NCBI GenBank assembly: GCA_020523885.1
Contig: JAJAPY010000004.1
Span: 1 to 64,000 of the forward strand
DNA from: Candidatus Liberimonas magnetica
GTDB lineage: Bacteria > Elusimicrobiota > Endomicrobiia > Endomicrobiales > JAFGIL01
Length of the DNA stretch: 64,000 bases
Direction: 5' to 3'
Part shown: positions 1 through 64,000 of the stretch, one piece after another
Layout of the letters: every line of letters starts with the position of its first letter
Numbering within the stretch: the first letter of the stretch is position 1
Program-made: the position numbers and the translations under genes
The notes under the pieces: generated by a model
Database searches by the model: none
Told to the model about the DNA's origin: nothing
The model's input: only the letters and a program-made list of their open reading frames with translations

Positions 1-813
1 AGGGTTTCGCAGCTGAAGAAAGACAGGTTTTCCGGGTCAGCGCTGATGTCGAGTGTAAGGATTGATGATGAGTCCGGGCCGAAGTTAGGCAGGGGAGAGC
101 TTAATAAGCTAAGGAAGAAACTGAATATCAGGGTTGCAAGGAACTATGTGTGCGACACGCTGGAAAAGTTTGTGGGCCTTGAAAAAGAGGTGCTAAACCT
201 GTTGGGGACGTATGACGATGTGTACCTAGATTTAAGGAAACTAGACAAAGAGCTTAGCGCAGCGGATTTTATCAGCTGGTTTGCTGTATTTTCTGTAGAT
301 AAGAGGGCGAAATATCCGGAAGCGAAGATATATTTTACGATGCCGCAAAGTTTAGGTGCAGCTCTGGGAGAAGAGGGAAGCAAGAATCTAGAAGCTGCGG
401 TAAGAGGGGTACAGAACTTTTATATAAACCCGTTTGTTATAGAAAAAGAAGCAGATCTTAATAAAGTGCTGGCAAATCCTGAAGGTATAACGGATGTAGT
501 TATAATGAACAGCTATGAGGGTTTAAAAGATGTGAGAGTGGGCGATAAGCTGAGGGATTTAGTAGGGTTTGGGGTAATGGATGCGGATCTCTTTAAATAC
601 GGCAACGAGTTAGGGTTAACGATTTTTGGGAAAGGGAATAAGAAGGCTGCCAGGCAGATCAAGGAACTAAAAGAAGAAGTTTTCAAGGAGATGTGCAAAG
701 TGGCGGTTGAGTGCTACAATGATAAGGATGAGGGGTTGTTTGAAAAGATAAGAAACGTGTTGGCAGATGAAGCGTTTAAGAGCGGACTCTGTCTTCTCTA
801 CCCACAGCCCTAA
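1..813 (+). CDS. C-terminal part of an unidentified protein, open at the left edge
   Basis: The frame is open from base 1, so the ATG at 46 is probably internal and the true start lies outside the window. I recognise no family. The visible 270 or so residues read as a soluble alpha/beta protein, with charged helices (RKLDKELSAADF, KNKKAARQIKELKEEVF-like segments) and beta-type stretches such as DVVIMNSYEG and AKIYFTMPQ. It has no membrane segment. It is the only plus-strand gene. Its last 147 bases overlap the end of the minus-strand giant ORF, and convincing coding character stops around base 785, exactly where that of the giant ORF begins. It could be the tail of another giant ORF, since it looks compositionally similar. 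The function is unknown. Confidence 0.6.
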   Translation, partial: RVSQLKKDRFSGSALMSSVRIDDESGPKLGRGELNKLRKKLNIRVARNYVCDTLEKFVGLEKEVLNLLGTYDDVYLDLRKLDKELSAADFISWFAVFSVDKRAKYPEAKIYFTMPQSLGAALGEEGSKNLEAAVRGVQNFYINPFVIEKEADLNKVLANPEGITDVVIMNSYEGLKDVRVGDKLRDLVGFGVMDADLFKYGNELGLTIFGKGNKKAARQIKELKEEVFKEMCKVAVECYNDKDEGLFEKIRNVLADEAFKSGLCLLYPQP

Positions 814-3800
814 GGCAGTCCTTGCTCCCGCAAGCACTATTCCAGGAATCATCGTGTCTTCCCCGTTCACGTCCAGCTTTGTAAGCTTCCCTTCTTTTGT
901 CGCTGCCTCAGGATCAATGAATCCTACCCTTATTACATTCGCCCCGCTGCTTGCCGCTGCTTTCGCACGGCCTTTTGCTTCTTCCTCGTTTGCCATCCCA
1001 AAATCCGCTATAAACACCGTCTTTGTTCCCAGCCCGCTTGCCTGAGCTATTATCCGCTTTACTATCTCCTTTACTATCTCCTGCGGCTTATATGTCCTTA
1101 TTGCTGCTAATACCGACACCCTTGCCTCCGCGATGACAGGCGTTTCAGATTTTATATTAAGACCCGAAACCGACGAAGCCAGCGCCTCGCCTGGAGCGGC
1201 TTCTATGTTCACCTGCCTGTGAATTTTCAATTTGTCTTCAAGTTTTGTGATTCTTTTATTTAAACTGTGCCTATAATTATCATAATCATTATCCTCATCA
1301 ACTTCCTGTCTTATGCTTTGAAGTTCTATTGACAATCTTTCCAGTTCTTCACCTGTAAGTTTTTCCTGATCCATGCGCTGAAGTATGCTGTCCAGCCTGC
1401 GGTTTATTATTCTCTTTTTTTGATTCGGTGTCAGTGTTGGCTTACCTCCGGTTTCATCACCTGTTTTTTTATTTGTTTTTGATAGTATTGCAGGCGCTAC
1501 TGCGCCAACACCTAAATTAGAGGCAACACCGGGCGCCGGAGCAGAGGCTTGATAAACCGGCTGAAGCTGGATAGTAGTTTTCCCATCAAGCTTGGCAGCA
1601 ATAAGAGCGGGTAAATCAAGCCAGTAGTAGCTTTTTGTCTTGTTGTCCTTTATCGTTTCAATTAGTAAGACACCTTTGCCAAGCTGACTAATAGCATATT
1701 CAATGTTTTGATCCGGTTCTTTCATGATATCCGGAAATGCCTTTGCACGGTCAAGTATGAACGCTCCTTGTGCATCAGTAGCCCGGGAAAACATGGGAGT
1801 CCTCTTAACTACTTTAGGGTCTGATTCTGTCTCATATACATTTACTGCTAGGCCAAGCGATTTATCAAGCTGTATCTTAATAGTTTCAGGTATGTCTTCT
1901 TTTGTGAAAGGGGGATTTGTTATCATCTGTACTCCATTGACCATGGTGCCTGTATATCCGAGCCCCTGCTTAATGCGCCTGTTAAGGAGTTTAACCTGCC
2001 AAGCGGGAATTTTATCATAGCCTCTCATATCTGTCAAAGATAAGTCAAAGCTGTACATAAGGCCCATTAAACCTTTATGAGGGGGTACTCCCGGGATGTC
2101 AGCTTTGGCATCAAAGAGGTAATCATCGAAAAACGGCACTAAGGCATGCATCCATTCATGAAGCATTAAATAATCATAACCGTTTCTTAAAGCATCCGGG
2201 TGAAACCCGGCATAGTCATCTCCGTCACGCAGGGCCCAGCCGCCACTGTCAAATGCTGTCCAGGGCCTCCTTTGCTCTAAAGTCAGGCTTGTTACACGTC
2301 TTATTGGCATCACCTCTAATACTACGTTTGCGCCGGAAGCGGCAAGGATCTGATTAATTTTAACTATATGCTTCTGGATATATTGCTCGGGAGAGAGGTT
2401 TACAACACTGCGAATGCTTTTTTCCGTTTTAGCATCAATAATCACTTCTACGGGCCGGTGCTGGATCCCGGATTTATCTATAGTACACTGTTTCTTAGAA
2501 GGGGTATAAGAGTCTGCCGGTGCGCTTGGCTGGGGCGCCGGTTTTGTCGGTGCAACAGGCGCAGTTGTAGCGGCCGGATTAGACGGTACGCCTGTTGGTT
2601 CAACAGGTGCAGGTTCTGGTGTAATTGTCGCTTCGGAAACACAAGCCAGTGTCATAAATGCGAGCGTACCAAAAACAAGAGCAAGGAATCTCCTCCTTGT
2701 TACCTCTGTTGAAACCCCTCCCTTTACTGCCATTGCTACGGCATCAGACTGTTCTGTCAGTGCCTGGCCCGGGCCGGCTTCTATATTTACTTGCCGGTGG
2801 ATTTGAATGTTTGCTTTAAGCCCAAACTTATTTATTAATGTGAACACATATTTAAATGCAACCTTCACACTTGCCACTATGGATAAAACGTTTATTACAT
2901 GCAACCCTATCGCACCCATATCCAACCAGCCTGCCAGGGGCGCAAAAATTATTGTTATCACAAGGCCTGCTGCAACAGCCAGTGAAACACCGATAAGGCC
3001 TCCCAAGAATCCTCCAAGTGCGGTTTTTACAATTATCTTATTTAAGCCTTCCTGCATGCTACCGCTCCACCGGTTCTGTTCTGTATCCCGTACTTTGTGA
3101 GCATTCTTAAACGCTTTCAGAGCATTTTCATATTCGTCCTTGTTAAATACCTGCGTCAGCCACAGCTTGGTAAGTTCCATGAGCTCCGGTGCCTCTACCT
3201 GCGGAGCAACTTCCAACTCGCTGTAAAGGGCTATTAATTCTTTCTTGTGGTTGAACAGTTTAGTACCCAAAACCAATGATTGTTCCACGGTTTCATCAAG
3301 CGAACTGTCAGACAAATCAGCGATAGCGAGCAATTCTTTTGGAAACTTATCTTCTTTGCCGTTCTTTTTAAGATCAGACAATATTCTTTTTAATACTTCC
3401 AGCTTTTCTTTTAGAGACATCCCTTCCCATAAAGATTCCCCTTTCTTATACGTTGCTTCCGCGGTCAAGGCCCCTCCTGCCACTGGAACTGCCTGGCTGG
3501 GCTGGCTATAGTCAGGGATAAAAGTAACCTTGACATCTGCTTTAGGAAGTATCTTTATTGAGTATTCCCCGTTATCATTATCAAACCAGATCTTCCCGAG
3601 AGGGCCAAAATCATATGTCGTGTCGAATTTCAAATCACGATATTCGTCTCCTTTAGGCCCAGGTACACAGGAAGTTATCTTACCATCCTTGAACGTGATC
3701 AAACTTGATGGTAAGTTTTTTTGCTTGGGTTCAAGTACAATTTGCATATCCCCGCTAAGCTTTTTCTCAAACCGTTCAAACAATTCTTCGGCAAACCCAT

Positions 3801-6800
3801 CTTCGGAGATTTGTATTTTCTGAAAGAAATCGGCTTTTGAATTAGTTATACTTACAATTGATTTGCCAACCCTGTTATCAGCAAGACTTATGCGCACTTT
3901 AAAATAGCCTTTGCCTATCCTGGTTACATTTAACACGAAATTTCCGATTTTAAAGTTTTTCCCGTTTGACGGCACCTGCAGCTTCTTGCTTTCGATATCA
4001 CCTCTATCGGTACCTTTTCTATCGGTTACTGCAAATAATTTTCCGTTTTCAATATTTAATATAGATCTGAATCTGTCCTTGATCAGCAGATGAATTGTTT
4101 TGCTGTCTTCTAAAATCACCTCACTGGTGCCGTTTGTTTTAGACAGCTCAACTATTGTCTTCTTCGCTTCTGAATCAAGGTTAAGCATTCTTTCCGTTTC
4201 CGTAACCATTGTGTACTGTGCCTGGTTTAACGGTTCATTCCATGAAAACGAAAAATCCTTTACTGACACGCCTCTATTTGACCTCTTAATATTCAGTGTC
4301 AACTCTAGTGTCTCCTGCTCAGGTTTCTCGCCTATACTAATGATTTTCCCGCTCTTATCAATGTAAACATGAATCTTCGAGAACCAGTTTTTACCCTCGA
4401 GAGTTTGCCCGAGAGCTTGAATGTCTAGCTCCTTTAGCATTGCAATGTTTCTATCAACTACTTTTCTCTGTTCTGCTGAAATGTTTTTGCCTGCCAGTGA
4501 ATACATGCTTGTCTCTACGATGTCTGTAAAATCCATACCCGGGAATAGATATTTAAGTATCTTTCTCATATTATCGTCTACCTTAAAAGTGGTCCTGGCG
4601 ATTATTCGTGCAAGGACAGCATCTGACTTCTTAATCAGAGCTGATTCATCGGCATATTCAGGTTTTACTTTGGCAATGTGGTGTAAATAGCGGTGGTATG
4701 ATTCTACGAATTCGTCTGTACCAAGCCCTGCAACTAACTGTTTTAGTTGTTCCGGGTCCTTAACTAAAGAGTCAAACTCATCCAGCTCTTTTTTAGACTG
4801 GATATCCCTGTATTTCTCGTTCAGCCAATAATAATTGAAATCCCCGTTGCCGCCTTTTCTGGCTATGGATTCTTTTATTTCATGTATTATTCCTGTGACT
4901 CTTTCCTTCGGGGTAAAATACTTAAAGAATCCTTGTGACGCATCTATAACAATACTGCCTTTAGCTGATTCTTCCTTATTTATTGTGGCAAAACCTACTG
5001 TAGTCTGGTCAACATAGAGAATATCGCCTTTACATTCCCTTATTTTTACCGGATATTCAACTCCGTCAACAACAATCTTTCTTTCAATAACGTTTTGTTT
5101 TATATAGACCCTTTTTTTAGGTATTTCTGCAAGTATGGCAAATCCCATATTTCCAGCAATTTCCTGAATTTTACCTGCCAAAAGCACTTGTGCCACAGGT
5201 CCCAGTATCTTCAAAATGATGCCGTACATGTTCTTGCCGAGACCCTGAACACCTAACTGTGCTAGAGCAGTATTTCTTATTTCTAAATCAAGTTCTCTCC
5301 AATTATCCATAGCTTCTATTTTAGCGTAAAAAACAATTTTTCCAAGTTTTAAAACATCATTATCCAGAGTATAGATAACACTATGAAAGTTGGCTATATA
5401 CAATTCCGAGGTTTTTGCAACAAAATCAAGTAAATTTTCTAATTTATATCGTTCTTTGTTTTTGATAGCCTCAAGCCAGGCATAAACACCTAAAGTTTCA
5501 TTAAAGACCTTATTAGTTCCATTATTTCTCCATTCTTGCCACTGTTCCTCAAGTACAAGCCTTGCAGCTTTAACCAAATCTTTTTGCCAGTCTTCCGTGG
5601 CTGCCTGTTCTGCACTGCGTAAGTGTGTTTCGTCTTTTTGTATATACATTTCAAGATGATTATTCAACTTTTGAGCAGTGATCCCCAGATTGCGTTTGAC
5701 TGTTCGCTTTGTCAGCTCCTCGCCGAACCTGGCTTGTACGTTCACCTGCCTGTGAAAGTAAATATTTCCTTTAAGCGCCCAGTTATATGCCAACACGGAC
5801 CCAAAAATATATGTAAGCCCGGCACTTATACCTACTAATACAGCACTTATCACATTAAATCCGCTTCCGCCTATATCTAAAAGGTTTACAAGAGGCATAA
5901 AATACGTGCTTGCTAAAAGGCCTAGCATAACTGATAGTGCAATACCAACAAGGCCTCCCAGCAATCCTGCAAGCGCAGTCTTAGAAATTATCTTATTTAA
6001 GTCCCGCTCCATCTCCCACGTCCACAGGTCGTTTTCTCTGTATTTCACCTTGTGTGCTTTCATGAACGCAGCCCGCGCATCAGCATATTTTCCAGGGTTA
6101 AAGACCTGTGTAAACCAAAGCCATGTAAGATTCATGAGCTCCCCGGCTTCTATCCGAGGCGCCGCTTCCAGCTTGCCGTAAAGGTCAACTATTTCTTTCT
6201 CGTATTTGAGCAGGTTTATGCTATATTTTTCCTGTAAATCCAACAGTTTTTCTTTGGACACATTGAGTTGTTCATCACCAATAGTGAGCAATTCTTTTGG
6301 GAATTTGTCTGCTCTGCCGTTTATCTCAAGGTCATATAATATACTTTTTAGTATTTCGAGCTTTTCAATTAGAGATTTGTTTTCCCATTCTGATTTCACT
6401 AAATCAGGGACTATTTTTACCTGCCCGGCTGATAGTTTCTGTCCAATCGCATACATAAGCTCATTTATTGTCTCATCTAATATAGGAGAAGTTATGCCAG
6501 CTCTTTTGGCTCTTTCAACTATATCTGTTTTATAAGGCCGGAACGCCCAAAACGCATACAGCCTGGTTTTTGCCCGCGCTATCTCTTCATCTGTCAATTT
6601 ATTATTATTGGAGAGCATCTCCGTTCTTTGCTCCGCCTCTGCCAGAACTATCTTCAATGCTAAATCAAGTTTATCCTGGTTCTCTTCCAAACCTGATATG
6701 TATTCTTTTAGCCTGTGTGCCCTGGAGTCATGGCCTTTTGGCTCTCTCATAAGAGAATCCAGAAGCCCATCTATTATTTCCTGTACTTCAGGAGAGTACA

Positions 6801-9800
6801 CTTTAGCCTGCTGTGCTTTTATGATTAAATCTGATTTATAAGGCCGGAATGCCCAAAACGCATACAGCCTTGTCTTTGCCCGCGCTGTCTCTGCATCTGT
6901 CAATTTATGGCTGCTTTTTAGAATACTCGTATCCTGTTCTGTCTCTGCTAAAACTAACTTCAATGCTGAATCAAGTTTTTCCGGGTCTTCTTCTAAACCT
7001 GCTATGTATTCTTTTATTCCGTCCAGCCTGGGGTCATGGCCTTTTGGTTCTTTTATAAGCGCTTCTAAAACCTCATCTATTATCCCCAGCATATAATCAG
7101 TGTCTTGGCTATACTTCCTTACTATATCAGTTAAACTTTCCTTTGAAGGGCGGTGTGCTAAAAACGAAAATAATTCTGCTTTTACTCTATCCTTGTCCGC
7201 ATGAACAAACAGAGAGCTTCCTTCAACCACTTCTGCAATAAGATCCAACACCACATCTAATTTCCTTGGATTACTACCTTTTTCTAACTCTTCTATATAC
7301 TCCATCAATCCGCTTGTCTTATCTAACGGCCTTCTGCCCAGTTCATCCATTTTCCACGGCTTCTTTCCAATTGCTGCCATAAGCTCGTATATTATCTGGT
7401 CTGATGCAGGAGAAGATGCGCCAGCCCGCCTTGCCATTTCCAATATATCTATTTGAATAGGCTGGTATCCCCAAAATGCATACAGCCTGGTTTTTGCCCG
7501 GGTAATCTCTTCCGGCGTTAATTTTTCTTTTCTTCCGAGAATTGCCGTTTTTCTCTCCACCTCTGCTAAAACTATCTTTAAGGCCAGATCAAGTTTATCC
7601 GGATCTCCTTCTAAACCTGCTATGTATGCTTTTAACCCGTCTGCCCTGGGGTCATGTTCCTTTGGCTCGGTTATAAGCGCCTCTAAAAGCTCATCACTTA
7701 TCTGCTCTATTGCAGGTGACTCTACTGCTTTCGGAAACAAATTATATTTATAAGGCCTTAATGCCCAAAACGCATACAGCCTTGTCTTTGTCCTGACTAT
7801 CTCTTCCGGCGTTAATTTTTCTTTTCTTGCGAGAATATTTATATTGTTCTCTACTTCTGCTAAAACCATCTTTAAGGCCAGATCAAGTTTATCCGGGTCT
7901 CCTTCTAAACCTGCTATGTATGCTTTTAACCCGTCTGCTCTGGGATCATGTTCCTTTGGCTCGGTTATATACGCTTCCATAATTTCATCTAACAGTTCTT
8001 CATCGCAGTCTTGGGTATGCCTTTTAAAAATATCAATTATTTCGTCTTTTTTCGGCTGGTTTTTTAAAAAAACATTTAATTCAGACTTTATTCTTTTTAC
8101 ATCTATATTTTCTTTTTTACTTAAAATATAACTGCTTTTATCTATACCTAGTTTAATGATTATTAACGCTTTATTTAGTTTTTCTTTATTACCGCTTTTT
8201 TCCAAACTTTCAATATAAGCCCTCAAACCGCCTGCTCTATCTAATGTTATGTTATACGAGTTGAGCAAATCGTCAAGCGAGGTTGTTTCATTTTCGGACA
8301 GCTCAACGCCCGGGATGGAATTTAATACAGCTCTGACGGTTTCAGGGGCATTAAATTTATAGGCTTTTTCAGCTTCATCTATCACACTTTCTGCTTTTTT
8401 GATAAGCTTGGTTTCTAACAGGAATTGTTCGGCAGTCTCATTTTTGCCTGCATCTAAATACTCTCCTCCGGCTTTGGCTTCAATATAGGCATGGTAAAGT
8501 TTTACAAACTCCTTTGTGTCAAGGTTCCGGGCTGATTTTCCAGCTTTGAATACACCCAAGTACTTATTAAACCCGGTATCTTCCCCCTGGCGGGCATCAG
8601 CTTCTCTAAATTCATGTTTAACAGCTACCATAAGTTCATCATTGGCAGGTACCCAGCTATCCCAAAGCTCCCAGAAACTTTCTGACACAGCAATTGTAAG
8701 CCCGTCAGCTTCAAGCGTTGCAAGACCGGCCACACCTTCCATTGTTTGTGATTGTATCACTTTGCCATTATATGTCCTTATCTTTACGGCCTTGCCGTCA
8801 AATGTTATTTGCCTGTCTTTCTGCCCTTCTTTAATGTTTTCCGGCGCTATCTTAGTTATATTTGGGAGTATATCCTTTGCCGTCTCTAGAGCAACCAATG
8901 CCAAATCCCGGCCAAGGGCTTCCCTGATAACAGGCATATTGCCAAGCGCATCCAAAACCACCTGCCTCACGCTTTTACCCAGCCAGTTTTCTTTTAAAAT
9001 CTGCGTATCATGCTTGGCCATTTGATCAAGCGCGTTTTCTGCTTCACCTATATAATATTCTATACGCAGTTTTCTATCTATATCTGATTTTAAACCAGGT
9101 AAAAGCTCATCTACTGTATTAAGATGGCCAAATACGCTCTTAATTAAACGATCTTTTTCACTTTCACTTTTTGCTTCTCTTGCTTGTTCTACTATTAATT
9201 CTGCTTTTTCTATTTGTTTTCCAATTGCATCAACAGTATATGTAAGAATTTGCTTTTGTGTATCATTCTGTATTATTAAATCTTCATTTGCTTCAAACCT
9301 TGCTTTTTGTTTTTTATACATATCTTTATAAAGTTGAACTCTTACAGAAATATCGACAAACCTTCCGTCTTGTTTAAGAGCAGAGGCTAGCCCATCTTTT
9401 TGTTCTATATTTGTCAGGTAATCATAAAGAATTTCCAAATAGCGGATATTCATTTCAGCATTTGCGGTAAAAACACTGCAATATTCAAACTTGCCGCCGG
9501 AAGGAAAATCCCGCTTAAGATTGTATTCCAGGTTCCTTAAGTTTCTGCCAATTTTTTCAAGCAGTTCGGCAACAGTCTTTTTTTCATTGTCATTCACGTT
9601 ATGCGTTTCAACAGTTCCGAATTTCTGTAAAAGGAGGCTCTTGGCCCTATCATACCTTGGTACTAAATCTTTGTATACCTGTAAAAAACTAATCCTGGAC
9701 CCAATAACATCTGCCTTTGTGCCGGACTTGGCCGCGTTGGTTAATTGAGCAAGCACAGCCTCTGCAGAAAGGTTGGCTGATGCAACAGCCGGAACCATTC

Positions 9801-12800
9801 CCTTCATGACATTTATAATCTCATCTATTATGCTCACCTCCATGGCATTGATGAGCTTAGCGTCGCTGATGTAGGGCCCGGCGTCCTCAATAGTTACTCC
9901 CCATACGTTAAATCTTCCAGTTTGTACTTTGGATTTTTGAGCTTCCTGAGCTACAGCTTTCACGCACTCGTGCCAGAGTTCGTCTGTTGCATGTTTAAAT
10001 TGTAATTCTTTATGGTGCGTTTCCAAATATCTGGCAAAAACCTTCGCTTCACCTTGTGCTTCTTCAGCGGATTTGACTCCACTGACTTTCAGCGCTCTAA
10101 ATTCCATTCTCTCATGCCGTTCAATATAAGAATTAACAGACATCTCATTCTTTGCAAGGTTATACAGCCATGCCAATGAACTCCCGTAGGCTGCAAAGTA
10201 CCCTTTTGATGCTAAAGTTTCTTTATCATCAATATGGATTATGTCCGCTTCCGGGAACATCTCGTGCAACACCTCAAGCTTCGAGGCGCCGCGTTCTACA
10301 TTAAGGATAGTAATCTCGGTTCCCTCTAAACCGAACATTACATTTAATATTTCAATAAAAGGTGCTGCATCCTTTGTACTAGTAATAACTATCTTTATAC
10401 CGTTTTCCTTGCAATAAGCCAGCAGGGATTTCAGTGCCTGATAATTTTGCTCTTTTGTATTTATTGATTTTTCAAGCACTCCTACTATATCAAGAGATAT
10501 TACTTTTTCTATTTTTTTATCAAGTTTCCCAAGAGCCTCAGCAGAAGCTTCGATGCTTACTTCCCCGGTTTCGTCATGGCTGGCATACCTTACGCCCTGC
10601 GCATCAGCCGAAAGCCCGGCTTCGGCTAATTTTACAGATAAGTCAGACAAACTTACAACCGTATTTATTTTAGCCATATTCAATACTTCGTTTAGTATCT
10701 GCTTAACAGTCCCGGCACTTATGCCAAGCCACCAGCCTTTCTTTTTCTTTGGTGCTTGTGCTTGGGGTGCAGACGCTGCTATTTTAGCTTCCACTTGGGA
10801 TAATAACCCGCTTAAAATACCACGCTGCCGGCTTGTTATATTTATAGAAAACATATTATTTATTTGTTCTTTTAAACTAACCCAATTTTCATCAGGTGAG
10901 TTTGAGCTTAATAAAGTACGTATATCATTTATTGCCTGTTCAATGTCCGTATTATCATCATACAGGACTGCTCTATTCTGTCCTCTTAATTGCTCATCAC
11001 CCTGGCCGCTTCCGTATTGAGTTTCATCACCACTAAATAACGATAACCTTTCCTCTTTTTTATGTGTCAGGTTCCATATACTATGCGCGGATATGTTGGC
11101 CAGGTCTTCTATTGTAAGGGAAGATATACTCTGGGGAGACATATACAAATTGATTGAATTTAGTACAAACTTTGTCAAGGCAGAATTTAAATTTACCAAC
11201 CCGCCAATCCCGAGCCTTTTAGAGATTTTCTGCCTATCTTCTTTGCCCAGCCCCAGAAGCAGGACTGACACAACCGCAGTTACCGCTTTTGAGAGGTTTT
11301 TAGCTCCATAAAATTCTTCACCTAAGATCTTCATTGCGGCACTTAGGGCAGTTTCATTCGTTGAATTTTCAATATATAAAATCCCTTTAAGCAGCTTAAA
11401 GCGCCTTTTTTGCCATTCACTATCGCTTATAGATTCACTGCCTTGCGGCCTGTGCGCATTTATAAACGTTTTAAGAGCTTCTATATAATCCCGCATATCC
11501 TTATCAGAGGCACCAGGCGCAAAAGCAGCCTTCTTTAACATTAATATTTCTGCTATCTTTATGCGCTCCCTAACCGGAGAATATTGAAACTCTATTTCAT
11601 CAGGCAGCGGCAAATCAGAATCAATAATCCTAAAAGCTTTTTGTATATCAAATTTCTTTTCTTTTCCGTTTATGAGCATTTCCCTAAAGACTTTTCTGTA
11701 AAACTCAGCTTTTTCCTTCCTTGCTGGCTTATAATCCAAATACAATTCATCAATTAGAAATTCCAAAAGTGCTGGTATCTGGTACGGCTCAATGTATGGA
11801 ACAGCCTCCCTGCAAAACTTTTCTGCCCTAAAATAATTAGATCCGTTAAGATAGGTCCGGGCATGAGCAAGCAGAGTTGCAAACCTTTGTGAACCTTCGA
11901 TATGCCGTCTTGTGTTATGAACACGGTCCAGCATCTGCCGGATATCAAATTCATCCTGCCTTCCCTCTACTATTAATTCATCCAGTTTATCCGAATAGGC
12001 ATTCACCAGCTCCTTGCCAAGCGACTCTGAGCTATATATTGAATCAAGCGTATCAAACACTTCCGGCAGATTCCAAAGTTCTGCAAAATTAATCGCCTTT
12101 TCACAATAATATTTTGCCTCATCATAATCAAGTCTGTTAATGCTTTTATAAGCATCAACCATATTGTCCCTAAATTCATTAGAAGCCATTGAAACATCTT
12201 TTTCTACCAGCTCTGATATAAATTCCAGGTGCATGATTAACTGCCGTAAATCAATGCTTTCCTCTTTTATTATCTTTTTACGATACGCTTCTACTACTCT
12301 CTTTCCCCAATCCGTAGACCCAAACAAGTTTTCGACAGTTTTGAGCACAGAGGATAAGTTTTCTATTTTTGCCACTCTAAGCGCTTTTACGTAATACGAT
12401 ATTTTTTCAACATCATCCGTGCTTTTTTCTGCAGCAAGGATTAATGAACTAAAAGCTCCGGAAATGTCAGCTTTAAGCCCTGGAACATCAAGATAAGTCG
12501 CATCAGTTCCTTGCTCTTCTATCTCGTCAATAAGAGCCAGGGCTTTATTGAGACGGGCCTGTTCACGGGCATCTTTCTTAGCCTGCCTTCTTCTTTCTTC
12601 TGCTCTTTCAATCTTAGCAAGCCGCTCTTTCTCGGCACGTTTTAACTCCAGCTTTCTTCTTGGCTCTGCAAGAGCTTCTTCAATAATACGTCTGCGTTCG
12701 TTCTCCTGCCTTAAGCCTTCTTTGGCACTCTGTCTAACTCTATCAACCACCTGGGCCAGCCTTGAAGGATCTGACTGCCAGGGATTTCCAGCCAAGGGAA

Positions 12801-15800
12801 TTGCCAGGGCTTCATCCTGCTTTTGCCTGGTTACAGCAATAATATCTTCAGCTATTTGTTTCATAGGGGTATAATCTTCGTATTTTATTCTTTCACGTAA
12901 ATCTATAACTTCAGGCTGGTATGCCCAAAATGCGTACAGCCTGCTTTTTGCCCTGGCTCTTTCCTCTTGTGTCAATTTATATTCCTTATTAAACATATTG
13001 AGCTTGTTTTTTGCCTCTTCCAAGGCGGTTCTTATTTCCAAGTTAAGCTGTTCAGTATCTCCTTCTAAATCTGTTACGTTTTTCTTGCTCCTTAGTATGT
13101 CCATATTCTTTTCAGTTGCTGTCAAAACAAACTTCAGCGCTAAATCAAGTTTTTCCGCATCACCTTCTGATTCCAAACCTGCTATATATTGTTTTAACCT
13201 TTCTGCCCGCGGGTCGTTTTCTTTTGGCTCTACTAAGAGTGCTTCCAAGAGCTCATATATTGTTTCCTGCATTAAAGCAGTATACCTTTCGGATCTATGC
13301 GCCCTGTCGATTAAATCTTTCTTAAGCGGCTTGAATGCCCAAAATGCATAAAGCCTGGTCTTTGCCCGCTCTACTTCTTCTTGTGTCAATTTTTCTTCTC
13401 TGGCAAGAATACTCGTATCATTTTCCACTTCTGATAAAACTAATTTTAGCGCCATATCAAGCTTTTCTGTTTCCCCGTTCAGCTCTAAACACGCTATGTA
13501 TTCTTTTAATCCGTCTGCCCTCGGGTCATGGCCTTTTGGTTCTGCAATACAAGCCTTCATGAAATTATGTATAATTTGTTTATTATAACTGCTATCCATG
13601 CCATGCCTTTGAAATATATCGAGTAAGTAGCTTGCACTTGGCCGATGATATTTCACAACGAAATTTATCTCTTTTTTAATATCCTCTATAGTGTAATTTT
13701 CTCTTAAAGGGTCGCTATTTCCGTTTGTTTCAACCATAATAATTCTAAAAACCATTTCTAACTCTTTTCTGTTTCCTGTCTGCTGCAGTTCTTCTATGTA
13801 ATCCCACAGCCCGCCTACCCTGTCCAGCGGCCTGTCTTTACGTACCTCAACTTTGGCCTCTACCGGAGCCGGTGCTGCATTTGTATCAGTATTCGCTTGC
13901 TGCTGCCGTGCATTTAAATTTCTCCGGGCTACCGCTGTTTTATCCCATAATATTCCTAAAAAACTTCTATTGTCAGACGTTAAACCCGGGATATTTGGCC
14001 GGCGGAATAAATCTTGTATGAAACTTTCTATTTTCGACAGATCTGCCAACTTCTCTGAAGCCGGTTTATTCAGGCTCATCATCTCTTCAAGTATAACGGA
14101 TAAATTGTTTATCTTTTGTTCAACAGCAGCAGGGTTGGACAATACATCCCCAGTCCAGCCAGCTTTAAATTTTTCGAATTCCTTTTCGAAATCATAAGCC
14201 CTGAAATCATCGGTGTAAGACTTGACTGCCGATAACCTTTCCTCTTTTTTATGTGTCAGGTTCCAGGCAGTATGGGCAGATATGTTGGCCAGTTCCTCCA
14301 GGGTAAGGGCAGATATTTCTTGAACAGACATGAACGAATTTATAGATTTTACTATCAAATCTGCTAATGCAGGATTGATATCTGCGCCTTCACTAAGCCC
14401 CAGCTTGTCTTGGATCAGCTTTTTATCTTTCTCGCTTAAAGCCAGGATAGCTACAACGGCATTGGCTGCTTTTGAAAGGTTGGTAACACCGCTAAACTCT
14501 TCGCCTAAACTATCGGCTGCGGCTTTTAGGGCTCTTTTGCCCATGGATTTTTTAATAAAACCCAATCCCTTTTCCAGTTCAGCGCTCCTTTTTTCCCATT
14601 CTTTATCGCTGATAGCATCCTTACCTTCAGGCCTGTGCGCATCTAAGAACGCTTTCAACGCAGTTTCATATTCCTGCTTTGCTTCAGGCGACGCATCCGG
14701 CGTCTTCGCGGCTTTTTGTAGTTTTAATATTCTCGCTATTTCAGCCCGCTCTATAACCGGGGTATACTGAAAATCAAATCCGTTTTCCCTATCTTCTATG
14801 GTTATCTTCAAGTTACTTCGGATCTTCCATACAATTGCTACAAGGAGCAGAGTTTTTAAATTATCGGTTACCTTATCAATAAAAATCTTTTGGCTTGTCT
14901 TATCAGTAACGAGCCTTATCATATCTGTGTATCCAATAACAGAGGTTGCCAAAGTTCTAAATAGATCATTTATGATAACCCAATCACCGGCTGATACGGT
15001 CCGGAAAGTAAGGCCTCTGTCTTCGATTTCAGTGTTTGCATTAAACCTGGTTACAGCTTCCCAGACTAATTGTTCATAGCTCATGCCGGTAATCTCAGTT
15101 TGCATCTTTTCAAATATCTTAAGCAATATCGGGCCTACTACAGGGTTTGCCAAATTCTCGTTGAGATTGGTTTGGACCAATTTAGAGTCCTGGTTATTGG
15201 ACTTTTTCATAGCCTCCTGGAACACCGCATCAAAATCTTTTATTATAGCCATTGCCCAGGCTTTCGGATCTGCAGTTCTTTGCATTTGCTCAGGCGCCGG
15301 CATGGGGATTTGCGAGGCATAAAGCATTTCTGCAATTCGTTTCAGCGAAGGATACTCCTTCATATATACGTCTTGATCAATATTGACACCTTTTATTTTG
15401 CTGCCGAAATTTATCGAAATACTTTTATTTTCATTTAAAGTTACTGTAACCTTATCTTCTCCAGCTGCAATCTGTGCAGAAATCATCAAACCTTTACTTG
15501 TAATATTAAACATCTTAGTAAAAGTTTGCAGATTGAGGTCTAAGCCGCCTAAAGTTTTATCAGAATCATAAAGCGTTCTTTTGCCTGCATACTCAGTTCC
15601 GAATGCCTTCAAAGTTTCGATTAATTTATTTACGGCTGGGGCAGGCAGCGCCAATATTGGCGTTTTTTGTGTTTCCTGTCCTGCAGTCCGGTCAAGTGTT
15701 GCTGCGGCAGTGGTATCGTAATGTACAGAGGCATCTTTACCCCTAATAAAATTATAGACCCTGCTAACGCTTATATCTCTATCTGGGCTATACCCCGTCT

Positions 15801-18800
15801 CTTCAGTTATATATTGCCTATCCGGATGCATAGGGCTCAATCCTCTCACAGCTTCAGGATAGAGAAATTCATAAAGCTCAGGTTCACTTTCAAAAATAAT
15901 CGCAAACATCACCCTTCCGTAATATTCTTTTTCAGTTATGCTGCGCAAAAATCCTGCAAGATTCACATAATCAACCTTAACATCTTTTGGAATTATCAGG
16001 GGAATTATTATTTCACTCAGGTCAGTTCTTGTACTGCCTAATTCTTCTTCAATATTTTTTTGCAATGTACGAAAATATCCGTCAAACTTTATAGGAGTAT
16101 AAACTTCTGCCATAAACCATGGTTTTTTTGCATCAGCCGGATATTGTAATTTCCCTAATGCTTTAAGCGCTTTGGCAAACTCTAATGGTTCAGGATGGCA
16201 TACTGCAGCCGCTTTACCCAGCAATACATTATTCCTTAACTGAAAACCATCCAATACTTTTTTTGCTTGTTTTTCCAAATCTGCTTGTTTAATTTGCGTC
16301 CTTGCAGCTGAGGTTGCACTTGAACCTGCAGCCAGTGCAGGAAGTTTTTTATAATATACCGCTATGGTGTTCCATACGCCGTGGCCTATAAAGCTTACAG
16401 CTATCGCTGCCGCAGGTTTAAGGAACGAAAATGGCAGAAATACAATAAGGACCGCGCCGCCAAGCCTCTTAAAGAAGTTTTTTGCTACTTCCTGTTTTGT
16501 AATGTGTCCTTTATTGTACTCCTGAATATCTTGTATGAGATGAATCGAAACAAAAACTACTGTTATAGCGCCGAATGCAGCGGTTCTTAATAAACCTGTT
16601 ACAGGAATAAAAGTTAAAACTCCAAGCGTAAGGGTTTCTAAAGCTGCCCAGAAAATATATGTCCGCCATATTGGTGATTTCCACGCCGGCTGCCGGCTTT
16701 TTTTAAATTCTTCATCAATCTTATTAATTTCCTTCTGCACACTTTGTCTTACCTGGTCAGGAGCGTTAAATTCATTTTTTTCTGAAAACTCATCAACATT
16801 AGGTGCTGCTGTCATTTTAACTGCATTTTTATCGGCTTTATCATCAATACTTAACAAATGGCCTTTGCTGTCATAGGTACGGGTAACTGCAACTGTTTTG
16901 TTATTTGCATCTACATATACGATTTGAAGTTCATAATTCCCGTCATCGGCTGGAGTGATAAGAATTTTAAACTTTTCGTTTTCACCAAAAAGCTCTCCCA
17001 GCACCTTGTTGACAGCAGCTATTCTTTCTCCTGCCTTACCTTCACCGTTAACAATGAAATCTCTTATAAAATCGGCTGATACAATAGTCGCTTTGTTTTC
17101 AAAGCCTGCCATAGTTGAAAGTACTATAAGCTGAAGGGAATTTAAGTGTTCCGAGGCAAGTTTAATGTTTGAGAAATCTATTATGTTGAATGCCAGTTCC
17201 TGTTTGACTGTTCCGGCTATATCATTGAAAACCCCGGGAAGAAATCCCAAGACTTTTGGGTCTTTAGCAAGCATAGCGCTTTCAAGCTTTAAAAGCTCTG
17301 AATAAGTGTTCTCGGCAAAACCGACATCCTGAGTCACATTCGGAGTGATGACCAGGTAAGGTATGTTTTTTTCTTTCAACAGCTCTGAAAGGCCGGGCGT
17401 ATGAAAACCCCCGGTAATTACAACAACTATGTTTTCCGCGTTTTCAAGCAGATTTGATGAATCAAGCTGTGAATTTGAGTTAGCTTGCTTCGTCGCTTCG
17501 CTTCTCGCAATGACTAAAGGGGTGTCATTGCGAGCCGCAGGCGAAGCAATCTCGCTGTTATTCAAAGCAGTTTCACTGACCCCTGCCCCCTGTCTGCTAT
17601 CCCCTGTTACTATATTGCAGTTAGCCAAAAGACATTCGTTCCTTTTGATATTTACATTGTAGTATTCGTTCAGCAAAGCGATATATGGCTGGACCTGGGA
17701 AAGTTTATCATTTCCCGCATACTGCGCCCATAAAGTGTTGAACTTCGATATGTTTTCTTCGACAAACTTATAATCTTCGGCTGTTATCTTATATGACAGG
17801 TATTCTTTTAAACTCTTTGTAAACTCAATTAAGAAAACTATGTCGCGTTCGCTGGATTTCAAGGCAAGCCTTAAACGGATTTCATTAAGCAGTTTGTTTT
17901 CTTCTTTTACGAGCTGTAAGGGGTTGATGTTTTTGGTTGAGTCAAGGTAGTTGAAAAACTTTTTAAGGTTAGGGAGATCGTTTAGCAAAGAGGGGTCATA
18001 GTCTTTTGCTAACCTGGCCAAATACACGTATAACTGGTTTGCCTGGGTAAAATTTACGGTATTTGCCGCAAGCATTTTGTATGCGCTGTAGGGGAGCTTT
18101 TCTTTAAGAAGCACTATGAAACTCTGAAGTTCTCTGGTGATCTTTTTATAATTAAGCTCTTTGGCGATAATAAGGGTATTTGAGAATTCTTCTACGTTTC
18201 TAAATCTTACGGTGTCTATATTAAGTTTCTGCGAATATTCCAGTAAATCGGAATAATATTTCTGGGGGTCAATATTGCCGTTCTTGTATTTCAGTACAAA
18301 GTTGTCTAATTTTCTGTTTTTTGAATCATAGTACCTTTCTTTAAGCCTATCAAGGTCAGGAGAGAGTTCATCAAGGCTTGCCATTATTTCTTTCTGCTTG
18401 TTTTCAATTGTGTTCAGGCGTATTATGTTGTCCGTATGAAGTTTCCTGTCATCCACACCGAACAACAGATCAGGCCTGTCGCTCAGGACCGAGTAATACT
18501 CTGCTCCGGTAAGCTTTCCGCCGTTTACCAGGGATTCAAGCACTTTGGTTTTTAATTCCTTATCCTTGACCTGTGTTATCCAGGAAGTATCTACCGGCCC
18601 TGCAGCACCTTCGATATACACCCGTTTTAAATGGTACTTGTTATCCAGCAAGGAAAGAATCTTTGAAATATTCCTTTGTACTTCAGCATGGCAATGCAGA
18701 TCCTGAATGTTAATAACAACAGTATTCGAGTTATTAATTCTTAGTTCAGAGATAGTTCCGGGAAGCTGATCCTTATTCTCCGAACTCTGAACTTTGAGCT

Positions 18801-18981
18801 CCGAACCGTAGTTGTCCGTTATTCTGCCGACCGCAGCCGGCAGGACAAAGCTGTCAAAGATCTTTTTGAAATCTTTGACCTCCTTGTACCTCTCGACCAC
18901 GGCCTGAAGAGGCGGGCTCACGATAAAACTGAATACGAAGCATAATGTTGTTAAAATGGCGGTAAATTTTTTATAGAGCAT
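667..18981 (-). CDS. Giant secreted/membrane multidomain protein (about 6,104 aa)
   Basis: One uninterrupted frame of about 18.3 kb. I start it at the ATG at 18981, which has a GGAGG ribosome site 5 bases upstream; an in-frame TTG at 18993 only encodes that ribosome site. In order: signal peptide (residues 1-27); TraB/ChaN-like region (about 80-560, with IQDLHCHAEVQ, EGAAG and GGFHTPG motifs); membrane helices (about 770-880); a duplicated domain of about 185 aa (about 1405-1590 and 2458-2648); repeat array A (about 1715-2050); charged coiled coil (about 2085-2150); decayed HAD-like domain (about 2825-2940); repeat array B (about 3578-4183); two copies of a helical domain with membrane helices, each ending in HRQVN; an embedded RRRFL/LAC signal (about 5426-5447); and an HEWMH motif (5608). 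The role is unknown. The signal peptide and helices imply that it acts in or beyond the inner membrane. The last 38 or so residues lie antisense to the plus-strand gene and may not be genuine. Confidence 0.85.
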   Translation of the reverse strand: MLYKKFTAILTTLCFVFSFIVSPPLQAVVERYKEVKDFKKIFDSFVLPAAVGRITDNYGSELKVQSSENKDQLPGTISELRINNSNTVVINIQDLHCHAEVQRNISKILSLLDNKYHLKRVYIEGAAGPVDTSWITQVKDKELKTKVLESLVNGGKLTGAEYYSVLSDRPDLLFGVDDRKLHTDNIIRLNTIENKQKEIMASLDELSPDLDRLKERYYDSKNRKLDNFVLKYKNGNIDPQKYYSDLLEYSQKLNIDTVRFRNVEEFSNTLIIAKELNYKKITRELQSFIVLLKEKLPYSAYKMLAANTVNFTQANQLYVYLARLAKDYDPSLLNDLPNLKKFFNYLDSTKNINPLQLVKEENKLLNEIRLRLALKSSERDIVFLIEFTKSLKEYLSYKITAEDYKFVEENISKFNTLWAQYAGNDKLSQVQPYIALLNEYYNVNIKRNECLLANCNIVTGDSRQGAGVSETALNNSEIASPAARNDTPLVIARSEATKQANSNSQLDSSNLLENAENIVVVITGGFHTPGLSELLKEKNIPYLVITPNVTQDVGFAENTYSELLKLESAMLAKDPKVLGFLPGVFNDIAGTVKQELAFNIIDFSNIKLASEHLNSLQLIVLSTMAGFENKATIVSADFIRDFIVNGEGKAGERIAAVNKVLGELFGENEKFKILITPADDGNYELQIVYVDANNKTVAVTRTYDSKGHLLSIDDKADKNAVKMTAAPNVDEFSEKNEFNAPDQVRQSVQKEINKIDEEFKKSRQPAWKSPIWRTYIFWAALETLTLGVLTFIPVTGLLRTAAFGAITVVFVSIHLIQDIQEYNKGHITKQEVAKNFFKRLGGAVLIVFLPFSFLKPAAAIAVSFIGHGVWNTIAVYYKKLPALAAGSSATSAARTQIKQADLEKQAKKVLDGFQLRNNVLLGKAAAVCHPEPLEFAKALKALGKLQYPADAKKPWFMAEVYTPIKFDGYFRTLQKNIEEELGSTRTDLSEIIIPLIIPKDVKVDYVNLAGFLRSITEKEYYGRVMFAIIFESEPELYEFLYPEAVRGLSPMHPDRQYITEETGYSPDRDISVSRVYNFIRGKDASVHYDTTAAATLDRTAGQETQKTPILALPAPAVNKLIETLKAFGTEYAGKRTLYDSDKTLGGLDLNLQTFTKMFNITSKGLMISAQIAAGEDKVTVTLNENKSISINFGSKIKGVNIDQDVYMKEYPSLKRIAEMLYASQIPMPAPEQMQRTADPKAWAMAIIKDFDAVFQEAMKKSNNQDSKLVQTNLNENLANPVVGPILLKIFEKMQTEITGMSYEQLVWEAVTRFNANTEIEDRGLTFRTVSAGDWVIINDLFRTLATSVIGYTDMIRLVTDKTSQKIFIDKVTDNLKTLLLVAIVWKIRSNLKITIEDRENGFDFQYTPVIERAEIARILKLQKAAKTPDASPEAKQEYETALKAFLDAHRPEGKDAISDKEWEKRSAELEKGLGFIKKSMGKRALKAAADSLGEEFSGVTNLSKAANAVVAILALSEKDKKLIQDKLGLSEGADINPALADLIVKSINSFMSVQEISALTLEELANISAHTAWNLTHKKEERLSAVKSYTDDFRAYDFEKEFEKFKAGWTGDVLSNPAAVEQKINNLSVILEEMMSLNKPASEKLADLSKIESFIQDLFRRPNIPGLTSDNRSFLGILWDKTAVARRNLNARQQQANTDTNAAPAPVEAKVEVRKDRPLDRVGGLWDYIEELQQTGNRKELEMVFRIIMVETNGNSDPLRENYTIEDIKKEINFVVKYHRPSASYLLDIFQRHGMDSSYNKQIIHNFMKACIAEPKGHDPRADGLKEYIACLELNGETEKLDMALKLVLSEVENDTSILAREEKLTQEEVERAKTRLYAFWAFKPLKKDLIDRAHRSERYTALMQETIYELLEALLVEPKENDPRAERLKQYIAGLESEGDAEKLDLALKFVLTATEKNMDILRSKKNVTDLEGDTEQLNLEIRTALEEAKNKLNMFNKEYKLTQEERARAKSRLYAFWAYQPEVIDLRERIKYEDYTPMKQIAEDIIAVTRQKQDEALAIPLAGNPWQSDPSRLAQVVDRVRQSAKEGLRQENERRRIIEEALAEPRRKLELKRAEKERLAKIERAEERRRQAKKDAREQARLNKALALIDEIEEQGTDATYLDVPGLKADISGAFSSLILAAEKSTDDVEKISYYVKALRVAKIENLSSVLKTVENLFGSTDWGKRVVEAYRKKIIKEESIDLRQLIMHLEFISELVEKDVSMASNEFRDNMVDAYKSINRLDYDEAKYYCEKAINFAELWNLPEVFDTLDSIYSSESLGKELVNAYSDKLDELIVEGRQDEFDIRQMLDRVHNTRRHIEGSQRFATLLAHARTYLNGSNYFRAEKFCREAVPYIEPYQIPALLEFLIDELYLDYKPARKEKAEFYRKVFREMLINGKEKKFDIQKAFRIIDSDLPLPDEIEFQYSPVRERIKIAEILMLKKAAFAPGASDKDMRDYIEALKTFINAHRPQGSESISDSEWQKRRFKLLKGILYIENSTNETALSAAMKILGEEFYGAKNLSKAVTAVVSVLLLGLGKEDRQKISKRLGIGGLVNLNSALTKFVLNSINLYMSPQSISSLTIEDLANISAHSIWNLTHKKEERLSLFSGDETQYGSGQGDEQLRGQNRAVLYDDNTDIEQAINDIRTLLSSNSPDENWVSLKEQINNMFSINITSRQRGILSGLLSQVEAKIAASAPQAQAPKKKKGWWLGISAGTVKQILNEVLNMAKINTVVSLSDLSVKLAEAGLSADAQGVRYASHDETGEVSIEASAEALGKLDKKIEKVISLDIVGVLEKSINTKEQNYQALKSLLAYCKENGIKIVITSTKDAAPFIEILNVMFGLEGTEITILNVERGASKLEVLHEMFPEADIIHIDDKETLASKGYFAAYGSSLAWLYNLAKNEMSVNSYIERHERMEFRALKVSGVKSAEEAQGEAKVFARYLETHHKELQFKHATDELWHECVKAVAQEAQKSKVQTGRFNVWGVTIEDAGPYISDAKLINAMEVSIIDEIINVMKGMVPAVASANLSAEAVLAQLTNAAKSGTKADVIGSRISFLQVYKDLVPRYDRAKSLLLQKFGTVETHNVNDNEKKTVAELLEKIGRNLRNLEYNLKRDFPSGGKFEYCSVFTANAEMNIRYLEILYDYLTNIEQKDGLASALKQDGRFVDISVRVQLYKDMYKKQKARFEANEDLIIQNDTQKQILTYTVDAIGKQIEKAELIVEQAREAKSESEKDRLIKSVFGHLNTVDELLPGLKSDIDRKLRIEYYIGEAENALDQMAKHDTQILKENWLGKSVRQVVLDALGNMPVIREALGRDLALVALETAKDILPNITKIAPENIKEGQKDRQITFDGKAVKIRTYNGKVIQSQTMEGVAGLATLEADGLTIAVSESFWELWDSWVPANDELMVAVKHEFREADARQGEDTGFNKYLGVFKAGKSARNLDTKEFVKLYHAYIEAKAGGEYLDAGKNETAEQFLLETKLIKKAESVIDEAEKAYKFNAPETVRAVLNSIPGVELSENETTSLDDLLNSYNITLDRAGGLRAYIESLEKSGNKEKLNKALIIIKLGIDKSSYILSKKENIDVKRIKSELNVFLKNQPKKDEIIDIFKRHTQDCDEELLDEIMEAYITEPKEHDPRADGLKAYIAGLEGDPDKLDLALKMVLAEVENNINILARKEKLTPEEIVRTKTRLYAFWALRPYKYNLFPKAVESPAIEQISDELLEALITEPKEHDPRADGLKAYIAGLEGDPDKLDLALKIVLAEVERKTAILGRKEKLTPEEITRAKTRLYAFWGYQPIQIDILEMARRAGASSPASDQIIYELMAAIGKKPWKMDELGRRPLDKTSGLMEYIEELEKGSNPRKLDVVLDLIAEVVEGSSLFVHADKDRVKAELFSFLAHRPSKESLTDIVRKYSQDTDYMLGIIDEVLEALIKEPKGHDPRLDGIKEYIAGLEEDPEKLDSALKLVLAETEQDTSILKSSHKLTDAETARAKTRLYAFWAFRPYKSDLIIKAQQAKVYSPEVQEIIDGLLDSLMREPKGHDSRAHRLKEYISGLEENQDKLDLALKIVLAEAEQRTEMLSNNNKLTDEEIARAKTRLYAFWAFRPYKTDIVERAKRAGITSPILDETINELMYAIGQKLSAGQVKIVPDLVKSEWENKSLIEKLEILKSILYDLEINGRADKFPKELLTIGDEQLNVSKEKLLDLQEKYSINLLKYEKEIVDLYGKLEAAPRIEAGELMNLTWLWFTQVFNPGKYADARAAFMKAHKVKYRENDLWTWEMERDLNKIISKTALAGLLGGLVGIALSVMLGLLASTYFMPLVNLLDIGGSGFNVISAVLVGISAGLTYIFGSVLAYNWALKGNIYFHRQVNVQARFGEELTKRTVKRNLGITAQKLNNHLEMYIQKDETHLRSAEQAATEDWQKDLVKAARLVLEEQWQEWRNNGTNKVFNETLGVYAWLEAIKNKERYKLENLLDFVAKTSELYIANFHSVIYTLDNDVLKLGKIVFYAKIEAMDNWRELDLEIRNTALAQLGVQGLGKNMYGIILKILGPVAQVLLAGKIQEIAGNMGFAILAEIPKKRVYIKQNVIERKIVVDGVEYPVKIRECKGDILYVDQTTVGFATINKEESAKGSIVIDASQGFFKYFTPKERVTGIIHEIKESIARKGGNGDFNYYWLNEKYRDIQSKKELDEFDSLVKDPEQLKQLVAGLGTDEFVESYHRYLHHIAKVKPEYADESALIKKSDAVLARIIARTTFKVDDNMRKILKYLFPGMDFTDIVETSMYSLAGKNISAEQRKVVDRNIAMLKELDIQALGQTLEGKNWFSKIHVYIDKSGKIISIGEKPEQETLELTLNIKRSNRGVSVKDFSFSWNEPLNQAQYTMVTETERMLNLDSEAKKTIVELSKTNGTSEVILEDSKTIHLLIKDRFRSILNIENGKLFAVTDRKGTDRGDIESKKLQVPSNGKNFKIGNFVLNVTRIGKGYFKVRISLADNRVGKSIVSITNSKADFFQKIQISEDGFAEELFERFEKKLSGDMQIVLEPKQKNLPSSLITFKDGKITSCVPGPKGDEYRDLKFDTTYDFGPLGKIWFDNDNGEYSIKILPKADVKVTFIPDYSQPSQAVPVAGGALTAEATYKKGESLWEGMSLKEKLEVLKRILSDLKKNGKEDKFPKELLAIADLSDSSLDETVEQSLVLGTKLFNHKKELIALYSELEVAPQVEAPELMELTKLWLTQVFNKDEYENALKAFKNAHKVRDTEQNRWSGSMQEGLNKIIVKTALGGFLGGLIGVSLAVAAGLVITIIFAPLAGWLDMGAIGLHVINVLSIVASVKVAFKYVFTLINKFGLKANIQIHRQVNIEAGPGQALTEQSDAVAMAVKGGVSTEVTRRRFLALVFGTLAFMTLACVSEATITPEPAPVEPTGVPSNPAATTAPVAPTKPAPQPSAPADSYTPSKKQCTIDKSGIQHRPVEVIIDAKTEKSIRSVVNLSPEQYIQKHIVKINQILAASGANVVLEVMPIRRVTSLTLEQRRPWTAFDSGGWALRDGDDYAGFHPDALRNGYDYLMLHEWMHALVPFFDDYLFDAKADIPGVPPHKGLMGLMYSFDLSLTDMRGYDKIPAWQVKLLNRRIKQGLGYTGTMVNGVQMITNPPFTKEDIPETIKIQLDKSLGLAVNVYETESDPKVVKRTPMFSRATDAQGAFILDRAKAFPDIMKEPDQNIEYAISQLGKGVLLIETIKDNKTKSYYWLDLPALIAAKLDGKTTIQLQPVYQASAPAPGVASNLGVGAVAPAILSKTNKKTGDETGGKPTLTPNQKKRIINRRLDSILQRMDQEKLTGEELERLSIELQSIRQEVDEDNDYDNYRHSLNKRITKLEDKLKIHRQVNIEAAPGEALASSVSGLNIKSETPVIAEARVSVLAAIRTYKPQEIVKEIVKRIIAQASGLGTKTVFIADFGMANEEEAKGRAKAAASSGANVIRVGFIDPEAATKEGKLTKLDVNGEDTMIPGIVLAGARTALGLWVEKTESALKRFICQHVSYLFKQPLILIIVALNRHFAHLLENFFF
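2141..2710 (-). other. Embedded Tat/lipoprotein-like signal and HEWMH domain in giant ORF 1
   Basis: At residues 5426-5447 (2641-2706) the protein reads TRRRFLALVFGTLAFMTLAC: a (S/T)RRxFL twin-arginine box, a hydrophobic core and a lipobox-like LAC (position -3 is T, not the canonical L). A Pro/Ala/Thr-rich linker follows, then a globular domain with LMLHEWMHALV (HExxH at 2146-2160), typical of zinc metallopeptidases. This is the layout of a whole exported lipoprotein, placed about 5,400 residues into another protein. Confidence 0.6.
2779..3440 (-). repeat. Duplicated helical plus membrane domain, copy 2, ending in an HRQVN box
   Basis: The matching motifs are EKLEVLKRILSDLK, LTKLWLTQVFN, KAHKVRDTEQN, two hydrophobic segments, and IHRQVNIEAGPG at 2779-2799. 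A third HRQVNIEAAPG without the membrane domain lies at 1201-1221. Confidence 0.8.
5734..6405 (-). repeat. Duplicated helical plus membrane domain, copy 1, ending in an HRQVN box
   Basis: The layout is a helical stretch (EKLEILKSILYDLE), then LTWLWFTQVFN, then KAHKVKYREND, then two hydrophobic segments, then FHRQVNVQA at 5734-5754. The same order recurs at 2779-3440. Confidence 0.8.
6435..8250 (-). repeat. Repeat array B of giant ORF 1 (six ~100-aa units)
   Basis: Two header units (LDRAGGLRAYIESL near 8230, LDKTSGLMEYIEEL near 7310) alternate with four full units of the same family as array A. At DNA level the unit period is about 295-303 bp, shown by the recurring antisense of EPK(E/G)HD(P/S)R near 6728, 7031, 7650 and 7945. 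Neighbouring units at 7540-7720 and 7830-8000 are nearly identical, a sign of recent tandem duplication. Confidence 0.85.
10160..10510 (-). other. Decayed HAD-like domain in giant ORF 1
   Basis: The order ISLDIVGVL, then KIVITSTKD, then DIIHIDDKETLA follows HAD motifs I, II and IV. However, motif I reads LDIVG rather than DxDxT, so the nucleophile/acid pair is incomplete. It is probably non-catalytic. Giant ORF 2 carries an intact-looking HAD domain (47760-48740). Confidence 0.4.
11040..11610 (-). repeat. Copy 2 of a duplicated ~190-aa domain in giant ORF 1
   Basis: Protein match to 14220-14770: FQYSPVRERIKIAEIL, HRPQGSE, ANISAHSIWNLTHKKEERLS. It shares a perfect 36-bp direct repeat with the first copy at 11041-11076. 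Confidence 0.8.
12835..13835 (-). repeat. Repeat array A of giant ORF 1 (three ~100-aa units)
   Basis: There is one header unit (LDRVGGLWDYIEEL) and two full units. Full units carry the signatures EPKxHDPRADGLKxYIAGLE, KLDLALKxVLxExE, KLTxEExxRAKTRLYAFWA and xxxLLEALxxEPK. The pattern is helical and TPR/HEAT-like, but I match it to no named repeat family. The last unit carries an insert of about 40 aa. Confidence 0.8.
14220..14770 (-). repeat. Copy 1 of a duplicated ~185-aa domain in giant ORF 1
   Basis: This segment (FQYTPVIERAEIARIL through HRPEGKD to ANISAHTAWNLTHKKEERLS) recurs at 11040-11610 with the same order of motifs. The 3' end keeps a perfect 36-bp direct repeat (14230-14265 and 11041-11076), which suggests a fairly recent duplication or gene conversion of that end. 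It is all helical by appearance, with no known family. Confidence 0.8.
17320..18745 (-). other. TraB/ChaN-like region of giant ORF 1
   Basis: Just after the signal peptide come VVINIQDLHCHAEVQ and RVYIEGAAG (about 18590-18740), and about 400 residues later VVITGGFHTPGLSELL (about 17380-17430). The layout of an early H motif, an E-containing strand and a late GxxH motif is that of the TraB/TIKI/ChaN superfamily. The match is by eye and the spacing is longer than usual, partly because a palindromic repeat was inserted at 17483-17555. The activity is unknown. Confidence 0.35.
17483..17555. repeat. Palindromic repeat captured in frame inside giant ORF 1
   Basis: Two arms of about 32 bp, at 17483-17514 and 17524-17555, are imperfect reverse complements meeting at CTCGCAATGAC/GTCATTGCGAG with a 9-base loop. 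Repeats of this CATTGCGAGC...GAAGCAATCTCG type are normally intergenic in many bacteria. Here it is translated (SEIASPAARND and ARSEATKQ), lengthening the TraB/ChaN-like region without breaking the frame. Confidence 0.85.
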
Positions 18982-18990
18982 TTTGTCCTC

Positions 18991-19027
18991 CAAAAAAAAT
19001 AACCCGGCTTTAAAGTCAAGCCGAGTT
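18991..19027 (-). terminator. Hairpin plus T-tract between the 167-aa gene and giant ORF 1
   Basis: AACTCGGCTT and AAGCCGGGTT form a 10-bp stem (one wobble) with a 7-base loop (19001-19027), followed by a run of eight T on the minus strand. It begins at the stop codon of the upstream gene, and its T-run touches the GGAGG site of the giant gene. It can act as a terminator or attenuator. Confidence 0.8.
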
Positions 19028-19529
19028 ATCTTATCCTGCTATTTATGTTTAATAAAGCATAGTTATCTATTGCGCCTCTTGGCAATAAGCATAGCATTGC
19101 CATAAGTATCAGAAAAATAAACGATCTCTGCATGAATTTTCGGAACAAGATCGTAAATTTTATATCGTTCGTAGTTCTTGAAATGTCCTGATAAAAACCT
19201 GTGATAGCTTTACTTTCAAGGATATTGCCGGAATAACTGCCCGCAGTTTGAACTAAAAATGTCCGGTCAAGATCATTGTTTGTTTTGGATTTATTATTGG
19301 ATTTGTTCTTTGCAGGGGTTGTTACGGAATTCTGATAAGTAATCTTTCCCATAACTATGTCAACGGTAGTTGAGATACAGTAAGTTACAAAAAAGTTCTT
19401 TGCAACTTTCATAGTATTATCTAATACTACTGAACTGATAGCACTGCTTTCCTGTGCATTTAAAGAAACAAAAGAAAAAAGGTTTATAAAAATACAGAAT
19501 ATAATTAATATACTTAGTTTTATTTTCAT
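19026..19529 (-). CDS. Small secreted protein of unknown function (167 aa)
   Basis: The N-terminus is a clear signal peptide (hydrophobic core after MKIKLS, likely cleavage near LNAQ). A mostly hydrophilic middle rich in Asn, Lys and Ser follows. A second hydrophobic segment (FIFLILMAMLCLLP) lies near the C-terminus, so the mature protein may stay anchored to the membrane. I recognise no family. It has its own sigma70-like promoter (19566-19593) and a terminator-like hairpin beginning at its stop codon, so it looks like a single-gene unit. It lies directly upstream of giant ORF 1, which has no room for a promoter of its own in the gap; read-through from this unit is the simplest way to transcribe the giant gene. 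A functional link between the two is only a guess. Confidence 0.65.
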   Translation of the reverse strand: MKIKLSILIIFCIFINLFSFVSLNAQESSAISSVVLDNTMKVAKNFFVTYCISTTVDIVMGKITYQNSVTTPAKNKSNNKSKTNNDLDRTFLVQTAGSYSGNILESKAITGFYQDISRTTNDIKFTILFRKFMQRSFIFLILMAMLCLLPRGAIDNYALLNINSRIR

Positions 19530-19565
19530 AATATCTTTTATTATATATATGTAAATGTTTATATA

Positions 19566-19593
19566 ATTATAGATAAAATATTAGAAATTTCAA
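19566..19593 (-). promoter_or_regulatory. Sigma70-like promoter of the 167-aa gene
   Basis: Minus-strand TTGAAA (19588-19593) and TATAAT (19566-19571) are separated by 16 bases. Transcription would start about 30 bases before the ATG at 19529. Confidence 0.6.
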
Positions 19594-19656
19594 TAGAAAT
19601 TATGTGAATTTTTTGTGAAAGATGCAGGTTAAGACCGTGTTCCTATGCTTAGTTCG

Positions 19657-19754
19657 GGGGACACACACCTTAATTACAAAAAAAATATCCAAATTTGAGC
19701 ATGGCTTTCTAGTAGCAAGAAGAGTTAAACTAAGTAATTAAGGTGTGTGTCCCC
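19657..19754. repeat. Inverted REP-like pair downstream of priA
   Basis: Two perfect 21-bp inverted arms (19657-19677 and 19734-19754), beginning GGGGACACACACC, enclose 56 bases. The right arm ends four bases from the priA stop codon. The layout resembles REP pairs (BIMEs) mobilised by REP-associated Y1 transposases; no such transposase is in the window. The folded arm could also stop or stabilise the priA transcript. Confidence 0.85.
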
Positions 19755-19758
19755 AGAA

Positions 19759-21744
19759 TTAAAGCACGTTTTGAGGGTCAATATCTATGCTTACGAATAT
19801 GCCGCGGGGAATATAGTAATTTCTTATATTTTTTGAGGCAAGGAGGATTTCTTCGGAATTTCCTTTGAGCAGTACCTGCCACCTGAATAACCTTCTTAAT
19901 TTTGAGTGCGCGGCAGGGGTAGGCCCTAATATATCATATTTAAATACATTTTTTTCTTTAAAATCATTCAAATCACCGCTTATTTTGTTTATAAGTTCAA
20001 TTGCCTTTTCTTCCTTACTTGCCCGGACAAGTATATTTGCAAGCCTGCTAAAAGGCGGGTAATCCATTTGCCTGCGGTTATTTATCTCCTGGTCATAGAA
20101 CTCGTGGTAATCATGGTCTTTACTTGCCAACAAAGCATAGTGATTCGGGTAACGCGTTTGTACTATCACCTCACCTCCCAAACTGCTTCTCCCGGAACGG
20201 CCTGCTACCTGCGTTATGAGCTGAAAAGTCCGTTCCGCTGAACGGAAATCCGGCAGGTAAAGCGCTGTATCAGCATCTATAACACCTACCAAAGTAACCC
20301 TTGGAAAATCAAAGCCTTTTGCAACCATTTGTGTGCCGAGAAGTATATCGTAATTCTCATTTTTAAATTCCTGGTATGCCCTATGGTATACTTCATGGCT
20401 TGAAGCCGTGTCCCGGTCAAGCCTGAATACCCTTGCCTGCGGGAAAAGCTGGTGAAGCTCCTGCTCCACTTTCTGCGTTCCGATACCGAAAACAGACAGT
20501 TCTTTGTTCTTGCATGTCGGGCACTCACCGGGCCATGGATGGGTATACCCGCAATAATGGCACCTCAAATCATTACTGGTCTTATGATAGACCAAAGAAA
20601 CCGAACATCTCGGGCACTGCCATACATTGCCGCATTTAGGACAGGACACACCCGGAGAAAATCCCCTGCGGTTTAAGAACACTATCGCCTGCTCCCTCCT
20701 TGCAAGTATCCTTGTTAAGGCTAGGGCCAGCTCTTTTGTTATAACCCTTGCTTTGCTCGGTATCTGGGTAACATCAACAAGGGTGACCTTTGGCAGCTCT
20801 CTTTTGTCTACCCGTTCATTCATTTCAAGAAGCTTATATTGCCCCTGTTTCGCCCTGTAATAAACCTCAAGAGACGGTGTTGCTGAACCGAAAACAGCCA
20901 CTGCATTGTTTATCTTTGCCAAGACATCTACAATTTCTCTTGTCTGATATTGAGGTTTCTGGTCTTGTTTATAGGTAGGCTCATGTTCCTCGTCCATTAT
21001 TATCAAGCCGAGGTTGGTAAAAGGCGCAAAAATACATGACCTGGCTCCAAGAAGTATCTTTATCTCTGCCTTTCTTGCTTTTTCCCACGTAAGGTATCTT
21101 TTACCTGCTGAAAGGCGGCTGTGCCAGACCCCCACAAGGCCAGGGAAACGGTTCTCAACTATGCTTATGAACTGGGGTGTAAGGGATATTTCGGGTAACA
21201 GATAAATCGCGGATTTGCCGAGTTTGAGCACTTCTTCTATTGAATTTAGATAAACCTCTGTTTTCCCGGAACTTGTAATGCCGTGCAGGCAAAAAATATC
21301 AGGTTTATTTTGTTTTGCGCTTTCTATTATCTGGTTTGTTACATCCTGCTGTTCTACATTAAGAACAGGTTTTATATCTGCTTTCATTTCTTTATCTTTA
21401 TCTTTGTCTTTAGGTTTTGGCGGCCTTTTTGGAGGGCGTATGCTTGCAGGAAGTATGCAGGATAAAGCTTCGCCATAGGAACACATATAATTTTGGCTTA
21501 GCCATTCTGCCAGCTTAAACATTTTTTCAGTTAAAACAACTTCATTGTCATAAAGGCTTAATATAGGTTTTACATTTTCTATTGAAGTGTCTTGTACTAT
21601 TTTAGTTATAAAACCAATTACTTTTCTTGAACCGAACGGCACCTCGGAACGCATTCCGACCCTTGCTTTATCTGCCAGGCCTTCCGGAATCTCGTAATGG
21701 AACGGTTTATCTACAGGTAGGGATAAATATATTTCAGCGAACAT
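19759..21744 (-). CDS. priA: Primosomal replication restart helicase PriA
   Basis: A 3'-5' superfamily-2 helicase that reloads the replicative helicase at stalled forks. At 661 aa it is somewhat shorter than the roughly 730 aa of E. coli PriA. The N-terminal 3'-DNA-binding domain is followed by a lysine/proline-rich linker (KRPPKPKDKDKDKE), Walker A (GITSSGKTE), the DEEH box, an ATP-coupling region (FGSATPS), two zinc clusters (CPKC/CPRC and CHYC/CPTC) and the helicase C motif (QVAGRSGR). It is the last gene of the housekeeping run that begins at yggS, and in many bacteria priA lies near gmk-rpoZ-coaBC as it does here. A REP-like hairpin abuts its stop codon. The identification is firm. Confidence 0.97.
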   Translation of the reverse strand: MFAEIYLSLPVDKPFHYEIPEGLADKARVGMRSEVPFGSRKVIGFITKIVQDTSIENVKPILSLYDNEVVLTEKMFKLAEWLSQNYMCSYGEALSCILPASIRPPKRPPKPKDKDKDKEMKADIKPVLNVEQQDVTNQIIESAKQNKPDIFCLHGITSSGKTEVYLNSIEEVLKLGKSAIYLLPEISLTPQFISIVENRFPGLVGVWHSRLSAGKRYLTWEKARKAEIKILLGARSCIFAPFTNLGLIIMDEEHEPTYKQDQKPQYQTREIVDVLAKINNAVAVFGSATPSLEVYYRAKQGQYKLLEMNERVDKRELPKVTLVDVTQIPSKARVITKELALALTRILARREQAIVFLNRRGFSPGVSCPKCGNVWQCPRCSVSLVYHKTSNDLRCHYCGYTHPWPGECPTCKNKELSVFGIGTQKVEQELHQLFPQARVFRLDRDTASSHEVYHRAYQEFKNENYDILLGTQMVAKGFDFPRVTLVGVIDADTALYLPDFRSAERTFQLITQVAGRSGRSSLGGEVIVQTRYPNHYALLASKDHDYHEFYDQEINNRRQMDYPPFSRLANILVRASKEEKAIELINKISGDLNDFKEKNVFKYDILGPTPAAHSKLRRLFRWQVLLKGNSEEILLASKNIRNYYIPRGIFVSIDIDPQNVL

Positions 21745-21754
21745 AATAAAAACC

Positions 21755-21843
21755 TAACTTCGGTAAAAGGTATACGGGAGAAGGTAGACGAAATAGGTTT
21801 AGTTCCCTGTTTTACCGTTTACCTTTTACCATTTACCGTCTAC
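21755..21843. repeat. Junction word-hairpin, family 1 copy a (udg/priA)
   Basis: The left arm carries GGTAAAAGGTATAC and GGTAGACG. The right arm carries reverse complements of the same words (GTTTACCTTTTACC, CGTCTACC). The same vocabulary recurs at 23310-23399. It fills the gap exactly up to the udg stop codon. Confidence 0.8.
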
Positions 21844-21844
21844 C

Positions 21845-22594
21845 CTATTTTTTATTTAATTCATTTCTTACTTTTTTCATATCTTCCCAAACGTCCTTTT
21901 TAAGGCTCGGAGTACGCAAAAGCGCAGCAGGATGATACGTAGGCATTACTTTGATGCCGTTATATTCACAAAAAGTCCCTCTTAACTTACTGATCCCTGT
22001 TTCTGTTTTTAAAAGCGCTTTTGCTGCAACATTCCCGAGAACACATATACAATCCGGCCTTATTATTTCAATCTGTTTTTCAAGGTAGCCAATGCATGAA
22101 TTTATCTCCTCAAGGCCCGGTGGCCGGTCATTACCCCTTTTTTCAGGGTCACCTGAGTCTATCATCGGATGGCATTTTACTATATTGCATATATAGACAT
22201 CGTTTCTATTAAATCCCATAGCTTCTATTATCTTTGTCAGAAGCTGGCCTGCTTTTCCTACGAACGGCACCCCCTGGTGGTCTTCATCAAAACCCGGTCC
22301 CTCTCCTATGAACATGAGCTTCGCATTCGGATTTCCCACGCCAAAAACAAAATTCAAGCGTGTTTCTCCAAGCGGGCATTTTTTGCATCCTGAGATCTTT
22401 TTATTAAAATCATCTAATTCATTATTTACATTGCCCGGCTCTTTCTTTTCGGGTTTTGCTATCTTTGGAAGCTCATCTTTGGCGGGTTTTTTAGGAGAAG
22501 GTTTCGTTATTACTTCAAACTCGCCCCAGTTCTTTTCGTCAAGGATAGAGGCTTTAGCAAGCTTTAATATTTTTGAAAATTCTTGCCGCTTCAT
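21845..22594 (-). CDS. Family 4 uracil-DNA glycosylase (Fe-S)
   Basis: Removes uracil from DNA in base excision repair. The family's motif A is FIGEGPGFDED and motif 3 is MPTYHPAALLR. Four cysteines suited to a [4Fe-4S] cluster are visible (CKKCPLGETR, IVKCHP and a later Cys in the SCIGYL or DCICVL segment). An N-terminal stretch of about 70 residues, rich in Lys and Pro, precedes the catalytic domain; this is common in family 4 proteins of the DNA-polymerase-associated type. A ribosome site (AGAAAGGA) precedes the ATG at 22594. The first 41 bases overlap the end of coaB, so the two are probably translationally coupled. Family 4 is certain enough; I do not assign a gene symbol. Confidence 0.93.
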   Translation of the reverse strand: MKRQEFSKILKLAKASILDEKNWGEFEVITKPSPKKPAKDELPKIAKPEKKEPGNVNNELDDFNKKISGCKKCPLGETRLNFVFGVGNPNAKLMFIGEGPGFDEDHQGVPFVGKAGQLLTKIIEAMGFNRNDVYICNIVKCHPMIDSGDPEKRGNDRPPGLEEINSCIGYLEKQIEIIRPDCICVLGNVAAKALLKTETGISKLRGTFCEYNGIKVMPTYHPAALLRTPSLKKDVWEDMKKVRNELNKK

Positions 22595-23300
22595 TTATTA
22601 TCCTTTCTGCTATTTCTTTTTTGCTTTTATTCCTGAGCACCGTCTTTTGAACCATGGTCCACCGCGTAGGTGGAACCGGAGATGATTTGTATTTATCCTG
22701 CCGTATCCCGCTGCGGCGGGATGTCACGTTATCGAATGAGCCTCCGGCTCCTGCCGGAGGAGTTCCACTTATTATTACAACATCAGATTTATCGCTGGCT
22801 ATTGCCTTAACCGGATTTGCGACTATCAGATCAAGTTTTTTATCTTTTAGTTTTTTTATTGCCTGATTTACAAGGTTCTTTGATTCAAGGCAGAACCCCA
22901 CCATTACTTTGCCTCTGTTCTTGAAAGAAATAGTTTTTAAGATGTCGGGGGTTTTAACAAGTTTTAAAACAAGGCCATTTTTCGTTTTTTTTATCTTGTC
23001 CTTTTTCTCTCTTTGCGGCCTGTAATCCGACACAGCTGCGGCACAAATAAAAATATCAGACCCTGATATATTTTTTTTGACTTCCTCTAGCATTTCCGAG
23101 GCTGAGGTTACCGGTATGGATTTAATATTTCCGGCAGGCACAAAACTTGACGGCCCGCTTATCAGCACTACTTTATGCCCGAGTTTTTTTGCCGCTTCTG
23201 CCAGCTCACAGCCCATTTTCCCGGATGAAGCGTTTGACAGGAACCTCACAGGATCAATATATTCTCTTGTGGCGCCTGATGTGATCAAAAAATTAACCAT
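22554..23300 (-). CDS. coaB: Phosphopantothenate-cysteine ligase (CoaB), split from CoaC
   Basis: Joins cysteine to 4'-phosphopantothenate in coenzyme A synthesis. It shows ITSGATREYIDPVRFLSN at the N-terminus, the AAAVSDYRP motif and the KLKDKKLDLIVAN motif. In most bacteria CoaB is the C-terminal half of a fused CoaBC. Here CoaC is a separate gene at 25847-26392, three genes upstream. About 37 residues between the DVVIISG strand and the final helix (KSKKEIAERI) are encoded by a palindromic insertion (22654-22769), replacing the usual SDxNxV region. Folding of the C-terminal part may therefore be altered, although the reading frame is intact. Its end overlaps the start of udg by 41 bases. 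Confidence 0.9.
   Translation of the reverse strand: MVNFLITSGATREYIDPVRFLSNASSGKMGCELAEAAKKLGHKVVLISGPSSFVPAGNIKSIPVTSASEMLEEVKKNISGSDIFICAAAVSDYRPQREKKDKIKKTKNGLVLKLVKTPDILKTISFKNRGKVMVGFCLESKNLVNQAIKKLKDKKLDLIVANPVKAIASDKSDVVIISGTPPAGAGGSFDNVTSRRSGIRQDKYKSSPVPPTRWTMVQKTVLRNKSKKEIAERIINEAARIFKNIKAC
22654..22769. repeat. Palindromic GC-rich element inserted in frame in coaB
   Basis: Three hairpins stand in a row: TCCACC/GGTGGA (22658-22674), ATCCCGC/GCGGGAT (22704-22721) and CCTCCGGC/GCCGGAGG (22741-22760). The stretch is more GC-rich than its surroundings. It is translated as a Gly/Ser/Pro/Arg-rich insert with no stop codon. Confidence 0.75.
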
Positions 23301-23309
23301 AAAAATCCA

Positions 23310-23399
23310 AACTTCGGTAAAAGGGATACGGAGAAGGTATACGAAATAGATTTATTTTGTTGTTTTACCGTTTACCTTTTACCATCTACCGTCTACCTT
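23310..23399. repeat. Junction word-hairpin, family 1 copy b (lemA/coaB)
   Basis: Same vocabulary as 21755-21843 (CGGTAAAAGG on the left, GTTTACCTTTTACC and CGTCTACC on the right). It ends just before the lemA stop codon. Confidence 0.8.
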
Positions 23400-23400
23400 A

Positions 23401-23967
23401 TTAAAACTGTACCTTTGGTACAGTTTTAGCTGCTTCCTCGGCTTTAAAGTAGATATCTTTCTTTTCGAACTTGAAAAATGACGCTACTATATTTCCCGGG
23501 AACCGTTTTATCATGATGTTATAGGCCTGTACTACTTCGTTATAACGCATCCGCTCGACCGCAATACGGTTTTCTGTGCCTGCGAGCTCATCCTGCAAGT
23601 GAATAAAGTTTTCATTGGCTTTTAAGTTAGGGTAATTTTCAGCTATCGCCAAAAGCCTCGAGAGTGCGCTTTCAATGCCCTGGTTGGCTTTTATTTTTTC
23701 ATCGATGGTCTTTGCGCCGCCCAGAGCAGCCCTTGCACTTGCCACATCTTCAAATATTTGTTTTTCATGCGCAGCATAACCTTTCACGGTATTTACCAGG
23801 TTCGGTATAAGGTCATTTCTTCTCTGGAGCTGGTTTTCCACCTGTGCCCAGGCGGCATTTATGCTTTCTCCCAAGGTAACGATTTTGTTGTAATTCCCCA
23901 CAACTGTGCCCACTAGAATAACCACAAAAAATACAAGCACTCCTAAAACTATCCATAATTGTTTCAT
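23401..23967 (-). CDS. lemA: LemA family membrane protein
   Basis: A 188-aa protein with one N-terminal membrane helix (LWIVLGVLVFFVVILVGTVV). The long helical LemA domain follows, with the family signatures WAQVENQLQRRNDLIPNLV, VKGYAAHEK and RMRYNEVVQAYN. LemA proteins sit in the inner membrane with the helical domain outside; their biochemical role is not settled. A TPM-domain protein, the usual neighbour of LemA, is two genes upstream (25003-25734). A GGAGG ribosome site precedes the ATG. Both flanks carry junction word-hairpins. Confidence 0.95.
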   Translation of the reverse strand: MKQLWIVLGVLVFFVVILVGTVVGNYNKIVTLGESINAAWAQVENQLQRRNDLIPNLVNTVKGYAAHEKQIFEDVASARAALGGAKTIDEKIKANQGIESALSRLLAIAENYPNLKANENFIHLQDELAGTENRIAVERMRYNEVVQAYNIMIKRFPGNIVASFFKFEKKDIYFKAEEAAKTVPKVQF

Positions 23968-23980
23968 AAAACCTCCGTTT

Positions 23981-24105
23981 TAGACTACAGACTGCAGACC
24001 ACAGACTACAGACTTTAAATAAAAGACTAAAATCTAAAAATCTTTGTTATAAAGCCTTTAGCCTTTTGCCTTTTCTGCAGTCTGTGGTCTGCTGTCTGTA
24101 GTCTA
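23981..24105. repeat. Junction word-hairpin (nucleotidyltransferase/lemA)
   Basis: The left arm (23981-24014) reiterates AGACTACAGACT and AGACCACAGACT. The right arm (24075-24105) is its imperfect reverse complement (CTGCAGTCTGTGGTCTG, CTGTAGTCT). It fills the gap and ends two bases from the upstream stop codon. Confidence 0.85.
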
Positions 24106-24106
24106 T

Positions 24107-24808
24107 TTATAAATTATTCACTACAGCAACTATCTTTTCTATCTCCTGCATATATTCTATCATCGTCCTGTCCATATCTGCGCTTAATGCCGCTTTGTCG
24201 CCGTTCTTCATATTTATGATATCCAGGAACACTTTCTTATTCAGGCCTGTTTTTTCGCTTAAGACTTCCAGGGCATCAAGCTTCTTTTTCGGAGGTTTTC
24301 CCCCTAAAAGCTTTATTGAATGTTTAAGAAGTATTAAAAAACTAGATATTGAACCGATCATCAGGTCTTTCAATTTCGCGCTTTTATTACTAAACATCAT
24401 ATAACCCTGCCTGAGTTTAAGAAGTTTTCCTTTCAGCTCAAATTCCAACTCATGCCTAAGGTTAGTGTCTTCGATTCTAAGGTTTGCTACCGGGTCTTCT
24501 CCGTATAAAACCTTGTAATGGTCTTTTATGTCCTGAAACTCTATCGGGAAAACATCTGCTGACTCCGTAAACATCGGATACGTAAAAAGAAGCGGAGGAG
24601 GATTGCCCTGTTTTGTCCAGCTGTCCATCGCCTTATTTGATGCCCTCATGTCTTCAAACCTGATGTTATCAAGTATAAGCAAAATATTGTGATCGGAATG
24701 TTCTTTTGTATCTTCTCCGCTTGCTTTTGAACCGTATAAAATAACGGATTTTAAGCTATTGCCAAAAATATTTTTCATCTCTTCAACAAATTTCTCTAGA
24801 TCATTCAT
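24107..24808 (-). CDS. Nucleotidyltransferase-fold protein
   Basis: The N-terminal 100 residues look like the polymerase-beta-type nucleotidyltransferase fold: a GS motif (ILYGSKASG) followed by SDHNILLIL. In active members this second motif is usually D-x-D; here the second acidic position is Asn, so catalysis is doubtful. The remaining 130 residues are helical (KGKLLKLRQGYMMF and later), like the substrate-binding helical domain of such proteins. It sits between the TPM protein and lemA, interrupting a pair that is often adjacent. Its substrate is unknown. An antitoxin-type (MNT-like) role is possible, but no HEPN partner is visible. Confidence 0.75.
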   Translation of the reverse strand: MNDLEKFVEEMKNIFGNSLKSVILYGSKASGEDTKEHSDHNILLILDNIRFEDMRASNKAMDSWTKQGNPPPLLFTYPMFTESADVFPIEFQDIKDHYKVLYGEDPVANLRIEDTNLRHELEFELKGKLLKLRQGYMMFSNKSAKLKDLMIGSISSFLILLKHSIKLLGGKPPKKKLDALEVLSEKTGLNKKVFLDIINMKNGDKAALSADMDRTMIEYMQEIEKIVAVVNNL

Positions 24809-24823
24809 TTTTTACCCCTTATC

Positions 24824-24987
24824 AATAAATCCGAAATCCGAAGCACGAAATCCGAATAAAACTACAAACAGAAAATACTTCAAAAATCAAATAAATTCAA
24901 CTTAATTAAGGCTTATGCCTTTTTTGTTTGCAGTTTTGGGTATTCGATATTTTTTCGGATTTCGATATTCGAAATTCGTATTTCTAT
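24824..24987. repeat. Junction word-hairpin (TPM/nucleotidyltransferase)
   Basis: The left arm (24824-24858) reiterates AAATCCGAA. The right arm (24941-24987) carries TTCGGATTTCG and ATTCGAAATTCG. The spacer is about 80 bases. Confidence 0.8.
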
Positions 24988-25002
24988 TTCTGCTGGCTAC
25001 AT

Positions 25003-25734
25003 TTACCACCCTCTTGACGATCCGCCGCCGCCGCTCATACCGCCGCCAAACCCTCCGAAACCGCCGCCGAAACCGCCGCCGAAACCCGAAGAACGTCCTC
25101 CGCCCAGGCCAAGGAAAAACAGAAATAACATGGGGTTGTTAATGAACAATATGACAATCAGTACTAATAATACCAAATTAAGCAATGACTTTAAAAGGCT
25201 TGGCCTTTGCGGCTGAAGGTTTCTTGTATACTCATCTTTACCGGTAAGTTCTACTCCCTGGTCTTTAGCAATAGTAAATGCAACAGCCAGAGTACCAAGC
25301 ATCAGCCCTTTTCCATAATTTCCTTTTTTGAATTCAGGTATTACATACGAATCCAGGATACTCCCTACAAGCCCGTCGGGGAGTATGCCTTCAAGCCCGT
25401 AGCCGACTTCTATCCTTACTTTCTTATCTTCTATGGCTGCAAGTATCAATATCCCGTTATCTTTTCCCTTTTTGCCAATACCCCACTCTTCAAAAAGATT
25501 TACAGAAGCCTCATCTATCGAGCCCCCTTCCAGGTTCTTCAGAGTCACAACGGATATCTGTGACGATGTTTTCTGCTCAAGTTCGGCGATAACTGCCGAC
25601 ATTTTTTCTTTATTCTCGGAGTCTATAACGCCTGCAAAGTCATTTATCCACCCGCTCGGTTTAGGGTACTTAAAGGCTAGGGATATACTTATTAAGCTTG
25701 TTAATAAAATTATAACGAAAGATACTTTTTTCAT
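25003..25734 (-). CDS. TPM domain (DUF477) membrane protein
   Basis: A signal peptide (about residues 1-20) precedes a TPM domain, recognised by GWINDFAGVID, SSQISVVTLKNLEG, GKKGKDNGILIL and RIEVGYGLEGILPD. A membrane helix (LLNLVLLVLIVILFI) and a Gly/Ser/Phe-rich tail with repeated GGGFGG units follow. This is the standard layout of the family found beside LemA; some members act in photosystem II repair or envelope protein quality control, but no general function is established. The TPM domain would face the periplasm. It is linked here to lemA with one gene between them. Confidence 0.92.
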   Translation of the reverse strand: MKKVSFVIILLTSLISISLAFKYPKPSGWINDFAGVIDSENKEKMSAVIAELEQKTSSQISVVTLKNLEGGSIDEASVNLFEEWGIGKKGKDNGILILAAIEDKKVRIEVGYGLEGILPDGLVGSILDSYVIPEFKKGNYGKGLMLGTLAVAFTIAKDQGVELTGKDEYTRNLQPQRPSLLKSLLNLVLLVLIVILFINNPMLFLFFLGLGGGRSSGFGGGFGGGFGGFGGGMSGGGGSSRGW

Positions 25735-25846
25735 GGCATTTTAATCCTAAATTAAGACTTATAACTTAGGGTTGATATTTAAATGAGCCTTTTATTTTTA
25801 GATTTTTATTTGGACATCAGAATTGAGAAATGACAATCAAGTTAGG

Positions 25847-26392
25847 TTATCCTATAATCCGTTCTATTTCTTTTACGATACTACTTACCTCACCCAGCCG
25901 CCCGATACCTGACTCGCCGCAGGCAAGGTCTCCTTCCTGAGGTTCTACAAATTTATAGCCGTATTTTTTCAGCACGCTCAAATTATTTTTTGTCGCAGGG
26001 TGCAGCCACATATTCTGGTTCATTGCAGGGCATAACAAAACAGGGGATTTTGTGCTCAACACCGTGCTCGTAACCAGGTCCCCGGCACGGCCGCAGCTCA
26101 GCCTTGATAACGTATCTGCCGTAGCAGGCACTATTACTACGATATCGGCTTTTTTAGCAAGCGAAATATGTTCGATGTCCGTTTCATATTCATCGAACAT
26201 ATCTTCATACACTTTATTTTGAGACAGAGTTCTAAGTGTCAACGGAGTCACAAAACGTGCCCCGTTAGCCGTCAAGATGCACGTAACATCAGCTCCTTTT
26301 TTCTTTAAAACCCTGACCAAGAGAGGCACCTTGTAGGCGCTTATTCCGCCGCAAATCCCTAAAATAATTTTTTTGTTCTTGATTATTTTCAT
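25847..26392 (-). CDS. coaC: Phosphopantothenoylcysteine decarboxylase (CoaC)
   Basis: A flavoprotein that decarboxylates 4'-phosphopantothenoylcysteine in CoA synthesis. The 181 aa cover only the CoaC half of the usual fused CoaBC. Visible are the FMN-binding GICGGISAYK, the PAMNQNMW substrate motif and the catalytic-cysteine loop ACGESGIGRLGE. The ligase half is a separate gene at 22554-23300, separated by a TPM protein, a nucleotidyltransferase and lemA. It follows rpoZ after 13 bases, preserving the common gmk-rpoZ-coaBC order. The 112-bp gap on its downstream side shows no clear element. Confidence 0.95.
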   Translation of the reverse strand: MKIIKNKKIILGICGGISAYKVPLLVRVLKKKGADVTCILTANGARFVTPLTLRTLSQNKVYEDMFDEYETDIEHISLAKKADIVVIVPATADTLSRLSCGRAGDLVTSTVLSTKSPVLLCPAMNQNMWLHPATKNNLSVLKKYGYKFVEPQEGDLACGESGIGRLGEVSSIVKEIERIIG

Positions 26393-26405
26393 TACCAGGA
26401 ATTGA

Positions 26406-26672
26406 TTAACCTTTCTTTTCTTTTTCCTTTTCTTCGCTGTGTTCCGGAGGCAGATTCTTTATTTTACCCAGGGCAGCTGTAACATCTTCTTCCTTGACCC
26501 TGCCTGATAAAATATCATCAAGGGATTTCTTTATTAGCTCTGCCCTGCTCATGAGCTTACCTTCATCTGTTCTTTGCAAATAACTAAGCCAGTCCCTTGC
26601 CATGCCAACCAGGCCGTAGCGGCCGGTCTTTAAATTAAGCAGCATCTCTTCTAGTTGCGGGTAATCATTCAC
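26406..26672 (-). CDS. rpoZ: Probable RNA polymerase omega subunit, divergent
   Basis: An 88-aa protein directly between gmk and coaC, the usual place of rpoZ. The sequence follows the omega pattern loosely: TGRYGLVGMARDW aligns with the RYxLVxxAAxRA helix, and ELIKKSLDDILSGRV with the ALxEIxxGKI segment. The conserved N-terminal motif is weak and the C-terminus is a Glu/Lys tail. It starts with GTG at 26672, behind a strong AGGAGG site. The call rests largely on position; a structure-based search would decide it. Confidence 0.65.
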   Translation of the reverse strand: MNDYPQLEEMLLNLKTGRYGLVGMARDWLSYLQRTDEGKLMSRAELIKKSLDDILSGRVKEEDVTAALGKIKNLPPEHSEEKEKEKKG

Positions 26673-26693
26673 TTTACTTCCTCCTATTAAACT

Positions 26694-27287
26694 TTAATCA
26701 AACCTTTTTATTACGCTGCCTGACACCTTTAAGTGGCGGGAAGTTATGATCGAATATAAATCCCTTAAAGCCTGCGAAACTTTATCATTAATTATTAGAT
26801 AATCATATTTCTTTATATACCGCACCTCTTTTTTTGCATTACACAGCCTTCTCTTGATAACTTCCCGAGAATCTTTTTTTCTCAAGACAAGGCGTTTTTT
26901 TAGTTCCTTAAAAGAAGGCGCCATAATGAAGATCAAGACCGCACCCGGATATGCCTTTTTCATCTGCAAGGCGCCTTGAACGTCGATATCTAAAACCACA
27001 TCAAAACCGGAGTTTATTGTTTTTTGTATGAACGAATGTGACGTCCCGTAATAATTATCGTGGACTTTCGCCCATTCAATGAACTCTTTTTTCTTGATCA
27101 ATTTTTTAAACTTTTCTACTGAAGCAAAAAAATAATCCCTGCCGTTTGTTTCACCGGCTCTTTTTGGCCGTGTTGTATGAGAAATGGAATACTTAAGCTT
27201 AGGGATTTCCTTAATTATTCCTTTATAAAGTGTAGTCTTTCCGGCACCTGACGGAGCCGATAAAACAAAAATATGGCCTTTTGGCAT
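26694..27287 (-). CDS. gmk: Guanylate kinase
   Basis: Phosphorylates GMP to GDP. The 197-aa protein has the P-loop APSGAGKTT, the GMP-binding ISHTTRPKRAGE with GRDYFF, and the lid and helical segments (VRYIKKYDYLIIND). Length and motifs are normal for the family. It is followed after 21 bases by the omega-like gene, the common gmk-rpoZ order. The 127-bp upstream gap, back to rluD, holds no clear element. Confidence 0.97.
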   Translation of the reverse strand: MPKGHIFVLSAPSGAGKTTLYKGIIKEIPKLKYSISHTTRPKRAGETNGRDYFFASVEKFKKLIKKKEFIEWAKVHDNYYGTSHSFIQKTINSGFDVVLDIDVQGALQMKKAYPGAVLIFIMAPSFKELKKRLVLRKKDSREVIKRRLCNAKKEVRYIKKYDYLIINDKVSQALRDLYSIITSRHLKVSGSVIKRFD

Positions 27288-27414
27288 GGTTTATTCTATT
27301 AAAAAATTACCCTTATTGCAATCGTCATGCTTCGCTGACTTAATTTCAAAATATAAAATGGCTAATTTTACAATAAATCCGTAATATTCAAATTCCTAAG
27401 CTTCAAGTTAGACC

Positions 27415-28317
27415 CTACTTTAGTTTCTTCCACACCTTATCCATATCTTCTGGCATAGGCGCATTGTACTCCACTTTCTTGGAAGTCTTTGGATGAGTAA
27501 ATGACAGGTAACAGGAATGAAGCATCTGCCTGCCCAGTTCAATACCCTCAATGCTTTTTGGCCCGCCGTAAAACTCGTCTCCCAAAACAGGATGGCCTAT
27601 ATAGACCAGGTGGCTTCTTATCTGATGGGTCCTTCCTGTGACGGGATATACTTCAAGCATCGTATAATTTTTTGTTCTTTTTAATACTTTAAATTCCGTG
27701 ACCGATTTTTTCCTGGCTTCCGGGCCAACAACGATCCTTTTTCTGTCGCCCAGGGCACGGCCGAGCGGTGCATTGATTCGGCCTTTATCTTCCACTATCT
27801 TTCCTCTGACTATCACAAGGTATTTCTTTTTTACATCGCGGTGCTGGAATTGTTTTACAAGGCTGTTTTTTGCCTTCTCGTTCTTTGCAACGACGATGGC
27901 TCCTGAAGTATCCTTGTCCAGGCGGTGTACCAGCTGGGGAGAATACCTGCCTTTTGCATGTCCGAACAAAGCATTGAGCAAAGTCCCGCTTTTATGCCCG
28001 CACGCAGGATGGACGACAAGCCCGCCAGTCTTATTTACTACCAGGATATCCTTGTCTTCATGGATTATGTTTAACGGAATATCTTCTTCCAATAATTTTC
28101 TGGTTTCTGAAACAAAATCAAACTCTATCTCATCGCTGTTTTTTAGCCGGTAGCTCGGCACTATATTCCTGCCGTTCACCTTAATATTGCCGCTTGAGAT
28201 CAGTTTCTGGAAATACCCTCTTGAATATTCTTTATATTTAGTGCTTAAATAGAGGTCTATCCGTTCTTTTGTTTCAGTGGCAGGAATAGGGGTTCCACTA
28301 TATATTATTTTTTCCAT
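27415..28317 (-). CDS. rluD: RluD-type 23S rRNA pseudouridine synthase
   Basis: A 300-aa protein with an N-terminal S4 RNA-binding domain (YFQKLISSGNIKVNG) and the RluA/RluD catalytic motif HRLDKDTSGAIVVAKN with the active-site Asp. Later come VEDKGRINAPLG and GRTHQIRSHLVYIGHPVLGD. The family modifies uridines of 23S rRNA (RluD: helix 69). Assignment to RluD rather than RluA/C rests on the S4 domain and length. It overlaps lgt by 20 bases, so coupled translation is likely. Confidence 0.9.
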   Translation of the reverse strand: MEKIIYSGTPIPATETKERIDLYLSTKYKEYSRGYFQKLISSGNIKVNGRNIVPSYRLKNSDEIEFDFVSETRKLLEEDIPLNIIHEDKDILVVNKTGGLVVHPACGHKSGTLLNALFGHAKGRYSPQLVHRLDKDTSGAIVVAKNEKAKNSLVKQFQHRDVKKKYLVIVRGKIVEDKGRINAPLGRALGDRKRIVVGPEARKKSVTEFKVLKRTKNYTMLEVYPVTGRTHQIRSHLVYIGHPVLGDEFYGGPKSIEGIELGRQMLHSCYLSFTHPKTSKKVEYNAPMPEDMDKVWKKLK

Positions 28318-29068
28318 ATTTTCTTCTAAGGACCGTTATGTAAACACCCGTCAATACCATGAGTATAGAAATAAGCTGGCTCGGCGATAAGTTAAACAAG
28401 AACCCGCCCCTGTCATCGCCGCGCAAGAACTCCACATGGAACCGCAAGATGCCATACAAAAAAAGATAGACCGCAAATATCTGTCCGCTTAAATGTTTGA
28501 ACCTTAGCAGCCAGTTTAAGGTCAGGAATATGAGGAGGTTCCCCAAAGCTTCATAAACTTGAGTCGGATGAAGCGCTATATTTAAAGGCGCCAGGGCATT
28601 GAGGTTCGTGAAAGTGCAGGCCCAGGGGAGGTCTGTCGGAAGCCCGTAGCAGCACCCTGCAAAAAAACAACCGAGCCTTCCGAAAAAGTGTCCTATAGCT
28701 ATCGCTGGTGCGGCGATATCGCTGAAACCCCACAAATTAAAATCTTTATGGTACCCGGCATAGGCCAAAATTACTATTATGCTTAAGAAAAATCCGCCGT
28801 AGAAAACAAGCCCGCCTTCCCACAGCTGGAATATCTGCAGGAAATTATTTGCGTAATACGACCAGTTAAGCATAACATATAAAAGCCTGCCGCCTATGAG
28901 CCCCGCTACTATTGTATATAAAACAATGTCAAGTATTTCGTCTTCATGCAGGCCGATAGTTTTGGCTTTGATCAAAATATATTGTAATGCCGCAAAAAAA
29001 CCTATAGCTACTAAAAGCCCGTAAGTTCGTATCGTTATCGGCCCGATCTTCAATAATATTGGGAACAT
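28298..29068 (-). CDS. lgt: Prolipoprotein diacylglyceryl transferase
   Basis: Transfers diacylglycerol from phosphatidylglycerol to the lipobox Cys of prolipoproteins. The 256 aa form about seven membrane helices. The signature GRLGCFFAGCCYG is a variant of the family GRxGNFxNxE region, and HPTQVYEALGNL and LRFHVEFLRGDDRG follow the family pattern. The CCYGLPTDLPW form is seen in lgt of deep-branching and Gram-negative lineages. It lies between lspA and rluD, so the first two lipoprotein-maturation enzymes are together. Confidence 0.95.
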   Translation of the reverse strand: MFPILLKIGPITIRTYGLLVAIGFFAALQYILIKAKTIGLHEDEILDIVLYTIVAGLIGGRLLYVMLNWSYYANNFLQIFQLWEGGLVFYGGFFLSIIVILAYAGYHKDFNLWGFSDIAAPAIAIGHFFGRLGCFFAGCCYGLPTDLPWACTFTNLNALAPLNIALHPTQVYEALGNLLIFLTLNWLLRFKHLSGQIFAVYLFLYGILRFHVEFLRGDDRGGFLFNLSPSQLISILMVLTGVYITVLRRKYGKNNI

Positions 29069-29117
29069 AATATTTAAATCCTGTATTCGAGACTACTATT
29101 AACAGTTCTATTCGTTA

Positions 29118-29258
29118 AGCAAAACCCTAAACACTAAATCCAAAACTCTAAATAAATTCTAATACTCAGAATTTAAAATTTAAAACAAAATCCAGTTGTT
29201 TTTTTGTTTTGGTTATTTGAGTTTTGAGTTTGTTTAGGGTTTAGAGTTTAGTATTTCG
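29118..29258. repeat. Junction word-hairpin, family 2 copy a (lspA/lgt)
   Basis: The left arm has CCTAAACACTAAATC and AACTCTAAATAAATTC. The right arm has GTTTAGGGTTTAGAGTTTAG. The vocabulary is shared with 44384-44510. The right arm overlaps the last 25 bases of lspA and supplies its stop codon. Confidence 0.8.
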
Positions 29259-29722
29259 TGCTTTTTTATGTCTATTTCACTGCCCGTAAGTATACTCCAG
29301 AAAAGAAGCACACCGCCTATGGTTACGCATGAATCTGAAACATTAAATGCAGGCCAGTAATGGGATTTGATATGGAATTCAAGAAAATCTATTACGCTCC
29401 CATGAACCAGACGGTCTAGCAGGTTGCCTAGGGCACCGGACAATATAAGGATGAATGAAACTCTTTGGATCTTGCTGAAAGTATGTTCATACTTTTTAAA
29501 ATAAACAACAAAAACTATGAAAAATATTATAGTTAAAACAGTAAATACTGTATTGGCGCCTTTGAACATCCCGAAGGCAATGCCTGTATTTGTATAGTAG
29601 CTCACCTGAAAAAATGAAGTAACAGGTACCGCCTGGCCTAGGAACAGGTTCTTACGCACTAGATACTTCGTTACCTGGTCAAAGAGGACTATTAATAAGA
29701 TATAGTTTATATATTTTTTCAA
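29234..29722 (-). CDS. lspA: Lipoprotein signal peptidase
   Basis: An aspartic protease of the inner membrane that cleaves lipoprotein signal peptides after Lgt has acted. The 162 aa include four membrane helices, the YYTNTGIAFGMF region, and the two catalytic-Asp motifs GNLLDRLVHGSVIDFLEF and FNVSDSCVTIGG. Length is normal. The last residues (LNSKP and the stop codon) are encoded by a junction word-hairpin that recurs at the gene end, so the natural C-terminus may have been replaced by repeat sequence. It follows ileS, the common ileS-lspA order. Confidence 0.96.
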   Translation of the reverse strand: MKKYINYILLIVLFDQVTKYLVRKNLFLGQAVPVTSFFQVSYYTNTGIAFGMFKGANTVFTVLTIIFFIVFVVYFKKYEHTFSKIQRVSFILILSGALGNLLDRLVHGSVIDFLEFHIKSHYWPAFNVSDSCVTIGGVLLFWSILTGSEIDIKKHEILNSKP

Positions 29723-29845
29723 GTTAGTGTCGCTTCGTTCCTAACTTTGATTACACAGATAAAATCTCAGATTATGACTTCCTTAGTGTTAATTAAATGA
29801 AATCCCTTTAGGGACATAGATTTTATGCTGTATAGGATTGAATTT
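29722..29845. repeat. Junction word-hairpin (ileS/lspA)
   Basis: AAGTTAG/CTAACTT forms a short hairpin at the lspA start (29722-29748). Beyond it TACACAGATAAAATCT (about 29753) is mirrored by AGATTTTATGCTGTAT (about 29818). The match is weaker than at the other junctions. Confidence 0.5.
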
Positions 29846-29865
29846 CCAATACATCAAGGGAAATT

Positions 29866-32655
29866 CTAAACTGCCAATTTTGTTTCTTTCAAGACTTTTA
29901 CACAACGGCCACAAACAACACCCTCATAGATATCGTCTTTTTTTGTATCGGGCGTAAATCTCCAACATCTTTCGCATTTTTGGTTCTTTGACTTTTCTGC
30001 GGTTATTTTCATCTCGCCAGGAGCTTTATCATCCGGTATTTCTATATCCCAGGTGCCCAGGACCTGGCAAAGAATTTCTTTATCTATACCTGTACCTAAA
30101 CCTGCTATTTTTATATGCGCTTCGAGATTTGAGCCTATCTGCTTGTCCTTTCGCAAGTTTTCAAATTCGATCATCGCTTTTTCCCGGATGACCATAAGTT
30201 GTTCCCATTTTTTTACCCGTTCTTCACTCAATGGCTGAAAAACATTACCTTTAGTAAATTCTGAAAGGAAAACAGATTCTTCAAGCCCGGAATTAATTTT
30301 TCTAAGTTCCTGCCAGGCTTCTTCGGAAGTAAAAGAAAGGATCGGCGAAAGGAGGCGTATCAAAGATGAACATATCTCGTACAGCGCGGTTTGAGCGCTT
30401 CTGCGTGCCTGGCTATCTGTCCCGTCACAATACATCGTATCTTTTAATGTATCAAGGTAAAAACTGCTTAAAAATACCGAGCAAAAAACATTGAGATTAA
30501 CCGCCGCAATATGAAATTCATAATTATCATAAGCCTTTGTAACGGCTTCGGCCGTATCATTAAGTTTATTTAAAGCATATTGGTCTATTTCCCTCAGTTT
30601 TTCATAAGGGACTTTATCTTTCATCGAAAAATCGCAGAGGTTGCCCAGGAGGAACTTTAAAGTATTTCTTATTTTCCTGTATGAATCGCTCAAGCCCTTT
30701 ATTATTTCCTGGGATATCCTTATGTCTTCGCGGTAATCGCTGGCAGAAACCCATAAGCGAATTATGTCGGCTCCGTATTTCTGGAACAACTCCTGGGGCA
30801 GGATTACGTTGCCAACGGATTTTGACATCTTTTTACCTTCACCGTCAACAACAAAGCCGTGGGTAAGGACTGTCTTGTACGGTGCGCTCTGTTTTAAGGC
30901 TACAGCAGGTATTAATGAGGTTTGAAACCACCCGCGGTGCTGGTCTGAACCTTCAAGATACATGTCAGCAGGAAAGGAAAGCCCTTCAAAAACCCCGCTT
31001 GACAGCACTGCCTCGCTTGAAACTCCCGAATCAAACCAGACATCAAGGATATCTTCTTCTTTTTTAAACTCGGAACTTCCGCACTCGCATTTTACATCTA
31101 TTCCGTCAAGGATTTCCTTAACCGTCTTTTCATACCAGGTATCGGAACCGTGTTTGGAAATAAGTTCAACTGCGCGGTTCATAATTTTTTCATCCAAAAG
31201 CGGTTTGTTGCATTTTGTACAGTAAATAACCGGTATAGGCACGCCCCACAAACGCTGGCGGGAGAGGCACCAGTCGGGCCGTGACTCTATCATCCCGTTT
31301 ATCCGGTTCTGGCCGTAATCAGGTATCCATCTTACTTTTTTAATGGCTTCAAACATTCTGGCGCGGAGGTTTTTATATTCAACACTTAAGAACCATTGCT
31401 CGGTAGCGCGAAATATTATAGGCTTTTTGCATCTCCAGCAATGCGGGTAAGAGTGGGTTATTTTAGCTTCGAACAACAAAGCATTTTTATTCTTAAGAGT
31501 TTGGACGATAACATCATTAGCTTTAAAAACATGGTTTCCTTTAAACTCGCCAGCTTCATCTGTGAATAGACCCCTGTCATTTACCGGAGAAATTATCGGG
31601 AGCTTGTATTTGAGTCCTACCTGATAATCTTCCTGGCCGTGGCCCGGAGCTATATGAACTACGCCTGTTCCGTCTTCCAAAGTTACATAGTCTGCTAACA
31701 CACCAACAGATTCTCTTTCAAGAAGAGGATTCTCACATATAATTTTTTCAAAATCGCTGCCCTGAAAATTTGCTATAGGTTTATATTTTCCTTCTTTATG
31801 AACTAAATTTTGCACTTCAGCTATTCTTTTTTCTGCTGCTATTACTTTACTTATATCACCATTTTTTCCTTCTATCTCTGCAAGAAAATATCTTGCATCT
31901 GGCTGAAAGGCCAAAGCAACGTTTGCAGGCAGAGTCCAAGGAGTAGTGGTCCAAATTAATACCGATGTATCATTATCAATCTTGCCTTTTAGCGTGTCCG
32001 GTATTACTTTTATTTTAAATTTAACATAGACGGAGTGGGATGTATGGTCTGCATACTCAACTTCGGCGTCAGCCAGGGCGGTCTCGCAGGTCGGGCACCA
32101 GTAAACCGGTTTTTTCTGCCTGTAAATGTAGCCTTCTTTAACCAGGTCCTTAAAGACTCTGACTATGACTCCTTCATATTTCGGGTCTAACGTGAGATAC
32201 GGCTTGTACCAGTCTGCAAGTACTCCCAGGCGTTTAAACTCGCTGCGCTGGATATCAATGAATTTTTTTGCAAAATCCGCGGCGGATTTCCTGAAAGACA
32301 GCTTCTCAACCTTGTGTTTGTCTACTTTTAATTCTTTCATTAGAGCCTGTTCAATAGGAAGCCCGTGGCAGTCCCAGCCCGGAGTGTAAGGAGAATAAAA
32401 ACCCTTCATGGATTTGTATTTTACTATTATATCTTTTAATATTTTGTTCAACGCCGTGCCAAGGTGTATATTGCCGTTTGCATAGGGGGGGCCGTCATGA
32501 AGAATGAACTTTTCATTGTTTTTATTTTTATCGTTTATCTTTTTATACAAGCCCTGTTCCTCCCATTTTTTTACCATAGCCGGCTCGCGCTGCGGCAGGT
32601 TGGCTTTCATGGGAAAATCGGTTTTGGGTAAATTAACGGTTTTTGAAAAATCCAT
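29866..32655 (-). CDS. ileS: Isoleucyl-tRNA synthetase
   Basis: Class Ia synthetase charging tRNA-Ile. It has the HIGH-type motif GNIHLGTALNKI, the KMSKS loop, an editing domain between them (LIWTTTPWTLPANVA) and a C-terminal zinc finger (CERCWRF and CGRC). I begin it at the ATG at 32655, because MDFSKTVNLPKTDFPMKANLP aligns with the start of E. coli IleS. This gives 929 aa. The frame extends 16 codons further to an ATG at 32703, but that stretch is a perfect nested hairpin (32671-32700) and looks like leader. Neither start has a strong ribosome site. The zinc finger makes it a bacterial, mupirocin-sensitive-type enzyme by the usual classification. Confidence 0.95.
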   Translation of the reverse strand: MDFSKTVNLPKTDFPMKANLPQREPAMVKKWEEQGLYKKINDKNKNNEKFILHDGPPYANGNIHLGTALNKILKDIIVKYKSMKGFYSPYTPGWDCHGLPIEQALMKELKVDKHKVEKLSFRKSAADFAKKFIDIQRSEFKRLGVLADWYKPYLTLDPKYEGVIVRVFKDLVKEGYIYRQKKPVYWCPTCETALADAEVEYADHTSHSVYVKFKIKVIPDTLKGKIDNDTSVLIWTTTPWTLPANVALAFQPDARYFLAEIEGKNGDISKVIAAEKRIAEVQNLVHKEGKYKPIANFQGSDFEKIICENPLLERESVGVLADYVTLEDGTGVVHIAPGHGQEDYQVGLKYKLPIISPVNDRGLFTDEAGEFKGNHVFKANDVIVQTLKNKNALLFEAKITHSYPHCWRCKKPIIFRATEQWFLSVEYKNLRARMFEAIKKVRWIPDYGQNRINGMIESRPDWCLSRQRLWGVPIPVIYCTKCNKPLLDEKIMNRAVELISKHGSDTWYEKTVKEILDGIDVKCECGSSEFKKEEDILDVWFDSGVSSEAVLSSGVFEGLSFPADMYLEGSDQHRGWFQTSLIPAVALKQSAPYKTVLTHGFVVDGEGKKMSKSVGNVILPQELFQKYGADIIRLWVSASDYREDIRISQEIIKGLSDSYRKIRNTLKFLLGNLCDFSMKDKVPYEKLREIDQYALNKLNDTAEAVTKAYDNYEFHIAAVNLNVFCSVFLSSFYLDTLKDTMYCDGTDSQARRSAQTALYEICSSLIRLLSPILSFTSEEAWQELRKINSGLEESVFLSEFTKGNVFQPLSEERVKKWEQLMVIREKAMIEFENLRKDKQIGSNLEAHIKIAGLGTGIDKEILCQVLGTWDIEIPDDKAPGEMKITAEKSKNQKCERCWRFTPDTKKDDIYEGVVCGRCVKVLKETKLAV

Positions 32656-32670
32656 AATATTTATAGTTTT

Positions 32671-32700
32671 GCCGGTTATCCGGGTATCCGGATTTCCGGC
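32671..32700. promoter_or_regulatory. Nested hairpin in the ileS leader
   Basis: GCCGG/CCGGC and ATCCGG/CCGGAT pair with a symmetric two-base interior loop and a four-base apex. It lies 15 bases before the preferred ileS start. It could control ileS translation or be a small mobile palindrome. No T-box features are visible. Confidence 0.6.
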
Positions 32701-32716
32701 CATCGGGGGTCCGTGT

Positions 32717-33205
32717 TTATTTCAAGCCAAATGCTTTATTGATGACTTCAGCCAGGTCATGGAATGCGTCATCTTTCCTAAAATGGACAGGTTCGATGAC
32801 CTCTCCTCGGATTTTGCTTTCCAGCATCATTTTTAAATGGTGTATAGGCCCCGCTATAGTATGTGAATAATATATGTTCGCAATAATCAGGACCAAGACG
32901 TTTATTACAAGCACCAGCGCCATCGGTTTCCACAGTAACTGAAAAAATGTGTAAACCTTTGCACGCTGAATGAACTGCCTCATGAACTCCGCCGAATTCA
33001 CGTCTATGTGATTGGCCTTTGCCCATTCCACTATTTCGCTGTTTTCGGGCGGCCTGAGTAAAAAACCCTGCCGGACCTGAAATTTTTCCCAGATGCTTAA
33101 AACCGCAAATATGAGCAAAAAAGTAAAAAACATCAATATCAGGTTCTTTTTAATAAAAGCGTACTGAAATTTTTTGTCGACGATCAACAATTTTCTTTCT
33201 TTCAT
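32717..33205 (-). CDS. Small membrane protein with HAMP-like domain
   Basis: The 162 aa contain two membrane helices (NLILMFFTFLLIFAVLSIW and a second from PMALVLVINVLVLIIAN), separated by about 55 periplasmic residues. A HAMP-like cytoplasmic stretch follows (HTIAGPIHHLKMMLESKIRGE...FRKDDAFHDLAEVINKAF). It has no kinase, cyclase or methyl-accepting domain, so it is a truncated sensor-like module or a structural membrane protein. Stand-alone HAMP proteins of this size beside core genes recur in several candidate phyla, from memory. It lies 61 bases before the preferred ileS start, in the same direction. Confidence 0.75.
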   Translation of the reverse strand: MKERKLLIVDKKFQYAFIKKNLILMFFTFLLIFAVLSIWEKFQVRQGFLLRPPENSEIVEWAKANHIDVNSAEFMRQFIQRAKVYTFFQLLWKPMALVLVINVLVLIIANIYYSHTIAGPIHHLKMMLESKIRGEVIEPVHFRKDDAFHDLAEVINKAFGLK

Positions 33206-33217
33206 CTAACCCCCTCC

Positions 33218-33251
33218 CCGCCTCTGCGGCGGACTCGCCCTGGGCGGGCAA
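33218..33251. repeat. GC-rich palindrome between mtnA and the HAMP protein
   Basis: CCGCCTCTGCGGCGG and CGCCCTGGGCGGGC make two adjacent short hairpins in an otherwise AT-rich gap. It resembles the GC-rich palindromic element inside coaB. Confidence 0.55.
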
Positions 33252-33277
33252 AATAAATATTTTGAAATTCTATCCGT

Positions 33278-34297
33278 CTAGGCTAATTTTTTTAGTTCAT
33301 TTGCCTTAAAGACACCTTTTTCTGTTATGATAGCAGTGATATAATTTGCGGGAGTAACATCAAATGCGGGATGACGGGCAACTGCCCCCTTAGGAGCTAT
33401 AGAAAGTTTATTAATATTCAAGACTTCTTTAGAAGGCCTTTCTTCAATATTTATTTTGCTCCCGTCTCTTGTCTTAAAGTCTATAGTTGAAAGCGGCGCC
33501 GCTATATAGAAAGGTATATCGTGATGCTTTGCTAGGACCGAAAGAGAATAGGTGCCTATTTTGTTTGCGGTATCTCCATTTTTTGCTATCCTGTCAGCTC
33601 CTACTATTACCGCATCAATATCCCCTTTTTTCATAAAATATCCTGCCATATTGTCTGTTATTAAAACATAGGGTATCTTTTCCTCTTTCAATTCCCAGGC
33701 CGTAAGCCGTGCTCCCTGAAGGTATGGCCTTGTTTCGTCCACAAAAACCAGTTTAACTTTGTTCTTCTTAAAAGCTGAGCGTATAACGCCAAGGGCTGTA
33801 CCGTAACCCGCTGTAGCTAAGGCCCCTGCATTACAATGAGTGAGTATCCTCGAATTCCTTTTTATCAGCCTTGCGCCGTTGCGCCCAATATTTTTGTTTA
33901 TGTTTATATCTTCCGTATATATTCTTAAAGCTTCTTCTTTGGACAGCTTTGCAAGGCCCGGACAGGAACCATTGAATTCTAAGACAAGTTTTTCCATCCT
34001 GTCAAGCGCCCAGAAAAGGTTAACAGCCGTAGGCCTGGTTTTGGCAAGTGTGTGTTTTGCTTTTACTAAAAATATCTTTGCTGATTTTAAAGAATTGAAC
34101 TTTCTTTCGTTTGCCGCCAAAGCCATGCCGAACGCCGCTGCAACACCTATAGCAGGAGCGCCCCTTATCGCCATTTCTTTGATGGTTTTTGCAACAGCAA
34201 GATGGGTACGGCATTTAATATATCTGACTTTGTCCGGTAAGAGCCTCTGGTCAAGAATATATGTACTGCCATTTTTCCAATATAGTGTTTTGATCAT
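33278..34297 (-). CDS. mtnA: Methylthioribose-1-phosphate isomerase
   Basis: Isomerises 5-methylthioribose-1-phosphate in methionine salvage. The 339 aa match the family length. Motifs are RGAPAIGVAAAFG, the catalytic-Cys segment THCNAGALATAGYGTALG, DETRPYLQGARLTAWEL and the catalytic-Asp segment GADRIAKNGDTANKIGTY. No other methionine-salvage gene lies nearby, which is common because MtnA is often isolated. It could be a ribose-1,5-bisphosphate isomerase relative, but the motif set fits MtnA better. Confidence 0.95.
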   Translation of the reverse strand: MIKTLYWKNGSTYILDQRLLPDKVRYIKCRTHLAVAKTIKEMAIRGAPAIGVAAAFGMALAANERKFNSLKSAKIFLVKAKHTLAKTRPTAVNLFWALDRMEKLVLEFNGSCPGLAKLSKEEALRIYTEDININKNIGRNGARLIKRNSRILTHCNAGALATAGYGTALGVIRSAFKKNKVKLVFVDETRPYLQGARLTAWELKEEKIPYVLITDNMAGYFMKKGDIDAVIVGADRIAKNGDTANKIGTYSLSVLAKHHDIPFYIAAPLSTIDFKTRDGSKINIEERPSKEVLNINKLSIAPKGAVARHPAFDVTPANYITAIITEKGVFKANELKKLA

Positions 34298-34298
34298 A

Positions 34299-34380
34299 GG
34301 TTATCAGCTATAAGCCATAAGTTTTAAGCTATAAGAAAGGCATTTTTTTCTTACAACTTACAGCTTAAAGCTTATCACTG
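34299..34380. repeat. Junction word-hairpin (yggU/mtnA)
   Basis: The left arm reiterates AGCTATAAGCCATAAG and AAGCTATAAG. The right arm reads CTTACAACTTACAGC and TTAAAGCTTATCA. It lies wholly in the gap. Confidence 0.75.
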
Positions 34381-34384
34381 TCGT

Positions 34385-34648
34385 TTAAGGTATTGTTTCT
34401 AAAACCTCATCTAACTCTTCTTCTGTCCTTCCACAGATTTCAATTGTTTTTTCGCGGCCCCTTTCGCCTTTGCGTAAGAAAACATGGGAACGTTTTACAT
34501 CAAAAAACTCTCCTAAAAAATAGCACAGCTCTTCATTTGCCTTGCCTTCTACTGCAGGAGCGGTTACCTTAACTCGCAGGATAGAACCTATTCTGCCGAC
34601 CACTTCATTCCTGCTTGCATTTGGGATCACTCTTACTTTAATCATCAT
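34385..34648 (-). CDS. yggU: DUF167 / YggU family protein
   Basis: The 87-aa protein follows the DUF167 pattern: VRVIPNASRNEVVG, LRVKVTAPAVEGKANEEL and a short basic helix after VFLRKGERGREKTIEI. The family is small, single-domain and of unknown biochemical role. It follows yggS-proC, as in the E. coli yggS-yggT-yggU cluster, but yggT is absent. Two adjacent ATG codons make the exact start uncertain by one residue. Confidence 0.93.
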   Translation of the reverse strand: MMIKVRVIPNASRNEVVGRIGSILRVKVTAPAVEGKANEELCYFLGEFFDVKRSHVFLRKGERGREKTIEICGRTEEELDEVLETIP

Positions 34649-34723
34649 AACTGCATCCCTTTTTACACCCGCTAAAATCGCTGCCGTTGTTTATTTTTTA
34701 AGTTTTTGCGAATGCAAATATTG

Positions 34724-35545
34724 TTAATCTTTTCTTAATTCTTTGGCCTTTTTATCAGCTTGTTTTATAGCTTCTATTACCGTTTGCGTGAATTGTCTCT
34801 TTTCTAAGATATTGATCGCAGCCTCAGTGGTGCCTCCGGGAGAGGTTACATTTTTACGAAGCACGCTTGCGTCAAGAGAAAGACTTGTGAGCATTTTGCC
34901 TGCTCCAAGTACGGTCTGATGGACCAGTTTCTTTGCGATGTCGCTGCTAAGCCCCAGTTTAACCGCAGCTTTTTCCATGGCTTCGGACAGATAAAATACA
35001 TAAGCTGGCCCGGAACCCGAAACAGCGGTTACAGCATCAAGTTTTTTTTCATTTAATTTTACTGCTATGCCGGCACTGGAAAAAAGTTTAACGGCAACAT
35101 CTATATCGCCTCTATTTGCATATTTCCCACCTGCAACAGCTATGGCTCCTTTTCCTACAAGGGCAGGAGTGTTCGGCATGGCCCTTATTACCGGAACATT
35201 TTTATCAATAAAGCCTTCAATATATTTTGTGGTTATTCCTGCTGCTATAGATATCATAAGCTTGTCTTTATTTAGATATCTTCCGATTTCGCCGAGTAAA
35301 ACACCTGCATCCTTGGGTTTTACGGCTATAAATATGATCTCTGAGGTTTTTACGGCTCTTATATTATTCTCTGTCTTAACACCGAATTGCTTTTTGATAT
35401 ACGTCAATCTTTTTTTATTTATGTCGCTTGCTGTAATATTTTTCGGTAAAACCAGCCCGCTTCCTACAAACCCGTTTATGAGAGCTTCCGCCATGTTGCC
35501 TGCACCGAGGAATGCTATCTTTTTGTTTATACGGTTTTGTGGCAT
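34724..35545 (-). CDS. proC: Pyrroline-5-carboxylate reductase
   Basis: Final enzyme of proline synthesis, reducing P5C with NAD(P)H. The 273 aa contain the dinucleotide-binding FLGAGNMAEALINGF, AVKPKDAGVLL, RAMPNTPALVGKGA, the substrate-binding GSGPAYVFYLSEAMEKAAVKLGL and the C-terminal VTSPGGTTEAAI. All are normal for the family. It stands between yggS and yggU, a widely conserved order. Confidence 0.97.
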   Translation of the reverse strand: MPQNRINKKIAFLGAGNMAEALINGFVGSGLVLPKNITASDINKKRLTYIKKQFGVKTENNIRAVKTSEIIFIAVKPKDAGVLLGEIGRYLNKDKLMISIAAGITTKYIEGFIDKNVPVIRAMPNTPALVGKGAIAVAGGKYANRGDIDVAVKLFSSAGIAVKLNEKKLDAVTAVSGSGPAYVFYLSEAMEKAAVKLGLSSDIAKKLVHQTVLGAGKMLTSLSLDASVLRKNVTSPGGTTEAAINILEKRQFTQTVIEAIKQADKKAKELRKD

Positions 35546-35584
35546 TATTTTTTCTCTTTTTCAAAATTTATGGTTTACTTAAGC

Positions 35585-35711
35585 AATGCAAATATCAAAT
35601 TGCAAAATGAAAAATTGAGGTATCCGCTAAAGATTCAATGGCGGATTATTTAAATAAGTCCGCTTAAGCGGACACATTAATTTTGCATTTTTCACTTTGC
35701 ATTTTGAATTG
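35585..35711. repeat. Junction word-hairpin (yggS/proC)
   Basis: The left arm (35585-35618) reiterates ATGCAAAT and TTGCAAAATG. The right arm (35678-35711) reiterates TTTTGCATTTTTCA and TTGCATTTTG. Inside sits a second palindrome, GTCCGCTTAAGCGGAC (35658-35673). The right arm covers the last 20 bases of yggS. Confidence 0.8.
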
Positions 35712-36387
35712 CCCTTTCTCCGAATATCGCCGTTCCGATCCTTACCATATTTGAGCCTTCTTCTATGGCAGCCTCAAAATCGTGCGACATTCCCATGGAT
35801 AAAATATTAAAACCGTCAAGCCCCTTATGGTTCTTAATGTTATCAAAAACTTCTTTTGCTTGTTTAAAATACGGCTTTGCATCATTTGGATCTTCAAAAT
35901 ACGGGGCCATAGCCATAAGCCCGCAAAGCTTAATATTGTTTAATTTTTCAATGTTTTTTAACACTAGACCTAAATTTTCTTTTGTGATGCCGAATTTAGT
36001 TGTTTCATCAGATACTTTAAGCTCAAACAGGCATTCTTGAACTTTGCCTGCCTTAAAAGCATGTTTATCTATTTCTTCAAGCAGGCCTAAACTATCTACG
36101 GACTGTATTAGATCAAAAAATTCTACTACCTTTTTTGCTTTATTGCTTTGTAAATGCCCTATAAAATGCTTTTTTATGTTAGCTGGAAGTTTATCTATCT
36201 TTAATAAAGCTTCCTGCAATTTACTTTCGCCTATATCTTTTATACCTGCCGTTATAGTCTCATTTATAAGCTCAATCGGAACTGTTTTGGTTACTGCAAC
36301 AATAGTAATATCATTATGATTTTTGTTGGCTTTTTTACAAGAAACTGCTATCTTTTTTCTGACAAAATCGATATTCTGGTTAATCAT
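35692..36387 (-). CDS. yggS: YggS family PLP-binding protein
   Basis: A 231-aa single-domain TIM-barrel protein binding pyridoxal phosphate, involved in PLP homeostasis. The PLP lysine lies in AVTKTVPIELI. Family motifs are FIGHLQSNKAK and the phosphate-binding SMGMSHDFEAAIEEGSNMVRIGTAIFGER. The final residues (AIQNAK) are encoded by the junction word-hairpin, so the native tail may have been overwritten. It is the first gene after an extended -10 promoter (36414-36422), and so probably the first gene of the long operon. Confidence 0.95.
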   Translation of the reverse strand: MINQNIDFVRKKIAVSCKKANKNHNDITIVAVTKTVPIELINETITAGIKDIGESKLQEALLKIDKLPANIKKHFIGHLQSNKAKKVVEFFDLIQSVDSLGLLEEIDKHAFKAGKVQECLFELKVSDETTKFGITKENLGLVLKNIEKLNNIKLCGLMAMAPYFEDPNDAKPYFKQAKEVFDNIKNHKGLDGFNILSMGMSHDFEAAIEEGSNMVRIGTAIFGERAIQNAK

Positions 36388-36413
36388 AGATTTAACTTAG
36401 AGCACAATGTAGT

Positions 36414-36422
36414 ATTATAGCA
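36414..36422 (-). promoter_or_regulatory. Extended -10 promoter of the yggS operon
   Basis: Minus-strand TGCTATAAT gives a perfect -10 with the extended TG motif; the -35 region is only T-rich. It lies directly after the terminator at 36434-36483, so it starts a new unit. Confidence 0.55.
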
Positions 36423-36433
36423 TATTTTTTGAC

Positions 36434-36483
36434 AAAAAAAAAGCTCCGTTTTGGTTTTAAATATAACTCAAACGGAGTTTTTT
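36434..36483. terminator. Bidirectional-looking terminator upstream of yggS
   Basis: CTCCGTTT (36444-36451) pairs with AAACGGAG (36470-36477). There are nine A before the stem and six T after it, so both strands have a U-tract. For the minus strand it ends transcription coming from the BrnTA side. Confidence 0.8.
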
Positions 36484-36516
36484 AACTACTAAACCAGCTA
36501 AAAATTGCTATATTTT

Positions 36517-36570
36517 TTAAAACTCTACATCTAAGCCGAACCTGAGAGGATCGCCGAGGACGGGAATCAC
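36517..36570 (-). pseudogene. Possible remnant of an outer-membrane protein C-terminus
   Basis: A 17-codon open stretch ends in GDPLRFGLDVEF and TAA. Alternating hydrophobic residues with a terminal Phe are typical of the last strand of outer-membrane beta-barrels. A stop codon precedes it in frame and a good terminator follows it, as at the end of a real gene. The toxin-antitoxin pair lies where the rest of the gene would be. Too short to be sure. Confidence 0.35.
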
Positions 36571-36608
36571 TCAAGTTTTTGGTAGTTTTAGATGCTAACC
36601 AAGAGGAA

Positions 36609-36649
36609 GGGAGAAGGATTCTCCCTTAAATCAAACTTGGCCAAGTTTG
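36609..36649. repeat. Two short hairpins downstream of brnA
   Basis: GGGAGAA/TTCTCCC (36609-36625) and the perfect palindrome CAAACTTGGCCAAGTTTG (36632-36649) lie just after the brnA stop codon. There is no T-tract, so they are more likely RNA-stabilising or repeat sequences than a terminator. Confidence 0.6.
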
Positions 36650-36657
36650 AACTGGAT

Positions 36658-36939
36658 TTATGCCTTTGCCTTATGAAGTTCTCTGTTGACTCTCTCAGCC
36701 AAAAATATCTTTATCAATGACTGATAGGGGACATGCCGCCTGTTGGCTATCATCTTAATACTGTTAAGCAGGGAATTCGGGAACCTCACCGGGACCGCCG
36801 TTGAAGAAGGCTTCAAGTTCGGGAAAATTACTCTCTTTGCCTGAGACATATCAATGTAGTCAGTAACATCGTGGGTATCCCAAAAATCCGCCTCTTCTTT
36901 CTCAGTCTTGAATTTTGGTAGTTCTTTTAATTTTTTCAT
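36658..36939 (-). CDS. brnA: BrnA-type antitoxin
   Basis: The 93-aa protein has the BrnA layout. An N-terminal toxin-binding stretch carries KFKTEKEEADFWDTHD and TDYIDMSQA. A ribbon-helix-helix DNA-binding end carries VPVRFPNSLLNSIKMIANRR and PYQSLIKIFLAERV. BrnA neutralises BrnT and represses the operon. Its start overlaps the end of brnT by 38 bases, and a GAGAGG ribosome site lies inside brnT. It sits downstream of the toxin, the usual brnT-brnA order. Confidence 0.9.
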   Translation of the reverse strand: MKKLKELPKFKTEKEEADFWDTHDVTDYIDMSQAKRVIFPNLKPSSTAVPVRFPNSLLNSIKMIANRRHVPYQSLIKIFLAERVNRELHKAKA

Positions 36940-37225
36940 GGTAGCTTAACCTCTCTTTTTTACTCATCTTCCTTGCCGAAATAACTCTGATTCTTTTGCC
37001 TCTTATGGTGAATATAACTGTCAGCAGCCTTTCATTGTTTGATGAACCGAACAAATAATACCTGTCCTCAACTAAAGAATGCCTAACATCTTTCCCAAGT
37101 ATATGGTCATTTAAAAACACTTCTTCACACTCACTAATGATTACTTTGTGTTTTTGAAGAATTTTTTCTATATTAAATTTATCCCACTCAAAACCTTCAA
37201 TGGATTCTAAAATGTTATTATTCAT
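36902..37225 (-). CDS. brnT: BrnT-type RNase toxin
   Basis: BrnT is a RelE-fold ribonuclease that stops growth when free of BrnA. The sequence has FEWDKFNIEKILQKHKV near the N-terminus and RLLTVIFTIRGKRIRVISARKMSKKERLSY at the C-terminal side, matching the conserved ends of the family. I begin it at the ATG at 37225 (107 aa). An in-frame GTG at 37246 would overlap the -10 box of the promoter and cannot be on the mRNA. The predicted start of transcription is only about six bases before the ATG, so translation is probably leaderless. BrnA likely represses this promoter. Confidence 0.9.
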   Translation of the reverse strand: MNNNILESIEGFEWDKFNIEKILQKHKVIISECEEVFLNDHILGKDVRHSLVEDRYYLFGSSNNERLLTVIFTIRGKRIRVISARKMSKKERLSYHEKIKRTTKIQD

Positions 37226-37237
37226 CTGTATAACTAT

Positions 37238-37266
37238 ATTATACACTCGAGAAATTATTTCGTCAA
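37238..37266 (-). promoter_or_regulatory. Near-consensus sigma70 promoter of brnTA
   Basis: Minus-strand TTGACG (37261-37266) and TATAAT (37238-37243) with a 17-base spacer. The spacer contains CTCGAG, a possible part of a BrnA operator. Confidence 0.8.
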
Positions 37267-37370
37267 GTCCAAATTCTCATCAAAATTCTCATCAAAAATG
37301 CATAATGCCGGTTTAATGTTCTTTAAAGAAATGTTAGTTTGTCAAGCTCATTTGGTTTATTTCATTAGTT

Positions 37371-37537
37371 CCCAAATAGGGAACCATCCCCGTTTTCGTA
37401 AATAAAAAAGCAGTACTCAGAGCGAAATAATAAATTTTAACGGAGTCCCGCTAAATGCAGGGTTAGGAAATAAATTTATTTGTTGTAGCCTGAATACTGC
37501 TTTTTTAATAGAAAAAAAATGGGTCATCCCCTATTTG
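37371..37537. repeat. Nested REP-bounded palindrome and terminator after groEL
   Basis: The outer arms CAAATAGGG...CCCCGTTTT (37373-37396) and AAAATGGG...CCCCTATTTG (37517-37537) are imperfect inverted repeats. Inside, a stem of about 17 bp (37404-37420 with 37490-37506) ends in T-tracts on both strands. A third helix (AATAAATTT/AAATTTATT) and an apex CCTGC/GCGGG lie within. It ends at the groEL stop codon and can serve as its terminator. The rest of the brnT-groEL gap (37267-37370) shows nothing definite. Confidence 0.75.
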
Positions 37538-37538
37538 A

Positions 37539-39330
<1,792 letters not shown>

Positions 39331-39331
39331 A

Positions 39332-39619
39332 TTATTGGATTATTCCGAGTATGTCGTCCTGGTTCATTATAAGATATTCCTGATCATCGATCTTCACTTC
39401 GGTTCCGGAATACTTGCCATAAAGGATCTTATCGCCAACCTTTACGTTCATCGGGATAAGCTTCCCCTCATCTGTCATTTTGCCTTTCCCGACAGCGATT
39501 ACTTCACCTTCCTGCGGCTTTTCTTTTGCCGTGTCCGGTATGATAATACCGCTTTTTTTAACCTCCTTTGCTTCCTGAGGTTTTACAACTACTCTGTCTG
39601 CTAATGGTTGAAGTTTCAT
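39332..39619 (-). CDS. groS: Co-chaperonin GroES
   Basis: Cpn10 of 95 aa, the lid of the GroEL chamber. It has the N-terminal [22 protein letters not shown], the mobile-loop region [15 protein letters not shown] and [34 protein letters not shown] ribosome site lies nine bases before the ATG. Expression is controlled by the promoter and CIRCE at 39674-39728, hence by HrcA and heat. Confidence 0.98.
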
Positions 39620-39673
39620 AAAAAATTCACCTCCTATAGTTTTTGGTTTTTGGCATTCTTTGCCTAAATAAAA

Positions 39674-39700
39674 TTAGCACTCGCCAATTGCAAGTGCTAA
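39674..39700. promoter_or_regulatory. CIRCE operator (HrcA site)
   Basis: TTAGCACTC, nine bases, then AAGTGCTAA: one mismatch to the CIRCE consensus TTAGCACTC-N9-GAGTGCTAA. It begins at the -10 box and lies about 55 bases before groES, so HrcA binding would block transcription. Confidence 0.95.
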
Positions 39701-39728
39701 TTATACATAAACCGATATAATTTGTCAA
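39700..39728 (-). promoter_or_regulatory. Consensus sigma70 promoter of groES-groEL
   Basis: Minus-strand TTGACA (39723-39728) and TATAAT (39700-39705) with a 17-base spacer: both hexamers perfect. It touches the CIRCE operator. Confidence 0.92.
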
Positions 39729-39788
39729 TAGCCTGTACAAATATTTTATTGACTTTTAACCGGCCTCTTTTTTAAGAAGGTAACTTAT

Positions 39789-40529
39789 TTAGAATTTGAT
39801 CCCAAGACCTAAAGTATAGTTAATATCTCCGTTAACCAGTGCACCGCCAAGCTGTATATAGGTTAAAGGAATAAGGCTTAAATTTACCCCTGCTTCCACT
39901 CTCATGCTTGAAGCTTTGCCTTTCAAATCGATTATCGTTGCATCAGGAGTTACCTCAGTATTGTCAATCCCGATGCCTGCATAAGGAACAACTATGGGCA
40001 GGTCAATTGAGGCTATACAGGAAACGCTCAAGGTGGTGGCTTTTAGTTTGTTGAGCCCTGAATTTACATTAAGTGTATTATATACAGCCTGTGCTGAAAG
40101 CGAAGGAACTCCCGGTATGCTCTTTTTTATGATCCCATACCTTAAACCAACTCCTGCCAGGGAAGAATCCGAATAAGAAGTAAATCTTGCTATCAGGTCA
40201 AGGTTAGCAGGGAGACCTATCTCCGCCTGCAAAATCGGTAAAGCTACGCTGTCTAAACTTGATTTTATTATTGTATCTTCATCCTTGACCTTTACAACTG
40301 GTATACGCAGGCCTACATCAAAACCGGGAAGCCCAAGAGACTTACCCTGGTGGTATGTCCCGCCTCCCATTAATGCCCCTAAATCTTTAGCAAAGTTATC
40401 AAGCATACCCTGGGCAATTGTGGTAGCCTGGCCCGTTATCAAGCTCTGAAAATTATCGAATGGGTTAGCGGCGTAAGCAAAATTAGCTCCCATAATCATG
40501 ACCAGTGCAAAAACCCCTACTTTCTTCAT
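39789..40529 (-). CDS. Outer-membrane-like secreted protein (246 aa)
   Basis: A signal peptide (MKKVGVFALVMIMGANFAYA) is followed by a beta-rich protein with repeated Gly/hydrophobic alternation (PGFDVGLRIPVVKV, SLAGVGLRYGII, RVEAGVNLSLIP). The C-terminus YTLGLGIKF ends in Phe. That is the pattern of a small outer-membrane beta-barrel. It resembles DUF6588-type proteins by eye, but I cannot confirm the family. A strong AAAGGAGG site precedes the ATG. It lies upstream of groES on the same strand, behind the heat-shock promoter, and so in a separate transcript. The ligand or role is unknown. Confidence 0.7.
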   Translation of the reverse strand: MKKVGVFALVMIMGANFAYAANPFDNFQSLITGQATTIAQGMLDNFAKDLGALMGGGTYHQGKSLGLPGFDVGLRIPVVKVKDEDTIIKSSLDSVALPILQAEIGLPANLDLIARFTSYSDSSLAGVGLRYGIIKKSIPGVPSLSAQAVYNTLNVNSGLNKLKATTLSVSCIASIDLPIVVPYAGIGIDNTEVTPDATIIDLKGKASSMRVEAGVNLSLIPLTYIQLGGALVNGDINYTLGLGIKF

Positions 40530-40604
40530 TATAGACCTCCTTTAATTGTGCCCTTATTTGTGATCTGGGCTTAATCCTAGTGAATATTTAATGTTTGTTT
40601 CTTT

Positions 40605-40739
40605 AAAAACTCCGGGACCAGGATTCGGCTACAAGTCGTTTCGCTCCGCTCAACGCTCGCAGCCCGCCCCTCGCTCGCCTTCGGCTCCCTGCGGTCTTCG
40701 AATCCTTAAGCAAGCCAAACTCTTGGCTTGCTTTCCCAA
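40605..40739. mobile_element. Short insertion at the tRNA-Gln 3' end with 23-bp direct repeat
   Basis: The last 18 bases of tRNA-Gln plus five flanking bases are perfectly repeated at 40605-40627 and 40740-40762. Between them are about 112 bases: a GC-rich stretch rich in CGCTC and CGGCTCCCTGCGG words (40628-40699), closed by ATTCG...CGAAT, then the hairpin AAGCAAGCCAA/TTGGCTTGCTT (40708-40733). It has the geometry of a miniature element integrated at a tRNA 3' end. It carries no gene. Confidence 0.7.
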
Positions 40740-40744
40740 AAAAA

Positions 40745-40815
40745 CTCCGGGACCAGGATTCGAACCTAGACAAAAGGATCCAAATTCCTTTGTGCTGCCA
40801 TTACACCATCCCGGA
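40745..40815 (-). tRNA. tRNA-Gln (anticodon TTG)
   Basis: A 71-base cloverleaf on the minus strand. The acceptor stem is TCCGGGA/TCCCGGA, the D-arm is GTGTAATGGCAGCAC, the anticodon loop is ATTTGGA, and the T-arm is GGTTCGAATCC. The anticodon is TTG, with G as discriminator. CCA is not encoded. It lies between the outer-membrane-like gene and spoVG. Confidence 0.97.
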
Positions 40816-40846
40816 ATAAAGAACATTTGTTAAATTTACAGCAGAA

Positions 40847-41146
40847 TTATTGAGGCTTTACTTCATTTGTATGTTGACCCGGGTCAGGGTTACTCTTTAA
40901 TTTTTCTTCATAAAACTCTAAAACTTTTTTCTCCAAATCATGGCGGAAATCATTGGTAATAGGGTGTGCGATGTCTTTAAAAGTACCGTCGTTCATCTTT
41001 CTTGACGGCATACATACCATCAGGCCCTTTTCGCCTTTAACGATGCGGAGATTGTGCACTACAAAAACATCGTCAAACGTTACAGCAGCGTAAGCCTTCA
41101 GCTTCTGTTCATCTTTCAGGAAAATCCGTACCTCTGTGATCTTCAT
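40847..41146 (-). CDS. spoVG: SpoVG family RNA/DNA-binding regulator
   Basis: A 99-aa protein with the SpoVG core: KITEVRIFLKD, LKAYAAVTFDDVFVVHNLRIV, GLMVCMPSRKMNDGTFKDIAHPIT and a C-terminal helix. SpoVG proteins bind nucleic acids and influence many genes in non-sporulating bacteria too. The Pro/Asn-rich tail (NPDPGQHTNEVKPQ) is variable in the family. GGAGG precedes the ATG. It follows ispE, a widely conserved pairing. Confidence 0.97.
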   Translation of the reverse strand: MKITEVRIFLKDEQKLKAYAAVTFDDVFVVHNLRIVKGEKGLMVCMPSRKMNDGTFKDIAHPITNDFRHDLEKKVLEFYEEKLKSNPDPGQHTNEVKPQ

Positions 41147-41216
41147 TACCCCTCCATCTTAGTAGAGAGCATTTAAAGGAACACTTCATCTCTCTTTACA
41201 CAGGGAAAGGGAAATC

Positions 41217-42059
41217 CTAATTAACCGACTTTGCCAAGAAAATATCCCAAGGATGCATTTTCAAAGCCGACCTGATTTTTCCCCCTTCTTTTTTCGATGC
41301 CACCAAAGCAAAAACAGTTGACCCGGAACCGGACATAAGATTCATAAGCCCCATTTTATTCAATGTTTTTTTAATATCCGCAATTTCCGGCCTGTTTTTG
41401 AGCACGGGTCCTTCAAGACGATTAAACAAAAAATGCCCCCAAGCTTTTGAGGAAGAGCCGCTGGCTAACAACTGCCTAATTCTATTAATTTTTTGTTTAT
41501 TTGTCAATGGAAACTTCAAGTTTTGATATGCCCAGGCTGTAGGAACCTGAACCCTTGGATAAATAACGACAAACCAGGCAGGTTTGACGCCTGTTATCTT
41601 TTTGAGCTTTTCTCCGATCCCTGAAGCGTAATAACTCCCTTTAGAAAGGAAAAAAGGCACATCAGCTCCTAATTTAACAGCTATTTTTGACAGTGCCTTT
41701 CTTGGCAGCTTTTTTTTCCAGAGAATCTGCAAACCCTTGAGCACAGCTGCGGCATCGCTTGATCCGCCCCCGAGCCCTGCACCTATGGGAATATGTTTTT
41801 CTATGTATAGGTGTGCGCCTTTACCGGTCTTTAGCTTTTCCCTTAAAGCAAACGCTGCCTTTAAAACCAGATTATTCATATCCTTTGGGATAGCGTTTGA
41901 GTTGCTGTCTAAAGAGAGGGTTGACTTCCTGGGAAGGATCGTTATTTTATCATACAAACTGATGGTCTGAAAAATAGTCTGGATATTATGATACCCGTTC
42001 TTTTTCCGGTTTATAACTTCCAAGAACAAATTCAGCTTTGCAGGCGCAAGCAGTTGCAT
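41217..42059 (-). CDS. ispE: 4-diphosphocytidyl-2-C-methyl-D-erythritol kinase
   Basis: GHMP kinase of the non-mevalonate isoprenoid pathway. Motifs are APAKLNLFLEVINRKKNGYH at the N-terminus, the ATP loop PIGAGLGGGSSDAAAV, and the C-terminal LMSGSGSTVFAL. I begin it at the ATG at 42059 (280 aa), which has GGAG six bases upstream. An in-frame TTG at 42071 overlaps that ribosome site and is not a plausible start. It precedes spoVG. Confidence 0.96.
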   Translation of the reverse strand: MQLLAPAKLNLFLEVINRKKNGYHNIQTIFQTISLYDKITILPRKSTLSLDSNSNAIPKDMNNLVLKAAFALREKLKTGKGAHLYIEKHIPIGAGLGGGSSDAAAVLKGLQILWKKKLPRKALSKIAVKLGADVPFFLSKGSYYASGIGEKLKKITGVKPAWFVVIYPRVQVPTAWAYQNLKFPLTNKQKINRIRQLLASGSSSKAWGHFLFNRLEGPVLKNRPEIADIKKTLNKMGLMNLMSGSGSTVFALVASKKEGGKIRSALKMHPWDIFLAKSVN

Positions 42060-42078
42060 TAAAAACTCCAACCTTATA

Positions 42079-42170
42079 ATGACAAAATCCCTATATTATA
42101 AAATCTCAACAAAATAAATTCAAAATCCCAGATATTTTTTGTCATTTGTCATTGTTTTGTTTGTCATTTT
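42079..42170. repeat. Junction word-hairpin (TPR protein/ispE)
   Basis: AATGACAAAAT (42079-42089) is mirrored by TTTTGTCATTTGTCATTG and TTGTCATTTT (42136-42170). The words are short and the match is modest. It touches the stop codon of the TPR gene. Confidence 0.55.
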
Positions 42171-44343
42171 ACTGCTTGTTTTCCCCTTGTTTTATTATCT
42201 CTTTTTCAAAAGGGGTGAATACACCGTCCTCTATTGAATTGTTTATGTCAAAATCCTTTATTTTTATCTGCGCGGATATATTTTTATCCGGCAGATAGAT
42301 ATTTATATCTAAAGGCAGGTATAGGCCTTCATATTGGACCTGTTTTCTAAAAGCTATTTCCATTTTATTGCTTTCTTTGTATTCCTTTATGGCACCGGTC
42401 CTGGAATCGATCACCAGGGCCATGGCGTCCAGTCTATACGTATACAGGTTACGTTTGACAGAAACGGCCGTCCTGTCAGAATCGAACTTTGCAAGAATTT
42501 CCGTATTAAAATAAGCTTTAACCCTGTCCAGGCAATCAAGGTTAAAGACAGAGTCATTTTCCTGGAGGTCTTTGGGATAGATCTTTAGGCCTTTATTCTG
42601 GACAATTACCACATGAGGCATTAAAAAATTCCCGAGTATGTCAACTCTCCATCTGGCAGGGCGCTTATACTGGAATGTCCCGAAAGAATAGAAATTTACG
42701 CCGGAATTCCTGCCTGTTATGGAGAAATTAGATCTCAGTGAACTTACCTGAAGTAAATTTCCTATGGCCCGTTTGAGCAATTTTCTCTGAACGGTCTTCG
42801 GTAAAACAAATTTTTCCAATGCCTTTATTTTTTTTAACACATTTTTATTTTTTTGGTCCAAACTTGAGGACTTCTGATAAGCATCCCAGGCATCTGCTGT
42901 TTTGTTTAATTTCATGCTCACATCGCCTACATGTTCAAAGACAACAGGGTCATTGATCTTTTCGGAGGCATCTATCAAATACTTTTCCGCTTTCTCAAAT
43001 TCCCCTTTATTAAAATACAGCCAGCCCAAAGAGTCTATATAGGCACCGTTATCAGGGCCAAGAGCAAGCGCTCTTTTTATAAGGCTTTCTGCCTCGGTCA
43101 GGTTGATCCCGCGGTCTATATAAGAATACGCGAGGTAATTAAGGGCTGTGGAATTTTTCGGGTCCAGCTCAATTGATTTTTTAAGCATAAGCTCAGCTTT
43201 ATCAAATTTTTTCCAGGTGTCATACAAAACGCCGAAATGGAAATAGATTTCATCAAAATCAGGTTTTAACTCCAGGGCTTTAATAAGCATTTTTTCTGCA
43301 TCTTTATAATTATCCATGTCAAAATAGGCAAGCCCCAGCAAATAATATGAATTTGCGTTGTTGGGTTCAAGTTTAGCGACTTTTTTTAAGCATTTTAAGG
43401 ACTCTTTCATATTTTTAGAAGCAGAATAATAAAAGCTAAGGCGCGTAAGGATAGCAGCATTTTCTTCTTTTTCGCGTATGGCTTCAAAATATTTTATGGC
43501 TTCTTTCCAGTCTTTTTTATGTTCAGCCATTATCCCGAGCCAGAAATTAATATTAGTATCCTGCGGCTTGATTTTTAAGGCTTCCAGAAAAACGCCTTGA
43601 GCTTCCTCATACATCTTTAAACGATAATACAGCCCGCCAAGATAGAGAAGGACATTGACATTATCCGGCGCTAATTCCAAATATTTTTTAAATTCGTTTA
43701 TAGCCTCAGTGAAATTTTCCTGTTTTTCATAGATATTCGCTAAAGCCAGGTACATTTCAGCTCCGTTCGGTTGCAGTGAAATTGCCTTTTTAAAGGATTC
43801 TACAGCGTCGTCCAACTGCCCCAGTTTTTCCTGTGCTGTGCCGAGCTGAAAGTAAGCCGGCGCTGAATCTGGCTTTTTTTCTATAAATTTTTTCCAGTAG
43901 TAAATAGCCTGGGGCAGGTTCCTGTCGGAATAATAAGCTGCGAGGTAAAGCAGGGCCGTTTCAGTGTCAGGTTCGATTTCCAGTATGCTCTCCCACAACT
44001 CCCTGGCCTTGTTGGGATTTCCGGAAACAAGATAAAAATTGCCCAAAAAAAGCTTGGTGTCAATATCCTTTCCGGATAATTCTTCAAGTTTTTGAGCAGC
44101 ATAAAAAGATTGCGGTATCCTGCCGACCTGCCAGTAAAGGCTTGTCAACTGCCGGTAAACATCTATAGCTTTATCATCAATTTTTAATACATGTTCATAT
44201 TCTTTGATCGCGCGGTCAAAATCCCCTGAACGGCTGGCGATAAGGCCGTTCAGATAGGATTGATAGGCTTCTTTGGAAACAGCCTGTAAATTAATCGGAA
44301 CAACCAAGCTATAGATAAGCAGTAATGATATAATTTTTTTCAT
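42169..44343 (-). CDS. TPR protein with C-terminal LolA/LolB-like domain
   Basis: A 724-aa exported protein: signal peptide (MKKIISLLLIYSLVVPINLQA), then about 14 tetratricopeptide repeats (residues about 25-515, each with the usual W/LG-Y-A-P pattern). The last 180 residues resemble the LolA/LolB/DUF4292 beta-fold (FGTFQYKRPARWRVDI, then NKGLKIYP and AYFNTEILAKFD). TPRs would bind partners in the periplasm, and LolA-like domains bind lipid or lipoprotein acyl chains. A role in envelope assembly or lipoprotein handling is inferred, and would fit Lgt and LspA elsewhere in the window. An AAGGGA ribosome site precedes the ATG. Confidence 0.8.
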   Translation of the reverse strand: MKKIISLLLIYSLVVPINLQAVSKEAYQSYLNGLIASRSGDFDRAIKEYEHVLKIDDKAIDVYRQLTSLYWQVGRIPQSFYAAQKLEELSGKDIDTKLFLGNFYLVSGNPNKARELWESILEIEPDTETALLYLAAYYSDRNLPQAIYYWKKFIEKKPDSAPAYFQLGTAQEKLGQLDDAVESFKKAISLQPNGAEMYLALANIYEKQENFTEAINEFKKYLELAPDNVNVLLYLGGLYYRLKMYEEAQGVFLEALKIKPQDTNINFWLGIMAEHKKDWKEAIKYFEAIREKEENAAILTRLSFYYSASKNMKESLKCLKKVAKLEPNNANSYYLLGLAYFDMDNYKDAEKMLIKALELKPDFDEIYFHFGVLYDTWKKFDKAELMLKKSIELDPKNSTALNYLAYSYIDRGINLTEAESLIKRALALGPDNGAYIDSLGWLYFNKGEFEKAEKYLIDASEKINDPVVFEHVGDVSMKLNKTADAWDAYQKSSSLDQKNKNVLKKIKALEKFVLPKTVQRKLLKRAIGNLLQVSSLRSNFSITGRNSGVNFYSFGTFQYKRPARWRVDILGNFLMPHVVIVQNKGLKIYPKDLQENDSVFNLDCLDRVKAYFNTEILAKFDSDRTAVSVKRNLYTYRLDAMALVIDSRTGAIKEYKESNKMEIAFRKQVQYEGLYLPLDINIYLPDKNISAQIKIKDFDINNSIEDGVFTPFEKEIIKQGENKQ

Positions 44344-44383
44344 TTAATTCCCTTATTTTGAATGTTAGTTATTACCTTGAATT

Positions 44384-44510
44384 AAAATCCTAAACCCTAA
44401 ATTTAAAACTCTAAATAAATTCAAATGCTCAAAACTTAAAAATTTAAACAAAAAATTCAATTGTTTTTTATTTTTGGTTATTTGAGTTTGTTTAGTGTTT
44501 AGAGTTTAGT
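44384..44510. repeat. Junction word-hairpin, family 2 copy b (rimI/TPR)
   Basis: The left arm has CCTAAACCCTAAAT and AACTCTAAATAAATTC. The right arm has GTTTAGTGTTTAGAGTTTAG. Same vocabulary and layout as 29118-29258, about 15 kb away. Confidence 0.8.
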
Positions 44511-44517
44511 TCTGGGC

Positions 44518-44964
44518 TTATAAGTTTTTTTCCATCAGTATCGCGCCTTCATTCCTGTAATATTTTTCTCTAAAACCTACTGCCTTAAATCCCGCTGATT
44601 TATAAAGTTTCTGAGCTACTGTATTGCTTTCGCGGACTTCAAGCAATGCTTTCCTTGCGCCCTTAATACACATATCTTCCACTAAAAACTCCAGGGCCTT
44701 GCTGCCAAGCCCTTTATTCCTGTAATCAGGATGTACGGCAATGTTCGTTATATGAGCTTCATCAAGTATGAGCCAGCCTGCGGCATAGCCTGCGATCTTA
44801 TTTTCAAACTTTAAAACAAAAAATCTGGACAGAGGAAGAGATAATTCACGTTCAAACATCTCTCTTGTCCAGGGCTCAGGAAAAGAAACTTTCTCAATCT
44901 CCAGGATTTCGCTTATATATTCCCTTTTCAGAGGCAAAAATTCCAAATTCAAAGCACCGTTCAT
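44518..44964 (-). CDS. rimI: Ribosomal-protein-alanine N-acetyltransferase RimI
   Basis: A 148-aa GNAT acetyltransferase. RimI features are EISEILEIEKVSFPEPWTREMF, the acetyl-CoA loop NIAVHPDYRNKGLGSKALEFL, ALLEVRESNTVAQKLYKSAGF and the C-terminal RKYYRNE-like VGFREKYYRNEGAILMEK. It acetylates the N-terminal Ala of ribosomal protein S18 in E. coli. It lies 63 bases downstream of giant ORF 2 on the same strand, with no obvious terminator between them, so the two may be co-transcribed. Confidence 0.93.
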   Translation of the reverse strand: MNGALNLEFLPLKREYISEILEIEKVSFPEPWTREMFERELSLPLSRFFVLKFENKIAGYAAGWLILDEAHITNIAVHPDYRNKGLGSKALEFLVEDMCIKGARKALLEVRESNTVAQKLYKSAGFKAVGFREKYYRNEGAILMEKNL

Positions 44965-45027
44965 TTTGGGAAGTTATTTTATCAAAATAAGCAAATACTT
45001 TCAAGAATCAGGGGGGAGGGATTCAGG

Positions 45028-48000
45028 CTATGCTGCGGACTTTAGGGCTTCTACTGAAGCTATCCTTGTAGCCTCGGTTGCCTCTTTAATTGTTTCCTCT
45101 AAAATACCCTTTATTTTAAAGTTATATGAAATTCCAAGGACCCTCCAGGTAGCTGCGATAACAGCAGGCTCCATCAGCGCTATGGCTTTTGGATCCCTCT
45201 GAGCAAGGTTTTCTATGATTGTATAATCAGGTGAGTTCAAGGCCGGGTTTATACTGTCAATTCTTTCCTCGACTAAAAGGCCCAAAGCTTTCCACTTTCC
45301 GCTTCCTCTTAGCTGTAACCTTGCGTCCAAAACATTATACAAAACAGGCAGAATATTAATTTCCAGCTGCTGCAGGTTCTCTCGGGAATACCCTGCAAGG
45401 GTCTTATCAGTAAAATCAATCACTCCCTGCATGAACTCTCTGTCTTCCTTGACAGCGGAACAATTCAACAGGGCTTCAACCAGCCTTAAAGACTCTTCCT
45501 TGGTAACAGCCTGTTTTGTACTTTCAGTCCTGAAATATTCTTTTGCATTTTCATAATCTCTTATGGCAAGGAAATAATCAAGACCCCTGTTCTTTTCCGG
45601 AGTAAACAATATCATCATAAAAAATGCATACCTGGCATTATCGCTTGAAAACTCCAGGTTATCTAATTTATATTTAACCTCTGTCATTTTGTGCAGCACG
45701 CCAAGGATATATTTAATGCCTTGGGACCTTATATTGTCTGCCTGCACCTGGTCTTTACCCTTGAGTGCATTATATTTCCTTGAATAACTCTGCATTTCCA
45801 TCAAAACCCCGTAAAAAGCCTTATTTTTCAACTTACCACCGGTATCCTTCATACCTTTAAATTCATCGCAGTCATCCAAAACTTTTGAGACTTTATAAAT
45901 ATCGCCTGATTGAAGCGCCCCGGCCAGCAAACCAAGAGTCGTTTCGCTGAAAGCCTGCGTATCAAAACCTCTGGCAAAGTTCAAACCGGATTTATATGCT
46001 TCTTCAAGTATAGTTTTCTGGTCCTTGGGTTTAAACGGTTTAGACATGTTGTCTATCATATTATTTATTTCATCTATCATTCTTTCATCCTCTTTATTCA
46101 ACGAGTTAATTTCCTCTATGCTTGTTAAATCATAAGGTAAAACAACCCAGACCGCTCCTGAATGGAAAGCTTTTCCTAAAAATTCCTTTAGCCCGTCTTT
46201 GCTGTTTATCCCTTTAAACTCAAGTTTCCAGGAAATATTTTCATCGGATATAACATTGCCCGCAGTTTTCGGGGTAAATTCCCTTTCAACAACAAAGTTA
46301 TATTTTTTCTGCAAATCCTGCTGGCTGTACTGCGATTTCTCGCTAAGTGTAAGAGATACAATAAACTCCGGGTTCTTCCTTTTCAAGTCTCTTAGGAAAG
46401 CAAATTCCTCTTGTGACAAATCCCGTTCCAGAGCAAGATGCATGCCTCTATAACCGTGCTTCTGCAAATCGGCGGCTAATTTTTTTATATCTTTTATATC
46501 TCTGTTAACATCTATATTGCAGGCAAGAATGATATTTTTTAATATTTTCTTATCTTTTATTTTTTCAACGCTGACATATTTGCCGTTTACCCTAAACAGG
46601 GCGTTATTCTCTTTAAGGAGGTTTTCAATATCTGTGACGCTGTTCTCATCGTAAAATTTTTGGTCAAATTCCAGGATAATGTCCGAGCCTTTTCTAAAGC
46701 CGGCAGTTACGGCCCTTTTCCTCATCAACTGAGCGAAGTCTATCATGCGTTCGATAAATGACGCCTTTTGTGTTTCAACCCAGTCAATGGCATCAGAGGC
46801 ATTAACTAGATCCCAATAATTTACCTTCCCGTCATTTACCACAATACTGCCAGAAACAGCGCCTGCCACATCTTGAGAGACTTCCTGTTCAACTTTTTGT
46901 TTTTCGTCTTCTAGAACCACATTAAACTTTGTATCTGTAAATAAAACTTCTGTTTCCTGGCGGGTATTATTTTCAAACGAGATACTGTTGCCGTTTATAA
47001 TGAATTTATTTTTAACGTTGCCCTGCACCATAAAAGCCATTATCCTTGAATTACCCGAGATCATGTCCGGTTTAAGCGTATTGCCGATAAAAAACTCGCC
47101 AGGAAGCCCGAATGATTTTAAGCTGTCCACCAGCCGGCTGTTTCCGTTTATATTCCTGAGGAACTGCGCAAGGAATTTAGTTAATAATAAGTCGTACACA
47201 GCAGGCTCTATCTCAGCCAGAGCCCCGGCTGGTTTTTCCACATAGAGCATCAAAGCAGAACCTTTTTGAGTCCTCAACACTTTTGCCCAAACATTCAAAG
47301 ATTGGGGCGAATCACTTAAATTATAAGTTATAAAAGGTATCCCGTTTCCTGTCAGCTTATCCAATCTTTGTTTTTCTGCTTCCTCCTGTGTTATATAAGT
47401 AAATCCGATTTCGTTTATACCGTACTCTGCTTTATCCAGCAGTTCTTTTTCAACAACACCGCTATTCTCTCCAACACCAATAGGCCTGTATTCTGTTGCA
47501 GATTTTATTTTAAACTCTTTTTTAAGGAAGGATTCTCTCCCGAAAAGGTTAACAACAAAACCCTTTATCGTCCCGCGATATTTAACTGCATTAATCGTAT
47601 GCTTTATACTCCCCTTAAATGCAGCAGCTATAGCCTGTATAAAAGCTTCTACTATTATTTCTCCTGCTGTCTTTAAAGAAAGCTCTCCTTCGGACAGGGT
47701 TGCGGATAATTCAAGGTAGGTTTTCTTATTTTCTCTTGCATCCAAGAACTTCTCAATTACATACCCCGAACCTTCGGATTGTAAGTCATCGCTGTTTCCT
47801 TTACATGCAACTAATATTTTTTTGTCTGGAGGTATTGAGGCTTTGCCAAGGAATACCGATACTGTTTTTTCTTCTTTCTGCTCCCAGAGGAATGTATCAA
47901 CTCCTGAATCTCCCATGCACAAAACAACTCCATCTCCTTTAATGCCCCCTAAATAATCAGTTGACTCGTCCGCTTTACTAAATAGACTTACATTAAAAAA

Positions 48001-51000
48001 GTTACTCCCGTTTAACAGGTACAATCTGTTTTGTCCGTCTTTTTCTATTGACCCATAATTTTCTTTCAATATATTTAACGCTATCTCCCGCGCTTTTCCA
48101 AAATCTATTCCGCTGACTTCCACTTCGTCTACCTCGATTTCTGAATCGAAAATATTGAATAAAACATCGCCATACGGTTTAACTGCCTCTGTAAAGATAC
48201 TGCGAACTTCGATAATATTGCCTGCCTCTTTAAGCCTTTTGATTGCTCCGTCTAAACTGATACCTTTTGTTTCGGATAAAACTTCCAGGTACCCTATCGC
48301 AAGGGCCCTGCCTATTTCTCTTTGTGCCCGTGGAGAAAACTGCTTTTGGTCATCATAAACATAGTTATAATTACCAGAATTATCAAAAGTTACCTTTTCT
48401 AAACCCGAAAATGCCCTTATTTGTAAATTTGAAAGCTTGCTTGTTGTACCTCTTTTTCCCATCTCATTTTTTAGGTCTTCTAATATACGCAGTTCAATTG
48501 CATTCATATCATAGCTTTTAATTTCAATATTAACATCATCTGCCCCAGCGCTTTTAAATAATGTAGTTTTTTGGTCTTTTTTAAACATACTCCCGGTTAG
48601 CAATAGAACCGGTATATCAGCTTCCAGAGCCCTTATTATCTGTTCTTTAGCTTTTTCATTAAGCGGAGAATATCCAGTCTCTGATAATGTCCTGTCGATA
48701 TCAAAGACCATGGCTTTTATTTTTACCGGTTCATTGATGTTTAAACCTTTTATATACCTGAATATATTATTGCCTCCCCGGCTGACTTTCTTAGCCATAT
48801 TCCGGGCACTGACAAAATCGATGTTTGGCTGTGTCTCTATGCCTTCTAAAAGAGCGGCCAATGTTTTCTCAAGGCCTTCGATCTGGTTGGCTTCTATAAA
48901 TTTCTTTATATCTTCTGCAGTTCCTGTTTCCTGCACCAAAAGCGTTTGCTTTAACAGAGCTGTAATGCCTTTGTGCAATTTATTAATATCTGCCTCATCT
49001 TTCAGATTAAGGTCAAAGCGGCCGTTATTCGGGATAAGGATCCCGGCTTCTTCCAGGGTTTTAAATATAATATTATATCCTTTTTTATAGTCCTCTTCTT
49101 TTTCCCTTGCAAAGACATGGGCCATTAAGGCAATAAAAGTAATATACCCTTCCTTTGCCTTTTCTATGTCAATCTCTTTGTTCTTATACTGCTCTCCTAT
49201 CTGGTATAAAGAGAAAAGCTCTCCAACAAGTTCATAGATGATGTTATAATCCTCTCTGAGCAGGTCAGTCCTTGATTCCAGCGGGTCTAGAAGAATGTGC
49301 CCTATTTCATGAAAAGTAGTCAACTCTGTAAGTGCTTCAAAACTAGTCTTAAAACCCTTTGAATTGTTTAATATGCGGGTTTTTATTTGACCTAGAGTTT
49401 CCCCGATTTTTATTTTTAGCATGTTGACGAATATCATGCCGGTATCTTCTTTTAAATCCAGGATACCCGGATTTCTCACGCCTAAAGCAGGCATTTTACC
49501 ATAATCTACGGAGAAAAATGTATCATAAAACAGTATTTTCTGTTTTTGGCCAACCAGCCTGCTTTCTTTTTTACTTTTTCTATACTCCGCAAGCATTTGT
49601 GAAAAAACAGCATCATCCTTTGCCAGGTTATCTAAAGAAGCATTGAACTTTTCGATATTTTCATTTATTTTTTGTTCTTTTTTGATTAGTTTTTTATTTT
49701 TTATATGTATACTCATCTCAAAAAAGCATTTACGTTTTAACATTTCATCCGGATAGTCATCACCCGGTCCCAGTAAAAATGTAAAAGGCAGGCTTGTGGT
49801 CTTTAGCCAGGCACGGCTGGCTTCCTTAAAGGCATCATCTATTTTATCTGTTTCTGTTTCGCTGAGCGCTGCAATGAGTTTCTGTATGTAAATCTTCATC
49901 CCTTTGTTTAACCCTTCTACTTCAGCTGCCGTTTTAAGGCAAGAACAGAGTTCCCGCACTTCCTTTTCATATTCCAGGGAGAACGGCCTTGTTTCAAGTT
50001 TTTCCCATTTGCCCGTAACCTTATCCCGTTCTCCTTTTATCACAGTATAAGGGCTTTCAAATTTCGCCCTTTCCTCAACAGAGAGATGACTTACGTATTC
50101 CCTGAACTCTTCACGCGTTAAATCCGGAGGCATCAGCCCTTTTTGCGGCAGGTGCCTTGTGCCTTCGGGCGCCTGTAAAGAAAGAATTTTCTCGACGATA
50201 GGTGGCGCACCCATTAAACGCTCCATACATTTTTTATCAGCTTTGCCTAAGCCGGAAAGGTCTTTGTTTTTAAAGATAACCGGTAATGTAGTTCTGCCTG
50301 TTTTATTTTCAGAACTTTCGTTTTCTTTTATAGATTTTGTCCTAAAAAATACCTGCATAAAAGCATACAGTTTTGGAATATGGCGCGAAACTATTATAAA
50401 AAACCAGCTTACCCTGGCACATTGGCCTGCATACACATCGGTAATTATGCTGTCAACACCTGCTGCCTTAAGTGTTGCAATGCCTATATGTTTCGGATTA
50501 GGGGATTTTGCGCCAAAGATTAGACTATTCATTTTTAATTTCAAAAACATTGAAGCACATTTATTGCAGGGAGTCATACTCCCGCATAAGATTATATTAT
50601 CAAAGATATGCTTGCCGGTTATTTTTTCTATAATGCCGGCTATTTCTAAAAATGAATCACTTGTTTCATCAAATAAGGCTACTAAGGCATCTTCGCTTTC
50701 GAATTTACCTGACTTAATTATAATTGATTTTAACTTTTTATAAATTTCATCCTTTTTTGAATCATTGAGCGGATCATTGAACTCTTTAGAGAGAGCTTCA
50801 ATACGCTTGCCATTTTTATCTACATTTTTATCTACATGCTCATCGTTTTCATCTGCACTTATCAATTTTTCAGTATCTACGCCTATCAACCTTGCAATCA
50901 AATCTATGATCGCGAATTCTTCGGCATGCAGTTGATGGCCTTCCCTGTTATAGCCTTCACCGAGTTTAACCCCGTTTGAATCAAGTATAGCCGCACCTAT

Positions 51001-54000
51001 ATGAGCGGCAAATGGACTTCTTTCTTTTCTGGATAATTTTGCCTGTTCTATCGCCAAAAACATGCCGCAGCTGAACGAATTACATTTACTTTCCAAAGAA
51101 ACGCCTGATTTGGAAAGTTTTTCAATGCGCAAAATCAAATCTAAAACACTTTGCCTGCCGGCTTTGTTTTCCGGGCCTGTAATATACTGTTCGAAAAGAA
51201 TATCCGAGGCGTTTAGTTCTTGAGCAAAATCTCCAAAAGACTTTAAGAATCCCTGGGAACCCTGTTCCTGGCCCGGAAAATGCTCAGTTAAATAGGCTAA
51301 GATGCGCCTTGCAGTCGCCAGTTGATACTTGGCAGCAAGTAGTTTAGAAACAAAAACTATCCTCTTATCTTTCCAGACAGGGTCATCTGCAGGAACCACC
51401 CGTTCAAGGCCTAAGAAGCTTTGGCAGCGCTCGTCAAGAGGCAGATTTTCATTTAAAAGTATATCTAGATACTGGTCTTTTGATCCGGCTTTTTCTACTT
51501 TTTCATTTTGCCAGGAAACTATGTCCGGGCCCATGCCGACAACCATTTCATGATGTTCGCCATAAGGATAGGTATAGCTATCTAATAATATTCCATTATT
51601 ACTTAGCTCCTTACTCATTGCTTCTGTTCTTTTCGGCAGTACAATAATATCTTCAATGGAATTTAACAACAGTACTCTTTTTCCGGAACTTTCAGCCGTT
51701 GCCTTAACATTCCCCTTAATGTACGGTACGTTTACGGCAAACGCAGAATCAAATAATTTGGGCGACGTAAACAGGCAATAAAGCGCCATAAGAGCGCCCT
51801 GGGAATTACCGCCTATAACAACCTTATTGATATTGAAAGATTTTTTTACCCGGGAAACTATCTCAAAGATAGGTTCGCTTGCTTTTTGTTTCGCTTTATC
51901 CTCAGGGTCTTTAAGGATAAGGGGTTTCCCAAACCAGGAAAAAGTGCCGTTTTCTTCCTGAACCGGGCCTATGGGAACCACAAGGATAGAGGACGGAGAC
52001 TCAAGTTTTTCAGCGGAGCTTAATGTTTCTATAAGCGGATGCGCATAGCCGTGCAGGAACATCGTCATTGTATAAGCTTTATGGGGAGAATAACCCTTGG
52101 GCAGAACCACATAAAAAGCTTTTGCCAAAGATACCGCACCGGAAACCTCTTTAATGTCCCTGTATTTTTTAGCTTTTTCATCCCAAACATAAAGCCTGGT
52201 TCTGCCCTCTTCTTGCACTATTTTGCCAGTCAGCTCATCCGGAATTAGCTTTTTCAAGGCTTGATTTCTGGCAAGCTCAGCATTGCCAAAAACAATATTT
52301 TTTATATCTTGCCAGTCTTCTTTGGAACCTAAAGTTCCTGCCGTTAGGAAATAATAGGAGATTATGAGGCTAAGGACTGCCAGGAGGTCTATGCCTGTAA
52401 GCCCCTGGACAATGACCGGAATGAAAACAGAAAGCAGTACATCGAACACCGGGCCAACAACAAAGAAAATAAGTGCTTTCAGGGAATTTTTGGGGGCTTC
52501 TTTAAGCTCAACTTTACCTTTAAGAGATCTTGAGTCTATGTCAGGGATTTTTGCGTGCAGACCCATCATGCTTGCAGCAAGGTAATGCCTGAACTCATGG
52601 AAATGAATGATCCCTATAAGAACCAGCGTGCGAATCGATTCTAACGGCTTTGCCCAGCTCATTATATAATCATATTTCCCTAGATCCATATGCCCAGCAC
52701 CAGGTATTCCAAGTGTCCGGGTACGAGCTTTTTTAACATTTTGAAGATGAATAAGGCCTAACTTTATAACGTTCCACAACTGTGCAGCGCAGGAGACAGC
52801 CTGGGAGCCCTTAGTCCCATAAGGAACAGGCTTATATTCTCCGTTTTCAATTTCCCAGGTAAAGAGTTCCTGGCTTTGAAACTTGTCGCAATTTGAGATG
52901 TCAGCATCTAATCTTGACAGGAACGACTTAATTATGGCAATATTTTTATCGCTTTCACTTATTCCGGACTGGGATGCATCTTCTATATACTTTGTAAGCA
53001 CTATTTGGAGCATAGTCAAATGATATCCCCATATCGTTGCTCCATGGTAAGCATTTTTGTCCAGCATCTGCCATATTGAAGGAAGCCGAGGCCTGTGATA
53101 GGCGGGTATGTCCAGGGGTTCCCACTTTTCATAATTGTCATTTGCAAGCATAGAGTTTGTAACCACAAAACCAATGCCTTTCATATAAAGGCCGCCTAAT
53201 TCGTAAGGTACAAAAAAAGGCTGAAGCAGCTTAACCACTTCTTCAGGAGAAAGCTTTTCATTTTGTAGTTTAAATATGACATCGCTGTTGACAGCAGGTA
53301 TGTTTGTCCCGTTTTTGTCCTTGCTAAGGGCAAAATATGAGAAAGATTTCCCGTATTCATCCGGCAAAGCTTTATTTTCGTACACAAAATCTTTTAATGT
53401 AACACCGGCCCCTATTTTTCTTGAAAGAAGTTTTTTTGCCTCATTTGGATTTTCGACTTTTAGCCAGTCATAGTAAACTCTTAACCTGCTGCGCCATTCC
53501 TCGATAGATAAGTTCACCCTATAACTTTCGCCTGCCTTTTGCCAGGAAAGAGCTAAGGCTTCCTGCTCTTTTGCCTTTTGGTTTTCGTTTTGCCTGATGT
53601 AGTTGTAAAGATAAGGGTACCTGATTTGATTCGATTTATATTCCATTTTTTCTTCGATTGCACCTTTAAGCCCTGAAGCCAACAATTCGCCGTAAAGCAA
53701 AACATTTATATACGCCCACATAGCATTTACATCGCCAGGGTAAATACCTCTTCCAAGGCCGTTTTCCATATCTCTCCAGTTTGCCTTGGGGCCAAGGTTA
53801 ACTGATGCGATGAGACTTTTAAACTCGCTGTCATTTGCATAACGCTGGATATTTGCTATATTGAACTCAAGGTTTCTCAGCAATAAGTCAAGGACCTGCA
53901 CATCAGGATTTTTGTATTTATTAAGGAAACGCTCTGCTGCACCGGCACCGTACTGTTTTAGGTAGTCCATAAAAACAGGAAGAAGCATAAGGTTTTCATC

Positions 54001-57000
54001 AGCCATCTTATAATCGTTCCGATGCGGGTCATCAGCCGCAAACCTTACATCTTCCTCGTGAGATACCTCTCCTTTATCACTTTCTCTTATTAATATGGAT
54101 TCAATGGCATTTTCTACGACATCCCGATTTAAAATCGGCATCAGCATCCTTAAGGTTATTGCCGTATCCCTGCCGAAATAAGTCAAGAACCGCCAACTGC
54201 CTGCAAGCCAGACATCTTTGTATATCAAAAACCGTGCAGTTTTTATAAGGTTTTGCTGGACTTCAAACTCTTTTTCTTCTTCCGGCGAAGCCTGGCCTGC
54301 TTCAACGGAGGATTTTAGCTTGTAAAAGGCTTCGAGAAATTCGGGGATAAATAGTTCTTCCAATTTATAAGGTTCAAGAGGAGTGTCATTTGTAGTAAAT
54401 TCTATTTTTACATCAAAACTCCGATCCGCTTTTATTTTGAGAGCTTTTTTGTTTACTATATGCTGAGTTTCTCTTTCCATCAGTATCACATTATTATCTA
54501 TAATTTCTACTTTCACACCGGCAGGAAAAGTGATTTTTACTTTTTGATTCCCATTGCTTGATATAAATATTATAACCGTGCTCCCATCGTTTTCATGTGA
54601 AACTCCTAGTTCTGCAAATACATCTGTTCCGCGTTCAAGCATTCTGCGGTAAAACTCCCAGTTACGGGACAGGATGGATTCGTCCGTCAGGTCCCGTATG
54701 TCCCTGGTATTTCCCAAAAGCATCGGGTTTAAAGTACAGTCGATATTACCTGCACCTGCAATTTTTAACTCAAACCTCGCCCCTCTCTGCCCAGACTCAT
54801 CATACACTACAGACTCAGGTTTATCGGAATACGTTATATCAACTTCTCCTTTCATTTCTACCCTCATACCGCTATTGCCGGAAGGTGTGTTGTTCCTTAT
54901 AACTTTCAAGCCTTCTTTTTTCTCTATAAACAAATGAGCAAATATCTTTTTATCTATATCTGAATATATATAATTATCTATGTTTCCCTGTGGGACACTC
55001 ATTTCAATAATACCCGGTTCTTCTTGTGCAAAAGACAATACTTTGCGTATTCTTTCAAGGATTTCTCCGACAGAAATACCGGGCCTGGCCTTTACGGTTA
55101 CTTGGCCCTGCTCAGGAGACCATTCAGCCTGATAGCTTTCAATATATGCGGTAATTGCAGCGTTTGCGTCATTTATATTACGCCTGCTTGCCCTTTCCCA
55201 AGTAATAACGGACTTTATAACCTTGCCAAGCGGCATTTCTAAACTGTCATTGTCAACTATATTAAAAGGTTGATCGCCGAAGTCTTGAGTGTAATTTTCA
55301 AGATCAGGAACTTTTTGTATTTGTTCTATTTCTTCAATAGGTATTACTAAAACATCTTCTGCGCCTATTTTTTCCAGCCATTCATTAACCTCCGTAATCT
55401 TTTCTTTTGGGATATAAACATGGCTTATAGCTTCAAGAGGCACATTGTTTACGATCTGGCCTCTGCCTTTCGGCCCTCCTTTCTCATTTTTTTCTTTCAG
55501 CCTGGCATAGTTTATTCCGAATATCATCGGAAAACTATTTTTTACTTCATCCACAATTTCAGGGTGTTTTCCTACATAATCAATTTGTTCCTGTGTACGT
55601 ATAATGAGATTTTTATAAAATGCAGCACTTTGTTCATCTTCGTCTTGTTCATATTTTAAAAGTGCTTTAGACAAATCATCCAAATGTCTTTGCAATCCTT
55701 CTAAAGACAAATCTTGATGCTTAGATATCATCGTATACCTTCTTGCTATAGCATAACCGGCTACCGATATAATGTCCATTTCGCGCTCATTGACAGACCC
55801 CCCTTCTCCTATAATACGAGGTATCCCGAGTTCTATCTGTTCCTGCTGTGAAACAATCCTTTTTCCTGCCTGCTCAAAAAATTTCATTATAATAGAATTT
55901 GTTCCTGTATAAGTGTCTGCAAAAATAATCCTGCCTTTTTCAACAGCATTTATTATATATGGTATGTCATAGTGCTTTGATTTCGGGTAATCACGTTTAA
56001 TTACGTTTCCGGCATCGTCATATGCGATGTCTGTTTTAGTAACCTTATTTCCTTCAACACGGAAAGAACTGATCAAAAGCCTTTCAAACGTGGCATATTT
56101 TCTCCATTCTTTTAGCCCTGCAATTATTATTCCGGCTTCTTCTCTAGACATCGTTTCCGATAAGGCAGCTTTCAATCCCTGCTCGTTTGAGTTGGCATAT
56201 TTTTCTGCTTCTGTTATTATACTCATAGCTTTCGGCATTTCTTCCTGAACATTGAAATCCAGGCCGTTATTCATTCCGTATAATAATTCAAGAATGATTT
56301 CTTCCCAATAATACATTTTATTATCAAAGGAAAATTCGGGCATAGAACTTTTTCTTTTTTGAACCGCAGCGACAGCATTTATAAAAAGTTTTGTCTTGTC
56401 CAGATCAGGCTTTGGGTTAACAGGTTGGACAGTAAGAAGAGGCCTTTTTTCTTCAGGCTGAACTCCGGTATCTGCTCTAGTGTCAGCAGAAACTCTGGTA
56501 TCAGGCTTTACTTGCTTAGTCCCGGCTGATTCTGCTGTCATTGAGGCCTTATCCGAGATTAATATTTTATTTATAACTTTGTGTATAAAGACGGATAATG
56601 CAGAAAGGATAGTTCCGAAGCCAGGCAACGTTTTTTTAGAACTCTTCGCAAGATTTGAAGGGCCTGCTCTCAAGAATAGCCCCAGTTGTGTCCCGATAGA
56701 CACGCCGTCCACCAGGACGTTGGCAAGCCTGTAATCCTTTCTCAATATGTTTATAAGCAACTGAATAGCCTTCTCGTTGTTGCCGTTTAAGGCTTCCTGC
56801 CGTGCTGTCTTGACTGTTTTAATAACCTGCCTGCGGGCACTCTCGCTCATCTTTTTTTCTATGGGTGTTGTTTTACTGGCATCCCGGGCCGTGGTTATCA
56901 TTTGTCCCATTATGGCAGGGTCGCCGTAACCGCTGAAAACTTCAAAACTCACAACCTGGGGCGAAACTTCTCTTATGATCCTTGAAAAAAGAGTTATCCC

Positions 57001-60000
57001 TTCGGGCGTAACAAGAGGCATATGCAGATGCGGCGGGTTCGCTTCATTGCCGAACTTTTCAACCTCGTCGTTAATGTGCATGTTCATAACTCTCGGCCCC
57101 AAAAGCCGAATGAAATCATCAACTGTCCCGTTGCCCTTTTCTATGGACCCTTTTGCATGATAAAGGTCCAGGGTGACCCCGAGATTCGGAACATGCTGGC
57201 CTTCTAACAACCCAACTGAGCTGTCAACTTTATCTAAAATGTCTCTCGTGTACCTGGGATTGTCGCCTTCCATGTTCTCTAAAAGAACAAATATACCTTT
57301 TTGCCGGGCATAATATTCCAAATCTTTGAGCACAGAGGCGATATTGTCTATCTTCTCTTCGGCAGTCAAAAGACCGGCAAAACCAATTCCCTCCGGGTGA
57401 ACCGCCATGTACTTTATTCCCAGTTCAGCCAGAAAATCGATTTCTTTTTTTGCATAAGCAATATCCTTTTGCTTGTTAACCGGGTCCGGATCGGCAAAAC
57501 ACACCTGGTGCCAGTCTGAATGGGCAACCTTAACTCTCTTTATCAGTTCGGCGCGGTCTTTCCGGGTTAATTGAGCGACCTCATCAAACGTGGTGGATTT
57601 AATTTGAAGGTCTATAGCCACATTTAATTTTTTAGCGGCCCGCAAAGCTCCTCTCAATGTATCGCTCAACGTACTATATGGTATTGCTATCGGAGCACTC
57701 CCCCCGGCTGTTTCCACGGTTTCAAAAGAAGCCAGTTCTTCATCGAGTTTGGTGTCAGGCTTAGCTGATTCTGCTGTCATTAAAGTTTTATTTGAGATTA
57801 ATCTATCATTTATAGTTTTATGTATAAGGACGGATAAGGCGGAAAGAATAAGAATGGATGAAACCGTTATTACAGGGTTTGAAACTTGCAGCAGCAATAG
57901 AGGCAAGGCAAGAAGGCTGTTTAATAAACCTATCCCGCCGGCTATAGCTATGTTTTGGGGCGGCGCTCTTGTTATGGAACCAGAAATAATATGCAAAACC
58001 ACAAACACTACCCAGCCTGCTATATATCCTATAGCCCAGAACTGTGCTGTAAGGGCTATATTATTGCTTAATAAGTAGGCAGCTGCACCGGCCAGGCCGC
58101 CCGTCAATATCGGAATGAGGTTTTCAAGCCAGGGCGCTATGCGCTTTGCATAAACTTCATTGCTAACGCCTCTCTTGTAAAAGTAATCCATGAACAACGG
58201 TATAAGCCCGCCTTTTAATTTTTCTTTTCCACCGCTTTGAACAGCGGGCTTGTCTGCATTGATTTTTATTTCCCATTCTGCTATGAACTCATCAACCATT
58301 TTATGAGCTTCTTGTCTTGCAGATGCATCATAGATATTTTCGTCAATAGCTTCGTGTATTTCCCTTCTGAACTCTTCATACCTTTCAGGCCCAAACCCAA
58401 TGCTTCTGCCTGATTCTGTGTAGAAAGTATCGGGTTTATATTCGGCGCATAAGGTTTTCATGAGATAAGTAAGGGTGTCGGCTTCTTTATAAAGCCGCGC
58501 CTTATTCCCCTTAGTTGCCTTTACACTATTTGCCCATACAAGCTCTACTCTCCGTTTAGCAGGCAGCTTATCTTTACTGTGATAGAAAGTACGGTTATAA
58601 TCCCTATTTATAGTAATAAGCCTTTTTATATCTATGTCTAACAGATCAGCATCGCTGACTATTTTAGAAAGCTTGGTGCTAGGCTCCGGGCCTGTGCCTT
58701 TTTCATGTTCAAGCACTATGTTTTTCACGTGTTCCATTTCATCCCTGGAGAATGAATAATTATTTCTGGCGGATTTTAATAAACTTAAAATCGGGTATAC
58801 ATGTTCTGCTCCGATTTTTTCATGTTCCATGTATTCGATGGTGCCCCCTTTCTGTTCTATAAGCATAATTATTCTTCCTAAATCGTGCAACATGGCGCCT
58901 GCAATTACTACCTTAAGTTGTCCAGTTTCTACACCTTCTCTTTTAGATATCTTGAGAGCTTGAGTTACTGTCCCTATCATATGCCCGAACTCGTGAGCGC
59001 TTCCTACACGTTCATCGGAAATATCATTCATTCCAACCTGATAAACTTTTTGCACTTCTTTTACTGTCATAAATAACAGCTTGAAAATCATGTTATCAAT
59101 TTCATAGCCTCCGAAAGAATCTGAGTAGAGGGTATTCAGCTTGTCTATTTCTTTAAGCATGACCTGCATCTTTTTTGTATTATACATGTCCATCCAAAAC
59201 CGCGTAACAATTATGGCGTTGGATAAAGCCACCCCTTTTGTAAATCCAGCACGGCTATAAAAATCATCTGTTAAAACGTATATACTTTGATATACATCTG
59301 GATATTTTTTAGTAAGATCAACCAGTCTCTTGTAAATGTGATAATTCCCTGTTTCAGCAAAAACCATTATATAACCTATCATCTCTTTTTGTATTTCATA
59401 GGCTAGTTTCTTTTCTTCAGCATCCTGTGTATTAGCCACAACCGCATGTTGTTTTGTACGCCTATCTAACTGCCCCGAGAAGACTGCAGTTTGGACTTCT
59501 GCTGGACTTATTTTGAGTGCTACTTTATTTTGCCGGCCTGTATCTGTCATCGGAGCACGCGTAAATCCTAAAGCGCCCAGGATGTTGTCGGTTAAATTAA
59601 TTGCAAAATGTATCAGGATACTAACCGGCACAGTAAGTACACCTAAGCTTATTACACCTAAAACCGCTGTGGGAATTATTGTAATATTTGCATATTCCTT
59701 CAGAATCTCCTTCTGTTCCGCACTGTATTGGCTGCCATCTTCATTTCTGTGGCCATTTATAAACTTTTCTAATTCTTGGCTATATTTATTCTTTAGCTCT
59801 TTGATAAATTTACCACCAATCCATAAAGCAGCAAGGATTATTAACTTTGGCATCTCTAAAATCGGAGCAAATACCAGTTCATCAGCCGTTCTTACCAGCC
59901 CTTGGACCGGCTTTGGCAAAGACTTAAACCTTTCTTCCCTGATAAGATTCTCCACCACGCGGCTGCCGGGCAGGAGGGTCATGGCAACTGAACCTGGGCC

Positions 60001-64000: not shown

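Follow-up and report, generated by a model that had tools for sequence, protein, structure and literature searches.

A lipoprotein-type export signal and a putative protease domain embedded deep within a giant predicted protein of Candidatus Liberimonas magnetica

In the window analysed here, i.e. the whole stretch of 64,000 nucleotides of Candidatus Liberimonas magnetica DNA, a complete lipoprotein-like precursor is encoded about 5,400 residues into another protein. This had been claimed in the original prediction, and the order of the motifs, their coordinates and shuffling controls agree with it; the arrangement is real and unusual. The giant open reading frame concerned, g1, extends over positions 667-18993 of the minus strand and comprises 6,108 codons in one uninterrupted frame. 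Within it, RRRFLALVFGTLAFMTLAC starts at residue 5433 and is followed by a Pro/Thr-rich linker of about 50 residues, VSEATITPEPAPVEPTGVPSNPAATTAPVAPTKPAPQPSAP, and then by a domain containing the motif HEWMH. As also predicted, the signal, the Pro-rich linker and HEWMH are located after an HRQVN box in a single frame (residues 5399, 5433, 5451 and 5612 for the box, the RR motif, the lipobox-like Cys and HEWMH, respectively). With moderate confidence, we regard this part of g1 as a captured lipoprotein protease gene whose former signal now probably serves as a signal-anchor.

The twin-arginine lipoprotein-type signal, TRRRFLALVFGTLAFMTLAC, is encoded at positions 2641-2700 (minus strand), with RRRF reading from position 2697. 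It contains the twin-arginine consensus [ST]RRxFL and a hydrophobic core (TRRRFLALVFGTLAF), and this core ranks fourth in hydrophobicity among the 19-mers of g1 on a simple additive scale. The lipobox-like Cys (positions 2641-2643, minus strand), one of 18 Cys residues in g1, is directly followed by the linker (positions 2497-2640, minus strand, as read from the sequence). The canonical lipobox [LVI][ASTVI][GAS]C is not matched by the embedded signal, the corresponding residues being T-L-A-C, which fit a relaxed pattern like that of PROSITE PS51257. The pattern [ST]RRxF[LIVMK] was observed once in g1 versus 0.014 times expected from composition shuffles, and the full motif of RRxF, an uncharged core and [AGS]C was also observed once in g1 and in none of 3,000 shuffled versions. 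That an ordinary transmembrane helix resembles a lipoprotein signal by chance is, in our view, quite improbable. There are several other helices in g1, the lipobox is loose and the homology searches yielded no protein with the RR motif at its start, but chance would have to account for the shuffling result, for the Pro/Thr linker immediately after the Cys, and for the finding that the sole relative of the following domain is a lipoprotein.

The flank on the N-terminal side of the embedded helix carries a charge of +3, the 15 residues on its C-terminal side include no positive and three negative charges, and the first Lys after Cys 5451 comes 33 residues downstream. With +3 before the core and no positive charge after it, the positive-inside rule therefore predicts an N-in/C-out orientation with the putative protease outside. 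For the earlier helices of g1, the flanking charges give no single consistent topology. In the known dual Sec-Tat proteins, the last helix leaves Sec by means of low hydrophobicity and positive charges on its C-terminal side (PMC5449189). These release features are missing from the embedded signal, and we therefore expect, with moderate confidence, that Sec inserts the helix as an anchor. In the reading that we prefer, the gene of a giant cell-envelope protein would have taken up, by in-frame fusion, that of an exported lipoprotein protease of the Tat type, with the insertion point behind copy 2 of a two-helix membrane module. The old signal would now be a signal-anchor that keeps RRR in the cytoplasm and spans the inner membrane with its hydrophobic core, so that the Pro/Thr linker and the HEWMH domain would be located outside; cleavage would not take place. 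The conversion of the signal into a membrane segment, which was one of the two outcomes originally envisaged, is the best fit to the hydrophobicity rank and to the charges on the two sides of the helix. It should be noted that, unless the fusion happened recently, it would be odd for a plain anchor to have kept both a full RR motif and the lipobox Cys.

Components of the export and lipidation machinery are encoded in the genome. TatC was identified with an E-value of 1.2e-59, and the ORF adjoining it was identified by eye as TatA-like. The lgt gene, for the prolipoprotein diacylglyceryl transferase that is required for lipoprotein maturation, is located at positions 28298-29068 of the minus strand (Pfam LGT, E 2.5e-68). 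The TatA-like ORF and TatC lie together with an ORF that has a Tat-like leader, RKSFLRISATFLV (RKSFLRIS), at L027:3271-5533 of the same genome. The presence of TatA-TatC and Lgt speaks in favour of the alternative that g1 specifies a processed polyprotein, in which Sec or Tat would insert the signal, Lgt would lipidate Cys 5451, and signal peptidase II would cut before this Cys and release the C-terminal part, about 658 residues long, as a lipoprotein protease. Such processing is the main alternative, though less likely than an uncut anchor. The RR motif, the core and the Cys are all intact, the Pro/Thr tether after the Cys is typical of surface lipoproteins, and the positive-inside rule places RRR in the cytoplasm, but the lipobox (T-L-A-C) is weak, and both the C-side positive charges and the low hydrophobicity of the dual Sec-Tat handover are missing (PMC5449189). 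More specifically, Sec might insert the initial 5,400 residues, after which the internal twin-arginine signal would be recognised and lipidated, and signal peptidase II would cut it; this course of events appears doubtful. If the polyprotein reading were true, a single mRNA would supply an envelope giant as well as a lipid-anchored protease separate from it.

A separate lipoprotein could also be made from the same DNA by an internal translation start, for which a test had been suggested with the original prediction. A single in-frame ATG lies close before the RR motif. It encodes residue 5421 (positions 2731-2733, minus strand), 12 codons ahead of the motif, which is a distance usual for a Tat n-region, but it has no Shine-Dalgarno sequence: the duplex energy at this ATG is -0.7 kcal/mol, versus a mean of -2.7 over all internal Met codons and -9.3 kcal/mol at the likely start of g1, Met 5, which has a GGAGG Shine-Dalgarno sequence upstream. 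Since there is also no promoter-like site in positions 2400-3400 of the window, an internal start is very improbable, and the test lent it no support.

The HRQVN box that precedes the signal is part of a repeated membrane module. Copy 1 of this module A (residues 4200-4431; positions 5701-6396, minus strand) ends in HRQVN box 1 (positions 5740-5754, minus strand) and copy 2 (residues 5186-5416; positions 2746-3438, minus strand) ends in box 2 (positions 2785-2799, minus strand), shortly upstream of the RR motif. The two copies are 47% identical, and each has two hydrophobic helices and the terminus NI..HRQVN(I/V). Box 3, IHRQVNIEAAPGEAL (residue 5925; positions 1207-1221, minus strand), is bare and comes after the protease segment, from which it is separated by a charged and, according to the translation, probably helical stretch (positions 1234-1581, minus strand). 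No HRQVN box was found outside g1 in this genome. A profile of the module A pair detected one distant but recognisable counterpart among 340 other genomes of the phylum, in the genome G005 of the same order, where it sits in a frame of 6,342 residues and the box has the form HYDVNLESEPGEAL; the module ends in LNVSKHYDVNLESEPGEALTKE, followed by unrelated sequence, with no lipoprotein after it. Since copy 1 and the G005 module both have the box without a lipoprotein, the box is, on sequence grounds, a conserved exit of the membrane module that is separate from the lipoprotein. Because HRQVN belongs to the preceding membrane module, it is no evidence for processing, and its simple reading as a processing site was rejected. 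A target-site duplication represented by boxes 2 and 3 was unsupported as well, the longest exact DNA stretch of box 3 being shared with box 1 (17 nt, versus 10 nt with box 2). The giant protein of G005 also shares the N-terminal region of g1 and of a second giant ORF, g2.

The domain behind the linker (residues 5512-5804; positions 1582-2460, minus strand) is a putative metalloprotease domain, as suggested by its HExxH motif and its likeness to a Dehalococcoidia protein, and protease activity would be expected of it. With regard to the zincin criterion of HExxH plus a third ligand, the putative zinc motif HEWMH is present (positions 2146-2160, minus strand), and the protease segment had no match in Pfam, NCBIfam or PDB. 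AlphaFold2 models obtained from the domain sequence, without and with the single relative, were unusable (pLDDT 37 and 33). A second copy of the segment is absent from the genome, and no relatives were found in 150 near genomes, in plasmids or in viral contigs, while matches to phages were at chance level only (E 0.4 and above). Sequence and profile searches of about 340 genomes of the phylum revealed no homologue; weak matches with E-values of 1e-4 to 0.008 were rejected, as they mostly involved low-complexity Pro/Ala linkers, some of them between ACP-like repeats. Since the HEWMH domain was undetected in these genomes, it is probably an accessory acquisition, to judge from its distribution.

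The sole relative, on the Dehalococcoidia MAG contig JAAXHR010000343.1, is 24% identical over domain residues 23-269. It was found in genome contigs by means of a motif query prompted by HEWxH proteins of Chloroflexota; the alignment behind the query held five artificially varied rows that represent patterns only, and confirmation was obtained with the real sequence of the window. As HEWMH had itself been the route to the relative, the HEWMHxL motif was left out when the flanks were compared. The likeness of the N-terminal part (SPEQYIQKHIVKINQILAASG in comparison with SPERWVHDHVGRLNKLLADAG) had a z-score of 6.8, with none of 2,000 shuffles scoring as high, and that of the C-terminal part a z-score of 3.5, with 12 of 2,000 shuffles as high. 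The similarity thus holds beyond the motif and is collinear along the length of the domain. A profile search among 392 other genomes of the relative's class yielded no further HEWMH relatives.

The Dehalococcoidia protein starts with a lipoprotein-type signal, VLTVALVLVFAFLCAC (FLCAC), followed by a TP-rich linker, LRR repeats, CARDB and the HEWMH domain. Its continuity from signal to protease is likely but unproven, because an assembly gap of two Ns separates the LRR part from the CARDB part. The locus (L028:2499-5220) represents a lipoprotein that combines LRR and CARDB with an undescribed HEWMH domain that has no Pfam family. The protein resembles g1 in having a lipoprotein signal, a TP-rich linker and a related HEWMH domain; in contrast to g1, it is free-standing, its signal has no RR motif, and LRR and CARDB stand between linker and protease. 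The search for a free-standing homologue with the same N-terminus was therefore successful with respect to the lipoprotein signal and the linker but not with respect to the RR motif, and no homologue beginning at this motif was found in the genome itself, the near genomes, the phylum, the class of the relative, plasmids or viral contigs. The lipoprotein ancestry of the protease segment is nonetheless reasonably supported at the sequence level, because this distant free-standing relative is a lipoprotein with both linker and HEWMH domain. The same finding argues for the originally suggested fusion of a lipoprotein gene, which we infer to be the route by which the segment was incorporated. No orthologue showing the fused or the unfused state was found.

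A further explanation for the arrangement would be an assembly chimera near the contig end, connecting the giant gene with an independent lipoprotein gene. Position 1 of the window is the first base of contig C4, and the protease segment lies only 1.2-2.7 kb from this end. Moreover, the last 147 nt of g1 (positions 667-813) overlap tail to tail with an opposing ORF (positions 1-813, plus strand) that enters from the contig start, and the same join was seen in no orthologue. A chimera is nevertheless unlikely, since a single frame is open across both joins, the codon usage of the segment is native, i.e. within the range of g1 itself, and box 3 beyond the segment clearly groups with the other two boxes of g1, with which it has at most 17 nt of exact sequence in common. 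Codon usage likewise gave no signal for the segment being foreign DNA. Within the C-terminal stretch of g1 after box 3 (positions 667-1206, minus strand), the last 40 or so residues of the giant protein may be non-native, as a possible artefact of the contig end.

At its other end, g1 starts with a Sec-type signal sequence, MLYKKFTAILTTLCFVFSFIVSPPLQAVV, recognised from the sequence and its hydrophobicity (positions 18895-18981, minus strand). A VIARSEATKQ stretch at positions 17497-17514 (minus strand) resembles a dispersed repeat peptide known from many genomes. Internally repeated domains are encoded at positions 6510-14775 (minus strand; residues about 1407-4160): residues 1407-1635 and 2468-2695 are 45-53% identical, and a unit of about 100 residues recurs at about 1725-2040 and 3585-4185. 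The second giant ORF on the same contig, g2, has 12,656 codons (positions 45028-64000 of the window and on to C4:82998, minus strand), and over the first 570 or so residues it shares 48% identity with g1.

Little is understood about the giant proteins of such bacteria, including the way in which their topology is established. An intact-looking embedded export signal suggests that they grow by capture of whole genes for exported proteins, signals included, and it provides a single testable site for whether giant proteins get cut into pieces. Like Tat/SPII lipoproteins, the g1 segment has RRxFL, a hydrophobic core, a Cys and a Pro/Thr-rich tether, and TatA, TatC and Lgt are encoded in the genome; unlike in these lipoproteins, the signal comes only after about 5,430 residues and several other membrane segments, and the lipobox is relaxed. 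Bradyrhizobium FbcH, a cytochrome b/c1 fusion that is cut at an internal signal peptide by ordinary signal peptidase, also has the precursor of a secreted protein behind a membrane protein, but it is a two-domain protein and its processing is known. Giant ORFs of Omnitrophota resemble g1 in being very long, with several helices and few recognisable domains, whereas an embedded lipoprotein precursor is a feature of g1 that is not described for them in the parts of that report considered here (PMC10066038). The dual Sec-Tat proteins, exemplified by the actinobacterial Rieske protein Sco2149, the Sco3746 family, polyferredoxin and the YkuE type (PMC5449189), share with g1 an RR motif directly before a late helix, and the earlier helices of g1 should likewise be Sec-inserted. 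In g1, by contrast, this helix is one of the most hydrophobic in the protein and has no C-side positive charges, so that both Sec-release features are reversed; g1 also has a lipobox-like Cys and no evident cofactor domain.
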